A DNA stretch of 64,000 nucleotides from Halopseudomonas xinjiangensis (GTDB taxonomy: Bacteria > Pseudomonadota > Gammaproteobacteria > Pseudomonadales > Pseudomonadaceae): positions 3,313,001-3,377,000 of the forward strand of contig NZ_LT629736.1 in NCBI RefSeq assembly GCF_900104945.1, in the 5' to 3' direction. The notes beneath the pieces are model-generated. The model was not told the DNA's origin and did no database searches. It was given only the letters and a program-made list of their open reading frames with translations. Shown here in pieces: positions 1-64,000 of this stretch. Position 1 is the stretch's first letter. The number at the start of each line of letters is the position of its first letter. A program made the translations under genes and the position numbers.

Positions 1-1622
1 TCCCGGTCTACACCCTGCTCGACCGTGCGGCTGAGCGTTTCCCGGATCGTCCGGCTATCGACTTCTTCGGCAGCAAGCTCAGCTACCGTCGCCTGAGCGA
101 GCTGGTCGAGCACGCTGCAGCGGGGTTTCAGTCGCTGGGCGTCAAGCCCGGCGTGCATGTTGGCCTTTACCTTCCCAATACGCCGCACTATTACATCGCA
201 TTCTTCGGTGTCCTGCGAGCCGGTGGCACGGTCGTCAACTATTCGCCGTTGGACGCCGAACGCACGCTCGAACACAAGATCGAGGATAGCGAGACCGATG
301 TGATGGTCACGCTCGATCTGGCCGCGTTCTACCCGAAGATGGTCAGCCTGCGTCAGCGCACGCGTCTGAAGCATCTGGTCGTCGGCTCGCTGGGTGATTT
401 CTGCGAAACGCTCACCGATGCTCAGGCCCAATCTCTCGGGCCTGTGGCGGAGAGCGACACAGCCGATGGCTCTGTGCACTTCACCAAACTGCTGGATAAC
501 GACGGCAAGTACCACGCATACCGAATCGCCGACCCGGCGCGCGAATTGGCCGTACTGCAGTACACCGGTGGCACCACCGGCGCACCGAAGGGCGCCATGC
601 TCACCCATGGCAACATCACTACCTCCTGCGCGCAGCTCGAAGAAATTCTGCGCGGTACGCTCGAACCCGGCAATGAGCGCGTGCTGGCCGTTCTGCCGCC
701 TTTCCATATTTACGCATTGATGGTGAATATGGTGTTCGGCCTGAGTATGGGTTCCGAGATCCATCTGCATCCTCGCTTCGACGTCGAAGCAGCACTGCGC
801 GAGATCAGTGAAAGCCGGATCACCACTTTCCCCGGCGTGCCGACCATGTTCATCGGCCTGTTGAGCCACCCGGCGACGGCCAGCCATGACCTGACCTCGC
901 TGAAGATGTGCAACTCCGGCGGCGCGCCTTTGCCGGTCGAAGTCCAGCAGCAGTATGGCCGAGTCGCCGGCTGCGCACTGAAGGAAGGCTGGGGCATGAC
1001 CGAAACCACCACCACCGGCACCTTCTCGCCGAAGGATGCCGAGCCGCGTCCGGGTTCGTGCGGTATTCCGGTGCCTGGCGCACGCATTCGCATCGCCCCG
1101 CTCGATGGCTCGGCTGGCAGCGTGCCGGTCGGCGAACGCGGCGAGGTGTGCATCGCCGGGCCGAACATTACCATCGGCTACTGGAAGCGCGACGATGCGA
1201 CCGCCGAGGCGATGACCGAGGATGGTTATCTGCGCACCGGCGATGTCGGATACATGGACGAGGACGGCTACGTATACATCGTCGACCGGACCAAGGACAT
1301 GATTCTCTGCAGCGGTTACAACGTCTATCCGCGGGTGATCGAGGAGGCCATCTACGAGATGCCCTGCGTCGAGGAAGTGTCGGTGATCGGCGTTGACGAT
1401 CCCTACCGCGGCCAGGCGCCGAAAGCCTTCATCAAGCTCAAGGCCGGCTCCGACCCGCTGGATTTCGAAACGCTGCAAGCCTTCCTTGAATCCCGACTGG
1501 GCAAGCATGAGCGCTTGCAGTCGATGGAAGTGCGTGATGCCCTGCCGCGCACGCCAGTCGGCAAGCTGTCGAAGAAGGAGCTATACGAAGAAGAAAGGCT
1601 GCGCGGGCAGGCCTGCGCCTGA
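1..1622 (+). CDS. Long-chain fatty acid-CoA ligase (5' end cut by window)
   Basis: ATP-dependent acyl-CoA synthetase of the ANL (AMP-binding) superfamily, which activates fatty acids to acyl-CoA via an acyl-adenylate. The frame is open from base 3 and reads PVYTLLDRAAERFPDRPAID before the first in-frame GTG at 153, so the true start lies outside the window and 153 is internal. Visible motifs are the phosphate-binding loop YTGGTTGAPKGAMLTHG near 560-610, the adenylate motif GWGMTETTTTG near 990-1020, YLRTGDVGYMDEDG near 1230-1270, and the C-terminal acceptor-lysine region TPVGKLSKKEL near 1550-1580. These fit a complete catalytic core. The substrate chain length cannot be told from sequence. 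A FadD-like long-chain enzyme is the usual call; a medium-chain or aryl ligase is the alternative. Confidence 0.9.
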   Translation, partial: PVYTLLDRAAERFPDRPAIDFFGSKLSYRRLSELVEHAAAGFQSLGVKPGVHVGLYLPNTPHYYIAFFGVLRAGGTVVNYSPLDAERTLEHKIEDSETDVMVTLDLAAFYPKMVSLRQRTRLKHLVVGSLGDFCETLTDAQAQSLGPVAESDTADGSVHFTKLLDNDGKYHAYRIADPARELAVLQYTGGTTGAPKGAMLTHGNITTSCAQLEEILRGTLEPGNERVLAVLPPFHIYALMVNMVFGLSMGSEIHLHPRFDVEAALREISESRITTFPGVPTMFIGLLSHPATASHDLTSLKMCNSGGAPLPVEVQQQYGRVAGCALKEGWGMTETTTTGTFSPKDAEPRPGSCGIPVPGARIRIAPLDGSAGSVPVGERGEVCIAGPNITIGYWKRDDATAEAMTEDGYLRTGDVGYMDEDGYVYIVDRTKDMILCSGYNVYPRVIEEAIYEMPCVEEVSVIGVDDPYRGQAPKAFIKLKAGSDPLDFETLQAFLESRLGKHERLQSMEVRDALPRTPVGKLSKKELYEEERLRGQACA

Positions 1623-1720
1623 CCCATCCCGGCTCTTTCGAGGAACAGGATCGTCGCTCCGCTGGTCGGAAAGGCATGTTTTGCCGATAATGGCGCCCTT
1701 CTGACCTAGGAGATTTTTTC

Positions 1721-2695
1721 ATGCTGATGGCCATCGCTGCTGTAATCGCCGGACTGGCGCTGCTGGTATGGAGTGCCGACAAGTTCGTCGAAGGCGCATC
1801 GGCCACTGCCACCCATGCGGGCATGCCTACGCTGCTGGTCGGCATGTTGATCATCGGTTTCGGCACCTCTGCTCCGGAAATGGTGGTTTCGGCACTGGCT
1901 GCCTCCCAAGGTAATCCTGGACTGGCGCTGGGCAATGCCTACGGCTCGAACATCACCAATATCGCGTTGATCATCGGCCTTGTCGCGGTCATCAGTCCGA
2001 TCTCGGTGCACTCGCAGGTGTTGCGCAAGGAATTGCCGGTGCTGATGGGCGTCACGCTGCTGGCGGGCTATCAGCTGATCGATGGCCAGCTCAGCCGGAT
2101 GGACGCCTGGGTGTTACTGGGGGCGTTCTTCCTGCTGATGGGCTGGTCGATCGTGCAGGGGCTGCGTGGTCGCGGCGATGCGCTGGAAACCGAGTACGAC
2201 GCCGAACTGAAGGCGAACGCTATGCCGTTGAAGCCGGCACTGATCTGGCTGTTCGTCGGCCTGCTATTGCTGGTGCTCAGCTCGCGGGTGCTGGTCTGGG
2301 GCGCGGTCAGCATCGCTCAAAGTCTCGGCGTCAGCGATCTGATCATCGGCCTGACCATCGTCGCCATCGGCACCTCACTGCCGGAGCTGGCCTCTTCCAT
2401 CGCAGCCATCCGCAAGAATGAGCACGATCTGGCCCTCGGCAACGTGATCGGCTCGGGCCTGTTCAACACCCTCGCCGTGGTCGGTATCGCCGCCGGCATC
2501 ATGCCGTTGTCGGTCGACTCGGTCGTGCTCTATCGCGACTGGGTGGTGATGGCAGCGTTGACGCTCGCACTGTTCATCATGGGTATCGGTCTGCGCGGTC
2601 GGCAAGGTCGTATCAACCGGGTCGAAGGCGGGATACTGCTTTGCGTGTATGCCGCCTATACCGGCTACCTCGCCTACACCATCATCGGCGCCTGA
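1721..2695 (+). CDS. Calcium/sodium antiporter, YrbG family
   Basis: Inner-membrane cation exchanger of the CaCA superfamily, 324 aa and very hydrophobic throughout. The two inverted alpha-repeats typical of the family are clear: GFGTSAPEMVVS (about residues 46-57), followed by LGNAYGSNITNIA, and AIGTSLPELASS (about 214-225), followed by LGNVIGSGLFNTLA. The glutamate in each repeat is the ion-coordinating residue in this family. The ATG is preceded by AGGAG (1709-1713). An 8-bp-stem hairpin follows the gene. In E. coli the yrbG homologue starts the lpt/kds cluster, but here it stands alone. Physiological direction and ion specificity are inferred from the family only. Confidence 0.88.
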   Translation: MLMAIAAVIAGLALLVWSADKFVEGASATATHAGMPTLLVGMLIIGFGTSAPEMVVSALAASQGNPGLALGNAYGSNITNIALIIGLVAVISPISVHSQVLRKELPVLMGVTLLAGYQLIDGQLSRMDAWVLLGAFFLLMGWSIVQGLRGRGDALETEYDAELKANAMPLKPALIWLFVGLLLLVLSSRVLVWGAVSIAQSLGVSDLIIGLTIVAIGTSLPELASSIAAIRKNEHDLALGNVIGSGLFNTLAVVGIAAGIMPLSVDSVVLYRDWVVMAALTLALFIMGIGLRGRQGRINRVEGGILLCVYAAYTGYLAYTIIGA

Positions 2696-2720
2696 CCACC
2701 GGACGTTCCGATCGGCCAAC

Positions 2721-2739
2721 GGCTGCGGATACCGCAGCC
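2721..2739. terminator. Hairpin after yrbG-like gene
   Basis: GGCTGCGG-ATA-CCGCAGCC is a perfect 8-bp stem with a 3-nt loop, 26 bases after the exchanger stop codon. There is no T-tract, so it is either a Rho-assisted terminator or an mRNA 3'-end stabiliser. Confidence 0.4.
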
Positions 2740-2788
2740 AGGCGGTGTATGATGGCGGACGAACACGAAAGAGACCGATTGAGCTTCG

Positions 2789-3502
2789 ATGACTGACACT
2801 ACTCCCCGCACGCCGCAGCACAAACCCCGCCCGATGGTCGATCTGCTGGTCAGCATTCTGCTGCCGTCAGTGATCCTGATGAAGTTCAGTGGTGACGATG
2901 ACCTGGGCGCGCCGCTGGCGCTTATCGTGGCGCTGGCGTTTCCGATCGGCTGGGGTCTTTTCGAGCTGCTGCGCTACCGCAAATTCAACTTCATCGCCGT
3001 ACTCGGGGTCGTCAGCGTCATGCTTACCGGCGGCATCGGGCTGTTCGAGTTGGATCCGCAATGGCTGGCGATCAAGGAAGCCGCGGTGCCGGGTGTGATC
3101 GGCATCGCCGTGCTCGTGTCGACGCGCACGCGTTATCCGTTGATTCGTACGCTGCTGTACAACGATACCGTGCTGAACGTTGCGCGGGTTCAGGAGCGCC
3201 TGGAAGAGCACGGTCAGGTGTCGGTGTTCGAGGAACGCCTTTCGCGCGCGACTTACTTCCTTGCCGGAACCTTCTTCTTTTCTTCTGTCATGAACTACCT
3301 TGTCGCCAAATGGATCGTGACCAGCCCGGCGGGGACCAGCGCATTCAATGAAGAGCTCGGCCGCATGACGCTGGTCAGTTATCCGGTGATCGCGCTTCCG
3401 ACCATGATCATGATGGTGTTGATCATGCTGTATCTGTGGAAAACCATTCACGGCCTGACCGGCCTGAAGATGGAAGATATCGTCGCGCAGAAGGCAAGCT
3501 GA
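2789..3502 (+). CDS. VC0807-family membrane protein
   Basis: A 237-aa integral membrane protein of unknown biochemical role. The pattern resembles the VC0807 family found across gammaproteobacteria. Hydrophobic segments lie at about residues 13-30, 37-52, 60-78, 90-105, 153-175 and 198-220. The soluble stretch in the middle (residues ~105-150) contains TRYPLIRTLLYND. The C-terminal tail is charged. It is probably monocistronic, with a short gap and hairpins on both sides. Some annotation pipelines call such proteins MFS-like, but nothing here shows a transporter signature, so no function is claimed. Confidence 0.7.
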   Translation: MTDTTPRTPQHKPRPMVDLLVSILLPSVILMKFSGDDDLGAPLALIVALAFPIGWGLFELLRYRKFNFIAVLGVVSVMLTGGIGLFELDPQWLAIKEAAVPGVIGIAVLVSTRTRYPLIRTLLYNDTVLNVARVQERLEEHGQVSVFEERLSRATYFLAGTFFFSSVMNYLVAKWIVTSPAGTSAFNEELGRMTLVSYPVIALPTMIMMVLIMLYLWKTIHGLTGLKMEDIVAQKAS

Positions 3503-3512
3503 GCGCAGCCCA

Positions 3513-3530
3513 GCGCCGGGTCCCCGGCGC
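3513..3530. terminator. GC-rich hairpin after VC0807-family gene
   Basis: GCGCCGGG-TC-CCCGGCGC is an 8-bp perfect stem just after the stop codon at 3502. A perfect 18-bp palindrome, GAGAGGCTCGAGCCTCTC, follows at 3550-3567. Neither has a T-tract. They sit between two converging genes (stops at 3502 and 3587) and could end both transcripts. Confidence 0.45.
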
Positions 3531-3586
3531 GATAGCAGACTCTTCGTATGAGAGGCTCGAGCCTCTCGCTCTGAACCTCCCCAAGC

Positions 3587-3826
3587 TCAGCGACCCGAGC
3601 CGCCTTCCCTCGCCATCGATATATACAGGGCCTCAACCTTCTCGCGAGCCCAGGGCGTCTTCCGCAGAAAGCGCAGGCTCGATTTCACGCTCGGGTCATG
3701 CGTGAAGCAGCGAATGTTGATGCGCTGCCCAAGCCCTTCCCAACCGTACCGGTCAACCAATTCGTTGATCATGCGCTCCAGCGTAACGCCGTGGAGGGGA
3801 TCCCGGGATGGGGTTGGGTCGGGCAT
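3587..3826 (-). CDS. VF530-like small DNA-binding protein (DUF2132)
   Basis: A 79-aa protein matching the VF530/DUF2132 pattern. It has the conserved opening [20 protein letters not shown] and the later [35 protein letters not shown] (positive-rich, predicted helix-turn-helix-like fold). A Vibrio fischeri member has a solved structure and is annotated as DNA-binding; no cellular role is established. Length equals the family norm. It starts with ATG at 3824-3826 and runs convergent to the VC0807-family gene. Confidence 0.8.
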
Positions 3827-4139
3827 AGGAAGGGCTCCGTTCGATGTTCCAGGCAGATAAGACTACCGCACGCTGCGATCTGGGGGCGAATCGGGCAGTT
3901 GACCGCGCATGTGAATCCCTCGACTTGCCTTGCATGGTGACCCGGGTGGCTTCGCGGAGGGTCGCCTGCCGTTCGAGAAGAACAGATCGATCCAGTGGAC
4001 TACTCTAGCTCCATTGATCACGACGATCAGACAGTCCCAGCGAAGCGGATCACGCAGACGCTAAGGGATGCCTCGCATTTTTTGAAGCGACACCGGTTAG
4101 CGAAGTACCAGACCATCTAAATTTTTGGAGGAGAAACAC
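3827..4139. other. Intergenic region before MDR gene
   Basis: 313 bases with no convincing gene. It contains a short palindrome TGATC-N5-GATCA at 4015-4029, which could be an operator for the downstream dehydrogenase, and the Shine-Dalgarno GGAGGAG at 4128-4134. The short frames on either strand have no ribosome site and no recognisable composition. Confidence 0.4.
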
Positions 4140-5267
4140 GTGTCAGATACCAACATCGAACTGATTTCGACGATTAGCGAAGACAACAAACTGGAACTTG
4201 CCCTGCGCGAGATCGAGATCCCACAGCCGGGCGAGAACCAGGTGGTCATCCGCATCGAAGCCGCCCCAATCAACCCGTCTGACCTGGGAGTCATGTTCAG
4301 CGTGGCGGATATGACCACCGCCAGGCAATCCGGCAGCGCTGATCGCCCGGTCATCAGTGCCGACGTGCCGCCCAAATTCATGGGCGCAGTGAAGAAGCGG
4401 GTTGGCAAGTCCATACCCGTGGGCAACGAAGGCGCGGGTACCGTCGTCGCCGCGGGCTCATCAGCCGCTGCGCAGAGCCTGATGGGCAAAACCGTTGCGT
4501 TCATTGGCGGGGGTAGCTACCGCAAATACGTATGCGCCAATGTGCAAAGCTGTCTGGAACTTGAGCCGGGTACGACGGCAGTCGAAGGCGCATCAAGCTT
4601 CGTTAATCCGCTGACCGCATTGGCCATGGTAGAAACCATGCGCGCCGAAGGTCACAAGGCTATCGTTCACGCTGCGGCGGCCTCTAACCTCGGACAAATG
4701 CTCAACCGCATCTGTATCGCCGACGGCATCGACCTGGTCAATATTGTCCGCAAGCCGGAGCAGGAAGCCTTGCTGCGCGAGCAGGGTGCCAAGTACGTGG
4801 TCAATTCGAGTAGCGACAGCTTTATGGCAGACCTGACCCAGGCACTGATCGACACCGGCGCGACCATCGCCTTCGACCCTATCGGCGGCGGTCGCCTGGC
4901 CAGTGACATCCTCACCTGCATGGAAGCCGCCGTCTCCCGCGACATGACTGAATACAACGTGTACGGTTCTGACATCTACAAGCAGGTGTATATCTATGGC
5001 GGCCTTGATCGCGGTCCCATCACGCTGAACCGCACCTTTGGTTTTGCCTGGGGTGTAAACGGCTTTCTGTTGTTCAATGCGTTAGGAAAGCTGGGTCAGC
5101 ACACCGCCGCCGCCATGCGCAAACGCGTCGCGGCCGAAATCAAAACCACGTTCGCCAGCCACTACACCCACGAAGTATCCCTGTCCGGTGCGTTACAGCT
5201 GGATGCGATCTCGGTTTACGGCAAGCAGGCGACCGGAGAGAAGTTCCTGATCAAACCACAGAGCTAA
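4140..5267 (+). CDS. Zinc-independent MDR-family dehydrogenase/reductase
   Basis: A 375-aa medium-chain dehydrogenase/reductase. The N-terminal GroES-like domain includes APINPSDLG and GNEGAGTVVAAGS. The C-terminal nucleotide-binding domain includes the Rossmann-like AIVHAAAASNLGQMLNR, with the EQGAKYVVNSS pattern following. The Cys/His zinc ligands of alcohol dehydrogenases are absent, so this is closer to quinone- or enoyl-reductase-like MDRs. Start choice: GTG at 4140 sits 6 bases after GGAGGAG; the in-frame TTG at 4125 overlaps the ribosome site and is rejected. Substrate is unknown. It borders the accessory segment at 5.4-9.5 kb, and whether it belongs to that segment is unclear. Confidence 0.8.
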   Translation: MSDTNIELISTISEDNKLELALREIEIPQPGENQVVIRIEAAPINPSDLGVMFSVADMTTARQSGSADRPVISADVPPKFMGAVKKRVGKSIPVGNEGAGTVVAAGSSAAAQSLMGKTVAFIGGGSYRKYVCANVQSCLELEPGTTAVEGASSFVNPLTALAMVETMRAEGHKAIVHAAAASNLGQMLNRICIADGIDLVNIVRKPEQEALLREQGAKYVVNSSSDSFMADLTQALIDTGATIAFDPIGGGRLASDILTCMEAAVSRDMTEYNVYGSDIYKQVYIYGGLDRGPITLNRTFGFAWGVNGFLLFNALGKLGQHTAAAMRKRVAAEIKTTFASHYTHEVSLSGALQLDAISVYGKQATGEKFLIKPQS

Positions 5268-5298
5268 CGTTTAGCGGCTGGCCATGAGGCCATCTTAA

Positions 5299-5327
5299 GG
5301 CGTTGGAGTCAGATTGATTCCAGCGCC
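5299..5327 (+). terminator. Possible terminator hairpin after MDR gene
   Basis: GGCGTTGGA and TCCAGCGCC form a 9-bp stem (one G-U pair) around an 11-nt loop, 32 bases after the stop. There is no T-tract, so support is weak. Confidence 0.3.
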
Positions 5328-5437
5328 TGCATGGACAATGCGCTGGGGGATGGGGCGTTTGAAGAAAATCCCCCACGGTTGTTGGTTTGGTTGACACGAA
5401 AAAAATATTCGCTTTCTTTTTGCGCCACTTTTCTCTG

Positions 5438-7606
5438 CTAGCATTTGGACATGGCTTTGTAGTGGTCCGGGAACCCCGTTACCTCAAAAACCAGCTTGAA
5501 TCCCTCCCTGAAGGCGTCATAGTTAAATTCCTTCATATCTATGATGTTCTGGCCTAGTGAATGTGACTCCCGATTGATATATCGGCAAAAGGCTTGGAAC
5601 TTCGCATCTTGGAGTTCCGGCATCTGAAAAACGTTATTCAGGTCTTTCTTGCGCACAAAGTTGAAAAAGTACTCGACTATGTTGCGCATGCAGTTTGCGA
5701 TAAGTGCCGGCGGTTGAGACTGGTCGTTGACAACGGACCAGTACGCTTGATAGTCATTTTGAACTTCCTCGTATTTCATCTCTTGGATGACGCTGCCAGA
5801 AGAGGGCTTTGAAAGTCTAAACAATTTCTGTGTTTTTTCACGGCGCTCGTGATTCGGATCTGTCATCTCGTAGAAGAAGTAGAGGCTATGGGTTAAGACA
5901 ATAACCTGACTGAATCGATCCCCTTTGAAGAAAACTGAACGAATGAGTTGCCCGACGTTAAAAACGTATACATGAGAAAGGCTCGAAATTGGATCGTCTA
6001 TCACCGCGATGCGCTGAGCGTGGGTGTCCTCTGAGCTGGCCTTACCTTTACACAGCTCGCAGAAGTATAAGAAGCTGATCATCATCTTCTCCCCCTCGCT
6101 TAGTGAGTGAAATGCATCTTTCGAATCGCCGGCCCGCACCACTCGATAGAGATTTTCAGAATGCTTCCGTACGCTGAAATCATCTATGCCGAGGTCAATA
6201 AGCCCCGCATTTATAGCGGCGACCGCATGGTCAATATTTACTGTCTGTTTTTGTGCGTCCGCAATTTCTTTCCTCACCTTAGCCAGGTCAGTATCGATAT
6301 TTCCGATCTCTACCATTAAGCCTTTCAATTGCCGGTCAGCAGCCTGTTGGTCGGCATCAAACCTCGATATCGTTTGGTCAAACTGCCACCGCATTAGTTT
6401 CCAAAATTCGTTTCGTAAGTTATCGAGAGCAGATTTACGGTTCTTGAGCTTGTCGTTGTATTCGTCGATTTCCGTGTTAATCAAATCTATTACTGAGTTG
6501 AAATCGGCGATCAGGCCAGCCGTGTCGGATAGCGTAGCCGGAAATTTCGGGCTCTTTATTTTTTCTTCAATCTTGCGGACATTACTCTCGATCTCGCCCA
6601 CGAATAACTGATATTTGTTGGTTATAGAGTCCTTGTGCTTTTGCGAAAAGGGATGGTCGGTAAAAGGACTCAGCCCAAGCAACGAATCGAAGGCGGCTCG
6701 GTAAATCTTTAGAAGTTGAGCAAGCTCATCTAACTGCTGCTCGTAGGTCACATCAAAATACGACCTCACGCTGTCGATAAATTTCTCTGAAATCGTTGCT
6801 TCCTGACAGAATGGGCATTGTGCGTTTGAATTACGTACGCTTTCCGGTAGGTACGAAAGGCCTTGCTTTACCCAGTCCGAGCTGCCCAACTTTTCGATTA
6901 GAGCGGCAACCTCGCTATCGCTATTCCCAAGGATGGATTTTTGGAACACTGCGTCCGACTCGACACCATGAGCAGAAAAAGAAATAGTTGCCAGGCGCGG
7001 TTGAAGCTGAGCTTCATCACCTTGGAGTGCTTCCACTTCCTGCCGGATTGTTTGAACGTCTTTTTTTGGTTCACCGGCAGGTTTCGGGATGCTTTGGAGA
7101 TGGGCAAAAAGCTTGTCCTTTTGTCCCTTTAGACCTTCGAGACAGTACTCAAGAACGCGATCACCGCCTGCATAGGTCTGCTTGATGCTCCAAACTTTCT
7201 CTATGGCCTGATATTTTTTTTGAGAAAATGCGCGTGTTGCCGATTCCTGTTCACTGCGCTTATCTTTTAGGTCTTGCTCAAGCTCACCTTGCCTTTTTGT
7301 CGAGTCGACTATCTTTTGTTCAGCTTCTTTGTTCTCTTTTGAAAGGCTGAAGATGCCTTGCAACCGATCCGCGACATAAAAGTTGTCTCGGATGAAAGCT
7401 TGGTTGTAAACGAGAACTGGAACCGATGCTGCGGGTACCTTTTTGCATAAGATGAACGCAGAATCATTGGGCTCATAAAAAAAATTTGAGATTGTTGATT
7501 TGCCGGTTCCGTTTAGGCCGTAGATAAGATTTATTTTCCTATCCGTAACGAGCGATGTGGCTTTCTTAAAGCTCGCCACTGCATTCATGTGGATTTCGGT
7601 AATCAC
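5438..7606 (-). CDS. RloC/PrrC-like zinc-hook ATPase, predicted anticodon nuclease
   Basis: A 722-aa AAA_13-type ABC ATPase. Seen: Walker A GLNGTGKST (residues 30-38); long charged coiled-coil arms interrupted by a zinc-hook-like CPFC (264-267) between them; ABC signature SLSEGEK (501-507); Walker B IAVIDDPISS (533-542); and an H-loop VLTHS (His573). The C terminus has R641 and E645 (spaced by four), followed by RYINRESH ending at His682. Family knowledge: E. coli PrrC uses R320-E324-H356 for tRNA anticodon cleavage, RloC proteins add a CXXC zinc hook, and HEPN nucleases carry R-X4-6-H (here R675-X6-H682). Inference: a nucleotide-regulated anticodon nuclease used in phage or DNA-damage defence. 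The gene is AT-richer than its surroundings, and no type I restriction genes (PrrC partners) are present. A 133-aa gene lies 86 bp upstream. The alternative is a non-nucleolytic SMC-like ATPase. Confidence 0.72.
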   Translation of the reverse strand: MITEIHMNAVASFKKATSLVTDRKINLIYGLNGTGKSTISNFFYEPNDSAFILCKKVPAASVPVLVYNQAFIRDNFYVADRLQGIFSLSKENKEAEQKIVDSTKRQGELEQDLKDKRSEQESATRAFSQKKYQAIEKVWSIKQTYAGGDRVLEYCLEGLKGQKDKLFAHLQSIPKPAGEPKKDVQTIRQEVEALQGDEAQLQPRLATISFSAHGVESDAVFQKSILGNSDSEVAALIEKLGSSDWVKQGLSYLPESVRNSNAQCPFCQEATISEKFIDSVRSYFDVTYEQQLDELAQLLKIYRAAFDSLLGLSPFTDHPFSQKHKDSITNKYQLFVGEIESNVRKIEEKIKSPKFPATLSDTAGLIADFNSVIDLINTEIDEYNDKLKNRKSALDNLRNEFWKLMRWQFDQTISRFDADQQAADRQLKGLMVEIGNIDTDLAKVRKEIADAQKQTVNIDHAVAAINAGLIDLGIDDFSVRKHSENLYRVVRAGDSKDAFHSLSEGEKMMISFLYFCELCKGKASSEDTHAQRIAVIDDPISSLSHVYVFNVGQLIRSVFFKGDRFSQVIVLTHSLYFFYEMTDPNHERREKTQKLFRLSKPSSGSVIQEMKYEEVQNDYQAYWSVVNDQSQPPALIANCMRNIVEYFFNFVRKKDLNNVFQMPELQDAKFQAFCRYINRESHSLGQNIIDMKEFNYDAFREGFKLVFEVTGFPDHYKAMSKC

Positions 7607-7692
7607 CTATCGCAGTCTCCTACTCCAGATCACATGAAGCCGAGCTATTCGGCGGTTTTTAAGGCGGGACACTTAAGAGATTGTTACGCTGG

Positions 7693-8094
7693 CTATACTG
7701 GGTCTCCTGAAGACCTACTTTTAAAGCCGGGATGAATCATCTTTTTATATGCATTTGCGACGGAGCTAAGCTGGATACTCATTTCAGAAATTTTATCAGT
7801 CGACCAGGTCTCTGGAGATACCCAATATTCAGCTTTATGCTCACAAACAATAGCAAGCTCTCGGTCTATGTGACGCAGAGGAATCGCTGCCGCGGCCCAA
7901 TATTTCGCTAGCTGTGCCTCGGTTTCGTAATTTCTTTTATAATCCCTAGCCATGCCGGCATAATAAATTTGCGTTTCCTTTAGGGCGGTAGAGATTGCGC
8001 GCAAAGCGTTATCTCTTAGCTCTCTTTTATCTTTTTCAAGAGTAGCTATCGGCCCTAACAGCTTGGTTAAGCTTTCTACAACGTACTCAATCAT
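7693..8094 (-). CDS. Small helical protein of unknown function upstream of RloC-like gene
   Basis: A 133-aa protein beginning MIEYVVESLTKLLG. Start choice: ATG at 8092-8094 is preceded by AAAGGA at the right distance. The frame stays open up to 8295, but that extension runs through attC-like and palindromic DNA. The only tempting longer start (ATG in the segment reading MSIKVLFYTHLISLLGY) would add one hydrophobic helix. The body is mostly alpha-helical and charged, with conserved-looking aromatic segments YYAGMARDYKRNYE and EHKAEYWVSPETWS. I do not recognise a domain. It has the same strand as the RloC-like gene and is 86 bp before it, so co-transcription is plausible. It could be an accessory or immunity factor, or simply another cassette gene. 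Confidence 0.6.
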   Translation of the reverse strand: MIEYVVESLTKLLGPIATLEKDKRELRDNALRAISTALKETQIYYAGMARDYKRNYETEAQLAKYWAAAAIPLRHIDRELAIVCEHKAEYWVSPETWSTDKISEMSIQLSSVANAYKKMIHPGFKSRSSGDPV

Positions 8095-8192
8095 TATTAT
8101 TTTTCCTTTTACTGAATTCCCCGCGGCCGCGATGTAGCCGAGCAGTGAGATTAGGTGTGTGTAAAAAAGGACTTTTATTGACATCCTTTGGG

Positions 8193-8199
8193 CCATAAC
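8193..8199 (-). other. Half attC site (R' box only)
   Basis: Reading the minus strand, GGCGGGGTTATGG ends in the R' core GTTATGG, identical to the R' core of the attC at 8593-8669. No matching R'' box (RYYYAAC) is found in the preceding 120 bases, where an inverted-repeat element lies instead. I read it as a decayed or interrupted attC at the left edge of the 133-aa gene. Confidence 0.4.
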
Positions 8200-8239
8200 C
8201 CCGCCAACAAGTGCACGGTCTAGGGGAGACGAACAAACT

Positions 8240-8282
8240 GGGGTCAGATGAATATTTCTCTCAGAAACCTTCATCTGACCCC
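8240..8282. repeat. 13-bp inverted repeat, GGGGTCAGATGAA type
   Basis: GGGGTCAGATGAA (8240-8252) and TTCATCTGACCCC (8270-8282) are perfect inverted arms around a 17-nt loop. GGGGTCAG-ended palindromes of this look occur in many gammaproteobacterial genomes beside Y1 (IS200-like, REP-associated) transposase genes. No such transposase is present here, so this would be a non-autonomous copy. It lies exactly where the left half of an attC would be expected. Confidence 0.6.
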
Positions 8283-8316
8283 AATTTCCTCTCACAGAAT
8301 GTAGTAACTAAACACA

Positions 8317-8565
8317 TCATCGGTCCTCTTGCACTTTATTTACAGTCCCGTAGCCACCATTTCGCACAAAGCCATCACCGCTAGGTATCAAGTCTGTTAT
8401 CACAACAAAAGTAGACTCTACTTGCTTCCCAGGGTTATACCCCTCAAATTCTTCTTTGTTATGGCAATCAATGATTTCCTTAAAAACAGCCGAATCCCCT
8501 TCGTTTATCTCTACAGGCGTATAAATCGGAATATCAAAAAAGAACTTACTTAAGGTTAAATCCAT
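8317..8565 (-). CDS. Cassette-borne hypothetical protein, 82 aa
   Basis: An 82-aa acidic protein beginning MDLTLSKFFFDIPIYTPVEI. Start choice: ATG at 8563-8565, preceded by GAGAGAGGA. The frame is open up to 8712, but the extension reads across the attC at 8593-8669 and into the next gene, so it is rejected. No domain is recognised. It follows the attC site by 27 bases, which is the usual layout of an integron cassette gene. The sequence downstream of its stop runs into the GGGGTCAG palindrome instead of an intact attC. Confidence 0.6.
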   Translation of the reverse strand: MDLTLSKFFFDIPIYTPVEINEGDSAVFKEIIDCHNKEEFEGYNPGKQVESTFVVITDLIPSGDGFVRNGGYGTVNKVQEDR

Positions 8566-8592
8566 GAATCCTCTCTCTCTTAAGTGGTAGCG

Positions 8593-8669
8593 CCATAACG
8601 CGACGCTATGCGGAAATCCTAGAGCCGCGAAGCGGTGGAAAAATTGTCCGGCCCAGCGTATTGTTATAG
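8593..8669 (-). other. Integron attC recombination site (attC2)
   Basis: On the minus strand it begins with CTATAAC (R''-like), ends with GTTATGG (R'), and is 77 bp long. The inner arms pair as ACGCT with AGCGT. The centre holds CCGCTTCGCGGC, which is also in the next site. The stop codon of the 131-aa membrane protein lies 6 bp before it and the next gene starts 27 bp after it. This spacing and structure match gene-cassette boundaries. Confidence 0.7.
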
Positions 8670-8674
8670 ACGAC

Positions 8675-9070
8675 CTAAAATCTCTGAGAGGTTGGAACAA
8701 CACCGACTCCAACCGCTATACCGCCCAACAAAGACCCGACGTTATAGGCCCAGTTCGTATCCCCGAAAATCTGGGCAATAAGACTTGCGCCCCCCAGCAG
8801 CAGAATAACCAGAAGCGTAATGTATGATATCCAGCGAAAATAAAGACTGTCATCCAAAAATTGGTGGGCACGGCCTCTCAGCACTTCCCAGAACATGAAG
8901 CCGGCGAACGCTATTACGAAGCCAAGAATATAGCCAGATACAAACTTATAGAGGTTTGGTACTCCTAATTCTCGAATTTGCTCAGAGGTTGAAATCAAAA
9001 GCATCCAAGCCAGGAAGCCAACAACGGCTATGCCAAACTCCCAGATTCGTAATTTGTCAGTGTTACTCAA
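8675..9070 (-). CDS. Cassette-borne four-helix membrane protein, 131 aa
   Basis: A 131-aa integral membrane protein with about four hydrophobic segments: residues ~11-27 (FGIAVVGFLAWMLLIS), 42-63 (FVSGYILGFVIAFAGFMFW), 80-100 (ISYITLLVILLLGGASLI) and 108-126. It begins with TTG at 9068-9070 behind a strong GGAGGA site that follows directly from the attC R' box. No ATG is available before residue 22. No family is recognised. Small membrane proteins of unknown role are common cassette cargo; a toxin, an immunity factor or a stress protein cannot be separated from sequence. Confidence 0.65.
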   Translation of the reverse strand: MSNTDKLRIWEFGIAVVGFLAWMLLISTSEQIRELGVPNLYKFVSGYILGFVIAFAGFMFWEVLRGRAHQFLDDSLYFRWISYITLLVILLLGGASLIAQIFGDTNWAYNVGSLLGGIAVGVGVVPTSQRF

Positions 9071-9079
9071 GCTTTCCTC

Positions 9080-9157
9080 CTATAACGCCCGGCACACGTG
9101 CCGATTTGTAGCCGCGAAGCGGCGGAGAAGCGGTCACCGTGCTGCCGCTTGTTAGGC
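9080..9157 (-). other. Integron attC recombination site (attC1)
   Basis: On the minus strand it begins with the perfect R'' box GCCTAAC, followed by AAGCGGCAGCAC, and ends GTGTGCCGGGCGTTATAG, with R' GTTATAG. It is 78 bp long. GGCA(G)CAC pairs with GTGTGCC leaving one extrahelical G, a hallmark of attC folding. The core contains CCGCCGCTTCGCGGC. The gene before it stops 10 bp away and the next gene's ribosome site abuts its end. Confidence 0.75.
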
Positions 9158-9166
9158 GCAACCAGC

Positions 9167-9478
9167 CTAGTTGCCATAGCCCGGCCGCCACGGTTCTTGC
9201 TCAATTGCTGCAAGATTGCCTTGGCCCAACTGAAGCCAGAGTTTAAGCACGTATTCACGGCTAACGGATTTCATGTGCCTCGGCTCACCCTGTTCAAGAT
9301 TCTCCCAGACAACCAGGCCTCCTGGGTAGGCGCCGAGACACCATTCACTCTCATGTGTCAGCGAGACCGAATTGTGTTCTTCATCTTCTATATCGAGTTG
9401 AGCGAGTAGCTCCTTCATTTGCGCCTCCGTAGTGTCGGATTCGCAGTGCCCCCAGCGGTTATGGGTGTGATACGCCAC
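9167..9478 (-). CDS. Cassette-borne hypothetical protein, 103 aa
   Basis: A 103-aa acidic soluble protein starting with GTG at 9476-9478, preceded by GAGGA. It contains YPGGLVVWENLEQGEP and ends with a C-terminal ENLxxGEPRHM...VLKLWLQLGQGNLAAIEQEPW stretch rich in Trp and Leu. Its general look resembles small immunity-type proteins, but I cannot assign a family. A degenerate core GCCTAAT (9494-9500 on the plus strand, one base from RYYYAAC) lies just upstream and may mark the old cassette boundary. Its stop is 10 bp from attC1. Confidence 0.6.
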   Translation of the reverse strand: MAYHTHNRWGHCESDTTEAQMKELLAQLDIEDEEHNSVSLTHESEWCLGAYPGGLVVWENLEQGEPRHMKSVSREYVLKLWLQLGQGNLAAIEQEPWRPGYGN

Positions 9479-9982
9479 TTTGCTTCCTCGGCTGCCTAAT
9501 AGTAATTAGATGGAATTCCAGCATATTGCATATTGGTTGCTTCCACATATTCCCGCCAATGCCGGACCGGTGGGAGTGGGTTTTCCTCATGGAAACAACC
9601 ACTTGCTATTCCGCTCGGCTCGACACCTGTAATCGCGTGACTTCCACATTTGGTCCGCTCAATATTCCGCCCGTCGAGGCGCTAGCCATTACAGCAGGCG
9701 TGCGAGCTCAGAACCTGCGACGGTTTTGACAGAGAAGCTACCGCCCTGCCGGTGCCAAGAAGGCTTAGCATGCGTGTGTATAAAAGGCTGGGGATGAGAC
9801 GGCTGTCCTTGCCGCTAGGCGGGTGTATCGACGGCATCCCTTGCCGACTTCGAGCATATATCAGGGGTAGGGCTTTTCCAACGGTGTGATTGGACTGCGA
9901 AATTCAGCAGACCTAAGGCACACCGAGCAGATTCAACGAAGGTTGAGCCTGCTCAGCGTGCTATCAGCATTGCGAAGAGTGG
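9479..9982. other. 504-bp gap between cassette array and aminotransferase
   Basis: I see no supported gene. The 67-codon frame at 9526-9729 (+) lacks a ribosome site and has no protein-like pattern. The segment contains the degenerate cassette core GCCTAAT at 9494-9500 and, at its right end, the hairpin listed separately at 9925-9954. No integron integrase, attI or cassette promoter could be identified. Confidence 0.4.
9925..9954 (-). terminator. Hairpin after class V aminotransferase gene
   Basis: GAGCAGATTCAAC and GTTGAGCCTGCTC form a 13-bp stem with two mismatches and a GAAG loop, 28 bases after the aminotransferase stop. There is no strong T-tract on the minus strand. Confidence 0.4.
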
Positions 9983-11113
9983 TCAGCCCTTAACCGCGTC
10001 CAACGCCTGGCGCAGGTTGCTCACGGTGCGCTCGATATTGTGCAGTTTATCCAGGCCGAACAGGCCGACGCGGAAAGTTTTGAAGCCGGCGGGCTCGTCG
10101 CACATCAGCGGTACGCCGGCTGCGGTCTGCAGGCCCTGGGCGATGAATGCCTTGCCGTTCTGAATGCTGGCATCGGTGGTGTAGCAAACCACTACGCCTG
10201 GCGCGCCGAAGCCGTCGGCGGCGACGCTGGCGAAGCCCTTTTCCTGCATCAAAGCGCGCACGGCACGGCCTAGTTCCAGCTGCTCCTGCTTGACCTTGTC
10301 GAAGCCGTAATCGCGGGTTTCCAGCATGGTGTCGCGGAAGCTGCGCAGGGCATCGGTGGGCATGGTGGCGTGGTAGGCGTGGCCGCCATTTTCGTAGGCC
10401 TGCATGATCTGCCGCCATTTCTTCAGGTCACAGGCGAAGCTGTCGCTGCTGGTTTCGGCCAGGCGCTGTTCGGCACGCTCGCTGAACATGACCAGGGCGC
10501 TGCAGGGTGAGGCGCTCCAGCCTTTCTGCGGAGCACTGATCAGTACGTCCACTGCGCAGGCCTGCATGTCCACCCAGACGGTGCCGGAGGCGATGCAGTC
10601 GAGTACGAACAGACCGCCGACTTCGCGAACGGCTTCGCCCACGGCGCGCAGGTAGTCGTCAGGCAGCATGATGCCGGCTGCGGTTTCGACGTGCGGTGCG
10701 AAGACGATATCCGGCTTGCGGCTGCGGATTTCTGCCACGACTTCTTCGATAGGTGCTGGCGCAAACGGTGCCTGATCGCCGGTACCGGTCTGGCGTGCCT
10801 TGAGTACGACTTCCTCGGCGGGCATGCCGCCCATCTCGAAGATCTGGCTCCAGCGATAGCTGAACCAGCCGTTGCGAATAACCATGCAGCGCTTGTTGCG
10901 GGCGAACTGGCGCGCCACCGCTTCCATGCCGTAGGTGCCGCCACCCGGGACCACGGCGACTGCGGAGGCCTGGTAGACCTGCTTCAGCGTGCCGGATATA
11001 TCACGCATCACCTCCTGAAAGGTTTGCGACATGTGGTTCAGGGAGCGGTCGGTAAAGACGACGGAATATTCGAGCAGGCCGTCCGGATCGACGGTGGGGA
11101 CCAGGCTGGACAC
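9983..11113 (-). CDS. Class V aminotransferase, alanine-glyoxylate type
   Basis: A 376-aa PLP enzyme of the class V (AGT/SGT) family, which transfers amino groups from alanine or serine to a 2-oxoacid such as glyoxylate. Seen: the substrate-side motif VPGGGTYGMEAVARQF (about residues 55-70), the aspartate loop FVLDCIASGTVWVDM (about 165-180), and the PLP lysine in SAPQKGWSAS (about 190-200). It starts with GTG at 11111-11113 after GGAG. It lies 147 bp downstream of spuH on the same strand, so it may be read through from the polyamine operon. A role in amino-group disposal is inferred. 2-Aminoethylphosphonate or serine aminotransferases of the same fold are alternatives. Confidence 0.8.
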   Translation of the reverse strand: MSSLVPTVDPDGLLEYSVVFTDRSLNHMSQTFQEVMRDISGTLKQVYQASAVAVVPGGGTYGMEAVARQFARNKRCMVIRNGWFSYRWSQIFEMGGMPAEEVVLKARQTGTGDQAPFAPAPIEEVVAEIRSRKPDIVFAPHVETAAGIMLPDDYLRAVGEAVREVGGLFVLDCIASGTVWVDMQACAVDVLISAPQKGWSASPCSALVMFSERAEQRLAETSSDSFACDLKKWRQIMQAYENGGHAYHATMPTDALRSFRDTMLETRDYGFDKVKQEQLELGRAVRALMQEKGFASVAADGFGAPGVVVCYTTDASIQNGKAFIAQGLQTAAGVPLMCDEPAGFKTFRVGLFGLDKLHNIERTVSNLRQALDAVKG

Positions 11114-11260
11114 GGTGGTTTCTCCAAGCGGGTGTAAACAGGCAGTGCCGGGCAGACCGGCGACGAAGGGGATTATCCTAACCCGATTCGGGCGGTCCAG
11201 TCGCGTAACGCTGATCTAGGGCAGGAAGCCGGGGCTGCGCAGTGCACGCCCCGGTCTCGA

Positions 11261-12124
11261 TCAATTGCGGCGACTGTCGATGGCGTCCTTCCAGGTTGGC
11301 GCGGCCTCCGCTTCCGGCATCCGCGAGCGCTTCTCGGCGCTGCGGGCGACGAACCAGGCCAGTAGGGTGAACAGCGACACGGCAAGCAGGATCAGGCTGG
11401 CGATGGCGTTGATGTCCGGCTTGACGCCCAGGCGCACGGCAGAGAAGACTTCCATCGGCAGGGTGGTCGCGCCGGGGCCGGAAACGAAGCTGGCCAGAAC
11501 CAGGTCATCCAGCGACAGCGTGAACGCCAGCAGCCAGCCGGCGAAGATCGACGGCGCGATCATCGGCACGGTGATCAGCAGGAAGGTCTTCCATGGTGGC
11601 GAACCGAGATCCAGCGCGGCTTCTTCGATGGACTGATCCAGCTCACCCAGACGGCCGCTGACCACGATGGCCACGTAGGCCGTGGAGAAGGTGGTATGGG
11701 CGATCCAGATGGTCACCATGCCGCGCTCGGCCGGCCAGCCAACCAGTTGGGCCATGGAGACGAACAGCAACAGCAGCGACAGGCCGGTGATCACTTCGGG
11801 CATCACCAGCGGTGCGGTGACCAGTCCGGAGAACAGCGTACGGCCGCGGAAGCGCTTGATGCGCGTCATGACGAATGCCGCGAGCGTACCCAGCAGTACC
11901 GCGGCACATGCGGTGAAAAAGGCGATCTGCAGACTACGCTGAACCGCGTTGATCAACTGCTGATTATCCAACAGGCCGACGTACCAGCGAATCGACCAGC
12001 CACCCCAGACGGTGACCAGGCGCGAGTCGTTGAACGAATAGATCACCAGGATGAGCATCGGCACATAGATAAATGCCAGGCCCAGCCAGAGCATCACGGT
12101 GGAGAAGGTCGAGCGAGTGTTCAT
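11261..12124 (-). CDS. spuH: Spermidine/putrescine ABC transporter permease SpuH
   Basis: A 287-aa inner-membrane permease of the PotC type. It has six hydrophobic segments and the cytoplasmic EAA loop EEAALDLGSPPWKTFLLITVP (around residues 168-188), which contacts the ATPase. ATG at 12122-12124 overlaps the stop of the preceding permease gene (ATGA), indicating translational coupling. It is the last transport gene of the spuDEFGH set. The C-terminal extension MPEAEAAPTWKDAID is hydrophilic. Confidence 0.9.
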   Translation of the reverse strand: MNTRSTFSTVMLWLGLAFIYVPMLILVIYSFNDSRLVTVWGGWSIRWYVGLLDNQQLINAVQRSLQIAFFTACAAVLLGTLAAFVMTRIKRFRGRTLFSGLVTAPLVMPEVITGLSLLLLFVSMAQLVGWPAERGMVTIWIAHTTFSTAYVAIVVSGRLGELDQSIEEAALDLGSPPWKTFLLITVPMIAPSIFAGWLLAFTLSLDDLVLASFVSGPGATTLPMEVFSAVRLGVKPDINAIASLILLAVSLFTLLAWFVARSAEKRSRMPEAEAAPTWKDAIDSRRN

Positions 12125-13026
12125 GCGTTCTTCTCCATTTCTCTGGACTGGTTGTAGTGGAACAGGATGATCGGAATCAGCAGGATCAGCAGCATGATGA
12201 TCGCCAGCGCCGAGGCGATCGGCCAGTCGCGGTTATTGAAGAACTCCTGCCACAGCACCTTGCCGATCATCAGCGTCTCGGGGCCACCGAGCAGCTCGGG
12301 AATGACGAACTCACCGACGACCGGGATGAACACCAGCATCGAGCCGGCGATGATGCCGCTCTTCGACAGCGGCACGGTAACCGTCCAGAACGCTTTGGTT
12401 TTGCCGGCGCCGAGATCCATGGCTGCTTCCAGCAGGCTCATGTCGTGCTTCACGAGGTTGGCATACAGCGGCAACACCATGAACGGCAGATACGCGTAGA
12501 CGACACCGATATACACGGCCGTATCGGTGTTGAGGATGGGGATCGGCGAGTCGGTAATCCCCATGCCCATCAGCGCCGAATTGAGCAGGCCGTTGGTGCT
12601 GAGAATGCCCATCCAGGCGTATACGCGGATCAGAATCGCGGTCCAGGTCGGCATCATCACCAGCAACAGGTAAACCAGCTGTTTGTCCTTGGGCGCGCGG
12701 GCGATGGCGTAGGCCATCGGGTAGCCGAGGGCGAGACACACCAGGGTAGAGAAGAAGGCGATCTTCAGCGAGCCGAGGTAGGCCGAGTAGTACAGCGAGT
12801 CGCTGGCCAGGAAAAGGTAGTTGCCCAGATTCAGCGCGATATTCAGCGATTGCTGGGCGTATTCGAGCAGTGGCTCATAGGGCGGAATGGCAATCGCCGC
12901 TTGCGAAAAGCTGATCTTCAGTACGATGGCAAAGGGCAGCAGAAAGAACAGGAACAGCCACAGGTATGGGATGCTGATGACCCACAGCTTCCCGCTCGGG
13001 AGCAGTCGCGACAACCCCCTGCTCAT
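12121..13026 (-). CDS. spuG: Spermidine/putrescine ABC transporter permease SpuG
   Basis: A 301-aa PotB-type permease with an N-terminal membrane segment YLWLFLFFLLPFAIVLKISF and an EAA loop LLEAAMDLGAGKTKAFWTVTVP. Start choice: ATG at 13024-13026 overlaps the stop of spuF (ATGA); the longer frame to 13083 runs inside spuF and is rejected. It pairs with SpuH to form the membrane channel. Confidence 0.9.
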   Translation of the reverse strand: MSRGLSRLLPSGKLWVISIPYLWLFLFFLLPFAIVLKISFSQAAIAIPPYEPLLEYAQQSLNIALNLGNYLFLASDSLYYSAYLGSLKIAFFSTLVCLALGYPMAYAIARAPKDKQLVYLLLVMMPTWTAILIRVYAWMGILSTNGLLNSALMGMGITDSPIPILNTDTAVYIGVVYAYLPFMVLPLYANLVKHDMSLLEAAMDLGAGKTKAFWTVTVPLSKSGIIAGSMLVFIPVVGEFVIPELLGGPETLMIGKVLWQEFFNNRDWPIASALAIIMLLILLIPIILFHYNQSREMEKNA

Positions 13027-14159
13027 GACTGCAGTACCACGCCGGCGTCGTCTTCCCAGCTGATATAGACCTTGTCGTCCCACGTCGGACGCGGCAGTCG
13101 GCGCTCGGAGTTATGAAAGAACGCCTGAACCAGCAAACCGCTTTCGAGCTTGATGTAGTACACCGAATGACCGCCCAGGTAGGCGATGTCATGCACGTGG
13201 CCGTGGCCCCAGTTATGGTCTCCCTCGGGCTTTTCGGTGCTGACGAACAGCTTTTCCGGGCGCAGTGCATAGGTGATCTTCTTGTCCTGCGCGCGCGTGG
13301 AAATGCCGTGGCCGACATAGATATCACGGTCAAGGTGACGGCAGCGGATGATGGCGTGATCTTCCATGTCGCTGATGATTTCGCCTTCGAAGCTGTTCAC
13401 GCTGCCAATGAATTCGGCTACGTGACGGCTCACCGGACTTTCATAGATATCCATCGGTGTGCCGACCTGGGCGATCCAGCCCTGATGCATGATGGCGATC
13501 CGCTGGGCCATGGTCATGGCTTCTTCCTGGTCATGGGTGACCATGATGCAGGTCACGCCGACGCGCTCGATGATCTCGACCAGCTCCAGCTGCATCTGCG
13601 AGCGCAGTTTCTTGTCCAGCGCGCCCATCGGCTCGTCGAGCAACAACAGCTTCGGGCTCTTTGCCAGGGAGCGGGCCAGTGCCACGCGCTGACGCTGGCC
13701 ACCGGACAACTGGTTCGGCTTGCGCCGTGCGTAATCGGTCATGTGGACCAGCTTGAGCATCTGCTCGACGCGGTCGTTGATGTCGCTCTTGCTCATGCGG
13801 TCCTGCTTGAGACCGAAGGCAATGTTCTGCTCGACGGTCATGTGCGGAAACAGCGCATAGGACTGGAACATCATGTTGATCGGGCGCTTGTAGGGCGGCA
13901 GGTCGGTGATGTCCTGGCCGTCGAGCCACACACGGCCTTCGGAAGGTCGCTCGAAGCCGGCCAGCACGCGCAACAAGGTCGACTTGCCGGAGCCGGAGCC
14001 TCCGAGCAGGGCGAAAATCTCGCCGCGGTTGATGGTCAGGCTGACGTCGTCCACCGCCAATGCGTCGTCGAACCGCTTGCTGATCCGATCGATTTTCACG
14101 AACTCGTTCGGCTCGGCCTTGGCCATGGCCTGTTTCATGGCTCCTGCTGCACCAACCAT
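13023..14159 (-). CDS. spuF: Spermidine/putrescine ABC transporter ATP-binding protein SpuF
   Basis: A 378-aa ATPase of the PotA/CUT1-like group. Walker A is GGSGSGKST, the signature is [15 protein letters not shown], Walker B is [12 protein letters not shown], and the H-switch is [11 protein letters not shown]-terminal TOBE-like region follows. Start choice: ATG at 14157-14159 lies 7 bases after GTGGAG; the frame to 14216 has no ribosome site. It is separated from spuE by a terminator-like hairpin and coupled to spuG by ATGA. Confidence 0.92.
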
Positions 14160-14259
14160 ACTAATCTCCACTTGGCGATGCGAACGGCGCTCGCCTGGTC
14201 TGTACCGCTGACACAAAACTCAGCGGCGAATCATTCGATAGAACGGAATCGATACGAAA

Positions 14260-14281
14260 GGCCGCCCCTTGCGGGACGGCC
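14260..14281 (-). terminator. Hairpin between spuE and spuF
   Basis: On the minus strand GGCCGTCCC-GCAA-GGGGCGGCC is followed by TTTCG. It is a 9-bp stem with one G-U pair and a short T-run. It is probably a partial terminator that keeps permease/ATPase mRNA below binding-protein mRNA. Confidence 0.55.
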
Positions 14282-14290
14282 GGTACAGCG

Positions 14291-15445
<1,155 letters not shown>

Positions 15446-15452
15446 TTAGGGT

Positions 15453-15474
15453 TGCCGGGACCTTCGTCCCGGCA
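15453..15474 (-). terminator. Hairpin between spuD and spuE
   Basis: TGCCGGGAC-CTTC-GTCCCGGCA is a perfect 9-bp stem with a 4-nt loop in the 101-bp gap between the two binding-protein genes. There is no T-tract; it may act in processing or 3'-end protection. Confidence 0.4.
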
Positions 15475-15492
15475 GATTCAGCTTACAAGCCC

Positions 15493-16686
<1,194 letters not shown>

Positions 16687-18057
16687 TTACACGCCGAGCT
16701 GTTCCGCCGTCTGATCAAGGCACTGCCGAATCGTGTTCACCAGTTCGTCGATTTCCGACGGCCGAATGACCAGAGGCGGAGACATGATCATGGTGTCCCC
16801 AACAGCCCGCATGACCAGGCCATTGCGTACACATATGTCGCGACACAGCGTGCCTGCGGTCCCTTTTTCCACGAACCGCACGCGCGTTGCCTTGTTCTTC
16901 ACCAATTCGAGCGCGCCGAGCAGGCCGACACCGCGTACTTCACCGACCAGGCGGTGATCCGCCAACTCGGCGATTTTGCTCTGCAAATACGGTGCCGCTT
17001 CCTGTTTGACGTACTCGACGATCTTTTCCTCGCGCAGGATGCGCAGGTTTTCCAGGCCCACCGCAGCGGCCACCGGATGACCGGAATAGGTATAACCGTG
17101 GAAGAATTCGCCGCCCTCGTCGATCATGGTTCTTGCGACCCGGTCGCCGACGATGACTCCGCCCATCGGCAGGTAACCAGAGGTCATGCCCTTGGCGATA
17201 GGCATCAGATCGGGCTTGAGATCGTAGTACTGGCTGCCGAACCATTCGCCGGTGCGACCGAACCCGCAGATCACCTCATCGACCACCAGCAGGATCTGGT
17301 ACTTGTCGACGATGCGCTTGATCTCCGGCCAGTAGGTCGAGGGCGGGACGATGACCCCGCCTGCGCCCTGGATCGGTTCGGCGATGAACGCCGCGACGTT
17401 CTCCTCGCCGACCTGCTGAATCTTCTCTTCTAGCTGGCGTGCGGCCCACAGGCCGAACTCCTCCTCGCTCATGTCGCCACCTTCGCCGTACCAGTACGGC
17501 TGGGGAATGTGCACGATGCCGGGAATCGGCAGGTCGCCCTGCTCGTGCATCGGTGCCATTCCGCCGAGGCTGGCGCCGGCGACGGTTGATCCGTGGTAAC
17601 CGTTGATACGACCTATGACGGTTTTCCTGGTCGGCTTGCCCTTCAAGTCCCAGTACCGGCGGACCATGCGCAACACGGTATCGTTGGACTCGGAACCGGA
17701 CCCGGTGAAAAACACGTGATTCATGTGAGCTGGGGCGATCTCGGCTATAGCCGCGGCCAGCTTCACCGCTGGAGGATTGGCGCACTGGAAGAAGCTGTTG
17801 TAATACGGCAGCTCGAGCATCTGCTTGTATGCGGCATCGGCCAGCTCACGCCGGCCATAGCCGATGTTGACGCACCACAGGCCGGCCATGCCGTCGAGTA
17901 TCTTCTGCCCCTCGCTGTCCCACAGATAAACACCCTCGGCGCGCTCGATGATGCGCGTGCCACGGCTGCCCAGATCCTTGTGGTCGGTGAACGGGTGCAG
18001 ATAGTGCGCGTGGTCGAGCGCGCGCAATTCGGCAGTAGTATGGGTTGGCTGGCTCAT
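16687..18057 (-). CDS. spuC: Putrescine-pyruvate aminotransferase SpuC
   Basis: A 456-aa class III PLP aminotransferase that moves the amino group of putrescine (and related amines) to pyruvate, giving 4-aminobutanal. Seen: GSGSESNDTVLRMVRRYW (phosphate-binding), RINGYHGSTVAGASLGG, the aspartate LVVDEVICGFGRTG and the PLP lysine in PIAKGMTSGYLPMG. The length is typical. The gene follows spuB with a 43-bp gap and precedes spuD, as in the P. aeruginosa spu locus. Confidence 0.9.
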   Translation of the reverse strand: MSQPTHTTAELRALDHAHYLHPFTDHKDLGSRGTRIIERAEGVYLWDSEGQKILDGMAGLWCVNIGYGRRELADAAYKQMLELPYYNSFFQCANPPAVKLAAAIAEIAPAHMNHVFFTGSGSESNDTVLRMVRRYWDLKGKPTRKTVIGRINGYHGSTVAGASLGGMAPMHEQGDLPIPGIVHIPQPYWYGEGGDMSEEEFGLWAARQLEEKIQQVGEENVAAFIAEPIQGAGGVIVPPSTYWPEIKRIVDKYQILLVVDEVICGFGRTGEWFGSQYYDLKPDLMPIAKGMTSGYLPMGGVIVGDRVARTMIDEGGEFFHGYTYSGHPVAAAVGLENLRILREEKIVEYVKQEAAPYLQSKIAELADHRLVGEVRGVGLLGALELVKNKATRVRFVEKGTAGTLCRDICVRNGLVMRAVGDTMIMSPPLVIRPSEIDELVNTIRQCLDQTAEQLGV

Positions 18058-18100
18058 CGGTACTCCTCTCCTCCGTAGGTGCCCGGCAGGGCAGCGGCAA

Positions 18101-19447
18101 TCAGACGCTCAGCAACAGGAACTCACGTTCCCAGGAGCTGATCACGCGCTTGTAGTTCTCATGCTCGACACGCTTGACCGAGACATACCCGCGGCAGAAT
18201 TTTTCGCCAAGGATCTCCTGAATATCGTGGCAGGCCTCCATACGCTCCAGCGCCGATTCCAGCGTGAATGGCAGACGCAGGTTGCGACGTTCGTAGGCGC
18301 GGCCTTTAACCGGGGCAGACGGCGAAATGCCGCCGACCATGCCGAGGTAGCCACACAGCAGACTGCCGGCGATGGCGATATACGGATTGGCATCCGCGCC
18401 CGGCAGGCGGTTTTCCACGCGGCGGTTCTGCGCGTTCGAATCGGGCACGCGCAGGCCGGCGGTACGGTTCTCTTCGCCCCACTCGACGTTCACCGGTGCC
18501 GAGGTATCTGGCAGAAAGCGGCGGAACGAGTTGACGTTCGGTGCAAACAGCGGGAGTACCTCGGGGATGTAGCGCTGTAACCCGCCGATGTGATGCAGGA
18601 ACAGCTCGCTCATGGTGCCGTCGGGGTTGGAGAAGATGTTCTTGCCGGTCTTCTTGTCGACGATGCTCTGGTGCAGGTGCATGGCACTGCCCGGCTCGTT
18701 GGTGATCGGCTTGGCCATGAAGGTGGCGGTCATGTCGTGCTTGAGCGCGGCTTCGCGCATGGTGCGCTTGAACACCAGAATCTGGTCGGCCAGATGCAGC
18801 GGGTCGCCGTGACGGAAATTGATTTCCATCTGCGCCGTGCCTTCCTCGTGAATCAGCGTGTCCAGGTCCAGACCCTGGGTCTCGCACCAGTCGTACATGT
18901 CCTCGAACAGCGGATCGAACTCGTTGGCTGCGTCGATGGAGAACGACTGGCGACCCGTCTCCTGCCGGCCGGAACGACCGATCGGGGGTTGCAAAGGCAG
19001 ATCCGGGTCTTCGTTGCGGCGGGTCAGGTAAAACTCCATTTCCGGGGCGACGATCGGTTGCCAGCCCTTGTCGGCATACAGCTTCAGCACCTTCTTGAGG
19101 ATATTGCGCGGCGACATCTCGATCGGGTTGCCCTGCTTGTCGTAGCAGTCATGAATGATCTGCGCGGTCGGCTCGATCGCCCAAGGCACCAAGTAAATGC
19201 CGTTTTCGTCCGGCTTGCAGATCATGTCGATGTCGGCAGGGTCGAGCAGCTCGTAGTAGATGTCGTCTTCCACATAGTCGCCGGTAACCGACTGCAGCAG
19301 GATGCTTTCGGGTAGGCGCATGCCTTTTTCGGACACGAACTTCATGGTCGGGGCAATCTTGCCCCGCGCGATGCCGGTCAGGTCACTGACCATACATTCG
19401 ACTTCGGTAATCTTGTGTTCTTTAAGCCAGGATTCGATCTGGTTCAT
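18101..19447 (-). CDS. spuB: Gamma-glutamylpolyamine synthetase-like protein SpuB
   Basis: A 448-aa glutamine-synthetase-fold enzyme that would ligate glutamate to a polyamine using ATP (PuuA-like). Seen: the N-terminal VECMVSDLTGIARGKI, the metal site MEFYLTRRNEDPD, the ATP region GSAMHLHQSI, and the C-terminal NRRVENRLPGADANPYIAIA. ATG at 19445-19447 overlaps the spuA stop (ATGA). A second paralogue lies at 20481-21905. True GlnA is unlikely, because the adenylylation-site tyrosine motif was not recognised and the context is polyamine catabolism. Confidence 0.88.
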   Translation of the reverse strand: MNQIESWLKEHKITEVECMVSDLTGIARGKIAPTMKFVSEKGMRLPESILLQSVTGDYVEDDIYYELLDPADIDMICKPDENGIYLVPWAIEPTAQIIHDCYDKQGNPIEMSPRNILKKVLKLYADKGWQPIVAPEMEFYLTRRNEDPDLPLQPPIGRSGRQETGRQSFSIDAANEFDPLFEDMYDWCETQGLDLDTLIHEEGTAQMEINFRHGDPLHLADQILVFKRTMREAALKHDMTATFMAKPITNEPGSAMHLHQSIVDKKTGKNIFSNPDGTMSELFLHHIGGLQRYIPEVLPLFAPNVNSFRRFLPDTSAPVNVEWGEENRTAGLRVPDSNAQNRRVENRLPGADANPYIAIAGSLLCGYLGMVGGISPSAPVKGRAYERRNLRLPFTLESALERMEACHDIQEILGEKFCRGYVSVKRVEHENYKRVISSWEREFLLLSV

Positions 19448-20214
19448 ACAGTCCTCGAAGCCGCGCGTGCCCGGCAGGCGTCGCCAAACGCCCTGAAGAT
19501 CGACAGGTAGAAGGGGTTTTCAGTGACCTTCCACTCCGGATGCCATTGCACGCCCAGCGCAAAATTGCGGGCTTGGTCGACCGAGAAGGCCTCGATCAAC
19601 CCGTCGGGGGCGGTTGCTTCCGGCCGCAGGCGCGGCGCCAGATGGTCCACTCCCTGTGTATGCAGGGAATTGACCCGGGCCGAACCGCGGCCGGACAGTT
19701 CGTAGAGCAGTCCCCCCGGTTCAACCTTGATATCGTGAGCGGGACCGTACTGGATATCCACCGGCTGGCTCTTGTCTTCGCGATGCTCGATGAAGCCAGG
19801 CACTTCATAGAGGCGTTGATGCAGGCTGCCACCGAAGGCGACGTTCATCTCCTGGAACCCGCGGCATACGCCAAGCACAGGTACGCCACGCTCGATAGCG
19901 GCACGAATCAGCGGCAGGGTAGTGGCGTCGCGCTGAGGATCATGTTGCTTCGGATCAGCGCTGGGAGGGCCAGCATAGTGATGGGGCTCAACATTCGAAG
20001 GCGAGCCGGTGAACAGCACGCCGTCGAGCGTATCCAGCAGTTGCTCGCTGGCCAGGCGGTCGCCCAGGGCAGGAATCAACAGAGGAAGACCGTTCGCACC
20101 ATCCACGACGCCGAGGATGTATTTTTCCCCTACTATATGGAAGGGATGCAGACCGCTCCTGTCGGTGCAGCAGGAAATACCTATCAGAGGTTTGCGCTGA
20201 GATGACATGTCCAT
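19444..20214 (-). CDS. spuA: Gamma-glutamyl-GABA hydrolase-like amidotransferase SpuA
   Basis: A 256-aa class I glutamine amidotransferase-fold hydrolase (PuuD-like) that releases GABA or related amino acids from the gamma-glutamyl intermediate. Seen: the nucleophile in VLGVCRGFQEMNVAFGG, and the His-Glu part of the triad in GVQWHPEW. Two in-frame ATGs (20214 and 20208) are possible; neither has a strong ribosome site. It is the first gene of the minus-strand operon, divergent from the synthetase at 20481. Confidence 0.87.
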   Translation of the reverse strand: MDMSSQRKPLIGISCCTDRSGLHPFHIVGEKYILGVVDGANGLPLLIPALGDRLASEQLLDTLDGVLFTGSPSNVEPHHYAGPPSADPKQHDPQRDATTLPLIRAAIERGVPVLGVCRGFQEMNVAFGGSLHQRLYEVPGFIEHREDKSQPVDIQYGPAHDIKVEPGGLLYELSGRGSARVNSLHTQGVDHLAPRLRPEATAPDGLIEAFSVDQARNFALGVQWHPEWKVTENPFYLSIFRAFGDACRARAASRTV

Positions 20215-20480
20215 GGTCTGTGTTGAATAACGTACATGAATTCGATGTTGTTCAATTTTTTACACAATAGCAGTAAAAAATCCCGATTACAAAATCGCAA
20301 AAGGCGTGACTTTTCTTGAATCAGTCCGCTTACCGAAGGCCCAAGAATGGCCATATCTGGTGCGCGCTGCACATATATAGTGCATTGTCTGCTCTATTGA
20401 CTCGCTGAGGCCTTTCGGATTAACTCTCTCACTAGTACTCGCGTGATTGATATATTTTACAAAAAACACAGGTGATACCA
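20215..20480. promoter_or_regulatory. Divergent spuA / synthetase promoter region with inverted repeat
   Basis: A 266-bp, AT-rich gap between two divergent polyamine operons. A perfect 9-bp inverted repeat, ATTTTTTAC (20255-20263) and GTAAAAAAT (20273-20281), with a 9-bp spacer, looks like a repressor operator. A related TATTTTAC lies at 20453-20460, just before the plus-strand gene. In P. aeruginosa polyamine-responsive control of these genes involves the repressor PauR; that PauR binds here is inference. No clear -10/-35 pair was fixed. Confidence 0.5.
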
Positions 20481-21905
20481 ATGCAATCCCTAGCCGGCGC
20501 GGATACTGCACCGGTCGATGCTGACGCAGCCAAGCCTTCGTCAGGCAGTATCCAGGAAGCCGAGGCGTTTCTCGCCGCGCATCCGGAAATCCACTTTATC
20601 GACCTCCTGATAGCCGACATGAACGGCATCGTGCGCGGCAAGCGCATCGACCGCTCGGCTCTGCTCAAGGCTTATGAAAAGGGCATCGCCCTTCCGGCCT
20701 CTATCTTCGCACTGAATATTCAGGGCACCACTGTCGAGGAAACCGGGCTCGGCCTTGAGATCGGCGATGCCGATCGCATTTGCCTGCCCATCCCCGACAC
20801 CCTGAATATCGAGCCCTGGCAAAAGCGCCCGACAGGTCAGCTGTTGATGACCATGTACGAGCTGGATCGCAAGACGCCATTCTTCGCTGATCCGCGCTAT
20901 GTCCTGCAACGCATTGTAGAGCGTTTCAGCGAGCTCGGCCTGAAACCGGTATCGGCATTCGAGCTCGAGTTCTACCTGATCGACCAGGAAAACCTGACTG
21001 GCCGTCCGCAGCCGCCGCGCTCGCCCATGTCAGGCAAGCGGCCCAATTCGGTTCAGGTCTATTCCATGGACGACCTGGACGAGTACGCCGAATTCCTAGA
21101 GGACGTCATCGAGGCTGCCCACGAGCAGGACATCCCCGCTGACGCCATCGTCGCCGAGTCTGCCCCTGGCCAGTTCGAAGTCAACCTTCATCACGTGGAT
21201 GATCCGGTCAAGGCGTGCGACTACAACGTTCTGCTCAAGCGCGTCATCAAGAACGTGGCCTACGACCATGAGATGGACACCACCTTCATGGCCAAGCCCT
21301 ACTACGATCAAGCCGGTAACGGTATGCACGTGCATATAAGCCTGGTCGATGCGGATGGTCACAATGTCTTCGCTTCCAAACCGGATGGCTCACTGGGTGA
21401 CATGCTGCGCTGGGCAATCGGCGGCCTGCTCGAGACGCTGCCGCAATACATGGCATTCCTCTGCCCGAACGTGAACTCATACCGCCGCTTCAGTCCGAGT
21501 TTCTTCGTGCCTTGTGCACCGACCTGGGGCATCGATAACCGTACCGTGGCCGTGCGTGTGCCCGGCGGGGACGCCGACGCCATGCGCATCGAGCATCGCC
21601 TCGCTGGCGCTGACGCCAACCCGTATCTGCTCATGGCCGCGTTGCTTTCTGCGATTCACTACGGCATCAGCAACAAGATCGAGCCGCCACCGCAGACCGA
21701 AGGCAACGCCTACGATCAGCACGAGGCGTCGCTGCCGACCAACCTGCGCGATGCACTGCGCGAGCTGGAAACGTCGGAAGTGATGAAGGAGTACATCGGC
21801 GAGGAATATCTCGATGTGTTCGTGCTGTGCAAGGAAAGCGAGCTGGAGGAGTTCGAGAAGACCATCTCGGACCTTGAGTACATGTGGTATTTACATACCG
21901 TGTAG
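20481..21905 (+). CDS. Gamma-glutamylpolyamine synthetase (PauA/PuuA-like)
   Basis: A 474-aa glutamine-synthetase-family ligase. Seen: IDLLIADMNGIVRGKRID near the N terminus, the metal-binding AFELEFYLIDQ, GNGMHVHISLVD in the ATP site, and RIEHRLAGADANPYLLMAALL. Start choice: ATG at 20481 with AGGTGA at 20470-20475; the in-frame GTG at 20472 overlaps that site. It matches the pauA-type enzymes that gamma-glutamylate putrescine, cadaverine or other diamines in Pseudomonas. It is paralogous to SpuB and divergent from it. A strong terminator follows, so it is likely monocistronic. Confidence 0.88.
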   Translation: MQSLAGADTAPVDADAAKPSSGSIQEAEAFLAAHPEIHFIDLLIADMNGIVRGKRIDRSALLKAYEKGIALPASIFALNIQGTTVEETGLGLEIGDADRICLPIPDTLNIEPWQKRPTGQLLMTMYELDRKTPFFADPRYVLQRIVERFSELGLKPVSAFELEFYLIDQENLTGRPQPPRSPMSGKRPNSVQVYSMDDLDEYAEFLEDVIEAAHEQDIPADAIVAESAPGQFEVNLHHVDDPVKACDYNVLLKRVIKNVAYDHEMDTTFMAKPYYDQAGNGMHVHISLVDADGHNVFASKPDGSLGDMLRWAIGGLLETLPQYMAFLCPNVNSYRRFSPSFFVPCAPTWGIDNRTVAVRVPGGDADAMRIEHRLAGADANPYLLMAALLSAIHYGISNKIEPPPQTEGNAYDQHEASLPTNLRDALRELETSEVMKEYIGEEYLDVFVLCKESELEEFEKTISDLEYMWYLHTV

Positions 21906-21921
21906 CTGTTTCGCTTGATCG

Positions 21922-21947
21922 AAATCCCGCCGTTTGGCGGGATTTTT
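21922..21947 (+). terminator. Rho-independent terminator after synthetase gene
   Basis: AAATCCCGCC-GTTT-GGCGGGATTT followed by TT. A 10-bp stem with 4-nt loop ending in a run of five T, 17 bases after the stop codon. A textbook intrinsic terminator. Confidence 0.85.
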
Positions 21948-21975
21948 GTTGGTGTTGTTAGTGAGCTCGGTGTGG

Positions 21976-22087
21976 GTGCGCGGGTGCGTTAGCCTCGTAC
22001 GAGACACGCTACTAGCCGTCCATGGGGCTCGACCACGCACATCCCTGTGCGTGGACGGTCTCATACAAGGCTAACGCACCCGCGCAC
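21976..22087. repeat. Nested inverted repeat A (REP/BIME-like)
   Basis: Outer arms at 21976-22005 and 22058-22087 (the first 20 bp, GTGCGCGGGTGCGTTAGCCT, pair perfectly; the next 10 have two mismatches). Inside is a second hairpin, CCACGCACA-TCCC-TGTGCGTGG (22032-22053). It is paired in inverted orientation with repeat B at 22156-22263, sharing a 37-bp core. The layout resembles bacterial interspersed mosaic elements. Confidence 0.7.
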
Positions 22088-22155
22088 GTGTACATTGTGC
22101 GCTCAGCAAACACACCGGGGATCGGTTTTGCTGGGCTTCACGCAGCAGTTACCTG

Positions 22156-22263
22156 GGCTGGCTCCGTAGCGCTTATGTCGGACCGTCCACGCACAGGGAT
22201 GTGCGTGGTCGAGCCCCAGGGATGGCTTGCCGCGTGTTCGACATAAGCGCTGCGGAGTCAGCC
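22156..22263. repeat. Nested inverted repeat B (REP/BIME-like)
   Basis: Outer arms GGCTGGCTCCGTAGCGCTTA... (22156-22180) and 22239-22263 pair over 25 bp with two mismatches. The inner 37-bp segment 22181-22217 is the exact reverse complement of 22024-22060 in repeat A. It ends only 42 bp before the ATG of the FAD oxidoreductase gene, so it probably shapes the 5' leader of that mRNA. Confidence 0.7.
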
Positions 22264-22305
22264 CATTGCACGCAACTTGCAGCACCCACGGCCAAGGAAC
22301 AAGCA

Positions 22306-23571
22306 ATGCGCCAAAACGACTCCTGGTACCAGTCCACCGCCAACCCCGCTCCGGCTCATCCGACCTTACACGGTACCGAGCGCGCCGACGTGTGCGTGGT
22401 CGGCGGCGGGTTCACGGGCATCTCCGCAGCGCTGGAGCTGGCCGAGGCCGGGCGCCGGGTGATTGTGCTGGAAGCTGAGCGTATCGGTTGGGGCTGCTCG
22501 GGGCGCAACGGCGGACAGATCAATCCGGGCCCAGCATGCGACCACTCGGTACTGGTGAGTCAGCTTGGCACGGAGGACGCGCGCAAGGTCTGGGAGCTGA
22601 CGGTCGCCGGGGTAGAGCTGTTGCGCTGCCGCGTGGCCCGACATCGCATCGAGTGCAACCTGAAATCCGGCATTCTGCTCGTCGCCAACAAGCCGCGGCA
22701 TGTCGATGAACTGCACGCCTGGCAGGCTTCGCTGCAGGCGTTGGGGTACGACCGGCTGACCTTTCATGACCGGACGTCTTTGACCGGCCTGGTCGCTGCC
22801 GATTACCATGCAGGTGTGATGGATGAAGGCGGCGGCGACCTGCATCCGCTCAACTATGTGCTGGGGCTCGGTGACGCTGCCGCCCGGGCAGGCGCACGGG
22901 TTTTCGAACAGTCGGCGGTGCTCGACTGGCAGGAGGACGCCGCTGGTGTTGTGGTTCGCACGGCAACCGGACAGGTTCGCGCCGGGCATCTGTTGCTGGC
23001 CGGCAACGCCTATGTTGGCGGGTTGCTGCCGTGGCATGCGCGACGCTTCATGCCGATCGGCAGCTACATCGGGGCGACCCGGCCCCTGGGGGCGCTGGCG
23101 GAACAGCTGATACCCTCCCGTGCGGCGGTGTGCGACATGAAGCACCTCCTGGATTACTACCGCCTCAGCCATGACAACCGCCTGCTGTTCGGCGGCCGCG
23201 CCAGCTCCTACGATGCTCGGCCGGAGCGGATTGAACCTGCGATGCGAAAGCGCATGGCGACGGTGTTTCCGCAGCTGGCCGGGGAACGTTTCGACTTTCT
23301 CTGGGGAGGCAAGGTGGCGATGACGCTGAACAAGGCGCCACAGTTCGGCCGCCTCGGTCAGCGTGTGTTGTTCGCCCAGGGCTACTCGGGGCAGGGCGTG
23401 GCGTTGTCCGGGCTCGCCGGGCAACTGATGGCGCAAGCCGTGATAGGTCGCAGCGAGGGGTTCGATCTGTTCGCGCGCATGCGCCATGCCCCGGTACCGC
23501 CCGGTGCGCCGCTGCATACCGCGATCCGGGCGCTGGCGCTGCTATGGTATCGTCTGCGCGATATTCGCTGA
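22306..23571 (+). CDS. FAD oxidoreductase, gamma-glutamylpolyamine oxidase (PauB/PuuB-like)
   Basis: A 421-aa DAO-family flavoenzyme. Seen: the FAD-binding ADVCVVGGGFTGISAALELA (about residues 27-46), then LEAERIGWGCSGRNGGQINP, and the C-terminal FAQGYSGQGVALSGLAGQL. This pattern is typical of PuuB/PauB enzymes, which oxidise gamma-glutamylputrescine to the aldehyde. Start choice: ATG at 22306 after AAGGAA (22294-22299); the frame to 22201 lies inside repeat B and is rejected. It follows the synthetase gene but is separated by a terminator and about 300 bp of repeats, so it is probably transcribed on its own. Confidence 0.85.
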   Translation: MRQNDSWYQSTANPAPAHPTLHGTERADVCVVGGGFTGISAALELAEAGRRVIVLEAERIGWGCSGRNGGQINPGPACDHSVLVSQLGTEDARKVWELTVAGVELLRCRVARHRIECNLKSGILLVANKPRHVDELHAWQASLQALGYDRLTFHDRTSLTGLVAADYHAGVMDEGGGDLHPLNYVLGLGDAAARAGARVFEQSAVLDWQEDAAGVVVRTATGQVRAGHLLLAGNAYVGGLLPWHARRFMPIGSYIGATRPLGALAEQLIPSRAAVCDMKHLLDYYRLSHDNRLLFGGRASSYDARPERIEPAMRKRMATVFPQLAGERFDFLWGGKVAMTLNKAPQFGRLGQRVLFAQGYSGQGVALSGLAGQLMAQAVIGRSEGFDLFARMRHAPVPPGAPLHTAIRALALLWYRLRDIR

Positions 23572-23584
23572 CTTCGGATACTTC

Positions 23585-24217
23585 ATGACCGCGCGTAACC
23601 CACCGAAACGCCGCGCCAGCAGCCGGGAACGCATCGAGCGCATTCTGGACGCCACCGAGACCCTGCTCGGCGAACAGGGCCTGACCGAGTTGTCGATGTA
23701 CGCCATAGCCGAGCAGGCACAGATCCCGCCCTCTTCGGTGTATCACTTCTTTCCGCAGGTCGGCGACGTACTGAGCGCGCTGGCCGAACGGGTATTCGTC
23801 GAGCTCGACGCATTATTGCAGGAGCAAGCCGAGTTAGCCCACGAAGGCGGCTGGCCGGCATTGGTCGAGCGCATCGAAGCGCGCTTTCAGAGCTACTACC
23901 AAGCCAACCCCGCGGCGAGCGAATTGCTGCTCGGGGCGCATGAGCTGGCGGCTGTGCGTCAGGCCGATCGGCAGCATGACCTGCAGCTTGGCCAGCGATT
24001 CCGGGAATGCCTGGAAACCCGGTACAGGTTGCCGCATCTTCCCCACGAAGTGGATATCTTCACGCTGGCACTTCAGGCTGCGGACAAGTTGCTGGCGGTC
24101 GACTACCAGCAGCATGGCCGCCTCACTCCCCCCATGTGCCGTGAGGCGACTCGTCTGGTAATCGGCTATCTGGGAGTCTATCTGCCTGTCGTTCTACCGC
24201 CAGTGGAAGCCCCCTGA
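23585..24217 (+). CDS. TetR-family transcriptional regulator (possible AguR)
   Basis: A 210-aa repressor with an N-terminal helix-turn-helix: RILDATETLLGEQGLTELSM, then IAEQAQIPPSSVYHFFP. The C-terminal ligand-binding half is unassigned. ATG at 23585 lies 14 bp after the FAD oxidoreductase stop; the longer frame from 23486 overlaps that gene. The stop overlaps the ATG of the next gene (TGATG). In P. aeruginosa the agmatine genes aguBA are controlled by the TetR protein AguR, and palindromes before aguB here would suit it. The AguR identity is inference. Confidence 0.8.
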   Translation: MTARNPPKRRASSRERIERILDATETLLGEQGLTELSMYAIAEQAQIPPSSVYHFFPQVGDVLSALAERVFVELDALLQEQAELAHEGGWPALVERIEARFQSYYQANPAASELLLGAHELAAVRQADRQHDLQLGQRFRECLETRYRLPHLPHEVDIFTLALQAADKLLAVDYQQHGRLTPPMCREATRLVIGYLGVYLPVVLPPVEAP

Positions 24218-25002
24218 TGGGGTTGTTCGGCAAGCTATCACAATGGCGCGAAAGTCGGCGCCTGGAGCAGCTCGAAATCCCTGACGCGCTGTGGTTGGAA
24301 GCGCTGGGGGATTGGGCCGTCTACCGCCGCTATGCTCCGGACACCCAGGCGCGGCTGCGCGAGCTGGCGCTCCGGTTGGTGCTGCGAAAGCATGTAATAG
24401 CTGCGGGTGAGCTCGACATCAGCGACGCGATGCGGCTGCGCATCGCCGGCATGGCGGCAGTGCCAGTGCTGGAGCTGGGCCTGGACTGGTACGACGGCTG
24501 GCAGACGCTGATCATTTATGACGGTCCCTTCATCGCCGAGCATAGCTGGCAGGACGAATACGGCATCGTTCACGAGGAGCTCAGCGAACGAAGTGGCGAA
24601 GCCTGGTATCGCGGCCCGGTGGTGTTGTCCTGGGAAGATGTACTCGCCTCAGGGCGCAATGGGTTCAACGTCGTGGTGCACGAGCTCTCGCACACACTCG
24701 ACATGCGCCGAGAGGGCGCCAATGGCGCGCCGCCGCTCCACGCCGGTATGGATCCGGCGGCCTGGAAGCGCGACATGCAGGCCGCATGCGACGATCTGGC
24801 CCGGCGCTCGGAAGCAGGCGAAGCTCTGCCGGTCGACGAATATGCGTTGGAAGATCCGGCCGAGTTCTTTGCCGTGTTGTCCGAGACCTTTTTCGAGACA
24901 CCCGAGGCGCTCAAGGCGGCGTGGCCGACGATTTATCAGCACCTGGCTGACTTCTACCGGCAGGACCCGCTGGCGCAGATCGCTCGCGGCAGTCCTCAGT
25001 GA
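24217..25002 (+). CDS. MtfA-like zinc peptidase (M90 family)
   Basis: A 261-aa cytoplasmic protein with the zinc-metallopeptidase motif VVHELSHTLDMRREGANG (HELSH..D, about residues 151-168) and the downstream glutamate in EDPAEFFAVLSETFFETPE. This matches the MtfA/M90 family; E. coli MtfA interacts with the repressor Mlc and has low peptidase activity. It starts on the TGATG overlap with the TetR gene, so the two are translationally coupled. Its link to polyamine control is unknown. Confidence 0.85.
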   Translation: MGLFGKLSQWRESRRLEQLEIPDALWLEALGDWAVYRRYAPDTQARLRELALRLVLRKHVIAAGELDISDAMRLRIAGMAAVPVLELGLDWYDGWQTLIIYDGPFIAEHSWQDEYGIVHEELSERSGEAWYRGPVVLSWEDVLASGRNGFNVVVHELSHTLDMRREGANGAPPLHAGMDPAAWKRDMQAACDDLARRSEAGEALPVDEYALEDPAEFFAVLSETFFETPEALKAAWPTIYQHLADFYRQDPLAQIARGSPQ

Positions 25003-25048
25003 TAAGGGCTATCCTGAATTGCACTTATTTCATGGGCTGGCTTGTATT

Positions 25049-25122
25049 CGACAAATATCGATCTGCCGGAGGGTGCTGAAGCTGTATGCAGATGATCTGC
25101 GTTGTAAGGTCGATATTTATCG
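25049..25122. promoter_or_regulatory. Paired palindromic operators before aguB
   Basis: The palindrome CGATATTTATCG (25111-25122) is followed directly by a -10-like TATAAA (25125-25130). A near copy in inverted sense, CGACAAATATCG (25049-25060), lies 50 bp upstream; over 15 bp the two match at 13 positions as inverted arms. Such paired sites around a promoter suggest repression by a dimeric TetR-type protein, possibly the product of the gene at 23585. Confidence 0.5.
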
Positions 25123-25162
25123 AGTATAAAGCCGGCATCATTCATTCTTGCAGGAGACTTAC

Positions 25163-26041
25163 ATGTCCCGTCTCGTGACCGTCGCAGCCACTCAGATGAG
25201 CTGTTCCTGGGATCGCCAGGATAATATCGCCAAGGCCGAACGGCTGGTTCGTCAGGCTGCCAGCCAGGGTGCGCAGATCATCCTTATTCAGGAGCTGTTC
25301 GAGACGCCGTACTTCTGCCAGAAGCCGAATCCGGAATACCTACAGTTGGCGACCGAGGTCGACAAAAATCCGGCAATCGCGCATTTCCAGGCGCTGGCGC
25401 GAGAGCTGGAAGTTGTGCTGCCTGTCAGCTTTTTTGAGCTGGCCGGACGTTCGCGCTTCAATAGCGTGGCGATTATCGATGCGGACGGCAGAAACCTCGG
25501 CACCTATCGCAAGAGTCACATTCCAGACGGCCCGGGGTATCACGAGAAGTACTACTTCAATCCCGGCGATACCGGTTTCAAGGTCTGGAGTACCCGGTAT
25601 GCCAAGATCGGTGTGGGCATCTGCTGGGATCAGTGGTTCCCCGAGTGTGCCCGGTCCATGGCACTGCAGGGTGCGGAGATTCTGTTCTACCCGACCGCCA
25701 TCGGCAGCGAACCGCATGATTCGAGCATCACCTCGCGTGACCACTGGCAGCGTGTGCAACAGGGGCATGCCGGTGCGAATCTGATGCCGGTAATAGCGAG
25801 CAATCGCATCGGGACAGAGGAGCAGGACGGCTACGACATTACCTTCTATGGCTCCTCGTTCATTGCCGACCAGTTTGGTGCCAAGGTGCAGGAAGCCGGC
25901 GAAACCGAAGAAACGGTGCTGGTGCAGGAATTCGATCTGGACCGCATGGAGCACATCCGTAGCGCCTGGGGTGTGTTTCGCGACCGCCGGCCCAACCTGT
26001 ATGCCCCGATCAAGACGCTCGACGGCAACCTGGAGTCCTGA
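25163..26041 (+). CDS. aguB: N-carbamoylputrescine amidohydrolase
   Basis: A 292-aa nitrilase-superfamily enzyme converting N-carbamoylputrescine to putrescine, CO2 and ammonia. The Glu-Lys-Cys triad appears as [13 protein letters not shown] (Glu), [11 protein letters not shown] (Lys) and [12 protein letters not shown] (Cys). ATG at 25163 follows AGGAG at 25152-25156. Its stop overlaps the start of aguA (TGATG). It works in sequence with AguA to make putrescine from agmatine. Confidence 0.93.
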
Positions 26042-27138
26042 TGTATACCTTGCATAGTACGCCGCGCGCCGATGGCTATCGCATGCCTGCCGAATGGGAA
26101 CAGCACGGCCAGACCTGGATGGTCTGGCCGGAGCGGCCGGATAACTGGCGTCTCGGCGGCAAGCCGGCGCAAGCCGCGTTCGCCGAGGTGGCCGGGGCCA
26201 TCGCCAGCTTCGAGCCGGTAACCATTTGTGTGTCACCCGCACAATACTCTAATGCCAGCGCTCAGCTCGACCACCCGGCCATCCGCGTCGTCGAGCTGAG
26301 TAGCGACGACGCCTGGGCTCGCGATACCGGTCCGACCTTCGTGATCAACGGACAGGGCGGGATTCGCGGCGTCGACTGGACATTCAACGCTTGGGGCGGC
26401 TTCGATGGCGGGCTGTACTGGCCCTGGCAGCGCGATGATCAGGTTGCCGACAAGATACTCAGTCTGGAACGCTGCCCGCGTTACCGTACCGAGGGCTTCG
26501 TGCTGGAAGGCGGAGCGATCCACGTCGATGGGGAAGGCACCGTGATCACCACCGAGGAGTGTCTGCTCAACCCGAATCGCAACCCGCACATGGTGCGCGA
26601 GGAGATCGAACTCAAGCTCGGCGATTATCTGGGTATCGAAAAAGTCATCTGGTTGCCGAATGGCCTGTTCAATGACGAAACCGACGGCCACGTCGACAAT
26701 TTCTGCTGCTTCGTCCGGCCGGGCGAAGTGCTGCTGGCCTGGACTGATGACGAAGAGGACCCCAACTACCTGCGCTGTCAGGCCGCCATCCGCGTGTTGC
26801 AGGCCAGCCGCGACGCCCAGGGAAGGGAGTTCGTGGTTCACAAGATGCCGATTCCGGGACCGATTCACGCCTCCCCCGAAGAATGCACGGGAATCGACAA
26901 GGTCGCCGGCAGCCAGCCGCGGGATCCTTCGATACGCCTGGCCGGTTCCTATGTGAATTTCCTGATCGTCAATGGCGGCATCGTCGCTCCGGCCTTCGAT
27001 GATCCGAAGGATGACGAGGCGAGGGAGATCCTGCAGCAGCTGTTTCCGGATCGCCGGGTGGTGATGGTGCCGGGCAGGGAGATCCTGCTGGGTGGGGGAA
27101 ATATTCACTGCATTACGCAGCAGCAGCCGGCAGCGTAG
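26041..27138 (+). CDS. aguA: Agmatine deiminase
   Basis: A 365-aa pentein-fold hydrolase converting agmatine to N-carbamoylputrescine and ammonia. Seen: [20 protein letters not shown] at the N terminus, [48 protein letters not shown], and the catalytic cysteine in [12 protein letters not shown] at the C terminus. Full length for the family. It overlaps aguB by one base and is the last gene of the pair. Confidence 0.94.
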
Positions 27139-27333
27139 GGATCAAGCTGTGGTGAATAAGCGGTGATGGCAGGAGCGCTGGAACGGCGCTGAGAGTACGC
27201 GCGGCTCGGTGCATCCTGCTTCGCGGTCCTGCCCGCTCCTACAGGGGGGGAGCATTTCGGGTAGTGCAGGGAGAGCGATCTGGATAGTGGCGATGCGTGC
27301 CCGTACTGGGCGCGAGCGCAGTTTCCGGACGCG

Positions 27334-27549
27334 TCACGGTTCCGAGGTGGGTTCCGCGTTCTGCGGTGTCGAGCTGCTCGGCTCCTGGGAACGCTGGCTT
27401 TCGCGGATCGCTTGCAGGTCGGCGAGTTCGTCCAGCTCACAGACGGTGCATTGCCCGTATTCCGGCTGAATGGTTTCGACGTAGCGTACGCGCCGGCTGG
27501 CTGATTGCCGGTCGGCGCTGACGCGATAACGTGGTCGGTCTTCGCTCAT
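27334..27549 (-). CDS. Small CxxC-containing hypothetical protein
   Basis: A 71-aa acidic protein starting at ATG 27547-27549 (GGAG 9 bases upstream). It contains YVETIQPEYGQCTVCELDEL, with a CTVC pair, followed by a low-complexity Ser/Pro/Glu tail. It starts 39 bp after the argH stop on the same strand, so it could be the second gene of that transcript. No family is recognised. The coding status rests on context, ribosome site and amino-acid pattern only. Confidence 0.45.
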   Translation of the reverse strand: MSEDRPRYRVSADRQSASRRVRYVETIQPEYGQCTVCELDELADLQAIRESQRSQEPSSSTPQNAEPTSEP

Positions 27550-27588
27550 CTGAAGCGGCTCCGCTGGGGGATATCCCGTTGGACCCAC

Positions 27589-28983
27589 TCAGCCGCCCAG
27601 CAATTCCCTGCCACGCGCTACCGCTGCACGCACCTGAGCCGGCGCCGTACCGCCGATATGGTCTCGCGCATTCACTGAACCTTCCAGGGTCAGCACTTCG
27701 AACACGTCCTGCTCGATCTGGTCGCTGAACTGGCGCAGCTCGTCCAGGCTCATGTCCGCCAGGTCCTTGCCGCTGTCCACGCCGTGTTTCACCGCATGGC
27801 CAACAATCTCGTGGCAGTCGCGGAACGGCAGTCCCTTGCGTACCAGATAGTCGGCCAGGTCGGTGGCCGTGGAGAACCCGCGACGAGCTGCTTCGCGCAT
27901 CACCTCGACCTTGGGCTGGATGGCAGGAATCATGTCAGCAAAAGCGCGCAAGCTGTCACGCAGTGTGTCCACGGCATCGAACAGTGGCTCCTTGTCTTCC
28001 TGATTGTCCTTGTTGTAGGCCAGCGGCTGGCTCTTCATCAGCGTCAGCAGCCCCATCAGGTGGCCGTATACGCGGCCGCTCTTGCCGCGTACCAGCTCAG
28101 GTACATCCGGGTTCTTTTTCTGCGGCATGATCGACGAGCCGGTGCAGAACCGGTCCGGCAGGTCGATGAAGTTGAACTGCGAGCTGGTCCAGAGCACCAG
28201 CTCTTCGGAAAAGCGCGACAGGTGCATCATCGCCAGCGCGGCGGCAGCGCAAAATTCGATGGCGAAGTCGCGATCCGACACGCCGTCCAGCGAGTTGCCG
28301 GATACGGCTTCGAAGCCCAGCAATTCACAGGTCACGCTGCGATCGATAGGGTAGGTGGTACCGGCCAGCGCGGCGCTGCCCAGCGGCATGCGGTTGACGC
28401 GCTTGCGGCAGTCGGCCAGGCGCTCGGCGTCACGCGCGAGCATCTCGAACCAGGCCAGCAGGTGGTGGCCGAAGGTGACCGGTTGCGCGGTCTGCAGATG
28501 CGTGAAGCCGGGCATGATCACTTCGGCGTGCTTGTCCGCCTGCTCCAGCAGGCCGCTTTGCAGACGCTTGAGCTCGCCGAGGATGATGTCGATTTCTTCA
28601 CGGAGCCATAGACGGATGTCAGTGGCGACCTGGTCGTTGCGCGAGCGGCCGGTATGCAGCTTCTTGCCAGTGATGCCGATGCGATCGGTCAGTCGCGCCT
28701 CGATGTTCATGTGCACGTCTTCGAGGTCCACGCGCCAATCGAATTCGCCGGCTTCGATCTCGGCCTGGATCTGTTTCAGGCCATCGATGATCTGCTCGCG
28801 CTCGGCGTCGCTGAGCACACCGACCTTGGCTAGCATGGTGGCGTGAGCGATCGAGCCCTGAATGTCGTGCTTGTACAGGCGCTTGTCGAAATCCACCGAG
28901 GCGGTGAAGCGGGCGACGAAGGCATCGACCGGTTCACTGAACCGTCCGCCCCAGGATTGATTGGTAGTCTTGTCTTGGCTCAT
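27589..28983 (-). CDS. argH: Argininosuccinate lyase
   Basis: A 464-aa enzyme that splits argininosuccinate into arginine and fumarate, the last step of arginine synthesis. Seen: the N-terminal [13 protein letters not shown], the [17 protein letters not shown] loop, and the fumarase/lyase signature [12 protein letters not shown]. Start choice: ATG at 28981-28983; the upstream frame to 29142 lacks family-like sequence. Divergent from algZ, as in other Pseudomonas. Confidence 0.95.
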
Positions 28984-29149
28984 GTCGGTGGATCCGTTTG
29001 TGCTGGGTGGGCGAATAGCCGGCGTGTTGATGTTGCGGTGGAAAACCGCAAAGCATTTCCACCAGGCGGCGCCGCACGACTCGCTGGAAGCCGCATAGCA
29101 TACCATTTCCCGCTTGCGCGACGACCGCGCGCTGATCGACACTGCGCCA

Positions 29150-30211
29150 ATGAAGAACGGACTCTGGACACTGCTGAAAAAACCTTACCCCGGGGAAGAT
29201 TTCTTTCTGCCGGACCTTTGCTCATCGGTCGCGGTATTCACCCTCGTGGTGCTTGCCGAACTGGTGGTACTGCTCTGGGTGCTGGCCCAGCCGGTCGCGG
29301 GCGGGTTTGACTGGCTGCAGCTGGCGATGGCGTCGCTCTTCGTGCAGTGGATCGTGCTGCTCTCGGCGGCTCTGCTGTGCCGCCTGCGTCCATGGATGCA
29401 GCGCCGGCCGCTGGGTCTGGCGATTGCCGCCTGTTACGCGGTGGTGATTTCGCTGGTGCTGCTGTTCACGGTGCTCGGTGAGTGGGTGTTACACCAGGGC
29501 ATGCTCGGTGTGCCGCAGCTGGACGGCGAACTGCTGCTTCGCCATGGCCTGATCGCCGCGATCATGACCAGCCTTCTGCTGCGCTACTTCTACCTTCAGC
29601 AACAGTGGCAGCGGCAGACCCAGGCCGAGCTCAAGGCGCGGTTGCAGTCGCTGCAATCGCGTATCCGCCCGCATTTTCTGTTCAACAGCCTCAACAGCAT
29701 CGTCAGTCTGATCGAGTCGGCGCCGGACAAGGCGGAAAACGCAGTGCTCGATCTGGCCGACCTGTTTCGCGCCAATCTGGGGGAAGCCGAAGGCGTGGCG
29801 ACCTGGGCGGAAGAACGTCGTTTGTGTGAGGGTTACCTGCGTATCGAGCAGTATCGCCTTGGTGACCGTTTGCGTGTGGAATGGGATACGGACGCGCTAC
29901 CGGCAACCACGCCGATGCCGCTGCTGACGCTGCAGCCGCTGCTCGAGAACGCCATTCTGCACGGGCTGCAGCCCAGCCTGAGTGGTGGTGACATCCTCAT
30001 TCACGGCGTCTATCGAAGCGGCGTGGTTGAACTGGAAGTCTCCAACAGTTGTCCAGACGTGGTAGATAGCCATCAGGGGGCGCGCATGGCCTTGCAGAAC
30101 ATCCGGGCGCGTCTGGCCGCCTTGTTCGGGCCGCAGGCAAGTGTCGAGGCATGGCGAGACGGCCCGCGCTACTTCAGCAAGCTGGTCTATCCTTGTAGCA
30201 AACGTCCATAA
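29150..30211 (+). CDS. algZ: LytS-type membrane histidine kinase AlgZ/FimS
   Basis: A 353-aa sensor with about four membrane segments (residues ~20-135) and a His_kinase domain whose H-box is [15 protein letters not shown]; the N-box is [12 protein letters not shown]. The ATP-lid glycine boxes are weak, as is usual for this family. It partners AlgR in controlling alginate, twitching motility and virulence genes in P. aeruginosa. ATG at 29150 was chosen because the resulting N terminus resembles FimS; a TTG at 29114 is the alternative. Confidence 0.85.
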
Positions 30212-30231
30212 CCGCAGGAAGTCATTAAGGC

Positions 30232-30981
30232 ATGAAAGTACTGATCGCCGATGATGAACCACTCGCTCGCGAACGCCTGACCAGACTGGTCTCCGCGCTC
30301 CCGGGCTACACAGCATTACCGGAGACGGCCAGCAACGGCCAGGAAGTACTCGATATCGTAGCCGAGCAACATCCCGACATTGTCCTGCTGGATATTCGTA
30401 TGCCGGGCATGGATGGCCTGCAGGCCGCCGCCAAGCTGAGCGAGATGAGCGAGGCGCCGGCGGTGGTGTTCTGTACAGCCCACGGCGAGTATGCGCTCGA
30501 AGCCTTTTCCGTGGCCGCCGTCGGCTACCTGCTCAAGCCGGTTCGCAGTGAGGATCTTGCCGAGGCCCTGGCCAAGGCGCAGCGGCTCAACCGCATGCAG
30601 CTGGCCAACCTGGGCAAGGCTGGCGTGACCAGCGAGTCCAATCAGGCGCGCAGCCATATCAGTGCCCGGACTCGGCGTGGTGTCGAACTGGTGCCGATTG
30701 AGGAAGTGCTCTATTTCATAGCAGACCACAAGTACGTCACGCTGCGACACTGCGAGGGCGAGGTCCTGCTGGACGAGCCGCTCAAGGCGCTGGAGGACGA
30801 GTTTGGCGACTACTTCGTCCGGATCCACCGCAACGCCCTGGTTGCCCGCAATCGCATAGAGCGTCTGCAGCGCAGTGCCATGGGGCATTTCCACCTGCAT
30901 CTGAAAGGCTTGCCGGAGGAAACGCTAACGGTCAGCCGGCGCCATGTGCCTGGGGTACGCAAGCTGATGGATCAGTTGTGA
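30232..30981 (+). CDS. algR: LytTR response regulator AlgR
   Basis: A 249-aa regulator. The receiver domain has [14 protein letters not shown] at the N terminus, the phosphorylated aspartate in [15 protein letters not shown] (Asp54), and the conserved [13 protein letters not shown] and [11 protein letters not shown]. The C-terminal LytTR DNA-binding domain covers about residues 145-245 ([19 protein letters not shown]...). It follows algZ by 20 bp. It controls transcription after phosphorylation by, or together with, AlgZ. Confidence 0.93.
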
Positions 30982-31060
30982 TCCACGCTGCGACAGCCGC
31001 CCGCGTGGATGCCTGTCAGGGCATGACGTATCATGCGGGCTGGTCCTGAAAGAGAATCCC

Positions 31061-32002
31061 ATGAGTCGACATCTGCGTATTGCCACCCGCAAGAGCTCGC
31101 TGGCCCTGTGGCAGGCCGAGTACGTCAAGGCGCGCCTGGAAGAACTCCACCCGCACATCACGGTAAGTCTGGTCCCGATGGTCAGCCGCGGCGACAAGCT
31201 GCTCGACTCGCCATTGGCCAAGATCGGCGGCAAGGGTCTGTTCGTCAAAGAGCTCGAAACAGCGATGATGAACGACGAGGCTGACCTCGCGGTGCACTCG
31301 ATGAAAGACGTGCCGATGAATTTCCCCGATGGTCTGGGGCTGTATGTCATCTGCGAGCGCGAGGATCCGCGCGATGCGTTCGTCTCCAATCGCTACGAAA
31401 CCGTTGCCAGCATGCCAGCCGGCAGCATCGTCGGGACATCCAGCCTTCGCAGGCAGGCCCAGCTGATGGCCCGTCGGCCGGATCTGACCGTGCACTTCTT
31501 GCGTGGCAACGTGAATACCCGCCTGGCGAAGCTCGATGCCGGTGAATATGACGCGATCATTCTTGCTGCCGCCGGGCTCATGCGCCTCGGCTTCCAGGAG
31601 CGCATCGGTTATGCCATGGCTCCGGAAGAAAGTCTCCCTGCGGGCGGCCAGGGCGCGGTCGGTATCGAATGCCGGACCGACGATACCGAATTGCACGAGT
31701 TGCTCGCTCCGCTGAACGATGTGGATAGCGGCTTGCGGGTCCGCGCCGAGCGCGCGTTGAACCACCGTCTAAATGGCGGATGCCAGGTGCCGATTGCCTG
31801 CTATGCCGAACGTGAAGCCGGGCAGATCTGGTTGCGTGGGCTGGTAGGCCAGCCTGACGGCAGCCGACTGATCACCGCCGAGGCGCGTGGGCCGGAGGAC
31901 GATCCGGAGAAGCTGGGCATCGCGGTGGCCGAGGATCTGCTCTCACAAGGCGCACAGGACATCCTCGATGCGGTCTATCAGGAGGAGGGCGGTGCCCGGT
32001 GA
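31061..32002 (+). CDS. hemC: Porphobilinogen deaminase (hydroxymethylbilane synthase)
   Basis: A 313-aa haem-pathway enzyme joining four porphobilinogens. Seen: [18 protein letters not shown] at the N terminus, [28 protein letters not shown], and the cofactor-carrying cysteine in [14 protein letters not shown]. The stop overlaps the hemD start. It is the first gene of hemC-hemD-hemX-hemY. Confidence 0.95.
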
Positions 32003-32787
32003 GTGGTCGTCGGCTGCTGCTGACGCGTTCGGCCGAGGATAACCGGCGGCTGGCGACCAGGTTGGCGGCAGCGGGCGTTGACACGTTGAACATACCGCTC
32101 ATCTGCATCGAACCATGCGAAGAGACTTTCGCACAGCGCCAGCAGATGCTCGATCTCGATCGCTATCAGGCGGTGGTGGTAGTCAGCCCTGTCGCGGCGC
32201 GGCAAGGGCTCGAGCGGCTCGATCGGTACTGGCCTCAGGCTCCATCAGACATTGAATGGTTGGCGGTGGGTGCAACGACGGCTTCGGTGTTGTCCGAATA
32301 CGGACTGCCTGTGTGCAGACCCGACGACGGCCAGGATAGTGAAGCGCTGCTGCGTCTGCCGATCTGGCAACAGCTGCTTGCAGTACCCAATCTGAAGGTG
32401 TTGATCTGGCGAGGGGTAGGTGGGCGCGAGCACATTGCCGAGACGGTGCGGGGCGCCGGCGGCCAGGTCGACTATCTTGAATTGTACAGGCGTACACAGC
32501 CGGCCGGGTTGGGTGACCAATTGTTGGCAGCATCCGGGCAAGGCGTACAAGGTATTCTCATCAGCAGTGGCCAGGCGCTCGAACACTGGCACGACGCTGC
32601 TGCGCAGCAATGGACCGCCCAGCGACACTGGCGGTGCCTGGTACCCAGCCAGCGGGTTGCCAAGCGCGCCGCAGAGCTGGGCTGCACTGACATTGTGGTT
32701 TGTGATGGAGCGGATGACGCGGCAGTTCTGGCTGCCATCGCCGCGCATCCGTTGACGCAACAAGGGGAACAGCGTGGAACCGACTGA
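31999..32787 (+). CDS. hemD: Uroporphyrinogen-III synthase
   Basis: A 262-aa enzyme closing hydroxymethylbilane with inversion of ring D. The sequence is poorly conserved in the family, but [32 protein letters not shown] and the C-terminal [19 protein letters not shown] fit HemD. It starts with GTG at 31999 overlapping hemC by 4 bases, and overlaps hemX by 14 bases. Confidence 0.88.
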
Positions 32788-34210
32788 CAAGAACAAGCCG
32801 AAGGGTCCTATCGACACCGCCAGCGATCAGGCGACCGCCAAGGCTGGTACCGATCCGGTTGCAGAGCTGGGCGGCTCCGAGCAATCCCGAAGCGACGCTG
32901 ATTCCAGCGCCGCCAAGGTGGCGGGAGCGAGTTCTTCTTCTGACTCCGGTTCAGCTGCTGCCAGCGCGGGTAAAAAGCCGGATTCAGCCGCGGCGACAAA
33001 GGATGCGGGTAGTGGTAGCAGCCGGGCCACTGCACCTGATGCAAAAAACGCGTCCGCATCGAAAACCGGAACCGGAACCGGAACCGGAACCGGAACCGGA
33101 ACTGGTACTGGTACTGGTACTGGTACTGGTACTGGTACTGGCTCCGGCGGAAGCAAGCCGCCTGGCCGCCCAGCCAAGTCGTCTTCGTCCGGCGGCCGGG
33201 GGCTTGCCTCGCTGGCGCTGCTCATCGCCCTCGCGGCCGGAGGGCTGAGCCTATGGCAGTGGTATCAAAGCCAGGCGGCTGAAGACGGGCGTGATGCGGC
33301 GCTGCAGGAGCGGCTAGAGCAACTAGAACAGGATCAGCGCCAGGCCAGCGAAACCCAGGCGCAGCGTCTGGAAGACGTGCCTCGCGCCGAGCAGCTGGAA
33401 GAAACCCGCCGGCTGGTTGATGATTTGCAGCGCAGCCAGCAGCAGCTGCGCAACCGCTTGGAAGAGCAGGGTGATACCCGCACCGACTGGAAGCTTGCCG
33501 AGGCCGAGTATCTGCTGCGGCTCGCGTCGCTGAGACTGATGGCCGCTCAGGATGTTCGCTCGGCCAGTGAAATGCTCGAAGCCGTCGATCAGATCATGCG
33601 CGACCAGCCCGATAGCGGAGTATTCGCTGTGCGGGAAGCTCTGGCGCGCGTTCAGTCGGAGCTCAGCGCCCTGCCAGATGTCGACCGCGCCGGTATCTAC
33701 CTGCGTCTGGCCGCTTTGCACGACAAGGTCGACCGCCTGGTTGCACTGCCTGTCCCCGAGTTCGAGCCCGGCTCGGCTGCCGCCGAGGAAGAGCCCGCAG
33801 CGGATAGCACATGGGCCGACCGCGTGTTGTCGCGTCTCGAGCGTTACATCCGGGTTGATTTCAAGCGCGGCAAGGTCATTACCCCGCTGATGGATGAAGC
33901 CGAGATGCAGCGAATTCATCGCACTCTCCAGCTGACCATCGAACAGGCGCAGTGGGCTGCGCTGCGTGGGGAAGGCGAGGTCTACCGTAGCAGCCTCGAG
34001 CGAGCCAACGAGATCCTCGAGCAATTATTCGAAGGAGACAACCAGCAGGTACAGGCGATGCGCCAGCAATTTTCCACGCTCGCCGAGCGTCAGGTAAGCG
34101 TGACGCCGCCGGATCTCGCACCGGTTCAGCGTGCGCTGAACGAGTATATGCAGAACAGAGGCCAGTCTTCCGGCGGCGACCAGCAGGACCAGGAGACGGC
34201 GAATGAATAA
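32774..34210 (+). CDS. hemX: HemX-family membrane protein with Thr-Gly repeat tract
   Basis: A 478-aa bitopic inner-membrane protein. The cytoplasmic Ser/Ala/Lys-rich N terminus (residues 1-96) leads to a tract of 13 Thr-Gly repeats (98-123). One membrane helix follows (LASLALLIALAAGGLSLWQW, about 145-165), then a coiled-coil and helical periplasmic domain (LEQLEQDQRQASETQAQRLE...). Such proteins are often mislabelled uroporphyrinogen-III methyltransferase. They sit between hemD and hemY, but their role is unproven. GTG at 32774 follows AAGGGG. The periplasmic half looks normal; only the repeat tract is odd. Confidence 0.85.
   Translation: MEPTDKNKPKGPIDTASDQATAKAGTDPVAELGGSEQSRSDADSSAAKVAGASSSSDSGSAAASAGKKPDSAAATKDAGSGSSRATAPDAKNASASKTGTGTGTGTGTGTGTGTGTGTGTGTGSGGSKPPGRPAKSSSSGGRGLASLALLIALAAGGLSLWQWYQSQAAEDGRDAALQERLEQLEQDQRQASETQAQRLEDVPRAEQLEETRRLVDDLQRSQQQLRNRLEEQGDTRTDWKLAEAEYLLRLASLRLMAAQDVRSASEMLEAVDQIMRDQPDSGVFAVREALARVQSELSALPDVDRAGIYLRLAALHDKVDRLVALPVPEFEPGSAAAEEEPAADSTWADRVLSRLERYIRVDFKRGKVITPLMDEAEMQRIHRTLQLTIEQAQWAALRGEGEVYRSSLERANEILEQLFEGDNQQVQAMRQQFSTLAERQVSVTPPDLAPVQRALNEYMQNRGQSSGGDQQDQETANE
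33065..33142 (+). repeat. In-frame hexanucleotide tandem repeat in hemX
   Basis: Six copies of ACCGGA (33065-33100) are followed by six copies of ACTGGT (33101-33136) and one ACTGGC. All encode Thr-Gly. The two blocks use different synonymous codons and are each homogeneous, pointing to two separate expansions. Because the unit is 6 bp, copy-number change does not alter the frame. Confidence 0.9.
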
Positions 34211-35438
34211 AAGCTATATCGCTATCCTCATCGTTCTGCTGGCCTCCGCTCTATTGGGGATGGCCATAGCAGAGGACCCCGGATATCTGCTGATCGCCTG
34301 GCGCAACATGTCGGTCGAGACCAGTATCTGGGTTGGTCTCGCCGTTCTCATCGGCCTGTGGCTGTTGTTCATGCTTGTTCGTGGGCTGATTCGCCTGCTT
34401 CGCGTTTCGGGGCGGAAGGTTAACCCATGGTCCCGGCACAACCGTGGTCGCCGCGCCAGTTCGGCGGCCACACGTGGGCTGCTGGAGTTCGCCGAAGGGC
34501 ACTGGAGTCAGGCGCTGCGCTTGCTGAAGCGATCGGCGCCGCACGCCGAGCAGCCCTTGATCAACTATCTCGCTGCGGCGCGCGCGGCGCATGAGCTGGA
34601 AGATTACGGCGAGTCCGACAGCCTGTTGCGTGAAGCTCACGACACGACGCCCAAGGCGGACGTTGCCATTGCGGTGACGCAGGCTCAGTTGCAGATCGCC
34701 CGCGGCCAGCATGAGCAGGCACTCGCCACCCTGACCCGGCTGCGCAAGGATCATCCCAAGCATCTTTATGCACTGAAGCTGATGAGTCAGTTATACGTGC
34801 GGCTGGAGGACTGGCCGCGCCTGCAGCAGATGCTGCCTGAGCTGCGCAAGCACAAGGTACTGGGCGAAGCAGAGCAGCAGGTGCTCGAGCATCAGGTATA
34901 TCTCGCGCTGCTCGCTCAGGCTGGTCAGCGCGCGCTGCAATTCGACCCGCCGCAGCCTGACCCCATCAACGGTGTCTGGAACCAGGTGCCAAAGGCAATG
35001 CGTCATGATCCGACTCTGGTCGAGGCTTATTGCCTGCAGCTGCGCGGTATGGGTGCGCAGGAGCTTGCCGAGCAGACCTTGCGCGCTGAGCTCAAGCAGC
35101 ACTTCAATGACCGTCTGGTGCATCACTACGGGCTGGTGCAGGGCAAGGACCCCGCCAAGCAGCTGAGCACCGCCGAGCAGTGGCTGGGCGAGCATCCGCA
35201 TGACGCCACGTTGCTGCTGGCGCTGGGCAGGTTGAGCCTGCGCAATAGTCTGTGGGGGAAAGCTCGCGAATACTTCGAGGCGAGCTTCGCCAGCAAGCGG
35301 GATATTCAGACGTGTGCCGAACTGGTTCGGTTGCTCGAGCATATGGACGAGCATCAGGCTAGCGAAGCCATGTTGCGCCAGGGCTTCGCCCTGATGGTGC
35401 ACGACCTGCCTGCGTTGCCGATGCCTGACAAGCGCTGA
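34203..35438 (+). CDS. hemY: HemY-like TPR membrane protein
   Basis: A 411-aa protein with two N-terminal membrane helices (residues ~5-23 and 42-64), a HemY_N domain (SGRKVNPWSRHNRGRRAS), then helical tetratricopeptide-like repeats (RAAHELEDYGESDSLLREAH; AITQAQLQIARGQHEQALATL-like). It overlaps hemX by 8 bases. Despite the name it is not protoporphyrinogen oxidase; its role in haem synthesis is not established. A strong hairpin follows. Confidence 0.88.
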   Translation: MNKSYIAILIVLLASALLGMAIAEDPGYLLIAWRNMSVETSIWVGLAVLIGLWLLFMLVRGLIRLLRVSGRKVNPWSRHNRGRRASSAATRGLLEFAEGHWSQALRLLKRSAPHAEQPLINYLAAARAAHELEDYGESDSLLREAHDTTPKADVAIAVTQAQLQIARGQHEQALATLTRLRKDHPKHLYALKLMSQLYVRLEDWPRLQQMLPELRKHKVLGEAEQQVLEHQVYLALLAQAGQRALQFDPPQPDPINGVWNQVPKAMRHDPTLVEAYCLQLRGMGAQELAEQTLRAELKQHFNDRLVHHYGLVQGKDPAKQLSTAEQWLGEHPHDATLLLALGRLSLRNSLWGKAREYFEASFASKRDIQTCAELVRLLEHMDEHQASEAMLRQGFALMVHDLPALPMPDKR

Positions 35439-35440
35439 AG

Positions 35441-35469
35441 CCAGGCAAGCCCCTCGGGGGCTTGCCTGG
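35441..35469. terminator. Bidirectional hairpin between hemY and convergent reductase
   Basis: CCAGGCAAGCCCC-TCG-GGGGCTTGCCTGG: a perfect 13-bp stem with a 3-nt loop, starting 2 bases after the hemY stop and ending 9 bases before the reductase stop. No T-tract. Its position suits both convergent transcripts. Confidence 0.65.
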
Positions 35470-35478
35470 CCTGGCGGG

Positions 35479-36462
35479 TCATTCGCCTAGCGCTTCTCGG
35501 GGTGCATACGAAAAAACGTCGGCACGCATCCTTTGCTCAGGCATGCCGGCGGCGACCAGGGTATCCAGCGTCGCATACACCATCGGCGGGGAGCCGCTCA
35601 CGAATACCTCATATTCACCGAGGCTGGTCAGATCGGCGCTGACTGCCTGCGGCAACAGACCCTGACGGCCAGGCCAGGCCGCGTCATCACTTACCACCTG
35701 ATGCAGGTAAAGGTTGGGCTGGTTGGCCCAGCTGTTCCAGAACGGCGCCTGGTAAAAGTCCGTCGCCTCGCGTACGCCCCAGTACAGGTGGATCGCTCGG
35801 TCGAAACCGCGAGCCAGACAATCTTCGATAATGCTCTGCATCTGTGCCAGGCCGGTCCCGGCCGCGATGAGAATCAGCGGCTTGTCCGGCAGCTGGCCAA
35901 CGTGGCAATCGCCCAGCGGCACCTTGATACGCGCAATTCGATTGCGGCGCAGATGCTCCACCAGCGCGATAGTGGACTGCTCGCGCGCGAGAATCTGCAG
36001 CTCGAGTTCCCTGTTGTCGTTCGGCGCTGAGGCGATGGAGAACGCTGAGGACTCGCCATCGTCGCGCTCGAGCAGCAGATATTGGCCGGCGTGGTGGCGC
36101 AGAGGCTTGCCTGCAGGTGTGCGTAACAGGACTCGCCATACACCTGCGCCGATATCGGTACAGTCGACGACCTGACAGGCAAGGCTGCGCAGCGGAAGCT
36201 CGTTCGGGCCCAGTACGTTTTCCCAGTTCAATTCGCAGTCATCCAAAGGTCTGGAGATGCAGGTGTATAGCTCACCTTGATCAACGATGGCATCCCTCTG
36301 TCGTGCAGTGCCACTGATCAGGTTGGCCGCACAGATATGGCAATTGCCGTTGCGGCAGCTCTGCGGCACGTCGAACCCAAGGCGTTGCGCCGCGGCGAGA
36401 ATGGTTTCGCCCGGAAGCAGGTCGATCTCGTGTCCGGACGGTTGTAGCTTGACCTTGGTCAT
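35479..36462 (-). CDS. 2Fe-2S flavin oxidoreductase (CDP-6-deoxy-glucoseen reductase type)
   Basis: A 327-aa electron-transfer protein. The plant-type ferredoxin domain comes first, with cluster ligands C-X4-C-X2-C in CRNGNCHIC and a later CISRPLDDC. An FAD domain (about 105-200, with [11 protein letters not shown]) and an NAD(P) domain ([15 protein letters not shown]) follow. Start choice: ATG at 36460-36462 overlaps the ubiD stop (ATGA). The family name comes from sugar biosynthesis enzymes, but in Pseudomonas the copy beside ubiD is presumably a generic reductase. A part in ubiquinone synthesis or flavin supply is inference. Confidence 0.82.
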
Positions 36463-37925
36463 TCGATTCCCAACTCGTTCCAGATGGCGTCTATGCGCTC
36501 TGTTACCGCTGTGTCCTGCTTGATCGCCACGCCCCATTCGCGGGTCGTCTCTCCCGGCCACTTGTTGGTCGCGTCAAGTCCCATCTTGCTGCCCAGGCCG
36601 GACACTGGCGAGGCGAAGTCGAGGTAATCAATCGGCGTATTGTCGATCATCACAGTGTCGCGCTTGGGATCCATGCGCGTGGTAATCGCCCAGATCACGT
36701 CGTTCCAGTCCCGCACGTTGACATCGTCATCGGTGACGATAACGAACTTGGTGTACATGAACTGGCGCAGGAAGGACCAGACACCGAGCATCACACGCTT
36801 GGCGTGGCCAGGGTACTGCTTTTTCATCGAGACGACCGCCATGCGGTACGAGCATCCCTCGGGCGGCAGGTAGAAGTCGGTGATCTCGGGAAACTGTTTT
36901 TGCAGGATGGGTACGAATACTTCGTTCAACGCCACGCCGAGAATTGCTGGCTCATCCGGTGGGCGGCCGGTGTAGGTACTATGATAGATCGGCTTTTCGC
37001 GCTGGGTAATGCGCTCGATGGTGAAAACCGGGAAGCGGTCCACCTCGTTGTAGTAGCCGGTGTGATCGCCGAACGGACCTTCGTCCGCCATGTCGCCAGG
37101 GTGGATGACGCCCTCCAGGACGATTTCCGCGCTAGCCGGGACCTGCAGATCCGAACCGCGGCATTTCACCAATTCGGTGCGCTGACCGCGCAGAAGGCCG
37201 GCAAACGCATATTCGGACAGCGAGTCCGGGACTGGAGTCACCGCGCCAAGAATGGTCGCTGGATCGGCGCCCAGCGCCACGGCCACTGGAAAGGGCTGGC
37301 CTGGATGCTTGTCGCACCATTCCTTGAAATCCAGTGCGCCGCCACGATGGCTGAGCCAGCGCATGATCACCTTGTTACGGCCAATCACCTGCTGGCGATA
37401 AATACCCAGATTCTGCCGATCCTTGTTCGGGCCCTTGGTGACGACCAGGCCCCAGGTGATCAGCGGGCCAGCGTCTCCAGGCCAGCACGTCTGCACCGGG
37501 ATACGGCCCAGATCGACGTCATCGCCTTCGAATACCGTGGCCTGGCAGGGGGCGTCACGCACCACCTTGGGAGCCATGGAAATGACCTTCTTGAAGATAG
37601 GGAGCTTGGACCAGGCGTCCTTCAGGCCCTTCGGCGGATCAGGTTCCTTCAGAAAAGCCAGCAGCTTGCCAATCTCGCGAAGTTCGCTGACCTCATCAGC
37701 CCCCATGCCCAGCGCGACCCGTTCGGGTGTGCCGAACAGGTTGCCAAGTACTGGCATGTCGAAGCCTGTAGGATTCTCGAACAGCAGAGCGGGGCCGCTC
37801 TTGCGCAGGGTGCGATCGCAGATCTCGGTCATTTCCAGAATCGGCGAAACCGGTGTCTGGATGCGCTTCAACTCGCCCTTCTGTTCAAGGGCCCGGATGA
37901 AATCGCGTAGATCGGAATATTGCAT
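36459..37925 (-). CDS. ubiD: 3-octaprenyl-4-hydroxybenzoate carboxy-lyase
   Basis: A 488-aa prenylated-FMN-dependent decarboxylase of ubiquinone synthesis. Seen: [20 protein letters not shown] at the N terminus, [28 protein letters not shown] with the catalytic Glu region nearby (EGPFGDHTG), and [10 protein letters not shown]-like [16 protein letters not shown]. Start choice: ATG at 37923-37925; the frame to 38012 reads through a repeated intergenic motif. The flavin prenyltransferase UbiX is not in the window. It is coupled to the reductase gene downstream. Confidence 0.93.
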
Positions 37926-37929
37926 CTGA

Positions 37930-38079
37930 GCTTCAAGCCTCAAGCGGCAAGCGGCAAGCTGAACGGAGCCAGCGAGCCGCTTGGAAGTTTGACCTGCTGC
38001 ACAGTGAGCCATCAGCCAGGCGGCAGAAACAGAGCAAAGTGCTACCGATCTGCGCGGCTGGCTTGCCGCTTGAAGCTGA
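37930..38079. repeat. CTTCAAGC/GCGGCAAGC repeats between rho and ubiD
   Basis: GCTTCAAGCCTCAAGCGGCA... at 37930-37961 and its inverted relative GGCTTGCCGCTTGAAGCTGA at 38060-38079 flank a 98-bp spacer. Related units lie at 60335-60422 and 61172-61210. They are short, degenerate and only intergenic, of a kind common in Pseudomonas chromosomes. Confidence 0.6.
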
Positions 38080-38096
38080 TAGCGTGCAGCCGCGGT

Positions 38097-39362
<1,266 letters not shown>

Positions 39363-39535
39363 AGATTTGATGGTTCAGGCGTCTTTCGGCAGGACGGTTA
39401 GTAACAGGCCGCCATTGGGAATGGGGCGATGGGTTTGGCTGAAGTAGGGAAGCCAGTGCCACGGGGTGTGACAGGGAATTGGAAAGCAAATCTAGCACTG
39501 CTCTGGACAGGCGTCTAGCGGAAAAGCCCAGAAAA

Positions 39536-39568
39536 TTCGCCCCCTGCAGAAAAAATAGAGGGGGCGGA
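39536..39568 (-). terminator. Hairpin after trxA
   Basis: On the minus strand CCGCCCCCTCT and AGGGGGGCGAA form an 8-9 bp stem (one bulge) around an A/T-rich loop, followed by TTTTC. It lies 9 bases after the trxA stop. Likely an intrinsic terminator. Confidence 0.6.
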
Positions 39569-39576
39569 ACCAAGCC

Positions 39577-39903
39577 TCAGATATTGCTGTCGAGGAAGGC
39601 TGTCAGTTGCGATTTGGACAGCGCGCCAACCTTGGTCGCCTCGACATTGCCGTCCTTGAACAGCATCAGCGTGGGGATGCCGCGTACGCCATACTTGGGC
39701 GGCGTATCAGCATTCTCGTCGATGTTCAGTTTGCAGATCTTCAGCTTGCCGTTGTAGTCCTTGGCAATTTCGTCCAATACCGGCGCGATCATCTTGCACG
39801 GGCCGCACCATTCAGCCCAGTAATCCACCAGCACCGGGCCATCGGACTTGAGTACTTCGCTTTCGAAGCTGCCGTCGGTGACATGCACGATCAAATCACT
39901 CAT
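39577..39903 (-). CDS. trxA: Thioredoxin 1
   Basis: A 108-aa thiol-disulfide reductant with active site [11 protein letters not shown], the cis-proline motif [13 protein letters not shown], and the buried Asp before the active site. Start choice: ATG at 39901-39903 with GGAGAG 4 bases upstream; the frame to 39978 is an unrelated extension. Divergent from ppx and upstream of rho, the common gammaproteobacterial order. Confidence 0.96.
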
Positions 39904-40050
39904 GAGTCTCTCCAAGGATATAGGGGGCAGAATGGAAGTCATCATAGCACCACCCTGCGGATCTGCGAAAGGCGACATCGGGCTGCCGCGTTAGCACGGA
40001 AAAGTGCCTCCGGCGGTGCTAGAATCCGGTCAGGTTATTCACGGGAGCGC

Positions 40051-41556
40051 ATGGTGCAGACAGAACAGCCGGACTTTCCGCTGGTAGCGGCAATCGATCT
40101 GGGCTCGAACAGCTTCCATATGGTTTTGGCGCGTGTCGATCACGGTGAAATCAAAATCCTCGAGCGACTCGGGGAGAAGGTCCAGCTGGCGGCCGGGCTC
40201 GATGACGATGGCAACCTGACCGAAGAGGCGATGCAGCGCGGCCTGGACTGCCTGCGTCGTTTTGCGCAGCTTATCAACGGGTTGCCCGAAGGCGCAGTAC
40301 GCATCGTAGGAACCAACGCGTTGCGCGAAGCGCGCAATCGCAGCCAGTTCATCCGCCAGGTGCGGCAGATCCTCGGCCACCGGGTAGACGTCGTGTCCGG
40401 CCGGGAAGAGGCGCGGCTGATTTATCTGGGCGTCGCCCATACGCTCGCTGACGACGCCGGAAAGCGCCTGGTTGTGGATATCGGCGGGGGCAGTACCGAA
40501 TTCATCGTCGGCGAGCGATTCGAGTCGATTCTTCGGGAGAGTCTGTCGATTGGTTGCGTATCCTTCAGCCGGCGATATTTTTCCGATGGACGCATCACGC
40601 CGTCACGCTACGCCGAGGCGTATACCGCCGCGCGCCTGGAGCTGATGCAGATCGAGCAGGCGGTCCAGCGGCTCGACTGGCTGGAGGCGGTCGGCGCCTC
40701 GGGTACCATCCGTACCATAGGCCAGTGCCTGCAGGCAGCCGGCATGGGGCAGGGCGAGGTCACCCGCGACGGCCTGCAGTGGCTCAAGCGACGGGTGATC
40801 AAGCTCGGGCAGATCGACAAGCTCGACCTGCCCGGCCTGAAGGTTGATCGGCGTCCCATCCTTCCTGCCGGGCTGGCTATTCTCGAAGCCGTCTTCGAAG
40901 CCTTGAGCGTTGACGTGATGTACCACTCGGAGGGAGCGTTACGCGAAGGGGTGCTCTACGATCTGCTCGGCCGGCATCAGCACGAAGACGTCCGCGAGCG
41001 CACCTTGAGCGCGCTGATCGAGCGCTACCATGTCGATAACGACCAGGCTGCGCGCGTCGAATCCAAGGCGGTCAGGCTGCTGAACAAGGTGGCTGAAGCC
41101 TGGGGGCTGACTGACCCGAAGTACGCCGCCCTGCTTCGCTGGGCGGCCCGCGTGCATGAGGTAGGCATGGACATTGCCCATCACCAGTATCACAAGCACG
41201 GCGCCTACCTGATCGAACATTCTGACCTGCCGGGGTTTTCGCGGCAGGAGCAGCAATCCATATCGCTGCTCATCCGCGGTCATCGGCGCAACCTGCCGAG
41301 CCAGGATCGGCTGAGTGATTTCGGCGAAGAGGCGCAACCGTTGCTGCGCCTGAGTATGCTGTTGCGCCTGGCGATCCTTTATCACCACATCCGCGGCTAC
41401 CAGGAAATGCCGGCGCTCGACGTGGAAGCGTCGGGCGATACGCTCAGTGTGGCTTTTCCGGAGGGCTGGTTGGACAGCAACCCGCTCACCCAGGCCGACT
41501 TCCAGCAGGAAATGCAGGCCTGGGAGAAGGTGGGTTACACGCTCAGCGTGCGTTGA
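40051..41556 (+). CDS. ppx: Exopolyphosphatase
   Basis: A 501-aa ASKHA-fold enzyme removing phosphate from polyphosphate ends (and possibly guanosine pentaphosphate). Seen: [17 protein letters not shown] (phosphate 1), [14 protein letters not shown] (phosphate 2), [10 protein letters not shown] and the C-terminal HD-like helical domain ([19 protein letters not shown]). Start choice: ATG at 40051 behind GGGAG; the earlier frame from 39607 overlaps trxA. The 3' end overlaps the convergent ppk by 22 bp. Confidence 0.95.
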
Positions 41557-43739
41557 GGCGAGTTGCCCAGCTTGTCGAGCAGCGTGCTTTGCGCGCTGCG
41601 GGCAAGCTGGTTGCCTGAAGGGCTGCTGCGCACGTAACTGCCGTCAGGCTGCAGAATCCAGCTCTGCGTATTATCGGTCAGAAACACCTGCAGTTCTTGC
41701 TTGGCCCGCGTGATCAGCTTCTTGCCTTCCAGCGGGAAGCAGGTCTCAACGCGCTTTTCCAGGTTTCGCTCCATCATGTCGGCACTCGACAGCCAGACCT
41801 GGTCCTGACCTTCATTGAGGAAGTAGTACACCCGGCTGTGCTCAAGGAACCGGCCGACGATGGACCGCACATTGATGTTATGCGACACGCCGGGAATGCC
41901 GGGGCGCAGGCAGCACATGCCTCGCACGATCAGATCGATCCTCACCCCCGCCTGCGATGCCTTGTACATCGCCTTGATGATCTTGGCGTCGGTCAGTGCG
42001 TTGACCTTGGCGATGATCTGCGCGGGCTTGCCGGCCTGTGCCGCGAGAGTTTCCCGGTTGATCAGCTCGAGCAACCGCTTTTTCAGCGTAAAAGGCGCCT
42101 GCAGCAGCTTCTTCATGCGCAGGGTCTTGCCCATGCCGATCAATTGGTTGAACAGTTTGTGCACGTCTTCCGTCAACGCCAGATCGGAAGTCAGGATGCT
42201 GTAGTCGGTGTATAGCCGGGCATTGCCGGCGTGGTAGTTGCCGGTGCCGAGGTGAGCATAGCGGCGCAGCACCTTGTCTTCGCGGCGCAGGATCAACATC
42301 ATCTTCGCGTGGGTCTTGAAGCCGACCACGCCGTAAATGACGACCGCACCCGCCTGTTGAAGGCGGCTCGCCAGCTGCAGGTTGGATTCTTCATCAAACC
42401 GCGCACGCAGCTCGATCACCACCGTGACTTCCTTTCCGTTTCGCGCAGCATCCACCAGCGCGTTGACGATTTCAGAGTTGGCACCGGTGCGATACAGCGT
42501 CTGCTTGATCGCCAGCACATTCGTATCCTGCGCGGCCTGGCGCAGCAGGTCGACCACCGGACTGAACGATTCGTAAGGATGCAGCAACAGGATGTCCTGC
42601 TTGCTGATCGCCTGGAACAGGTTGTCGGCGCTGGACAGAAGCTTGGGTATGCCGGGGCTGAATGGCGGGAACTGCAGTTCCGGATGGTTCTCGAGCGCGG
42701 TGATGGAAAACAGCCGGGTCAGGTTGACCGGACCATTGACCTCGTAGAGCTCCGCCTCGCTGAGCCCGAACTGCTTGAGCAGGAAATCAGTCAGCGGTTT
42801 CGGACAGTTGTCAGCTACCTCCAGGCGCACCGCATCGCCGTAGCGACGCGAGAGCAACTCGCCACGCAGGGCGCGGGCCAGATCGTCCACTTCGTCGGGG
42901 TCCACGATGAGGTCGGCGTTACGGGTGAGACGGAACTGGTAGCAGCCAAGGACCTTCATGCCGGGGAACAGTTCATCGGCGTGCGCGTGAATCATCGACG
43001 AGAGGAAGACGAACGCGTCGCCGCCAGCTTCGCACAGCTCTTCCGGGAGACGTATCAGGCGCGGTAGCGAACGCGGGGCGGGAATGATCGCCAGACCGGA
43101 ATCGCGGCCGAAGGCGTCGGTGCCTTCGAGCTGGACGATGAAGTTCAGGCTCTTGTTCACCAGCAGCGGGAACGGATGGGTGGGGTCGAGGCCGATCGGA
43201 CTGATTACCGGAGCGACTTCCTGGCGGAAATAGCGGCGCACCCACAGGGTCTGCTTGTGCGTCCACTGGTGCCGGCGTGCAAAGCGAATGCCTTTCTCAG
43301 CCAATTGAGGCAACAGAACATCGTTGAGGATGGCGTACTGGCGATTGACCTGCTGATGCGCCAGTTCGCTGATCTTGGTCAGCACCTGCTGCGGCTGCAG
43401 GCCGTCAGGACCGGTCTGTTCGCGGGCAAAGGTGATCTGTTTTTTCAGACCGGCGACGCGAATTTCGAAGAATTCGTCCAGGTTGCTGGAAAAGATCAGC
43501 AGGAATTTCAGCCGTTCAAGAATCGGATAGGACTCATCGAGCGCCTGTTCCAACACGCGTATGTTGAACTGCAACTGCGACAGCTCACGGTGGATGAACA
43601 GCTCGGGGGCATTGATATCGGCGGCTGGTGCGGCGGGCTCGGCAGGTGCGGTCAATGCCGGTGCGCTACGCACCACTGGCAGTGACTGCGCCGGGTCCTT
43701 CGCTTCGCTCATCTCGCCCCCGCTCTTGAGTTCCTGCAT
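41535..43739 (-). CDS. ppk1: Polyphosphate kinase 1
   Basis: A 734-aa membrane-associated enzyme making polyphosphate from ATP. Seen: the N-terminal [36 protein letters not shown], the autophosphorylated-histidine region [16 protein letters not shown], and the C-terminal [16 protein letters not shown] with [11 protein letters not shown]. Start choice: ATG at 43737-43739 behind AGAGGA; a second ATG 27 bp downstream is possible. It is 13 bp downstream of hemB on the same strand. The opposed arrangement with ppx joins synthesis and breakdown of polyphosphate. Confidence 0.95.
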
Positions 43740-43752
43740 GAATTCCTCTTGG

Positions 43753-44808
<1,056 letters not shown>

Positions 44809-46041
44809 TTATACGTCCAGATTATGACGGAATTGCGACAGCAAGCGTAAGGCCATCTCGTCCTGTAGCTCCTGGTCCGGCTCGCTGGCCAGTTCGACGC
44901 GGTTGCGCCCAAGCGCCTTGGCGCGATACAGCGCGGCGTCTGCAACGCCGACCAGCGTGTCGAAACTGTAACCGTGCTGGTCCGTGCAAGCCACGCCCAT
45001 GCTGACGCTCAGGGCAACGGGGATTTCGTCGTTCTGCCAGGGCTGGGCGCAGAGCGCCTGGCGGATGCGCTCGGCGACCTGGACCGCGCTTTCGGTGTCC
45101 AGTCCGGGCAGCAGCAGAATGAATTCTTCTCCGCCAAATCGACCCAGCAGATCGTCGTTACGCAAATGCTGGCGGACGCGGCCGACCAGATGACACAGCA
45201 CGGCGTCGCCGGTCTGATGGCCGAACTTATCGTTGATGCGCTTGAAATGATCGGCGTCGAGCATGATCAGCGTGGTCGGGTAGGCCTGCTGGTTGGCCAG
45301 TTCGAGCACTGCCGAAGCCTGCTCCTGCAGACTGCGACGGTTCAGCGTATTGGTCAGTGCGTCGCGTTCGGACAAATGATGCAGAGCGATCGTGGTCCGG
45401 TAATGCGTCATCAGAATGAAGCCGCAGGCCAGCCCGATCTGCGCCACCATTGCGCCGAGTAGCGTGACGCTCTGCATCGGTACCAGGCTCGCCTCAGGCG
45501 AGGAGGGCAGGAATGTGAAGCTCAGGGCGGCACGAAACGCCAGGCCGACCGCGCAGAACAGGGCGGTGAAGCCGGTGAACCAGTAAGCGGTTCGCATCGG
45601 TTGTTCGGCGGGGATAAGCAGCTCGCGAGCACAGAGCAGGCTCATCCCGGAAAGGATGACCGAAGAGATCACAATGCGTGCCGGCACATGGTCAATATGG
45701 AAGCGGAACACCCACATCAGCAGCATCACGGTCAGCGCTGCAATCACAGGCCCTGTCTGCGGCTGGGTCTGGCCCTTGAAAGCGCGGATACCCAGCCAGG
45801 TGACGCCGATGCCCAGGGTCATCAGGGTATAGGCGAACACCACCGACAGTCCGTGGTGGATATGGTCCTGATACACGTTCAGAACCAGTCCGAGCATGAT
45901 GGCGAAGTTGCCTAGCGCCCAGTGCCGCAGACCTTTTTCGCTGCCGGCGTGCCAGGCGGCCACGCACAGCAATAGCGTCATGCTCAGAGTAACCAGCGAC
46001 AGGGCTACTCCAAGTGTGACAACGTCAAGTTCTCCAGGCAT
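44809..46041 (-). CDS. Membrane-bound diguanylate cyclase (GGDEF)
   Basis: A 410-aa c-di-GMP synthase candidate. The N-terminal half has about six to seven membrane segments (residues ~8-215) with no recognisable ligand domain. The C-terminal GGDEF domain (about 240-400) keeps the active GGEEF sequence, the RNDD I-site five residues before it (product inhibition), and LIMLDADHFKRINDKFGH. It should be active and feedback-inhibited. The sensed signal is unknown. It lies upstream of hemB on the same strand with a 42-bp gap. Confidence 0.88.
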   Translation of the reverse strand: MPGELDVVTLGVALSLVTLSMTLLLCVAAWHAGSEKGLRHWALGNFAIMLGLVLNVYQDHIHHGLSVVFAYTLMTLGIGVTWLGIRAFKGQTQPQTGPVIAALTVMLLMWVFRFHIDHVPARIVISSVILSGMSLLCARELLIPAEQPMRTAYWFTGFTALFCAVGLAFRAALSFTFLPSSPEASLVPMQSVTLLGAMVAQIGLACGFILMTHYRTTIALHHLSERDALTNTLNRRSLQEQASAVLELANQQAYPTTLIMLDADHFKRINDKFGHQTGDAVLCHLVGRVRQHLRNDDLLGRFGGEEFILLLPGLDTESAVQVAERIRQALCAQPWQNDEIPVALSVSMGVACTDQHGYSFDTLVGVADAALYRAKALGRNRVELASEPDQELQDEMALRLLSQFRHNLDV

Positions 46042-46297
46042 GGGGAAATATCTTCCTTGTCCGGCTGGGAATGTGCCGGATACTGCTTGTATCCAAAATA
46101 GGAATTCCGCTCAGAAGGGCAACCATAGCAGCAGACCGTCGATCGCATGCGCGGTTCCCAGCGGAAATGTGGCGGAGTTAGCAGTTGATAGTCGGGCCGA
46201 TGAACGGCGATCCGGTTTTTCTATTGGGCGGCGATGCATGGCGCTCTCTACAGTGCGGCCAGTGCAGCGTTCACCACCACCAGCAGCGAGGCTTTCA

Positions 46298-46858
46298 ATG
46301 ACTACAGGCAAGGGCACGATCTGGCGGGCAGTGCTGACTGCTGCTCTGCTGGTGGTCTGGCTCGCCGGGCTGGTCTGGGCGTTCTGGTGGTACGAAGGCC
46401 GCTACGTGAGGGCTTTCGACCGTCCTGCACTGTTCGACGGTGTCAGCGTCGAGCCGCCATTTCCCGCAGGCCAGGTCCAGGTAGTGCATGTATGGCAATC
46501 CGGCTGCCCCTGTAATGCCGGCCATGAGCGGTATGTCGCGGAGATGACCGAGCGGTTTACCGCCGAGGGGGTCAAGTTCGCTCGTGCCGGCTCGGCAAGT
46601 AACGAAAATATGGACAGTCCGTTCAAGGAATTGCCCTATTGGCCGATACCCTCAGAGTGGGCCGACTGGCCTGGCGCTCCGTCTATCGCTATCTGGGACG
46701 CCTCCGGTCGGTTGGCATATGTCGGGCCTTATAGCGACGGCATGCACTGCAACAGCCAAAGCAGTTTTGTAGAGCCAGTAATACGGACATTGCTGTCGGG
46801 CCGATCGGTCAACATCACCTCGCAGGACACGGTGTCCTGCTTGTGTGAGCTCCAGTAA
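46298..46858 (+). CDS. DUF6436-like membrane-anchored thioredoxin-fold protein
   Basis: A 186-aa protein with one N-terminal membrane helix ([19 protein letters not shown], about residues 12-32) and a periplasmic domain. That domain begins [20 protein letters not shown], where VHVWxSxCPC looks like a thioredoxin-fold active-site position, and it ends with further cysteines MHCNSQ and SCLCELQ. The redox role is inferred. Start choice: ATG at 46298 with GCGAGG upstream; the frame to 45896 overlaps the cyclase gene. It is followed by the chemoreceptor with a 16-bp gap and is likely co-transcribed. Confidence 0.65.
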
Positions 46859-46874
46859 CCGGAACAGCATACGA

Positions 46875-48383
46875 ATGAACACCCTCGGCAGTTCTTCCTC
46901 CCTCGGGCTGGAAGGGTTGTACCTGAAAGCCGACCGCACCATGCTCGGTGTCCTCTGGATCACGCTGCTTTATTCTTTTGCGCTTGCCGCCTGGCATCAG
47001 ACCTGGATGCAGGCACTGCTGGTTGGCGGTGGCACGCTGGCGGTGATGCACGGTCTGCATGCGCTTATTCGCGGGCAGCGGCTCTTCCGGTGCATGGTCG
47101 CGGTGGCGCTGATGGTGATGTCGGCGCTGCACATCAACCAGAGTCACGGCGCCGTGGAGATGCATTTCTCCATTTTCGTACTGCTGGCCTTCCTCATTTA
47201 TTACCGCGACTGGCTGCCGATCGTAGTCGGGGCTGGAGTGATCGCGGTGCACCATCTAGCCTTCTTCTATCTGCAAAGCCAGGCAGCGGGAGTCTGGCTT
47301 GCTGCAGAGGCGACCTGGGGATTGGTATGGGTTCACGCCGGTTACGTTGTGGTCGAGGCTGCGGTGTTGATCTATCTGGCCCAGCAGAGCATGCAGGATG
47401 CGCAGGAAGGCCTGGCCCTCAGCGAGGCCACCGCGAACATCACTGGCGGACGCAACGGCATCGATCTCAGCTACCGGGTGCCGATCCAGTCGCCAGCGAT
47501 GGATGCATTCAACAACTTCGTAGGTCAGTTGGGGGGCGTTGTCGGCGGCGTGCAGAGCGGGCTCCGCCAGTTGGGCGAGCTGAGCTCGGACGTTACCGGC
47601 AAGTCGGTCCAGGTTCGCCAGGGTGCAGACCTGCAGGCGAACGAGGCGAGCTATATGGTGCAGGCAATCGGCGAGCTGAGCGCGGCGACGTCTGAGGTGG
47701 CCCGAAATGCTGAAGAAGCGGCGCACGCGGCACGCAACGCGGACGAACATGCACTGAAGGGTAATCAGGCGATGCAGCGGATCAAGCAGGAGGTCGCTTC
47801 GTTGCACCAGGATATCGGCGTGACTGGTGAAGCCGTCGAAGGCACTGCGCGGATCGCAGCGGATATACACCAGGTCGTCGATGCCATACGCGGTGTGGCC
47901 GAGCAAACCAATCTGCTGGCGCTGAATGCGGCCATCGAGGCTGCACGGGCCGGTGAGCAGGGCCGTGGGTTCGCCGTGGTCGCCGACGAGGTTCGAAACC
48001 TGTCGCAGCGCACCTCGAAATCCACCGCCGAGATTCAGGATTTCATTACTCGTTTGCAGGAAGCATCAGGCGCCGCTACCCAGGCGATGGTTCGCAGTCG
48101 GGCATCGGTGGGGCGTTGCCTGGATTCGGCAGACTCCAGCGCGCAAATGCTTCAGGGTATGGTCGGAGAAATTGCCCATATTTCCCAGCTCAACGAGCTG
48201 ATCGCGACCGCGACGCAACAACAGGCGGCTGTTGGCGATGACTTAGCCAAGCACGTACACGGCGTTCGTGAAGTTGCCACGTCCAACGCTGGTCAGGCGG
48301 TCGAGCTGGCCTCGCTGGCAGATCGGCTGGATACCTTGCGTAGCGAGCTTGATCAGCAGGTCAGCCAGTTCATCATTCGTTGA
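46875..48383 (+). CDS. Methyl-accepting chemotaxis protein with multi-helix membrane domain
   Basis: A 502-aa chemoreceptor. About six membrane helices occupy residues ~23-160, with His residues inside or beside helices ([29 protein letters not shown]). No large periplasmic loop and no clear HAMP domain are seen. The C-terminal signalling hairpin tip is [20 protein letters not shown]...[16 protein letters not shown], which contacts CheA/CheW. A linking helix contains [20 protein letters not shown] at 46875 was chosen, 16 bp after the preceding gene. The ligand is unknown; the membrane-embedded His pairs might hold a metal or haem, which is speculation. Confidence 0.85.
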
Positions 48384-48384
48384 G

Positions 48385-48831
48385 TCAGAGCTGCGCGAGC
48401 AGGCGGTCCAGGGAGTTGGCGAATGCCTGTTTGTCACGGTCGTTGTAGGGCGCCGGGCCGCCGCGGCCGGCGAGGCCGGCGCCGCGCAACTCGTCCATGA
48501 GGTTGCGCACGGCAAGGCGCTCACCGACGTTCGATGCGTCGTAGACGACCCCGCGCGGGTTGATGGCGACGACGTTCCGCTCAACCAGTCCGGCGGCCAG
48601 CGGGATATCGGCGGTCACCACAAGGTCACCGGGGCGGGCATTGTCGATGATGTAATGATCCGCCGCGTCGGCTCCGCTGGGTACGGTCACTTGCCGGACG
48701 CCCGGCCCCGGCGGAAGCTGCTGAGGGCTGTTGGCGACCAGGACCAGTTCGATCTGGCGGCGCCGGGCGGCGCGTACGACGATGTCGCGAACCGGTCGCG
48801 GGCAGGCGTCTGCATCTATCCACAAAGTCAT
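48385..48831 (-). CDS. YaiI/YqxD family protein (DUF188)
   Basis: A 148-aa protein of the DUF188/UPF0178 group. It has the conserved N terminus LWIDADACPRPVRDIVVRAA, then VTVPSGADAADHYIIDNA, DLVVTADIPLAAGLVER and RGVVYDASNVGERLAVRN. These Asp-rich motifs resemble PIN-like nuclease folds, but activity is not established. Start at 48829-48831; the frame to 49044 overlaps the ABC-F gene. Confidence 0.87.
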   Translation of the reverse strand: MTLWIDADACPRPVRDIVVRAARRRQIELVLVANSPQQLPPGPGVRQVTVPSGADAADHYIIDNARPGDLVVTADIPLAAGLVERNVVAINPRGVVYDASNVGERLAVRNLMDELRGAGLAGRGGPAPYNDRDKQAFANSLDRLLAQL

Positions 48832-48859
48832 GGCGTCGGTTCCGCTGTGGTCTGGGTTG

Positions 48860-50776
48860 TCAGAATTCGGCGCTGGCCTGCAACGATTCCATTTCTTCGC
48901 TGGCGTCCAGCCATTGGGCTTCGAGCGTTTCCAGCTCCTGCTTGCGGCTGGTCTGGCGCGCCAGCAGCTCCTTGAGCCGATCCTTGTTCTCCGTTTGATA
49001 AAGCGACGTGTCGCCCAGTGCCGATTCGATTTCTTCCAGCTCACTATTGAGCCGGGACATCGACTGCTCGAGCTTGTCGATGGCCTTTTTCATTGGTGCC
49101 AGCCGCTGCCGCTGCTCCGCCGCCAGGCGCCGCTGAGCCTTGGCGTCGACTTTCGGTTGCTCCGGATCCTCGGCCGTTCCGTCTGCCTGAGATTGCGCCT
49201 GCTGCTGGCGGAAGCGTGCCAGCCAGCGTGTGTACGTATCGAGGTCGTCTTCATAGACTTGCAGGCGCCCATCGGCGACCAGCCACAGCTCGTCGGTGGT
49301 GTCGCGGATCAGTGCGCGATCGTGCGACACCAGCAGCATCGCTCCATCAAAATCCTGAAGCGCCAGAGTCAATGCGTGGCGCATTTCCATGTCGAGGTGG
49401 TTGGTCGGTTCGTCGAGCAGCAACAGGTTGGGCTTCTGCCAGGCAATCAGTGCCAGGGCGAGGCGCGCCTTCTCGCCACCCGAGAAATGCCTGACTGGCT
49501 CCTCGGCTCGGTCGCCATGGAAGTCGAAGCCACCGATAAAATTGCGCAACGTCTGCTCGCGCTCCTGCGGGGCAAGACGAGCCAGGTGCAGCAATGGGCT
49601 GGCTTCGGGATCGAGGCTGTCCAGCTGATGCTGGGCGAAGTAGCCGATGGCCAGATGTTCGCCGGTTTTCAGCTCGCCGGCTTGCAGCGGCAAGCTGCCC
49701 GCCAGCGTTTTGATCAACGTCGACTTGCCGGCTCCATTCGGGCCCAGCACGCCGATACGCGCGCCTGGTGCAAGCTGCAGCTTCACCTGCTCGAGAATGG
49801 CCTGTTCGCCGTAACCGAGCTGGCCCTTGCGCAGGTCGAGTAGGGGGCTGGACTGCTTGTCCGCCTCGCGGAAGCTGAACGAGAAGGGCGAGTCGATGTG
49901 CGCCTGACTCAATACCTCCATCCGCTCGAGAGCCTTCAGCCGGCTCTGCGCCTGACGTGCCTTGGTCGCCTGGGCGCGAAACCGAGCGATGTAGCGCTGC
50001 ATGTGTTCCCGCTGCGCCTGCTGCTTTTCGAACGCAGCCTGCTGCTGCGCGAGACGCTCGGCCCGGGTACGCTCGAACTGCGAATAGCTTCCGCGGTAAA
50101 GAACCAGCTGCTTTTGGTCTACGTGCACGATGCTTTCGATCACCGCGTCGAGAAAATCGCGATCGTGGGAAATCAACAACAGTGTACCGGAGTAGCTTCT
50201 CAGCCAGTCCTCCAGCCAGAGAATGGCATCGAGATCCAGGTGGTTGGTCGGTTCGTCGAGCAGTAGCAGGTCGGAAGGACACATCAGCGCCTGGGCAAGG
50301 TTCAGGCGCATCCGCCAGCCGCCGGAAAAATCACCGACCCGTGCCTCGGTCTGCTCGCTGGTGAACCCGAGGCCGGCGAGCAGCGTCCGGGCGCGGCTGT
50401 CGGCCGTGAAGCCATCATGCGATTCCAGTTCGGCGTAGACTGTGCCGAGCCGCTCAGCGTCCTGACGTGCTTCGGCCTCGGCCAGCCGCTTCTGAATGTC
50501 TCGAAGGCGCTGGTCGCCGTCGAGAACGTAATCCACCGCGTTGCGCTCGAGATCTTCGATTTCCTGGCGCATATGCGATAGCCGCCAGTCGTCCGGTAGC
50601 GAGCAACTGCCGGCATCCGGCGTGAGTTGGCCGCGCAGCAGTGCGAACAGGCTGGACTTGCCGGCACCATTGGTGCCGAGCAGGCCGACCTTCTGGCCCG
50701 GATGAATGGTCAGGTTGGCATTGTCCAGCAGTCGCAGCGGGCCGCGCTGCAACGTAAGAGATTCGATCTTGATCAT
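48860..50776 (-). CDS. ABC-F family ATPase (YheS type)
   Basis: A 638-aa soluble ribosome-associated ATPase with two ABC modules. First module: Walker A GLLGTNGAGKSSL, signature SGGWRMRLNLAQAL, Walker B LLLLDEPTNHLD. Second: GVLGPNGAGKSTLIK, SGGEKARLALALIAW, LLLLDEPTNHLDM. The linker between modules (about residues 240-310) is Gln/Arg-rich, and a C-terminal coiled coil follows (KAIDKLEQSMSRLNSELEE). There are no membrane segments. YheS-type proteins are translation factors; the exact role is undetermined. Starts at ATG 50774-50776, divergent from the TIGR02444 gene. Confidence 0.92.
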   Translation of the reverse strand: MIKIESLTLQRGPLRLLDNANLTIHPGQKVGLLGTNGAGKSSLFALLRGQLTPDAGSCSLPDDWRLSHMRQEIEDLERNAVDYVLDGDQRLRDIQKRLAEAEARQDAERLGTVYAELESHDGFTADSRARTLLAGLGFTSEQTEARVGDFSGGWRMRLNLAQALMCPSDLLLLDEPTNHLDLDAILWLEDWLRSYSGTLLLISHDRDFLDAVIESIVHVDQKQLVLYRGSYSQFERTRAERLAQQQAAFEKQQAQREHMQRYIARFRAQATKARQAQSRLKALERMEVLSQAHIDSPFSFSFREADKQSSPLLDLRKGQLGYGEQAILEQVKLQLAPGARIGVLGPNGAGKSTLIKTLAGSLPLQAGELKTGEHLAIGYFAQHQLDSLDPEASPLLHLARLAPQEREQTLRNFIGGFDFHGDRAEEPVRHFSGGEKARLALALIAWQKPNLLLLDEPTNHLDMEMRHALTLALQDFDGAMLLVSHDRALIRDTTDELWLVADGRLQVYEDDLDTYTRWLARFRQQQAQSQADGTAEDPEQPKVDAKAQRRLAAEQRQRLAPMKKAIDKLEQSMSRLNSELEEIESALGDTSLYQTENKDRLKELLARQTSRKQELETLEAQWLDASEEMESLQASAEF

Positions 50777-50827
50777 GGCTGCGGAGTATATCAGCGAGGA
50801 TCACCAGGGAGTATGAAAGGTATGACT

Positions 50828-51337
50828 ATGTCAGATATCGGCCTGCAGGCGTTCGCCGATGGGTTCTACCGCCAGCCGGAAGCGCAGGCGCTATTGCTTG
50901 AATGCCAGGACCGTTGGGGGATGGACGTCCTGTGCCTGCTCGGAGCCTGCTGGCTGGCCTCCTCGGGCCGAAAGCTGGACGTCGATGACTGGCGTCAGGT
51001 TCTGGCCGGACAGGCGCATTGGCGCGACGAGGTAATCGAGCCGCTGCGTCGGGCGCGCCGCGGGATCAAGCCGATCGTCGAGGCAAGTGAGCTGTATCGA
51101 CAGGTCAAGCAATGCGAGTTGAGTGCGGAGTGGTTGGCGCTGGAATGGTTGGAGCCGAGCCTGGACAGGCATGCTGCAGTCTCCGGCGAATCAGTCGAAA
51201 CGACCGCTCGCGAGGCGATTGCGGCCTACTGCGAGGCTTCAGCCGTTACCCAGGAAGCACCGCCATCGCAGGTTCGCGATGCGCTGGCAGCACTGGCCGC
51301 CAACTGGCGCGCCGATATCAGCGCGCCCGGGGCTTAA
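50828..51337 (+). CDS. TIGR02444/DUF2390 family protein
   Basis: A 169-aa protein with the family opening FADGFYRQPEAQALLLECQDRWGMDVLCLLGACW and later WRDEVIEPLRRARRGIK. Function unknown. Three in-frame ATGs (50813, 50822, 50828) are available; 50828 lies 7 bases after AAAGG and is preferred. Its 3' end overlaps the convergent algP stop by 4 bases. Confidence 0.82.
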   Translation: MSDIGLQAFADGFYRQPEAQALLLECQDRWGMDVLCLLGACWLASSGRKLDVDDWRQVLAGQAHWRDEVIEPLRRARRGIKPIVEASELYRQVKQCELSAEWLALEWLEPSLDRHAAVSGESVETTAREAIAAYCEASAVTQEAPPSQVRDALAALAANWRADISAPGA

Positions 51338-51861
51338 GCGCTGGGGTCGGCCTGCTTGGCGGGGCTCTTGCGACCCCGGTTGCGGCGCGGCGCGCGGCGG
51401 GGTTTGTCTTCTTCAGCTGCAGCCTGGGGGTTGTCCCGCTTGTCGATGGCCTGGTTGACCTGTGTCTCGATTCGATCGAAACCCTTGGCCAGGCGCAGCG
51501 TCTGGCGGATATCACCCTTGAGTTGCTTGATATAGGTTTCGGCAGCCTCACGAGACTGACCGAGGTCCGACATCGCCTGCTCCAGTTCCTCGACCTTGTC
51601 CTGAGCCTTGGACACCGACTTGTTCTCGGCTCCGCTTTGCCTGGCGCTCAGCTTGTCCCTGGCCTCGACAAGCTTCGCATCGAGTTTGGCATGCTGCCGA
51701 TTGATCTTCTCCAACGCCTTGTGCGCGTCCTGCTCGGCCTGCTGGCACGCCTCGCCAAGGTGATCCTTGAGCGAACGGGTCAGGGTTTGTAAAAGGTGCA
51801 GGGGAGTGGTGACCTTCCCGGTCTTTTTCGCTTCGCTTGCTTGTGCCACAGGCGACTCCAT
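51334..51861 (-). CDS. algP: AlgP-like regulator with short basic tail
   Basis: A 175-aa coiled-coil protein. Residues ~20-140 are helical (THAKLDAKLVEARDKL-like, VEELEQAMSDLGQSREAAE). A short C terminus, RRAPRRNRGRKSPAKQ, is basic. Position next to algQ matches P. aeruginosa algP, a histone-like regulator of alginate genes. There the C terminus has many Lys-Pro-Ala-Ala repeats, here only this stub. Start is uncertain: ATG 51861, or TTG 51870 overlapping the algQ stop (TTGA). Confidence 0.7.
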   Translation of the reverse strand: MESPVAQASEAKKTGKVTTPLHLLQTLTRSLKDHLGEACQQAEQDAHKALEKINRQHAKLDAKLVEARDKLSARQSGAENKSVSKAQDKVEELEQAMSDLGQSREAAETYIKQLKGDIRQTLRLAKGFDRIETQVNQAIDKRDNPQAAAEEDKPRRAPRRNRGRKSPAKQADPSA

Positions 51862-51866
51862 GTTTG

Positions 51867-52340
51867 TCAACTGGCTGCCAATACAGCCCGGTGGGCGTTA
51901 TGCAGTACTTCGATGAGACAATCTTCCAGCTCGAATCGCTCGTGCAGCATCGCGCCAAGCGTGTGCAACCTCGCCTGCATATCCGGCTCGTCCACACCAT
52001 TGGCGGTGTTGGCGTAGCGGTCATTGAAGGCCACGGCTTCCTGAGTGATGGTTTCGATGCGCGGGTAGACCTGACGGACCAGCTCCAGCCCGCGTTCGTT
52101 CTGGAAGTCTTCCGCTTCGCGGATCAACTGTTCGTAGATCTCGAAGTGACCCGCAGATACGTAATCCACCAGCACGTCACAGAAGGATTCGAGGGCCTGG
52201 TCGGGGTTCTCTTCAGGCGGGGTCCGGTCGCGAAGGTCAACGTATTCGCTGATCAGTTGCTTGCGTTCGGACAACCAGCGGTCGACCAGCTGATTGACCC
52301 CGCCCCAGCGTTCCTGGGCTGTAGTGCAGCTCTCCAGCAT
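51867..52340 (-). CDS. algQ: Anti-RNA polymerase sigma-70 factor Rsd/AlgQ
   Basis: A 157-aa helical protein of the Rsd/AlgQ family, which binds sigma-70 and frees core polymerase for other sigma factors; AlgQ also affects alginate and siderophore genes. Seen: RWGGVNQLVDRWLSERKQLI at the N terminus, FCDVLVDYVSAGHFEIYEQL and LHERFELEDCLIEVLHNAHR. Upstream of algP with overlapping or near-overlapping ends. ATG at 52338-52340. Confidence 0.93.
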   Translation of the reverse strand: MLESCTTAQERWGGVNQLVDRWLSERKQLISEYVDLRDRTPPEENPDQALESFCDVLVDYVSAGHFEIYEQLIREAEDFQNERGLELVRQVYPRIETITQEAVAFNDRYANTANGVDEPDMQARLHTLGAMLHERFELEDCLIEVLHNAHRAVLAAS

Positions 52341-52463
52341 CTTCCACCTCTTCTATGAGCGGCCGGCGCATCGGGCCGGTAAAACCGTCGTGATCGTTAT
52401 GGTGGCAACAGCATAGGCCAGTCGACGCAGCAGCATCAATACCACGTAAGTTGCGCGAAAAGT

Positions 52464-52979
52464 TCAATCACGTGAACGAAAAATCTGTACCAGCCCGAAG
52501 ATCGTGAAGCCAATGAACGCGATCAGCGTGCACTCGGCGATACTCAGACCCAGGAACGTCCAGGTCACCGCGGCGCAATCGGCCGTCCCGCTGAACAGCA
52601 GACCGAGCATGTCGTGCAGTGGAAGCACGTCCATCATGTAATCGAGGCTGGGCAGACAGGAGGGCAGTTGTTCGGCGGGCTGATATTGCAGCCACACCTG
52701 CCGGCCGGCGATGGCGGCGCCCAGGCCGGCGAACAGGGTGGTTGCTACGCCGTAGGCGCGCGCCGCGCCAGCGCGCCCGCGACCGTCCCGGGGCGCCGGG
52801 TTATGAATCACCGCAGCGAGGCAGGTCAGTCCGATGAGTACGAAGGCAATTCGCTGAATGATGCACAGCGGGCAGGGCAGCAAGCCCATGTAATGCTCCA
52901 TGTACAGAGCGATCAGCAGCAGCACGATACAGATGATGAAAGCGAGAAGATAAAGCAGGCGCGAGGCAGGCAGGGTCAT
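52464..52979 (-). CDS. dsbB: Disulfide bond formation protein DsbB
   Basis: A 171-aa inner-membrane quinone reductase that reoxidises DsbA. Four membrane helices. The first periplasmic cysteine pair is in LLPCPLCIIQR, the second pair is LPSCLPSLDYM and TADCAAVTWTF. Start choice: ATG at 52977-52979; the frame to 53144 runs through the secB downstream region. In P. aeruginosa a DsbB copy also sits beside algQ. DsbA is not in the window. Confidence 0.93.
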   Translation of the reverse strand: MTLPASRLLYLLAFIICIVLLLIALYMEHYMGLLPCPLCIIQRIAFVLIGLTCLAAVIHNPAPRDGRGRAGAARAYGVATTLFAGLGAAIAGRQVWLQYQPAEQLPSCLPSLDYMMDVLPLHDMLGLLFSGTADCAAVTWTFLGLSIAECTLIAFIGFTIFGLVQIFRSRD

Positions 52980-53085
52980 GCTTGTTTCCGTCAGGTTTGA
53001 AACTGGTGGCCTACCATAGAGCAGAGCCCCGACGGAGACAAGACACAGCACCGGCTGGCGGGAGTTGCCAGCCGGTTTTGGTCGA

Positions 53086-53583
53086 TCAGGCGGTCTGTTC
53101 GCCTTCCTGCGCGCGGCGCTGTTCAGCCTGCGCATACAGCGCATCGAAGTTGACCGGCGACAGCATCAGGGGAGGGAAGCTGCCACGCAGAACGAGGTTG
53201 TCGATCGCTTCACGAGCATACGGGAACAGGATGTTCGGGCAGAAGGCGCCGAGGGTGTGGCGCATCGAAGCCTCGTCCAGTCCGTTGATGGCGAAGATAC
53301 CGGCCTGCTGCACTTCGGCGATGAAGGTGACTTCGTCGTCGCCGTTGGTCACGGTGGCGGAGAGGCTCAGGACTACCTCGTGGACGCCTTCCTGGAGCTG
53401 GCTGTGCCGTGTATTCAGGTCCAGGTTGACCTGCGGGTTCCACTGGCTCTGGAATACCGAAGGTGCCTTTGGGGACTCGAAGGACAGATCCTTGACATAG
53501 ATGCGCTGCAGGCTGAACTGCACCTGCTGGTTGCCCTGCGCAGCGCCATTGGCGGCTTGATTGTTCTGATTTTCGTCGGCCAT
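53086..53583 (-). CDS. secB: Protein-export chaperone SecB
   Basis: A 165-aa tetrameric chaperone that keeps preproteins unfolded and hands them to SecA. Seen: [20 protein letters not shown] near the N terminus, the acidic SecA-contact region, and [20 protein letters not shown] with [19 protein letters not shown]. Starts at ATG 53581-53583. It follows grxC on the same strand with a 46-bp gap; the order rhodanese-grxC-secB is the usual proteobacterial one. Confidence 0.96.
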
Positions 53584-53629
53584 GTGCGGTCCTTATGCGT
53601 GTATCGTTGGGTCTTGAAAAAAGAGATGT

Positions 53630-53887
53630 TCAGCCGGTCAGCATCGCATCCAGTTTGCCGGCGCGCTCGAGCGCCATGAGCTGATCACAGCCGCCGACAT
53701 GGTGATCATTGATCCATATCTGCGGTACCGAGGTGCGGCCACCGGCCAGCCGAGTCATTTCGGCACGCACGTCAGGCTTGCCGTCGACGCGGATTTCCCG
53801 GTAATCGACCTTCTTGGCGTCGAGCAGGTGCTTGGCTCGAATGCAGAAAGGACAGAAATCGCTGCTGTAGATCGTGACGTCGGACAT
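53630..53887 (-). CDS. grxC: Glutaredoxin 3
   Basis: An 85-aa dithiol glutaredoxin with active site SSDFCPFCIRAK (CPFC instead of the commoner CPYC), the TSVPQIWINDHHVGG cis-proline/GSH-binding stretch, and a C-terminal GCDQLMALERAGKL. Start choice: ATG at 53885-53887, 2 bases after the rhodanese stop, with GGTGA upstream. Confidence 0.94.
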   Translation of the reverse strand: MSDVTIYSSDFCPFCIRAKHLLDAKKVDYREIRVDGKPDVRAEMTRLAGGRTSVPQIWINDHHVGGCDQLMALERAGKLDAMLTG

Positions 53888-53889
53888 AG

Positions 53890-54312
53890 TCATTTCACCA
53901 GGGGTAGATTGTCGGCTCGCCAACCGCCGATCCCTCCAGCCAGTCTGTGGACATGCTCATGGCCTGCCGCCTTGAGTTGCTTGGCGACCGACCCGGCATG
54001 CTGGCCGTTGGCGCAAACCAGGATGATGGGTTTGTCCTTGTACTTGTCCAGTTCTACCAGACGCTTCTGCATGCTGTCATGGGGAATGTTGATCGATTCG
54101 ACGATATGCCCGCCCGCGAACTCCTTCTTCGAGCGTATGTCCACCACCTGCGCATCGTTCTTGTTGATCAGGGCTGTCGCCTGCTGGGTAGTGATTGCCT
54201 TGCCGGCCTTGCGACCCTCGGTAACGATCAACAAGGTGAGCACAACCAGAAAAGCCGTGGTCAAGATATAGTGGTTGCCGATGAACTCGATGAGGTGCTG
54301 GAGAAACTGCAT
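53890..54312 (-). CDS. Membrane-anchored rhodanese-domain protein
   Basis: A 140-aa protein with an N-terminal membrane helix (HYILTTAFLVVLTLLIVTEG, about residues 14-33) and a rhodanese domain. The domain has QVVDIRSKKEFAGGHI and the active-site loop ILVCANGQHAGSVAKQL with the catalytic cysteine, so sulfurtransferase activity is possible. It is the first gene of the minus-strand set rhodanese-grxC-secB. ATG at 54310-54312; the frame to 54693 overlaps gpmI. Confidence 0.88.
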   Translation of the reverse strand: MQFLQHLIEFIGNHYILTTAFLVVLTLLIVTEGRKAGKAITTQQATALINKNDAQVVDIRSKKEFAGGHIVESINIPHDSMQKRLVELDKYKDKPIILVCANGQHAGSVAKQLKAAGHEHVHRLAGGIGGWRADNLPLVK

Positions 54313-54489
54313 GGGATGGTCCCGGATCGATAAAGTCCGCCAGTATACACAGCACCCCCTAGTGGCAGAACCACCCACGCGAATGACATGCCTGCACTTG
54401 GCAAGTAAACTGATTGCACCACGCCTGTCCGCCCCTGCGGTCTGCCGGCGGGTGCGCTTCCGAGAACCCAACCTGTGAGTCCCCTCAGT

Positions 54490-56028
54490 ATGACAGCTGC
54501 TCCAAAACCCTTGGTCCTGATGATTCTCGATGGCTTCGGACACAGCGAATCGCCCGATTCGAACGCCATCATGGCCGCGAACACCCCTGTTTGGGATACG
54601 TTGCTGGCCACGGCCCCGCATACGCTGGTTTCCGGCTCGGGAATGGACGTGGGTTTGCCGGACGGGCAGATGGGCAACTCCGAGGTCGGACACATGAATC
54701 TAGGGGCGGGCCGGGTGGTGTATCAGGATTTCACCCGTATCACCAAGTCGATAGCCGGCGGCGACTTCTTCGAGAATCCGGTGCTGTGCGAGGCGGTGGA
54801 CAAGGCGGTCGCAGACGGCAAGGCCGTCCATATTATGGGCCTGGTATCGCCGGGCGGCGTACACAGTCACGAATCACAGGTTGTCGCCATGGTCGATCTG
54901 GCTGCCCGTCGCGGTGCCGAACGCATCCTGGTACACGCGTTCCTCGATGGCCGCGACACCCCGCCGAAGAGTGCAGAACCATCGCTGACGATGCTCGACG
55001 AGGCTTATCAGCGCCTGGGCAAGGGCCGCACCGCGAGCCTTATCGGCCGTTATTACGCGATGGACCGGGACAATCGCTGGGAGCGCGTCGAGGCTGCCTA
55101 CAACCTGATTACCGAGGGCCAGGCCGAGTACTCCGCGGCTACCGCCAGCGAGGGTCTTTCCGCTGCCTACGAGCGTGGCGAGAGCGACGAATTCGTCAAC
55201 GCAACGGTCATCGGCGAACCGGTACGGGTCGAAGACGGCGATGCGGTGGTGTTCATGAATTTCCGCGCTGACCGCGCCCGTGAGCTGAGTCGTGCATTCG
55301 TGCAGCCGGATTTCTCCGGTTTCGAGCGTAAGCGCTCCCTGCTGCTTGCCGGCTACGTCATGCTGACGCAATACGCTGCCGACATTCCGGCTCCCTGCGC
55401 CTTCCCGCCGTCTTCGCTGGACAACGTGCTCGGCGAATATCTGGCCAAGCAGGGCAAGACCCAGTTACGCATTGCCGAGACAGAGAAATACGCGCATGTC
55501 ACCTTCTTCTTCTCCGGTGGCCAGGAGGAGCCCTTCGAAGGCGAAGAACGCATCCTGATTCCGTCGCCCAAGGTAGCTACATACGATCTGCAGCCTGAAA
55601 TGAGCGCACCCGAGGTCACCGACAGAATCGTCGAGGCAATCGAGCAGCAGCGTTATGACGTGATCATCGTCAATTACGCCAACGGTGACATGGTTGGGCA
55701 TACCGGTGTTTTCGACGCTGCGGTAGCAGCAGTCGAATGCCTGGATGGCTGTATCGGTCGTATTCAGAGTGCGCTGCAGAAGGTCGGTGGCGAGGCGTTG
55801 ATCACCGCCGACCATGGCAATGTCGAGCAGATGTCCGACGATTCGACAGGCCAGGCGCACACCGCGCATACCTGCGAGCCGGTTCCCTTCGTCTATATGG
55901 GGCCGCGCCAGGTCGAGCTGCGGGAGGGCGGAATCCTTTCGGACGTCGCGCCGACCATGCTGAACCTGCTGGGACTTGAGCAGCCGAGCGAAATGACCGG
56001 CCGCTCCATCGTCACCCGGGTGGCTTGA
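54490..56028 (+). CDS. gpmI: 2,3-bisphosphoglycerate-independent phosphoglycerate mutase
   Basis: A 512-aa glycolytic enzyme interconverting 3- and 2-phosphoglycerate. Seen: [19 protein letters not shown], the phosphoserine in [44 protein letters not shown] and [15 protein letters not shown] with Mn ligands. Start choice: ATG at 54490 gives the expected MTAxPKP-like N terminus; GTG at 54475 is the alternative. Divergent from the rhodanese gene and 12 bp before the envC gene. Confidence 0.95.
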
Positions 56029-56040
56029 AACGGAGCCTGA

Positions 56041-57225
56041 ATGAACCGAAGCAGAGGGTCATCCGGCGGCGCATCGATCCGGTGCGCCGCCGCGATCGCC
56101 GGCGTTCTGCTGGCCTGCACGGTCACGCCTGCCCAGGCTGATGACAAGCGGGAAGCGCAGGCCGAACTGAAGCAGACCGAGGCCGAGATCAACCGGCTGA
56201 AGACGATGCTTGGCAATCTCAAGCAGGAGATGTCCGGCCTCGAGTCGGAGCTCAAACAGAGTGAAACCGAGATCGGTCGGCTGCGGCAGGAAACCCGTGA
56301 AATCGAAAACCAGATCGAAGAAGGCGAGACCCGACTCGATGATCTGACCGAGCAGGCCGAACGCCTGCATGCTGCGCTCGAGGCGCAGCAGTCGCAGATT
56401 GCCCGTCAGGTGCGCGCCGCCTATATGGCCGGCAATCAGGATTACCTGAGGGTCATGCTCAATCAGGACGATCCCGCCCGGATGGCGCGCATGATGCAGT
56501 ATTACCGCTACGTCAATGCGGCCCGCCTCGAGGAGATCGACCAGTACCGGCAGACTATCGAGCAGATCCATCAGGCCAGCGCGGCGATCGTTGCCGAGCA
56601 AGCCCAGCTGCAGAAGAATCGCGAACGACTTGCCGAACGCCGTCAGAGCCTGGAAGCAGAGCGGGCCAAGCGCGGCGAGCTGCTCGCTTCTCTCGACCGG
56701 CGCAGTCGTAGTGAAGGGCAGCGTCTTCAGCAGCGCCAGGCCGAGCGGGCAGAGCTAAACAAACTGATCAAGTCGCTCGACGAAGCGGTAACTAGCATAC
56801 CGACCCCTGCCGGAAACCAGCCCTTTACCCAGGCCAAGGGCAAGCTGCCGCTACCCGCCAAAGGCACCATAAAGGCTCGCTTCGGTAGCCAGCGTGGCGA
56901 TGATGCCCGGCTGAAGTGGGACGGCGTGCTGATCGCTGCCTCCGAAGGCACGCCAGTGCATGCAGTGCATGGCGGGCGGGTGGTATTCGCCGAGTGGCTG
57001 CGCGGCTCCGGACTATTGATGATCCTCGATCACGGCAATGGCTACCTGAGCCTGTACGGGCACAATCAGAGCTTGCTCAGGGAAGTCGGAACCTGGGTCA
57101 AGCCGGGCGAAACCATCGCTACGGTGGGTAGCAGCGGCGGGCTTGGGAACCCTACCCTGTATTTCTCGATACGCCATCAGGGCCGCGCGCTTGACCCGCT
57201 CGCCTGGTGTATGCTGTCCGGATAA
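56041..57225 (+). CDS. envC: EnvC-like murein hydrolase activator
   Basis: A 394-aa periplasmic protein. The signal peptide ends near TVTPAQA; a long coiled coil follows (residues ~35-255, repeated Glu/Gln/Leu heptads), then a C-terminal LytM/M23 domain (about 275-390). The zinc ligands look degenerate: the first motif reads LKWDGVLIAAS, without the usual His, and the last is LYGHN, without the second His. This is as in E. coli EnvC, which activates amidases AmiA/AmiB and does not cut itself. It precedes ctpA. Confidence 0.9.
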   Translation: MNRSRGSSGGASIRCAAAIAGVLLACTVTPAQADDKREAQAELKQTEAEINRLKTMLGNLKQEMSGLESELKQSETEIGRLRQETREIENQIEEGETRLDDLTEQAERLHAALEAQQSQIARQVRAAYMAGNQDYLRVMLNQDDPARMARMMQYYRYVNAARLEEIDQYRQTIEQIHQASAAIVAEQAQLQKNRERLAERRQSLEAERAKRGELLASLDRRSRSEGQRLQQRQAERAELNKLIKSLDEAVTSIPTPAGNQPFTQAKGKLPLPAKGTIKARFGSQRGDDARLKWDGVLIAASEGTPVHAVHGGRVVFAEWLRGSGLLMILDHGNGYLSLYGHNQSLLREVGTWVKPGETIATVGSSGGLGNPTLYFSIRHQGRALDPLAWCMLSG

Positions 57226-57274
57226 ACGCAGCGGCCCGTCCCAGGCGCGCCGATCAAGACCAGTGGAGATTCAG

Positions 57275-58576
57275 ATGACTGCAGCTCGTACCCTGTTGGC
57301 TTCGTGCCTGAGTCTGGCACTGGTCTCGGTTCCCGTCGGCGCCCAGGAGCCTGGCGCGGTTCAGGCCGCTCCCGAGCAGGCGGCACCGGCTCCGCTTCCG
57401 CTGGACGAGCTGCGCACCTTCGCCGAAGTCATGGAGCGCATCCGCTCTGCCTATGTCGAGCCGGTCGATGACGTCACCCTTCTCAATAATGCGATTCGCG
57501 GCATGCTCGAAGGGCTCGACCCGCATTCGGATTACCTCGATCCAGAAGATTTCAAGGGGCTACAGGACAGCACCAGCGGTCAGTTTGGCGGCCTGGGCAT
57601 TGAAATCGGACTGGAAGAGGGTTTGTTGCGGGTAATTGCGCCGATCGATGACACGCCTGCCGCGCGGGCCGGGATCCAGCCTGGCGACCTGATCATGATG
57701 ATCGACGACCAGCCGGTGAAAGGTATGAGCCTGGTCGAGGCAGTGGAGAAGATGCGTGGGCCGGCCGGCTCCAGCGTTACCCTGACCATCGTTCGTGAAG
57801 GCGATAAGCCGTTCGAAGTCGAGCTCGAGCGCGCCATCGTCAAGGTCAAGAGCGTGCGTACCGAAACGCTCGACCCCGGCTATGCGTACCTGCGCATCAG
57901 TCAGTTCCAGACCAATACCGGTGACGAGGTGCGGCGAAGCCTGCAGCGCCTGACCAGCGAAAATGACCTCAAGGGCATCGTGCTCGACCTGCGCAACAAC
58001 CCAGGCGGTGTGCTGCAGGCGGCGGTCGAAGTGACGGACAGCTTCATCGATGAGGGTTTGATCGTTTACACCAAGGGTCGCCTGCCGAATTCCGAGATGC
58101 GATTCAGTGCGACCAGCAATGCACCGGCTGGAGATGTGCCGCTGGTGGTGCTGATCAACGGCGGTTCGGCGTCGGCTTCGGAGATCGTTGCCGGTGCTCT
58201 GCAGGACCACGGCCGTGCGATCATCATGGGCACCGACAGTTTCGGCAAGGGCTCGGTACAGACGGTCCTGCCGCTCAACAACGACCGTGCCCTGAAGCTG
58301 ACCACTGCTCTGTACTACACGCCGGACGGCCGGTCGATTCAGGCGCAGGGTATCGTGCCGGACATTCGTGTCGAGCGCGCCAAGGTGACCGTCGATCCGG
58401 AGCAGGCCTCGGCCTACCGCGAAGCGGATCTGGCGCGCCATCTGAACAACGTCAGCGGCGAAGAGCGGCCAACGGTGCGCACGCCGGTTACCGAGCGCAC
58501 CGAGCGCGATAGCGACTACCAGCTCAACCAGGCATTGAACCTGCTTAAAGGTCTGAATATCTCCCGCAAGCAATGA
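57275..58576 (+). CDS. ctpA: C-terminal processing peptidase, S41 family
   Basis: A 433-aa periplasmic serine protease. It has the signal peptide MTAARTLLASCLSLALVSVP with cleavage near VGAQ. A PDZ domain occupies about residues 95-180 (FGGLGIEIGLEEGLLRVIAP). The catalytic Ser-Lys are in NGGSASASEIVAGAL and DSFGKGSVQTVLPL. Start choice: ATG at 57275 behind GGAG; the frame from 57143 overlaps envC. It is the usual envC-ctpA-yibQ order. Its stop overlaps the next start (ATGA). In P. aeruginosa CtpA degrades peptidoglycan hydrolases with LbcA; the lbcA gene is not seen here. Confidence 0.92.
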   Translation: MTAARTLLASCLSLALVSVPVGAQEPGAVQAAPEQAAPAPLPLDELRTFAEVMERIRSAYVEPVDDVTLLNNAIRGMLEGLDPHSDYLDPEDFKGLQDSTSGQFGGLGIEIGLEEGLLRVIAPIDDTPAARAGIQPGDLIMMIDDQPVKGMSLVEAVEKMRGPAGSSVTLTIVREGDKPFEVELERAIVKVKSVRTETLDPGYAYLRISQFQTNTGDEVRRSLQRLTSENDLKGIVLDLRNNPGGVLQAAVEVTDSFIDEGLIVYTKGRLPNSEMRFSATSNAPAGDVPLVVLINGGSASASEIVAGALQDHGRAIIMGTDSFGKGSVQTVLPLNNDRALKLTTALYYTPDGRSIQAQGIVPDIRVERAKVTVDPEQASAYREADLARHLNNVSGEERPTVRTPVTERTERDSDYQLNQALNLLKGLNISRKQ

Positions 58577-59547
58577 GGCCAGCGCGGATCTTGCTGCTGG
58601 CGTCGCTGCTGGCAGGCTGCGACACGCCCGAGCCATCGTTGCAGCGGGACGAGGCCGGTGCGGGGAATGCCCCGGCCCCGCGTCTCGCTGCGACGCCTGA
58701 GCGTGATCGTCAGCGTGTCGAGTGGATCCGCCTAGAGCATGCGGGCTGGCGTCAGGTCGAGGCGCCTGCGCCGGTCATTTCCGATACTCCCGCGATCGCC
58801 GACATCTCCGCGACGCCATCCGAGCCCATCCCCGCGGCACCTGCGTTGGCAATCATTATCGATGACGTCGGCCATGGTTATGCCGCCGGACGGCATCTGA
58901 TCGATCTGCCTTTTCCGGTCGCGCTGGCAATACTTCCCTACACCCCGGCTGGCCCGCGCCTGGCAGCCGAGGCTGCATCGGCCGGCAAGACGGTGATGTT
59001 GCATCTGCCAATGGAGAACCTGGCGGGTTCGTCCCCCGGTCCGGGCGGCCTGTACGCGCACATGGACGAGCAGGAATTCATGCGCACGCTCGAAGAGACG
59101 CTGGACAGCCTGCCGAGTGTTCAGGGCGTGAATAATCACATGGGTAGTCGCCTCACCGCCCTGCGGCCACAGATGGACTGGGTGATGGCCGAGTTGGCCG
59201 AGCGCGGGTTGTTTTTTATCGACAGCCGCACCCAGGCAGCTACCCAGGCGGCGTTCGCCGCGCAGGCGCAGGGCGTGCCGAGTCTGTCCCGCGACGTTTT
59301 TCTGGATAACACGCGCAACGCCCAGGCGATGGAGGCGGCGTTGCAGGTGGCGTTGGGCAGGGCGCGCCGCCAGGGATTCGCAGTACTGATCGGCCACCCG
59401 TACCCGGAGACCCTGGCATTTCTCGCCTCGCGAGTTGCCCAGGTGCCTGAACGGGATGGGGTGCAGTTGGTGTCGCTGGAAAGCCTGTTTACCCGGCAGT
59501 CGCCGCTTGTTCAGCCCGTGCTGCCGCAGGCAGGCCTTCAGCGTTAG
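58573..59547 (+). CDS. YibQ-like divergent polysaccharide deacetylase lipoprotein
   Basis: A 324-aa envelope protein with a lipobox near the N terminus, [15 protein letters not shown] (Cys at about residue 16), so it is probably lipid-anchored. A NodB-like divergent deacetylase domain (DUF610) has [46 protein letters not shown] and [13 protein letters not shown]. It overlaps ctpA by ATGA. The 3' end overlaps the convergent hisF stop by 4 bases. Substrate unknown. Confidence 0.85.
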
Positions 59548-60317
59548 AGGCGCATCTCGATGCCGCGTTCGGCCATGTATGTTTTGGCCTCGCGTACGCT
59601 GTATTCGCCGAAATGGAAGATGCTCGCGGCCAGCACCGCATCTGCTCCACCTTCGATTACGCCGTCCGCCAGATGTTGCAGGTTACCGACGCCTCCCGAC
59701 GCAATGACCGGGATGTGCAGGGCGTCGCTGATGGCCCGGGTCACGCCCAGGTCGTAACCGCTTTTGACGCCATCCTGGTCCATGCTCGTGAGCAGAATCT
59801 CGCCAGCGCCCAGTTCCTGCATCTTCCGCGCCCACTGTACGGCATCCAGCCCGGTCGGCTTGCGCCCGCCGTGAGTAAAAATCTCCCAGCGGCCTGGCTC
59901 GCCTGGCGCCGACACGCGCTTGGCATCAATCGCCACCACGATGCATTGCGAACCAAAGCGGTCAGCCGCCTCGGCAACGAACTCAGGCGTGAACACTGCT
60001 GCAGTATTGATGGAGACCTTGTCGGCACCTGCGTTGAGCAGGTTGCGAATGTCACTGACCGAGCGCACCCCGCCACCGACCGTCAGCGGAATGAAGACCT
60101 GACTGGCCATGCGCTCGACCGTGTGCAGCGTGGTGTCGCGCTCCTGATGGCTGGCAGTGATGTCCAGAAAGGTAATCTCGTCGGCGCCCTGTTCGTTATA
60201 GCGACGGGCGATCTCCACCGGGTCGCCGGCGTCACGGATGTTTTCGAACTTGACGCCCTTGACCACGCGACCGTTGTCCACGTCGAGGCAGGGGATGATG
60301 CGTTTCGCCAGAGGCAT
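59544..60317 (-). CDS. hisF: Imidazole glycerol phosphate synthase cyclase subunit
   Basis: A 257-aa TIM-barrel enzyme that works with HisH to make IGP and AICAR. Catalytic aspartates are in [16 protein letters not shown] (Asp11) and [17 protein letters not shown] (Asp130). [16 protein letters not shown]-like and [17 protein letters not shown] are the typical phosphate and loop motifs. It is the last gene of the minus-strand hisB-hisH-hisA-hisF run. Between hisA and hisF lies a repeat-rich 79-bp gap. Confidence 0.96.
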
Positions 60318-60334
60318 TGAGCTTTCTCCGAAAG

Positions 60335-60422
60335 CAGCTGCAAGCGCTGAGCTTCAAGCTGCAAATAAACCAGAAACCTGCACGAACAACTGCCGCTTAC
60401 GGCTTGTCGCTTGCCGCTGCTG
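60335..60422. repeat. CTTCAAGC/GCGGCAAGC repeats at hisA 3' end
   Basis: CAGCTGCAAGCGCTGAGCTT... (60335-60364) and, in the opposite sense, GCCGCTTACGGCTTGTCGCT... (60392-60415) flank a short spacer. The second part overlaps the last codons of hisA, giving it the C-terminal tail AAAASDKP. Same family as 37930-38079 and 61172-61210. Confidence 0.5.
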
Positions 60423-61149
60423 CTTCGTCGCAGAGCGCCTGCGCTTCGGCCACATCCAGCGTGCCCTCGTAGATCGCTCGGCCAGTGATGGCGCCAACGA
60501 TCCCTGGGGCACCGGCATCAAGCAGAGCCTGGATGTCGCCGAGGTTATGAATGCCGCCCGAGGCGATCACCGGGATCGAGGTGGCGTTGGCCAGTGCTGC
60601 TGTGGCTTCGACGTTGCAGCCTTGCATCATGCCGTCCTTGGCGATGTCCGTATAGACGATCGCCGAGACGCCATCGGCCTCGAACCGTTTGGCCAGATCG
60701 ATCACCTGGACGCTGCTGACCTCGGCCCAGCCATCGGTGGCGACGAAGCCGTCCTTGGCATCGAGGCCGACAATGACCTTGCCCGGGAAGGCGCGGCAGG
60801 CTTCGCCGACGAATTCCGGCTGCTTGACCGCCTTGGTGCCGATGATCACGTAGCTTACCCCGGCGCGAACGTAGTGCTCGATGGTTTCGAGTGAGCGGAT
60901 GCCCCCGCCGATCTGGATCGGCAGGTTCGGGTAGGCACGGGCAATCGCGGTAACCACCTCGCCATTCACCGGCTGGCCTTCGAAGGCGCCGTTCAGGTCA
61001 ACCAGGTGCAGTCTGCGACAGCCAGCCTCCACCCACTTTGCGGCCATGGCTACCGGGTCGTCGGAAAATACCGTGGCGTCGTCCATCAGGCCCTGGCGCA
61101 GACGGACGCAGGCGCCGTCCTTGAGATCGATAGCGGGGATGATCAGCAT
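60397..61149 (-). CDS. hisA: HisA isomerase (ProFAR isomerase)
   Basis: A 250-aa TIM-barrel isomerase of histidine synthesis, with [19 protein letters not shown] (catalytic Asp), [35 protein letters not shown], and [19 protein letters not shown]. Start choice: ATG at 61147-61149; the frame to 61200 runs through a repeated intergenic motif. The last residues AAAASDKP come from the repeat that overlaps the 3' end and exceed the usual length of about 245. Confidence 0.95.
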
Positions 61150-61171
61150 CGCTTTTTTCCTTCGGAAAAAG

Positions 61172-61210
61172 AGCCTCAAGCTTCGAGCTCCAAGCCTCAA
61201 GCGGACGCTT
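61172..61210. repeat. CTTCAAGC-type repeat between hisH and hisA
   Basis: GCCTCAAGCTTCGAGCTCCA... (61172-61210) with a related TCAGCTTGCGGCTCGG at 61226-61241. A small hairpin TTTTTTCC-TTC-GGAAAAAG (61153-61171) lies between it and the hisA start. It belongs to the family described at 37930-38079. Confidence 0.5.
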
Positions 61211-61244
61211 GTAGCTAGAGGTTTTCAGCTTGCGGCTCGGGTTA

Positions 61245-61886
61245 TTACCAACGCCCATCCCAGGCCAGGAAGTTCTGCAGCAGCTGCAGGCCGTTGGTAT
61301 GGCTCTTTTCCGGGTGGAACTGGGTGGCGAATATAAAGTCGTCGGCCAGCGCAGCGGCGAAGTCGACGCCGTAATGGCAGCGGCCGGCAAGATGTGTGTG
61401 CTTGCTCGCGGCGGCGTAATAGCTATGCACGAAATAGAAGCGCGCGTCCTGATCGATGCGGTGCCACAGCGGGTGATCGATGGTCTGCTTGACCTGATCC
61501 CAGCCCATGTGTGGCACCTTCAGGCGCTCGTCGCCTTCGCGCAGATCGTCCCCGAAATAGCGCACGTCACCGGGGAACAGACCAAGGGCGTCGATCCCGC
61601 CGTTCTCTTCGCTGCGCTCAAGCAGCATCTGCATGCCGACGCAGATGCCGAGCAGCGGCTTCTCGCCCGCGACCTGGCGAACGACGCGATCAAGACCGAG
61701 TTTTTGCAGCTCGCTGACACAATCGCGGATCGCGCCGACACCGGGCAGGATCACCCGATCGGCAGTGAGGATGACGTCGGGGTCGCTGGTGACTTCCACT
61801 GCCTGGGCACCCACGTGCTCCAGAGCCTTGGCTACGGAGTGCAGGTTGCCCATGCCATAGTCGATTACCGCAACATTGCTAACCAT
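61245..61886 (-). CDS. hisH: Imidazole glycerol phosphate synthase amidotransferase subunit
   Basis: A 213-aa class I glutamine amidotransferase supplying ammonia to HisF. Seen: [20 protein letters not shown] at the N terminus, the nucleophile in [19 protein letters not shown], and the His-Glu pair in [15 protein letters not shown]. It starts 3 bp after the hisB stop and is separated from hisA by about 95 bp of repeats. Confidence 0.96.
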
Positions 61887-61889
61887 TCG

Positions 61890-62483
61890 TTACAGGGAAC
61901 CTTTGGTCGAAGGCATCATGCCGGTCATCCGCGGATCCATTTCCACGGCCATACGCAGCGCCCGGCCGAATGCCTTGAACACTGTCTCGATCTGGTGGTG
62001 GGTGTTCACGCCACGCAGGTTGTCGATATGCAGTGTGACCTGGGCGTGGTTGACGAAGCCCTGGAAGAACTCCATGAACAAATCGACGTCGAAGCCACCA
62101 ACGGACGCGCGCGTGAAGTCGACATGCATGTGCAGGCCGGGGCGTCCGGAAAAGTCGATGACCACGCGCGACAGCGCTTCGTCCAAGGGCACATAGGCGT
62201 GTCCATAGCGGCGCGTACCTTTCTTGTCGCCGATGGCCTTCGCGAAAGCCTGGCCGAGCGTAATGCCGACGTCTTCCACAGTGTGGTGGTCGTCGATGTG
62301 CAGGTCGCCACGACACCGGATGTTCATGTCGATCAGGCCGTGCCTGGCAATCTGGTCCAGCATGTGTTCGAGGAACGGGACGCCGATGTCGAAGTCGGCC
62401 TGGCCGGTACCGTCAAGGTTGATGTCAACCTTGACCTGGGTTTCCAGCGTGTTGCGCTCGACGCTTGCCTTGCGCTCCGCCAT
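61890..62483 (-). CDS. hisB: Imidazoleglycerol-phosphate dehydratase
   Basis: A 197-aa monofunctional dehydratase (no N-terminal phosphatase domain as in E. coli HisB). Mn ligands appear in [37 protein letters not shown] and [18 protein letters not shown]. Start choice: ATG at 62481-62483; the frame to 62522 is unrelated. It is the first gene of the minus-strand his run and is divergent from the FAD oxidoreductase. Confidence 0.95.
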
Positions 62484-62599
62484 GGCAGTTCTCCAAGAGT
62501 GATGGCAATCAAGGGCGAGCATTATACGGGCTGGGCGCGCCCGCGGGCTACATTGGATGATTGGGATTGTTGATGAGCACGATTGGCAGGGAAGAGAAG

Positions 62600-63709
62600 A
62601 TGGATTGCGACGTAGTGGTAGTGGGCGCAGGCGTGGTTGGCCTGGCCTGTGCGCAGCGGCTTGCAGCCGACGGCTGGCAGGTCATGGTGCTGGAGCAGGA
62701 GGGCTGGCCGGGCCAGCACGCTTCCAGCCGGAATAGTGAAGTGATACACGCCGGACTGTACTACGCGCCCGGCTCGCTCAAGGCGGAGCTTTGCCGCCGG
62801 GGTAGGGATCTGCTGTATCAGTGGTGCGACGCGCGGCAGGTGCCGCACCGGCGCATCGGCAAGGTGCTCGTCGCGGTCGAGGACAACGAGCTGCCTGCGC
62901 TCCAGGCGCTGCACGACAACGCCTCCGCCAACGGCGTCTCGCTCGACTGGCTCGACGCCGCCCAGGTGCACGCGCTGGAGCCCGAGGTGCGCGCCGTCGG
63001 CGGATTGTTCTCCCCGCTGACCGGCATCATCGACAGCCACGCGCTGATGCAATCCTACGAGGCCGCACTGCAGGATCGGGGCGGTCAGCTGGTCTGCCAG
63101 GCGCGGGTGGAGCGCGTCGAGGCGAGGCCGGAAGGTTATATCGTGCACGGATCGAGCGGAGGCGAAATGTTCGCGCTGACCACCCGCACGGTCCTTAACG
63201 CTGGTGGCCTGTTTGCGGCGGAACTTGCCACACGTATAGAGGGTTATCCCGCCGAGCGTGTCCCGACCATGCATTTCTGCAAGGGCAGCTATTTTTCCTA
63301 CAGCGGGCGTTCTCCATTTTCCCATCTGGTCTATCCCATGCCGGAAGCCAATACGTCCGGGCTCGGCGTACACGCGACGCTGGATCTGGCAGGACAGCTG
63401 CGGTTCGGCCCGGATGTCTGTTATCAGAGCGACCTCAACTATGAAGTGGATCTCAGTGTGGCCGACCGATTTGCGGCGGCGGTGCAACGCTATTGGCCTG
63501 GCTGCGATCCGCTGCGGCTGGTGCCCGGCTATGCCGGGATTCGCGCCAAGCTGAGCGGGCCGGGGCAGCCTGCGGTGGATTTTGTCATCGAGGGATCGGC
63601 CGATCACGGCCTGCCGGGCCTGGTCTGCCTTTACGGGATCGAGTCGCCGGGGCTCACCGCCAGCCTGGCGATCGCGGATGAGGTAGCCAATCGGCTGCAC
63701 AATCTCTAA
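62600..63709 (+). CDS. FAD-dependent oxidoreductase (LhgO/DAO-like)
   Basis: A 369-aa flavoprotein with the FAD-binding [19 protein letters not shown] at the very N terminus, then [20 protein letters not shown], a pattern typical of L-2-hydroxyglutarate oxidase (LhgO)-type DAO enzymes. Other pieces: [39 protein letters not shown] and the C-terminal [18 protein letters not shown]. Start choice: ATG at 62600 behind AGGGAAGAG; the upstream ATG at 62573 has no ribosome site. Substrate is unproven; related enzymes oxidise other 2-hydroxy or amino acids. Confidence 0.82.
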
Positions 63710-63763
63710 GGTAAGCCGATTCGGGTGGATGCCCGTACTGGCTGGACAAGAATAGGAGTGCTC

Positions 63764-64000
63764 ATGAAAGCCGCCAAGATCGTCGGTCTAGTTCTGCTGA
63801 GTCTTTTGGTACTGATCGTCATCGCGTTGTTCATCGTCACCCGGCTGTTCGATCCGAACGACTATAAAGAGCAGATTCAACAGGCCGCGCGTGACAAGGC
63901 CAATGTGGAACTGACCCTTGGTGGTGATATCGGCTGGTCGTTGTTCCCCTGGCTCGGCATCGAGCTCGGGGACGTGACCGTCGCACCACTGGAACAGCCC
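63764..64000 (+). CDS. AsmA-family protein (3' end beyond window)
   Basis: The first 79 codons of an AsmA-like envelope protein. ATG at 63764 follows TAGGAG. It has one N-terminal membrane helix (IVGLVLLSLLVLIVIALFIV, residues ~6-25), then the family opening RLFDPNDYKEQIQQAARDKA and LTLGGDIGWSLFPWLGIELG. AsmA proteins are bridge-like lipid-transport or outer-membrane assembly factors. Truncated by the window edge. Confidence 0.88.
   Translation, partial: MKAAKIVGLVLLSLLVLIVIALFIVTRLFDPNDYKEQIQQAARDKANVELTLGGDIGWSLFPWLGIELGDVTVAPLEQP

Follow-up and report, generated by a model that had tools for sequence, protein, structure and literature searches.

RloC, a suicide or dormancy device, is known but has received little study. 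Characteristic of the family is the cleavage of tRNA at the anticodon with excision of the wobble nucleotide. The founding survey (PMC2610378) describes it as a group of proteins that combine PrrC-like ATPase motifs with an inserted CX2C hook and a C-terminal R-X3-E-X36-52-H motif, in which a Ser often precedes the His; the proteins measure 658-897 aa, and 13 of 70 genes start with GUG. In the RloC of Geobacillus kaustophilus any Ala substitution in the triad abolishes activity (PMC2610378). The RloC of Acinetobacter baylyi is switched on by DNA breaks, also in restriction-deficient mutants, and cleaves tRNA-Glu and tRNA-Gln; no benefit to the cell was demonstrated in that study (PMC3874168). 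RloC was also found, though not itself assayed, in a study of S. thermophilus (PMC12322248). The EcoPrrI-linked anticodon nuclease PrrC is compact (341-416 aa; PMC2610378) and, in its classical form, is encoded within a type I restriction locus (PMC2610378, PMC3710099). Both PrrC and RloC were assigned to the HEPN superfamily in PMC3710099.

In the work presented here, a stretch of 64,000 nucleotides from Halopseudomonas xinjiangensis (contig NZ_LT629736.1, positions 3,313,001 to 3,377,000), referred to as the window, was analyzed. A preliminary description of this DNA had proposed a 722-aa protein of the RloC/PrrC type and had given no strand for it. The open reading frame is real, consists of a single frame without internal stop and is located on the minus strand (Table 1). 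Pfam AAA_13 spans residues 19-707 of the protein. In the PADLOC search, the best of several PDC-S06 models matched it over its full length, and the PrrC model gave a weaker match. PDC-S06 is a wide candidate label that comprises several models and states no mechanism; in a passage of PMC11514479 it makes a single appearance, in a table of loci. Like the proteins from G. kaustophilus and A. baylyi, the window protein combines split ABC ATPase motifs and a CX2C hook with a C-terminal motif, here R641-X3-E645-X36-H682 with S681 directly preceding the His. Since the published ranges include this motif as well as a length of 722 aa and a GTG start, the fit to RloC extends to these properties. Judged by its sequence, the gene is a typical full-length RloC orthologue, and each feature of the RloC reading that can be checked at this level agrees with it. 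The RloC family is already known, and the window gene adds another, in itself ordinary, member to it. The new element is its probable origin as a cassette: we consider it likely that this RloC orthologue entered as a cassette of a chromosomal integron and stayed after the loss of the integrase and of its own attC site.

Furthermore, the conservation of the motifs was assessed. Homologues were taken from genome contigs (10 loci), from 7 of 96 relatives and from 14 of 369 genomes of the class, the own genome being counted in the latter two. Among the homologues, the window itself (L001), L012, which equals L003, and frames of less than 200 aa were left out. Residues were counted over 27 rows, i.e. 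the window protein and 26 homologues that score above 150 bits and are 25-85% identical; 15 matches at or below 150 bits, including four PrrC frames, were excluded from this count. Eight of the other 11 dropped matches contain a loose R-X3-E...H, which is absent from L017, L033 (a fragment) and L035. The Walker A, signature, Walker B and CPFC motifs are located at the residues given in the preliminary description, and their key positions are invariant, as is N32 (Table 1). Overall, 73 of the 722 columns are kept in at least 25 of the 27 sequences. Twelve of these columns fall within residues 600-722, and R641, E645, S681 (26/27) and H682, and with them all three members of the proposed C-terminal set, are among the twelve. 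The motifs of the window protein are not due to chance, since they are conserved across 27 sequences. Exceptions in the triad are L025, with Q at 682, and L061, in which residue 645 is D and no His aligns with 682. Helical periodicity reaches a z of at least 2 in scanning windows within residues 71-210 and 365-462, is weak in the hook-bearing part (211-350) and also exceeds 2 in two scanning windows at 659-714. This pattern suggests a coiled-coil insert around the hook.

To compare the C-terminal part with PrrC, 17 frames of 378-532 aa between stops were picked with the PADLOC PrrC model. R641, E645, R675 and H682 are present in all 17 frames, and all of them are gapped at C264/C267; with the 27 rows they make up the 44 sequences of the combined counts in Table 1. 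In a profile-profile comparison, alignment A1 (11 sequences) matched A4, which contains 16 of the 17 PrrC frames (L043 omitted), over 483-714 with a probability of 95.6 and an E-value of 1.3e-8. In this register NCMRNIVE lies over LRNLYE of PrrC, and RYINRESHS over NRI..SH. The match and the counts in the PrrC frames together place the triad named in the preliminary description in register with that of PrrC. The equal spacing of R and E claimed there is borne out, and the PrrC residues named for it, R320/E324/H356, carry these numbers in PMC2610378. R675-X6-H682 of the window protein fits the R-X4-6-H motif of the HEPN superfamily. The spacing is real, R675 being present in 17 of 17 PrrC frames, but R675 is not universal among the 27 sequences. 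A classification of the window protein as a PrrC was rejected, as the protein is 722 aa long, carries the hook and has no linked restriction genes in the 16 ORFs described below. Its predicted membership in the HEPN superfamily would follow from the assignment of PrrC and RloC in PMC3710099. In a Pfam search with the C-terminal 123 aa at E-values up to 10, in which the HMMER filters drop most weak matches, no HEPN family was detected. Solved structures (PDB) gave no match to the window protein by sequence and five matches to the PrrC profile, the best with an E-value of 0.0057.

The absence of restriction genes around the gene had been emphasized in the preliminary description as a difference from PrrC. 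In a Pfam scan of 16 ORFs (7 + 9) between 153 and 16608 of the window, no restriction families were indeed found. As a distinguishing trait, however, this absence was rejected, as RloC, unlike PrrC, is usually unlinked: because only 8 of 72 RloC genes in the founding survey belonged to a restriction locus of type I or III (PMC2610378), a location outside such a locus is ordinary. Elsewhere in the same genome, an HsdM-type N6_Mtase match is present at 1224404-1225318 and an HSDR_N match at 1227920-1228552 within a 1086-aa frame. A distance of about 3 kb separates the HsdM-type and HsdR-type genes, which lie at 1.22 Mb, distant from rloC at 3.32 Mb, and represent an apparent type I system that may act in trans on RloC, a mode of regulation left as a possibility by PMC3874168. 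They bear on an alternative that we regard as unlikely, namely that the window gene encodes an RloC-like ATPase-HEPN RNase with another RNA target (mRNA, rRNA or other tRNA sites) or with another signal, e.g. the state of a type I system. This alternative also draws on the variation of targets among HEPN RNases (PMC3710099) and on the tree, which is deep and places the window protein in one of its branches; in the literature consulted, we found no tested member of this branch and no tested activity for this RloC subfamily. The triad, the Ser-His pair and the hook are nevertheless those of RloC, the profile aligns with PrrC, and A. baylyi RloC responds to DNA breaks without its own restriction proteins (PMC3874168), all of which argues against another target or signal.

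Table 1. Features of the rloC gene and of the surrounding array, in window coordinates; fractions are sequences that keep the residue.
Feature	Position	Strand	Evidence or remark
rloC orthologue, 722 aa, GTG start	5438..7606	-	Pfam AAA_13 5.5e-109; PADLOC PDC-S06 6.3e-259; PrrC 2e-14
H682, predicted catalytic His, S681 before it	5561..5563	-	25/27; 42/44 with PrrC
R675, arginine of R-X6-H	5582..5584	-	21/27; 38/44 with PrrC
E645, predicted catalytic Glu	5672..5674	-	26/27; 43/44 with PrrC
R641, predicted catalytic Arg	5684..5686	-	27/27; 44/44 with PrrC
Walker B, residues 533-542	5981..6010	-	D537, D538 27/27
ABC signature SLSEGEK, residues 501-507	6086..6106	-	S503, E504, G505 27/27
Zinc hook CPFC, residues 264-267	6806..6817	-	C264, C267 27/27; helical periodicity on both sides
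Walker A GLNGTGKST, residues 30-38	7493..7519	-	G30, G33, G35, K36 27/27
5' end of putative former rloC cassette	7607..7635	-	degraded R' edge and ribosome-binding site (by eye)
Small array ORF	7693..8094	-	start by eye (tool: 7693-8295); phrog_12412 7.7e-20
Small array ORF	8317..8565	-	start by eye (tool: 8317-8712)
attC	8595..8670	-	76.1 bits; part of model-building set
Small ORF, cassette	8675..9070	-	
attC	9082..9158	-	88.4 bits; part of model-building set
Small ORF, first cassette	9167..9478	-	
attI remnant, core ATTAGGC instead of GTTAGGC	9493..9549	-	89% identity to G023

The rloC gene is the far-end gene of a low-GC array that contains an attI remnant and two attC sites. Read along the minus strand, the attI remnant is followed by the first cassette ORF, an attC, the second cassette ORF, the other attC, two small ORFs and rloC (Table 1). 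The GC content is 0.46 in rloC and 0.467 over 5405-9496; elsewhere in the window it amounts to 0.612. The segment identified as attI remnant was recognized as such because of its identity to a segment in the same-genus genome G023, which adjoins an intI fragment on its upstream side and has the core GTTAGGC. The attC sites were searched with two covariance models. R1 was built on six sites, including both window sites and the sites downstream of rloC in the relatives L002, L003 and L009, and R2 was built on 31 R1 matches. Therefore, the training sites score well by construction; the site of L006 and the upstream site of L003 were outside the training sets. These models supplanted a scan by motif and fold, which had overlooked the sites behind rloC in L002, L003 and L009. 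Among the 31 aligned attC sites, 169 cells are changed on both sides, as compared to a shuffled mean of 55.5 and a slid maximum of 36, a covariation that leans towards the model because the alignment was fitted to it. Independently of any model, 9082-9155 shares 86.5% identity with the stretch of a P. aeruginosa plasmid that separates arr-2 from the following gene. An Rfam search of window positions 1-20000 gave nothing informative. Directly 3' of rloC in the window, no attC was detected in the covariance-model scan. In the whole genome, no intI match exceeded the curated cut-off; of five weaker matches, none of them within the window, four derive from two Xer-sized frames (331 and 316 aa) and the fifth from a 39-aa frame. 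The window copy has lost its own attC, and the integrase has been lost here as well.

The arrangement of the gene was then compared with that in its six nearest relatives, five of which (L002-L005 and L009) are 81-85% identical and the sixth (L006) 64%. The preliminary description had mentioned orphan cassettes beside the gene. These neighbours are real, but the gene is not merely located beside them: in four of the six close relatives (L002, L003, L006 and L009) the same gene is directly followed by an attC of its own. In locus coordinates, this site is found at 10190-10266 in L002, L003 and L009 and at 10206-10282 in L006 (E 0.00012, filters off). No attC was found near rloC in L004 and L005, both more than 80% identical. 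Additional attC sites are present upstream of rloC in L003 (7910-7974, E 9.2e-6) and L009 (7870-7973, E 0.013 with R1), and L009 also contains further attC sites and a truncated intI about 4 kb upstream. In four of the six genomes an intI above the cut-off exists somewhere. A block of about 2.3 kb (~7969-10268), which extends from GTTATGTGC through the end of the attC and thus represents a cassette from edge to edge, is common to L002, L003 and L009. Downstream, the R'' sequence GCACATAAC matches the reverse complement of the upstream GTTATGTGC in full in L002 and L003 and with a single mismatch in L009. Homology of the window to the relatives starts at the R' edge, at position 7635 for L002, L003 and L004, and stops at 5435, right past the stop codon. 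As several of its closest relatives hold rloC as an integron gene cassette, the gene probably arrived as a portable anti-phage gene.

An arrival of rloC with another mobile element, its integron neighbours being coincidental, was already disfavoured and is improbable. This possibility could invoke the absence of an own attC from the window, L004 and L005, as well as more distant relatives, whose plasmid and prophage loci gave no attC matches: no match with E up to 0.5 was obtained in 23 other loci with 22 RloC-type genes (L013 and L080 represent the same gene), seven of which (L023-L028 and L054) are short-flanked with about 1.5 kb on each side. Its weak points are the attC sites behind the gene in four relatives, the breakpoints at cassette edges, including the R' edge at which the homology of the window begins, and the orientation of rloC, which is that of the attC sites. 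In the tree, the six sequences of more than 80% identity, window included, form one clade (support 99/98). Its hosts bear the names Bacterioplanes, Alcanivorax, Saccharophagus and others; this spread points to lateral movement.

The attC behind the gene in four of six close relatives of the window copy is not among the settings described for RloC in the passages of PMC2610378 and PMC3874168 considered here. In the literature consulted on RloC, anticodon nucleases, PDC-S06 and phage defence in connection with integrons, we found no RloC reported as an integron cassette; the tables of two 2025 integron-defence papers could list RloC. With anti-phage cassettes from mobile and chromosomal integrons (Darracq 2025, Kieffer 2025) the window shares a predicted defence gene in an array with attC sites. 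PMC12409362 relays from one of these two studies that the defence genes of integrons are reduced in size, whereas the rloC cassette measures about 2.3 kb and encodes a protein of ordinary RloC length. The HEPN protein from an integron cassette with the PDB entry 3jrt (PMC3710099) is likewise a HEPN-type RNase in an integron, that of the window being predicted. It is treated as a separate family in PMC3710099, where no ATPase fusion is given for it, whereas the window protein includes an ATPase.

The chromosomal site was also followed in sister genomes. To the left of the island lies a quinone oxidoreductase gene, for which relatives of 89-98% identity exist in 20 of 36 other genomes of the genus; one further genome contains a split copy. 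In G001, different content is found between collinear counterparts of the window flanks 3994-5404 and 9497-16790. All six stretches that were read at this site contain attC matches, the one in L120 being weak (E 0.031). Ten genomes were searched for intI. In G029 an integrase above the cut-off is located about 16 kb beyond the quinone oxidoreductase gene; G015, G020, G023 and G035 have partial matches below the cut-off 3 to 13 kb beyond it, and in the other five genomes no intI was found within 20 kb on that side. Since all 14 control genomes likewise gave intI-family matches below the cut-off, the short partial matches in G015 and G020 are weak and could be other tyrosine recombinases. The partial match in G023 reads by eye as the N-terminus of an IntI. 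These sequences mark the chromosomal site as an integron site of the genus, at which sister species retain integron remains or an intact integrase.

In order to assess the selection acting on rloC, dN/dS ratios (NG86) were determined between the window gene and five relatives; L006 was left out owing to saturation. The ratios range from 0.126 to 0.178 for the whole gene and from 0.076 to 0.179 for residues 601-722. Averaged over all hosts, rloC is under purifying selection. These values bear on the idea that rloC is a relic in this genome, with an intact ORF that is silent and decaying, which we consider doubtful. The idea fits the lack of an intI over the cut-off, the mutated core of the attI remnant, the loss of the own attC and the position of rloC as the last gene of the array, from which its expression would be distal. 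Promoter-like sites showed no excess either (four found, 4.7 expected), the scan for promoters and terminators being at chance level. The full-length ORF with all of its motifs and the low dN/dS ratios, also in the C-terminal part, argue against decay, as does the end branch of the window gene, which measures 0.094, those of its five nearest relatives spanning 0.046-0.12.

By analogy to the studied RloC proteins, a Rad50-like ATPase with coiled coil and zinc hook would hold the C-terminal RNase of the window protein off. DNA ends, such as phage-made breaks in the host DNA, would alter the state of the ATPase, with ATP turnover involved, and this altered state would free the R641/E645/H682 site. 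The freed site would cut the anticodon loop of a tRNA, halt translation and limit the spread of the phage. On this analogy, phage defence by the window RloC is plausible. Integron integrases are generally under SOS control; work on this control is cited in PMC3710099. Since RloC answers DNA breaks, broken DNA could be one signal for both. Tentatively, we think it quite possible that a clade of full-length RloC proteins has turned into a portable anti-phage alarm borne by integrons, in the form of a 2.3-kb cassette with its own attC that crosses gammaproteobacterial families, and that broken DNA both triggers the nuclease and permits moves or reordering of the cassette. If the clade does travel as a full-size cassette, this would bear on the size of defence gene that an integron can carry and leave silent until it is required, and the copies with and without attC would constitute natural material on the cassette mobility of a toxic gene.

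The distribution of RloC is patchy: counting the own genome, it occurs in 14 of the 369 genomes searched within the class. By tblastn, matches were obtained in 223 plasmid records and 9 phage records, of which 6 and 2, respectively, were used. This distribution is difficult to reconcile with a Rad50/SbcC-like DNA repair ATPase devoid of RNase activity. The Rad50-like layout with zinc hook and weak matches to Rad50 and SbcC-like models would suit such an enzyme, but the C-terminal triad domain, conserved here, is absent from Rad50, SbcC and gp46 according to PMC2610378, and we regard a pure repair function as most improbable. The best full-length plasmid records among the matches listed are 48% identical to the window protein, an RloC by its features. 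Five further plasmid records outside the matches listed reach 60-80%; these are partial matches, since the listing ranks by coverage times identity. The best phage record is 31% identical. For the close clade of more than 80% identity, no sign of carriage by phages or plasmids was seen in viral contigs and, among the matches listed, in phage and plasmid records. One search of viral contigs yielded no relative, and another yielded two, with 47% and 40% identity. A prophage relative from Streptococcus (L061) is annotated as 'translation-disabling ACNase RloC'.

Two inverted repeats are present within the integron array of the window. The shorter, a widely spaced pair, has one arm immediately upstream of the edge of the rloC cassette, and the longer repeat has an 85% match within the array of a sister genome of the same genus (G020).

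Possible further traces of integrons were observed elsewhere in the genome, where covariance-model searches returned a second cluster of attC matches and a short intI-like fragment was located in a small open frame. This fragment is possibly a relic of the lost integrase, or of another element. Far from the window, HsdM-type and HsdR-type matches were found, which together constitute an apparent type I restriction system.

In a sister species (genome G011), an RloC-type gene with 33-34% identity is present, and the attC search of this locus gave no match near the gene. In the close relative L002, the rloC cassette is followed by several small genes, which resemble toxin-antitoxin pairs as judged by eye. 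On a Klebsiella plasmid (L062), a gene annotated as HEPN family nuclease adjoins a distant RloC-type gene.

Coordinates of the features described (G000:C1, contig of the window genome)
Location	Feature	Details
window 8235-8287	inverted repeat	25 nt; 3-nt loop; arms 88% complementary
window 7647-7664, 8478-8495	inverted repeat pair	18 nt; spacing 813 nt
G000:C1:3043700-3045563	attC matches	three; ~275 kb from the window's attC sites
G000:C1:2039148-2039231	intI-like fragment	39-aa frame
G000:C1:1224404-1228552	HsdM-type and HsdR-type matches	~3 kb between them
L002:10263-13064	small genes	
L062:4134-4634	annotated HEPN nuclease gene
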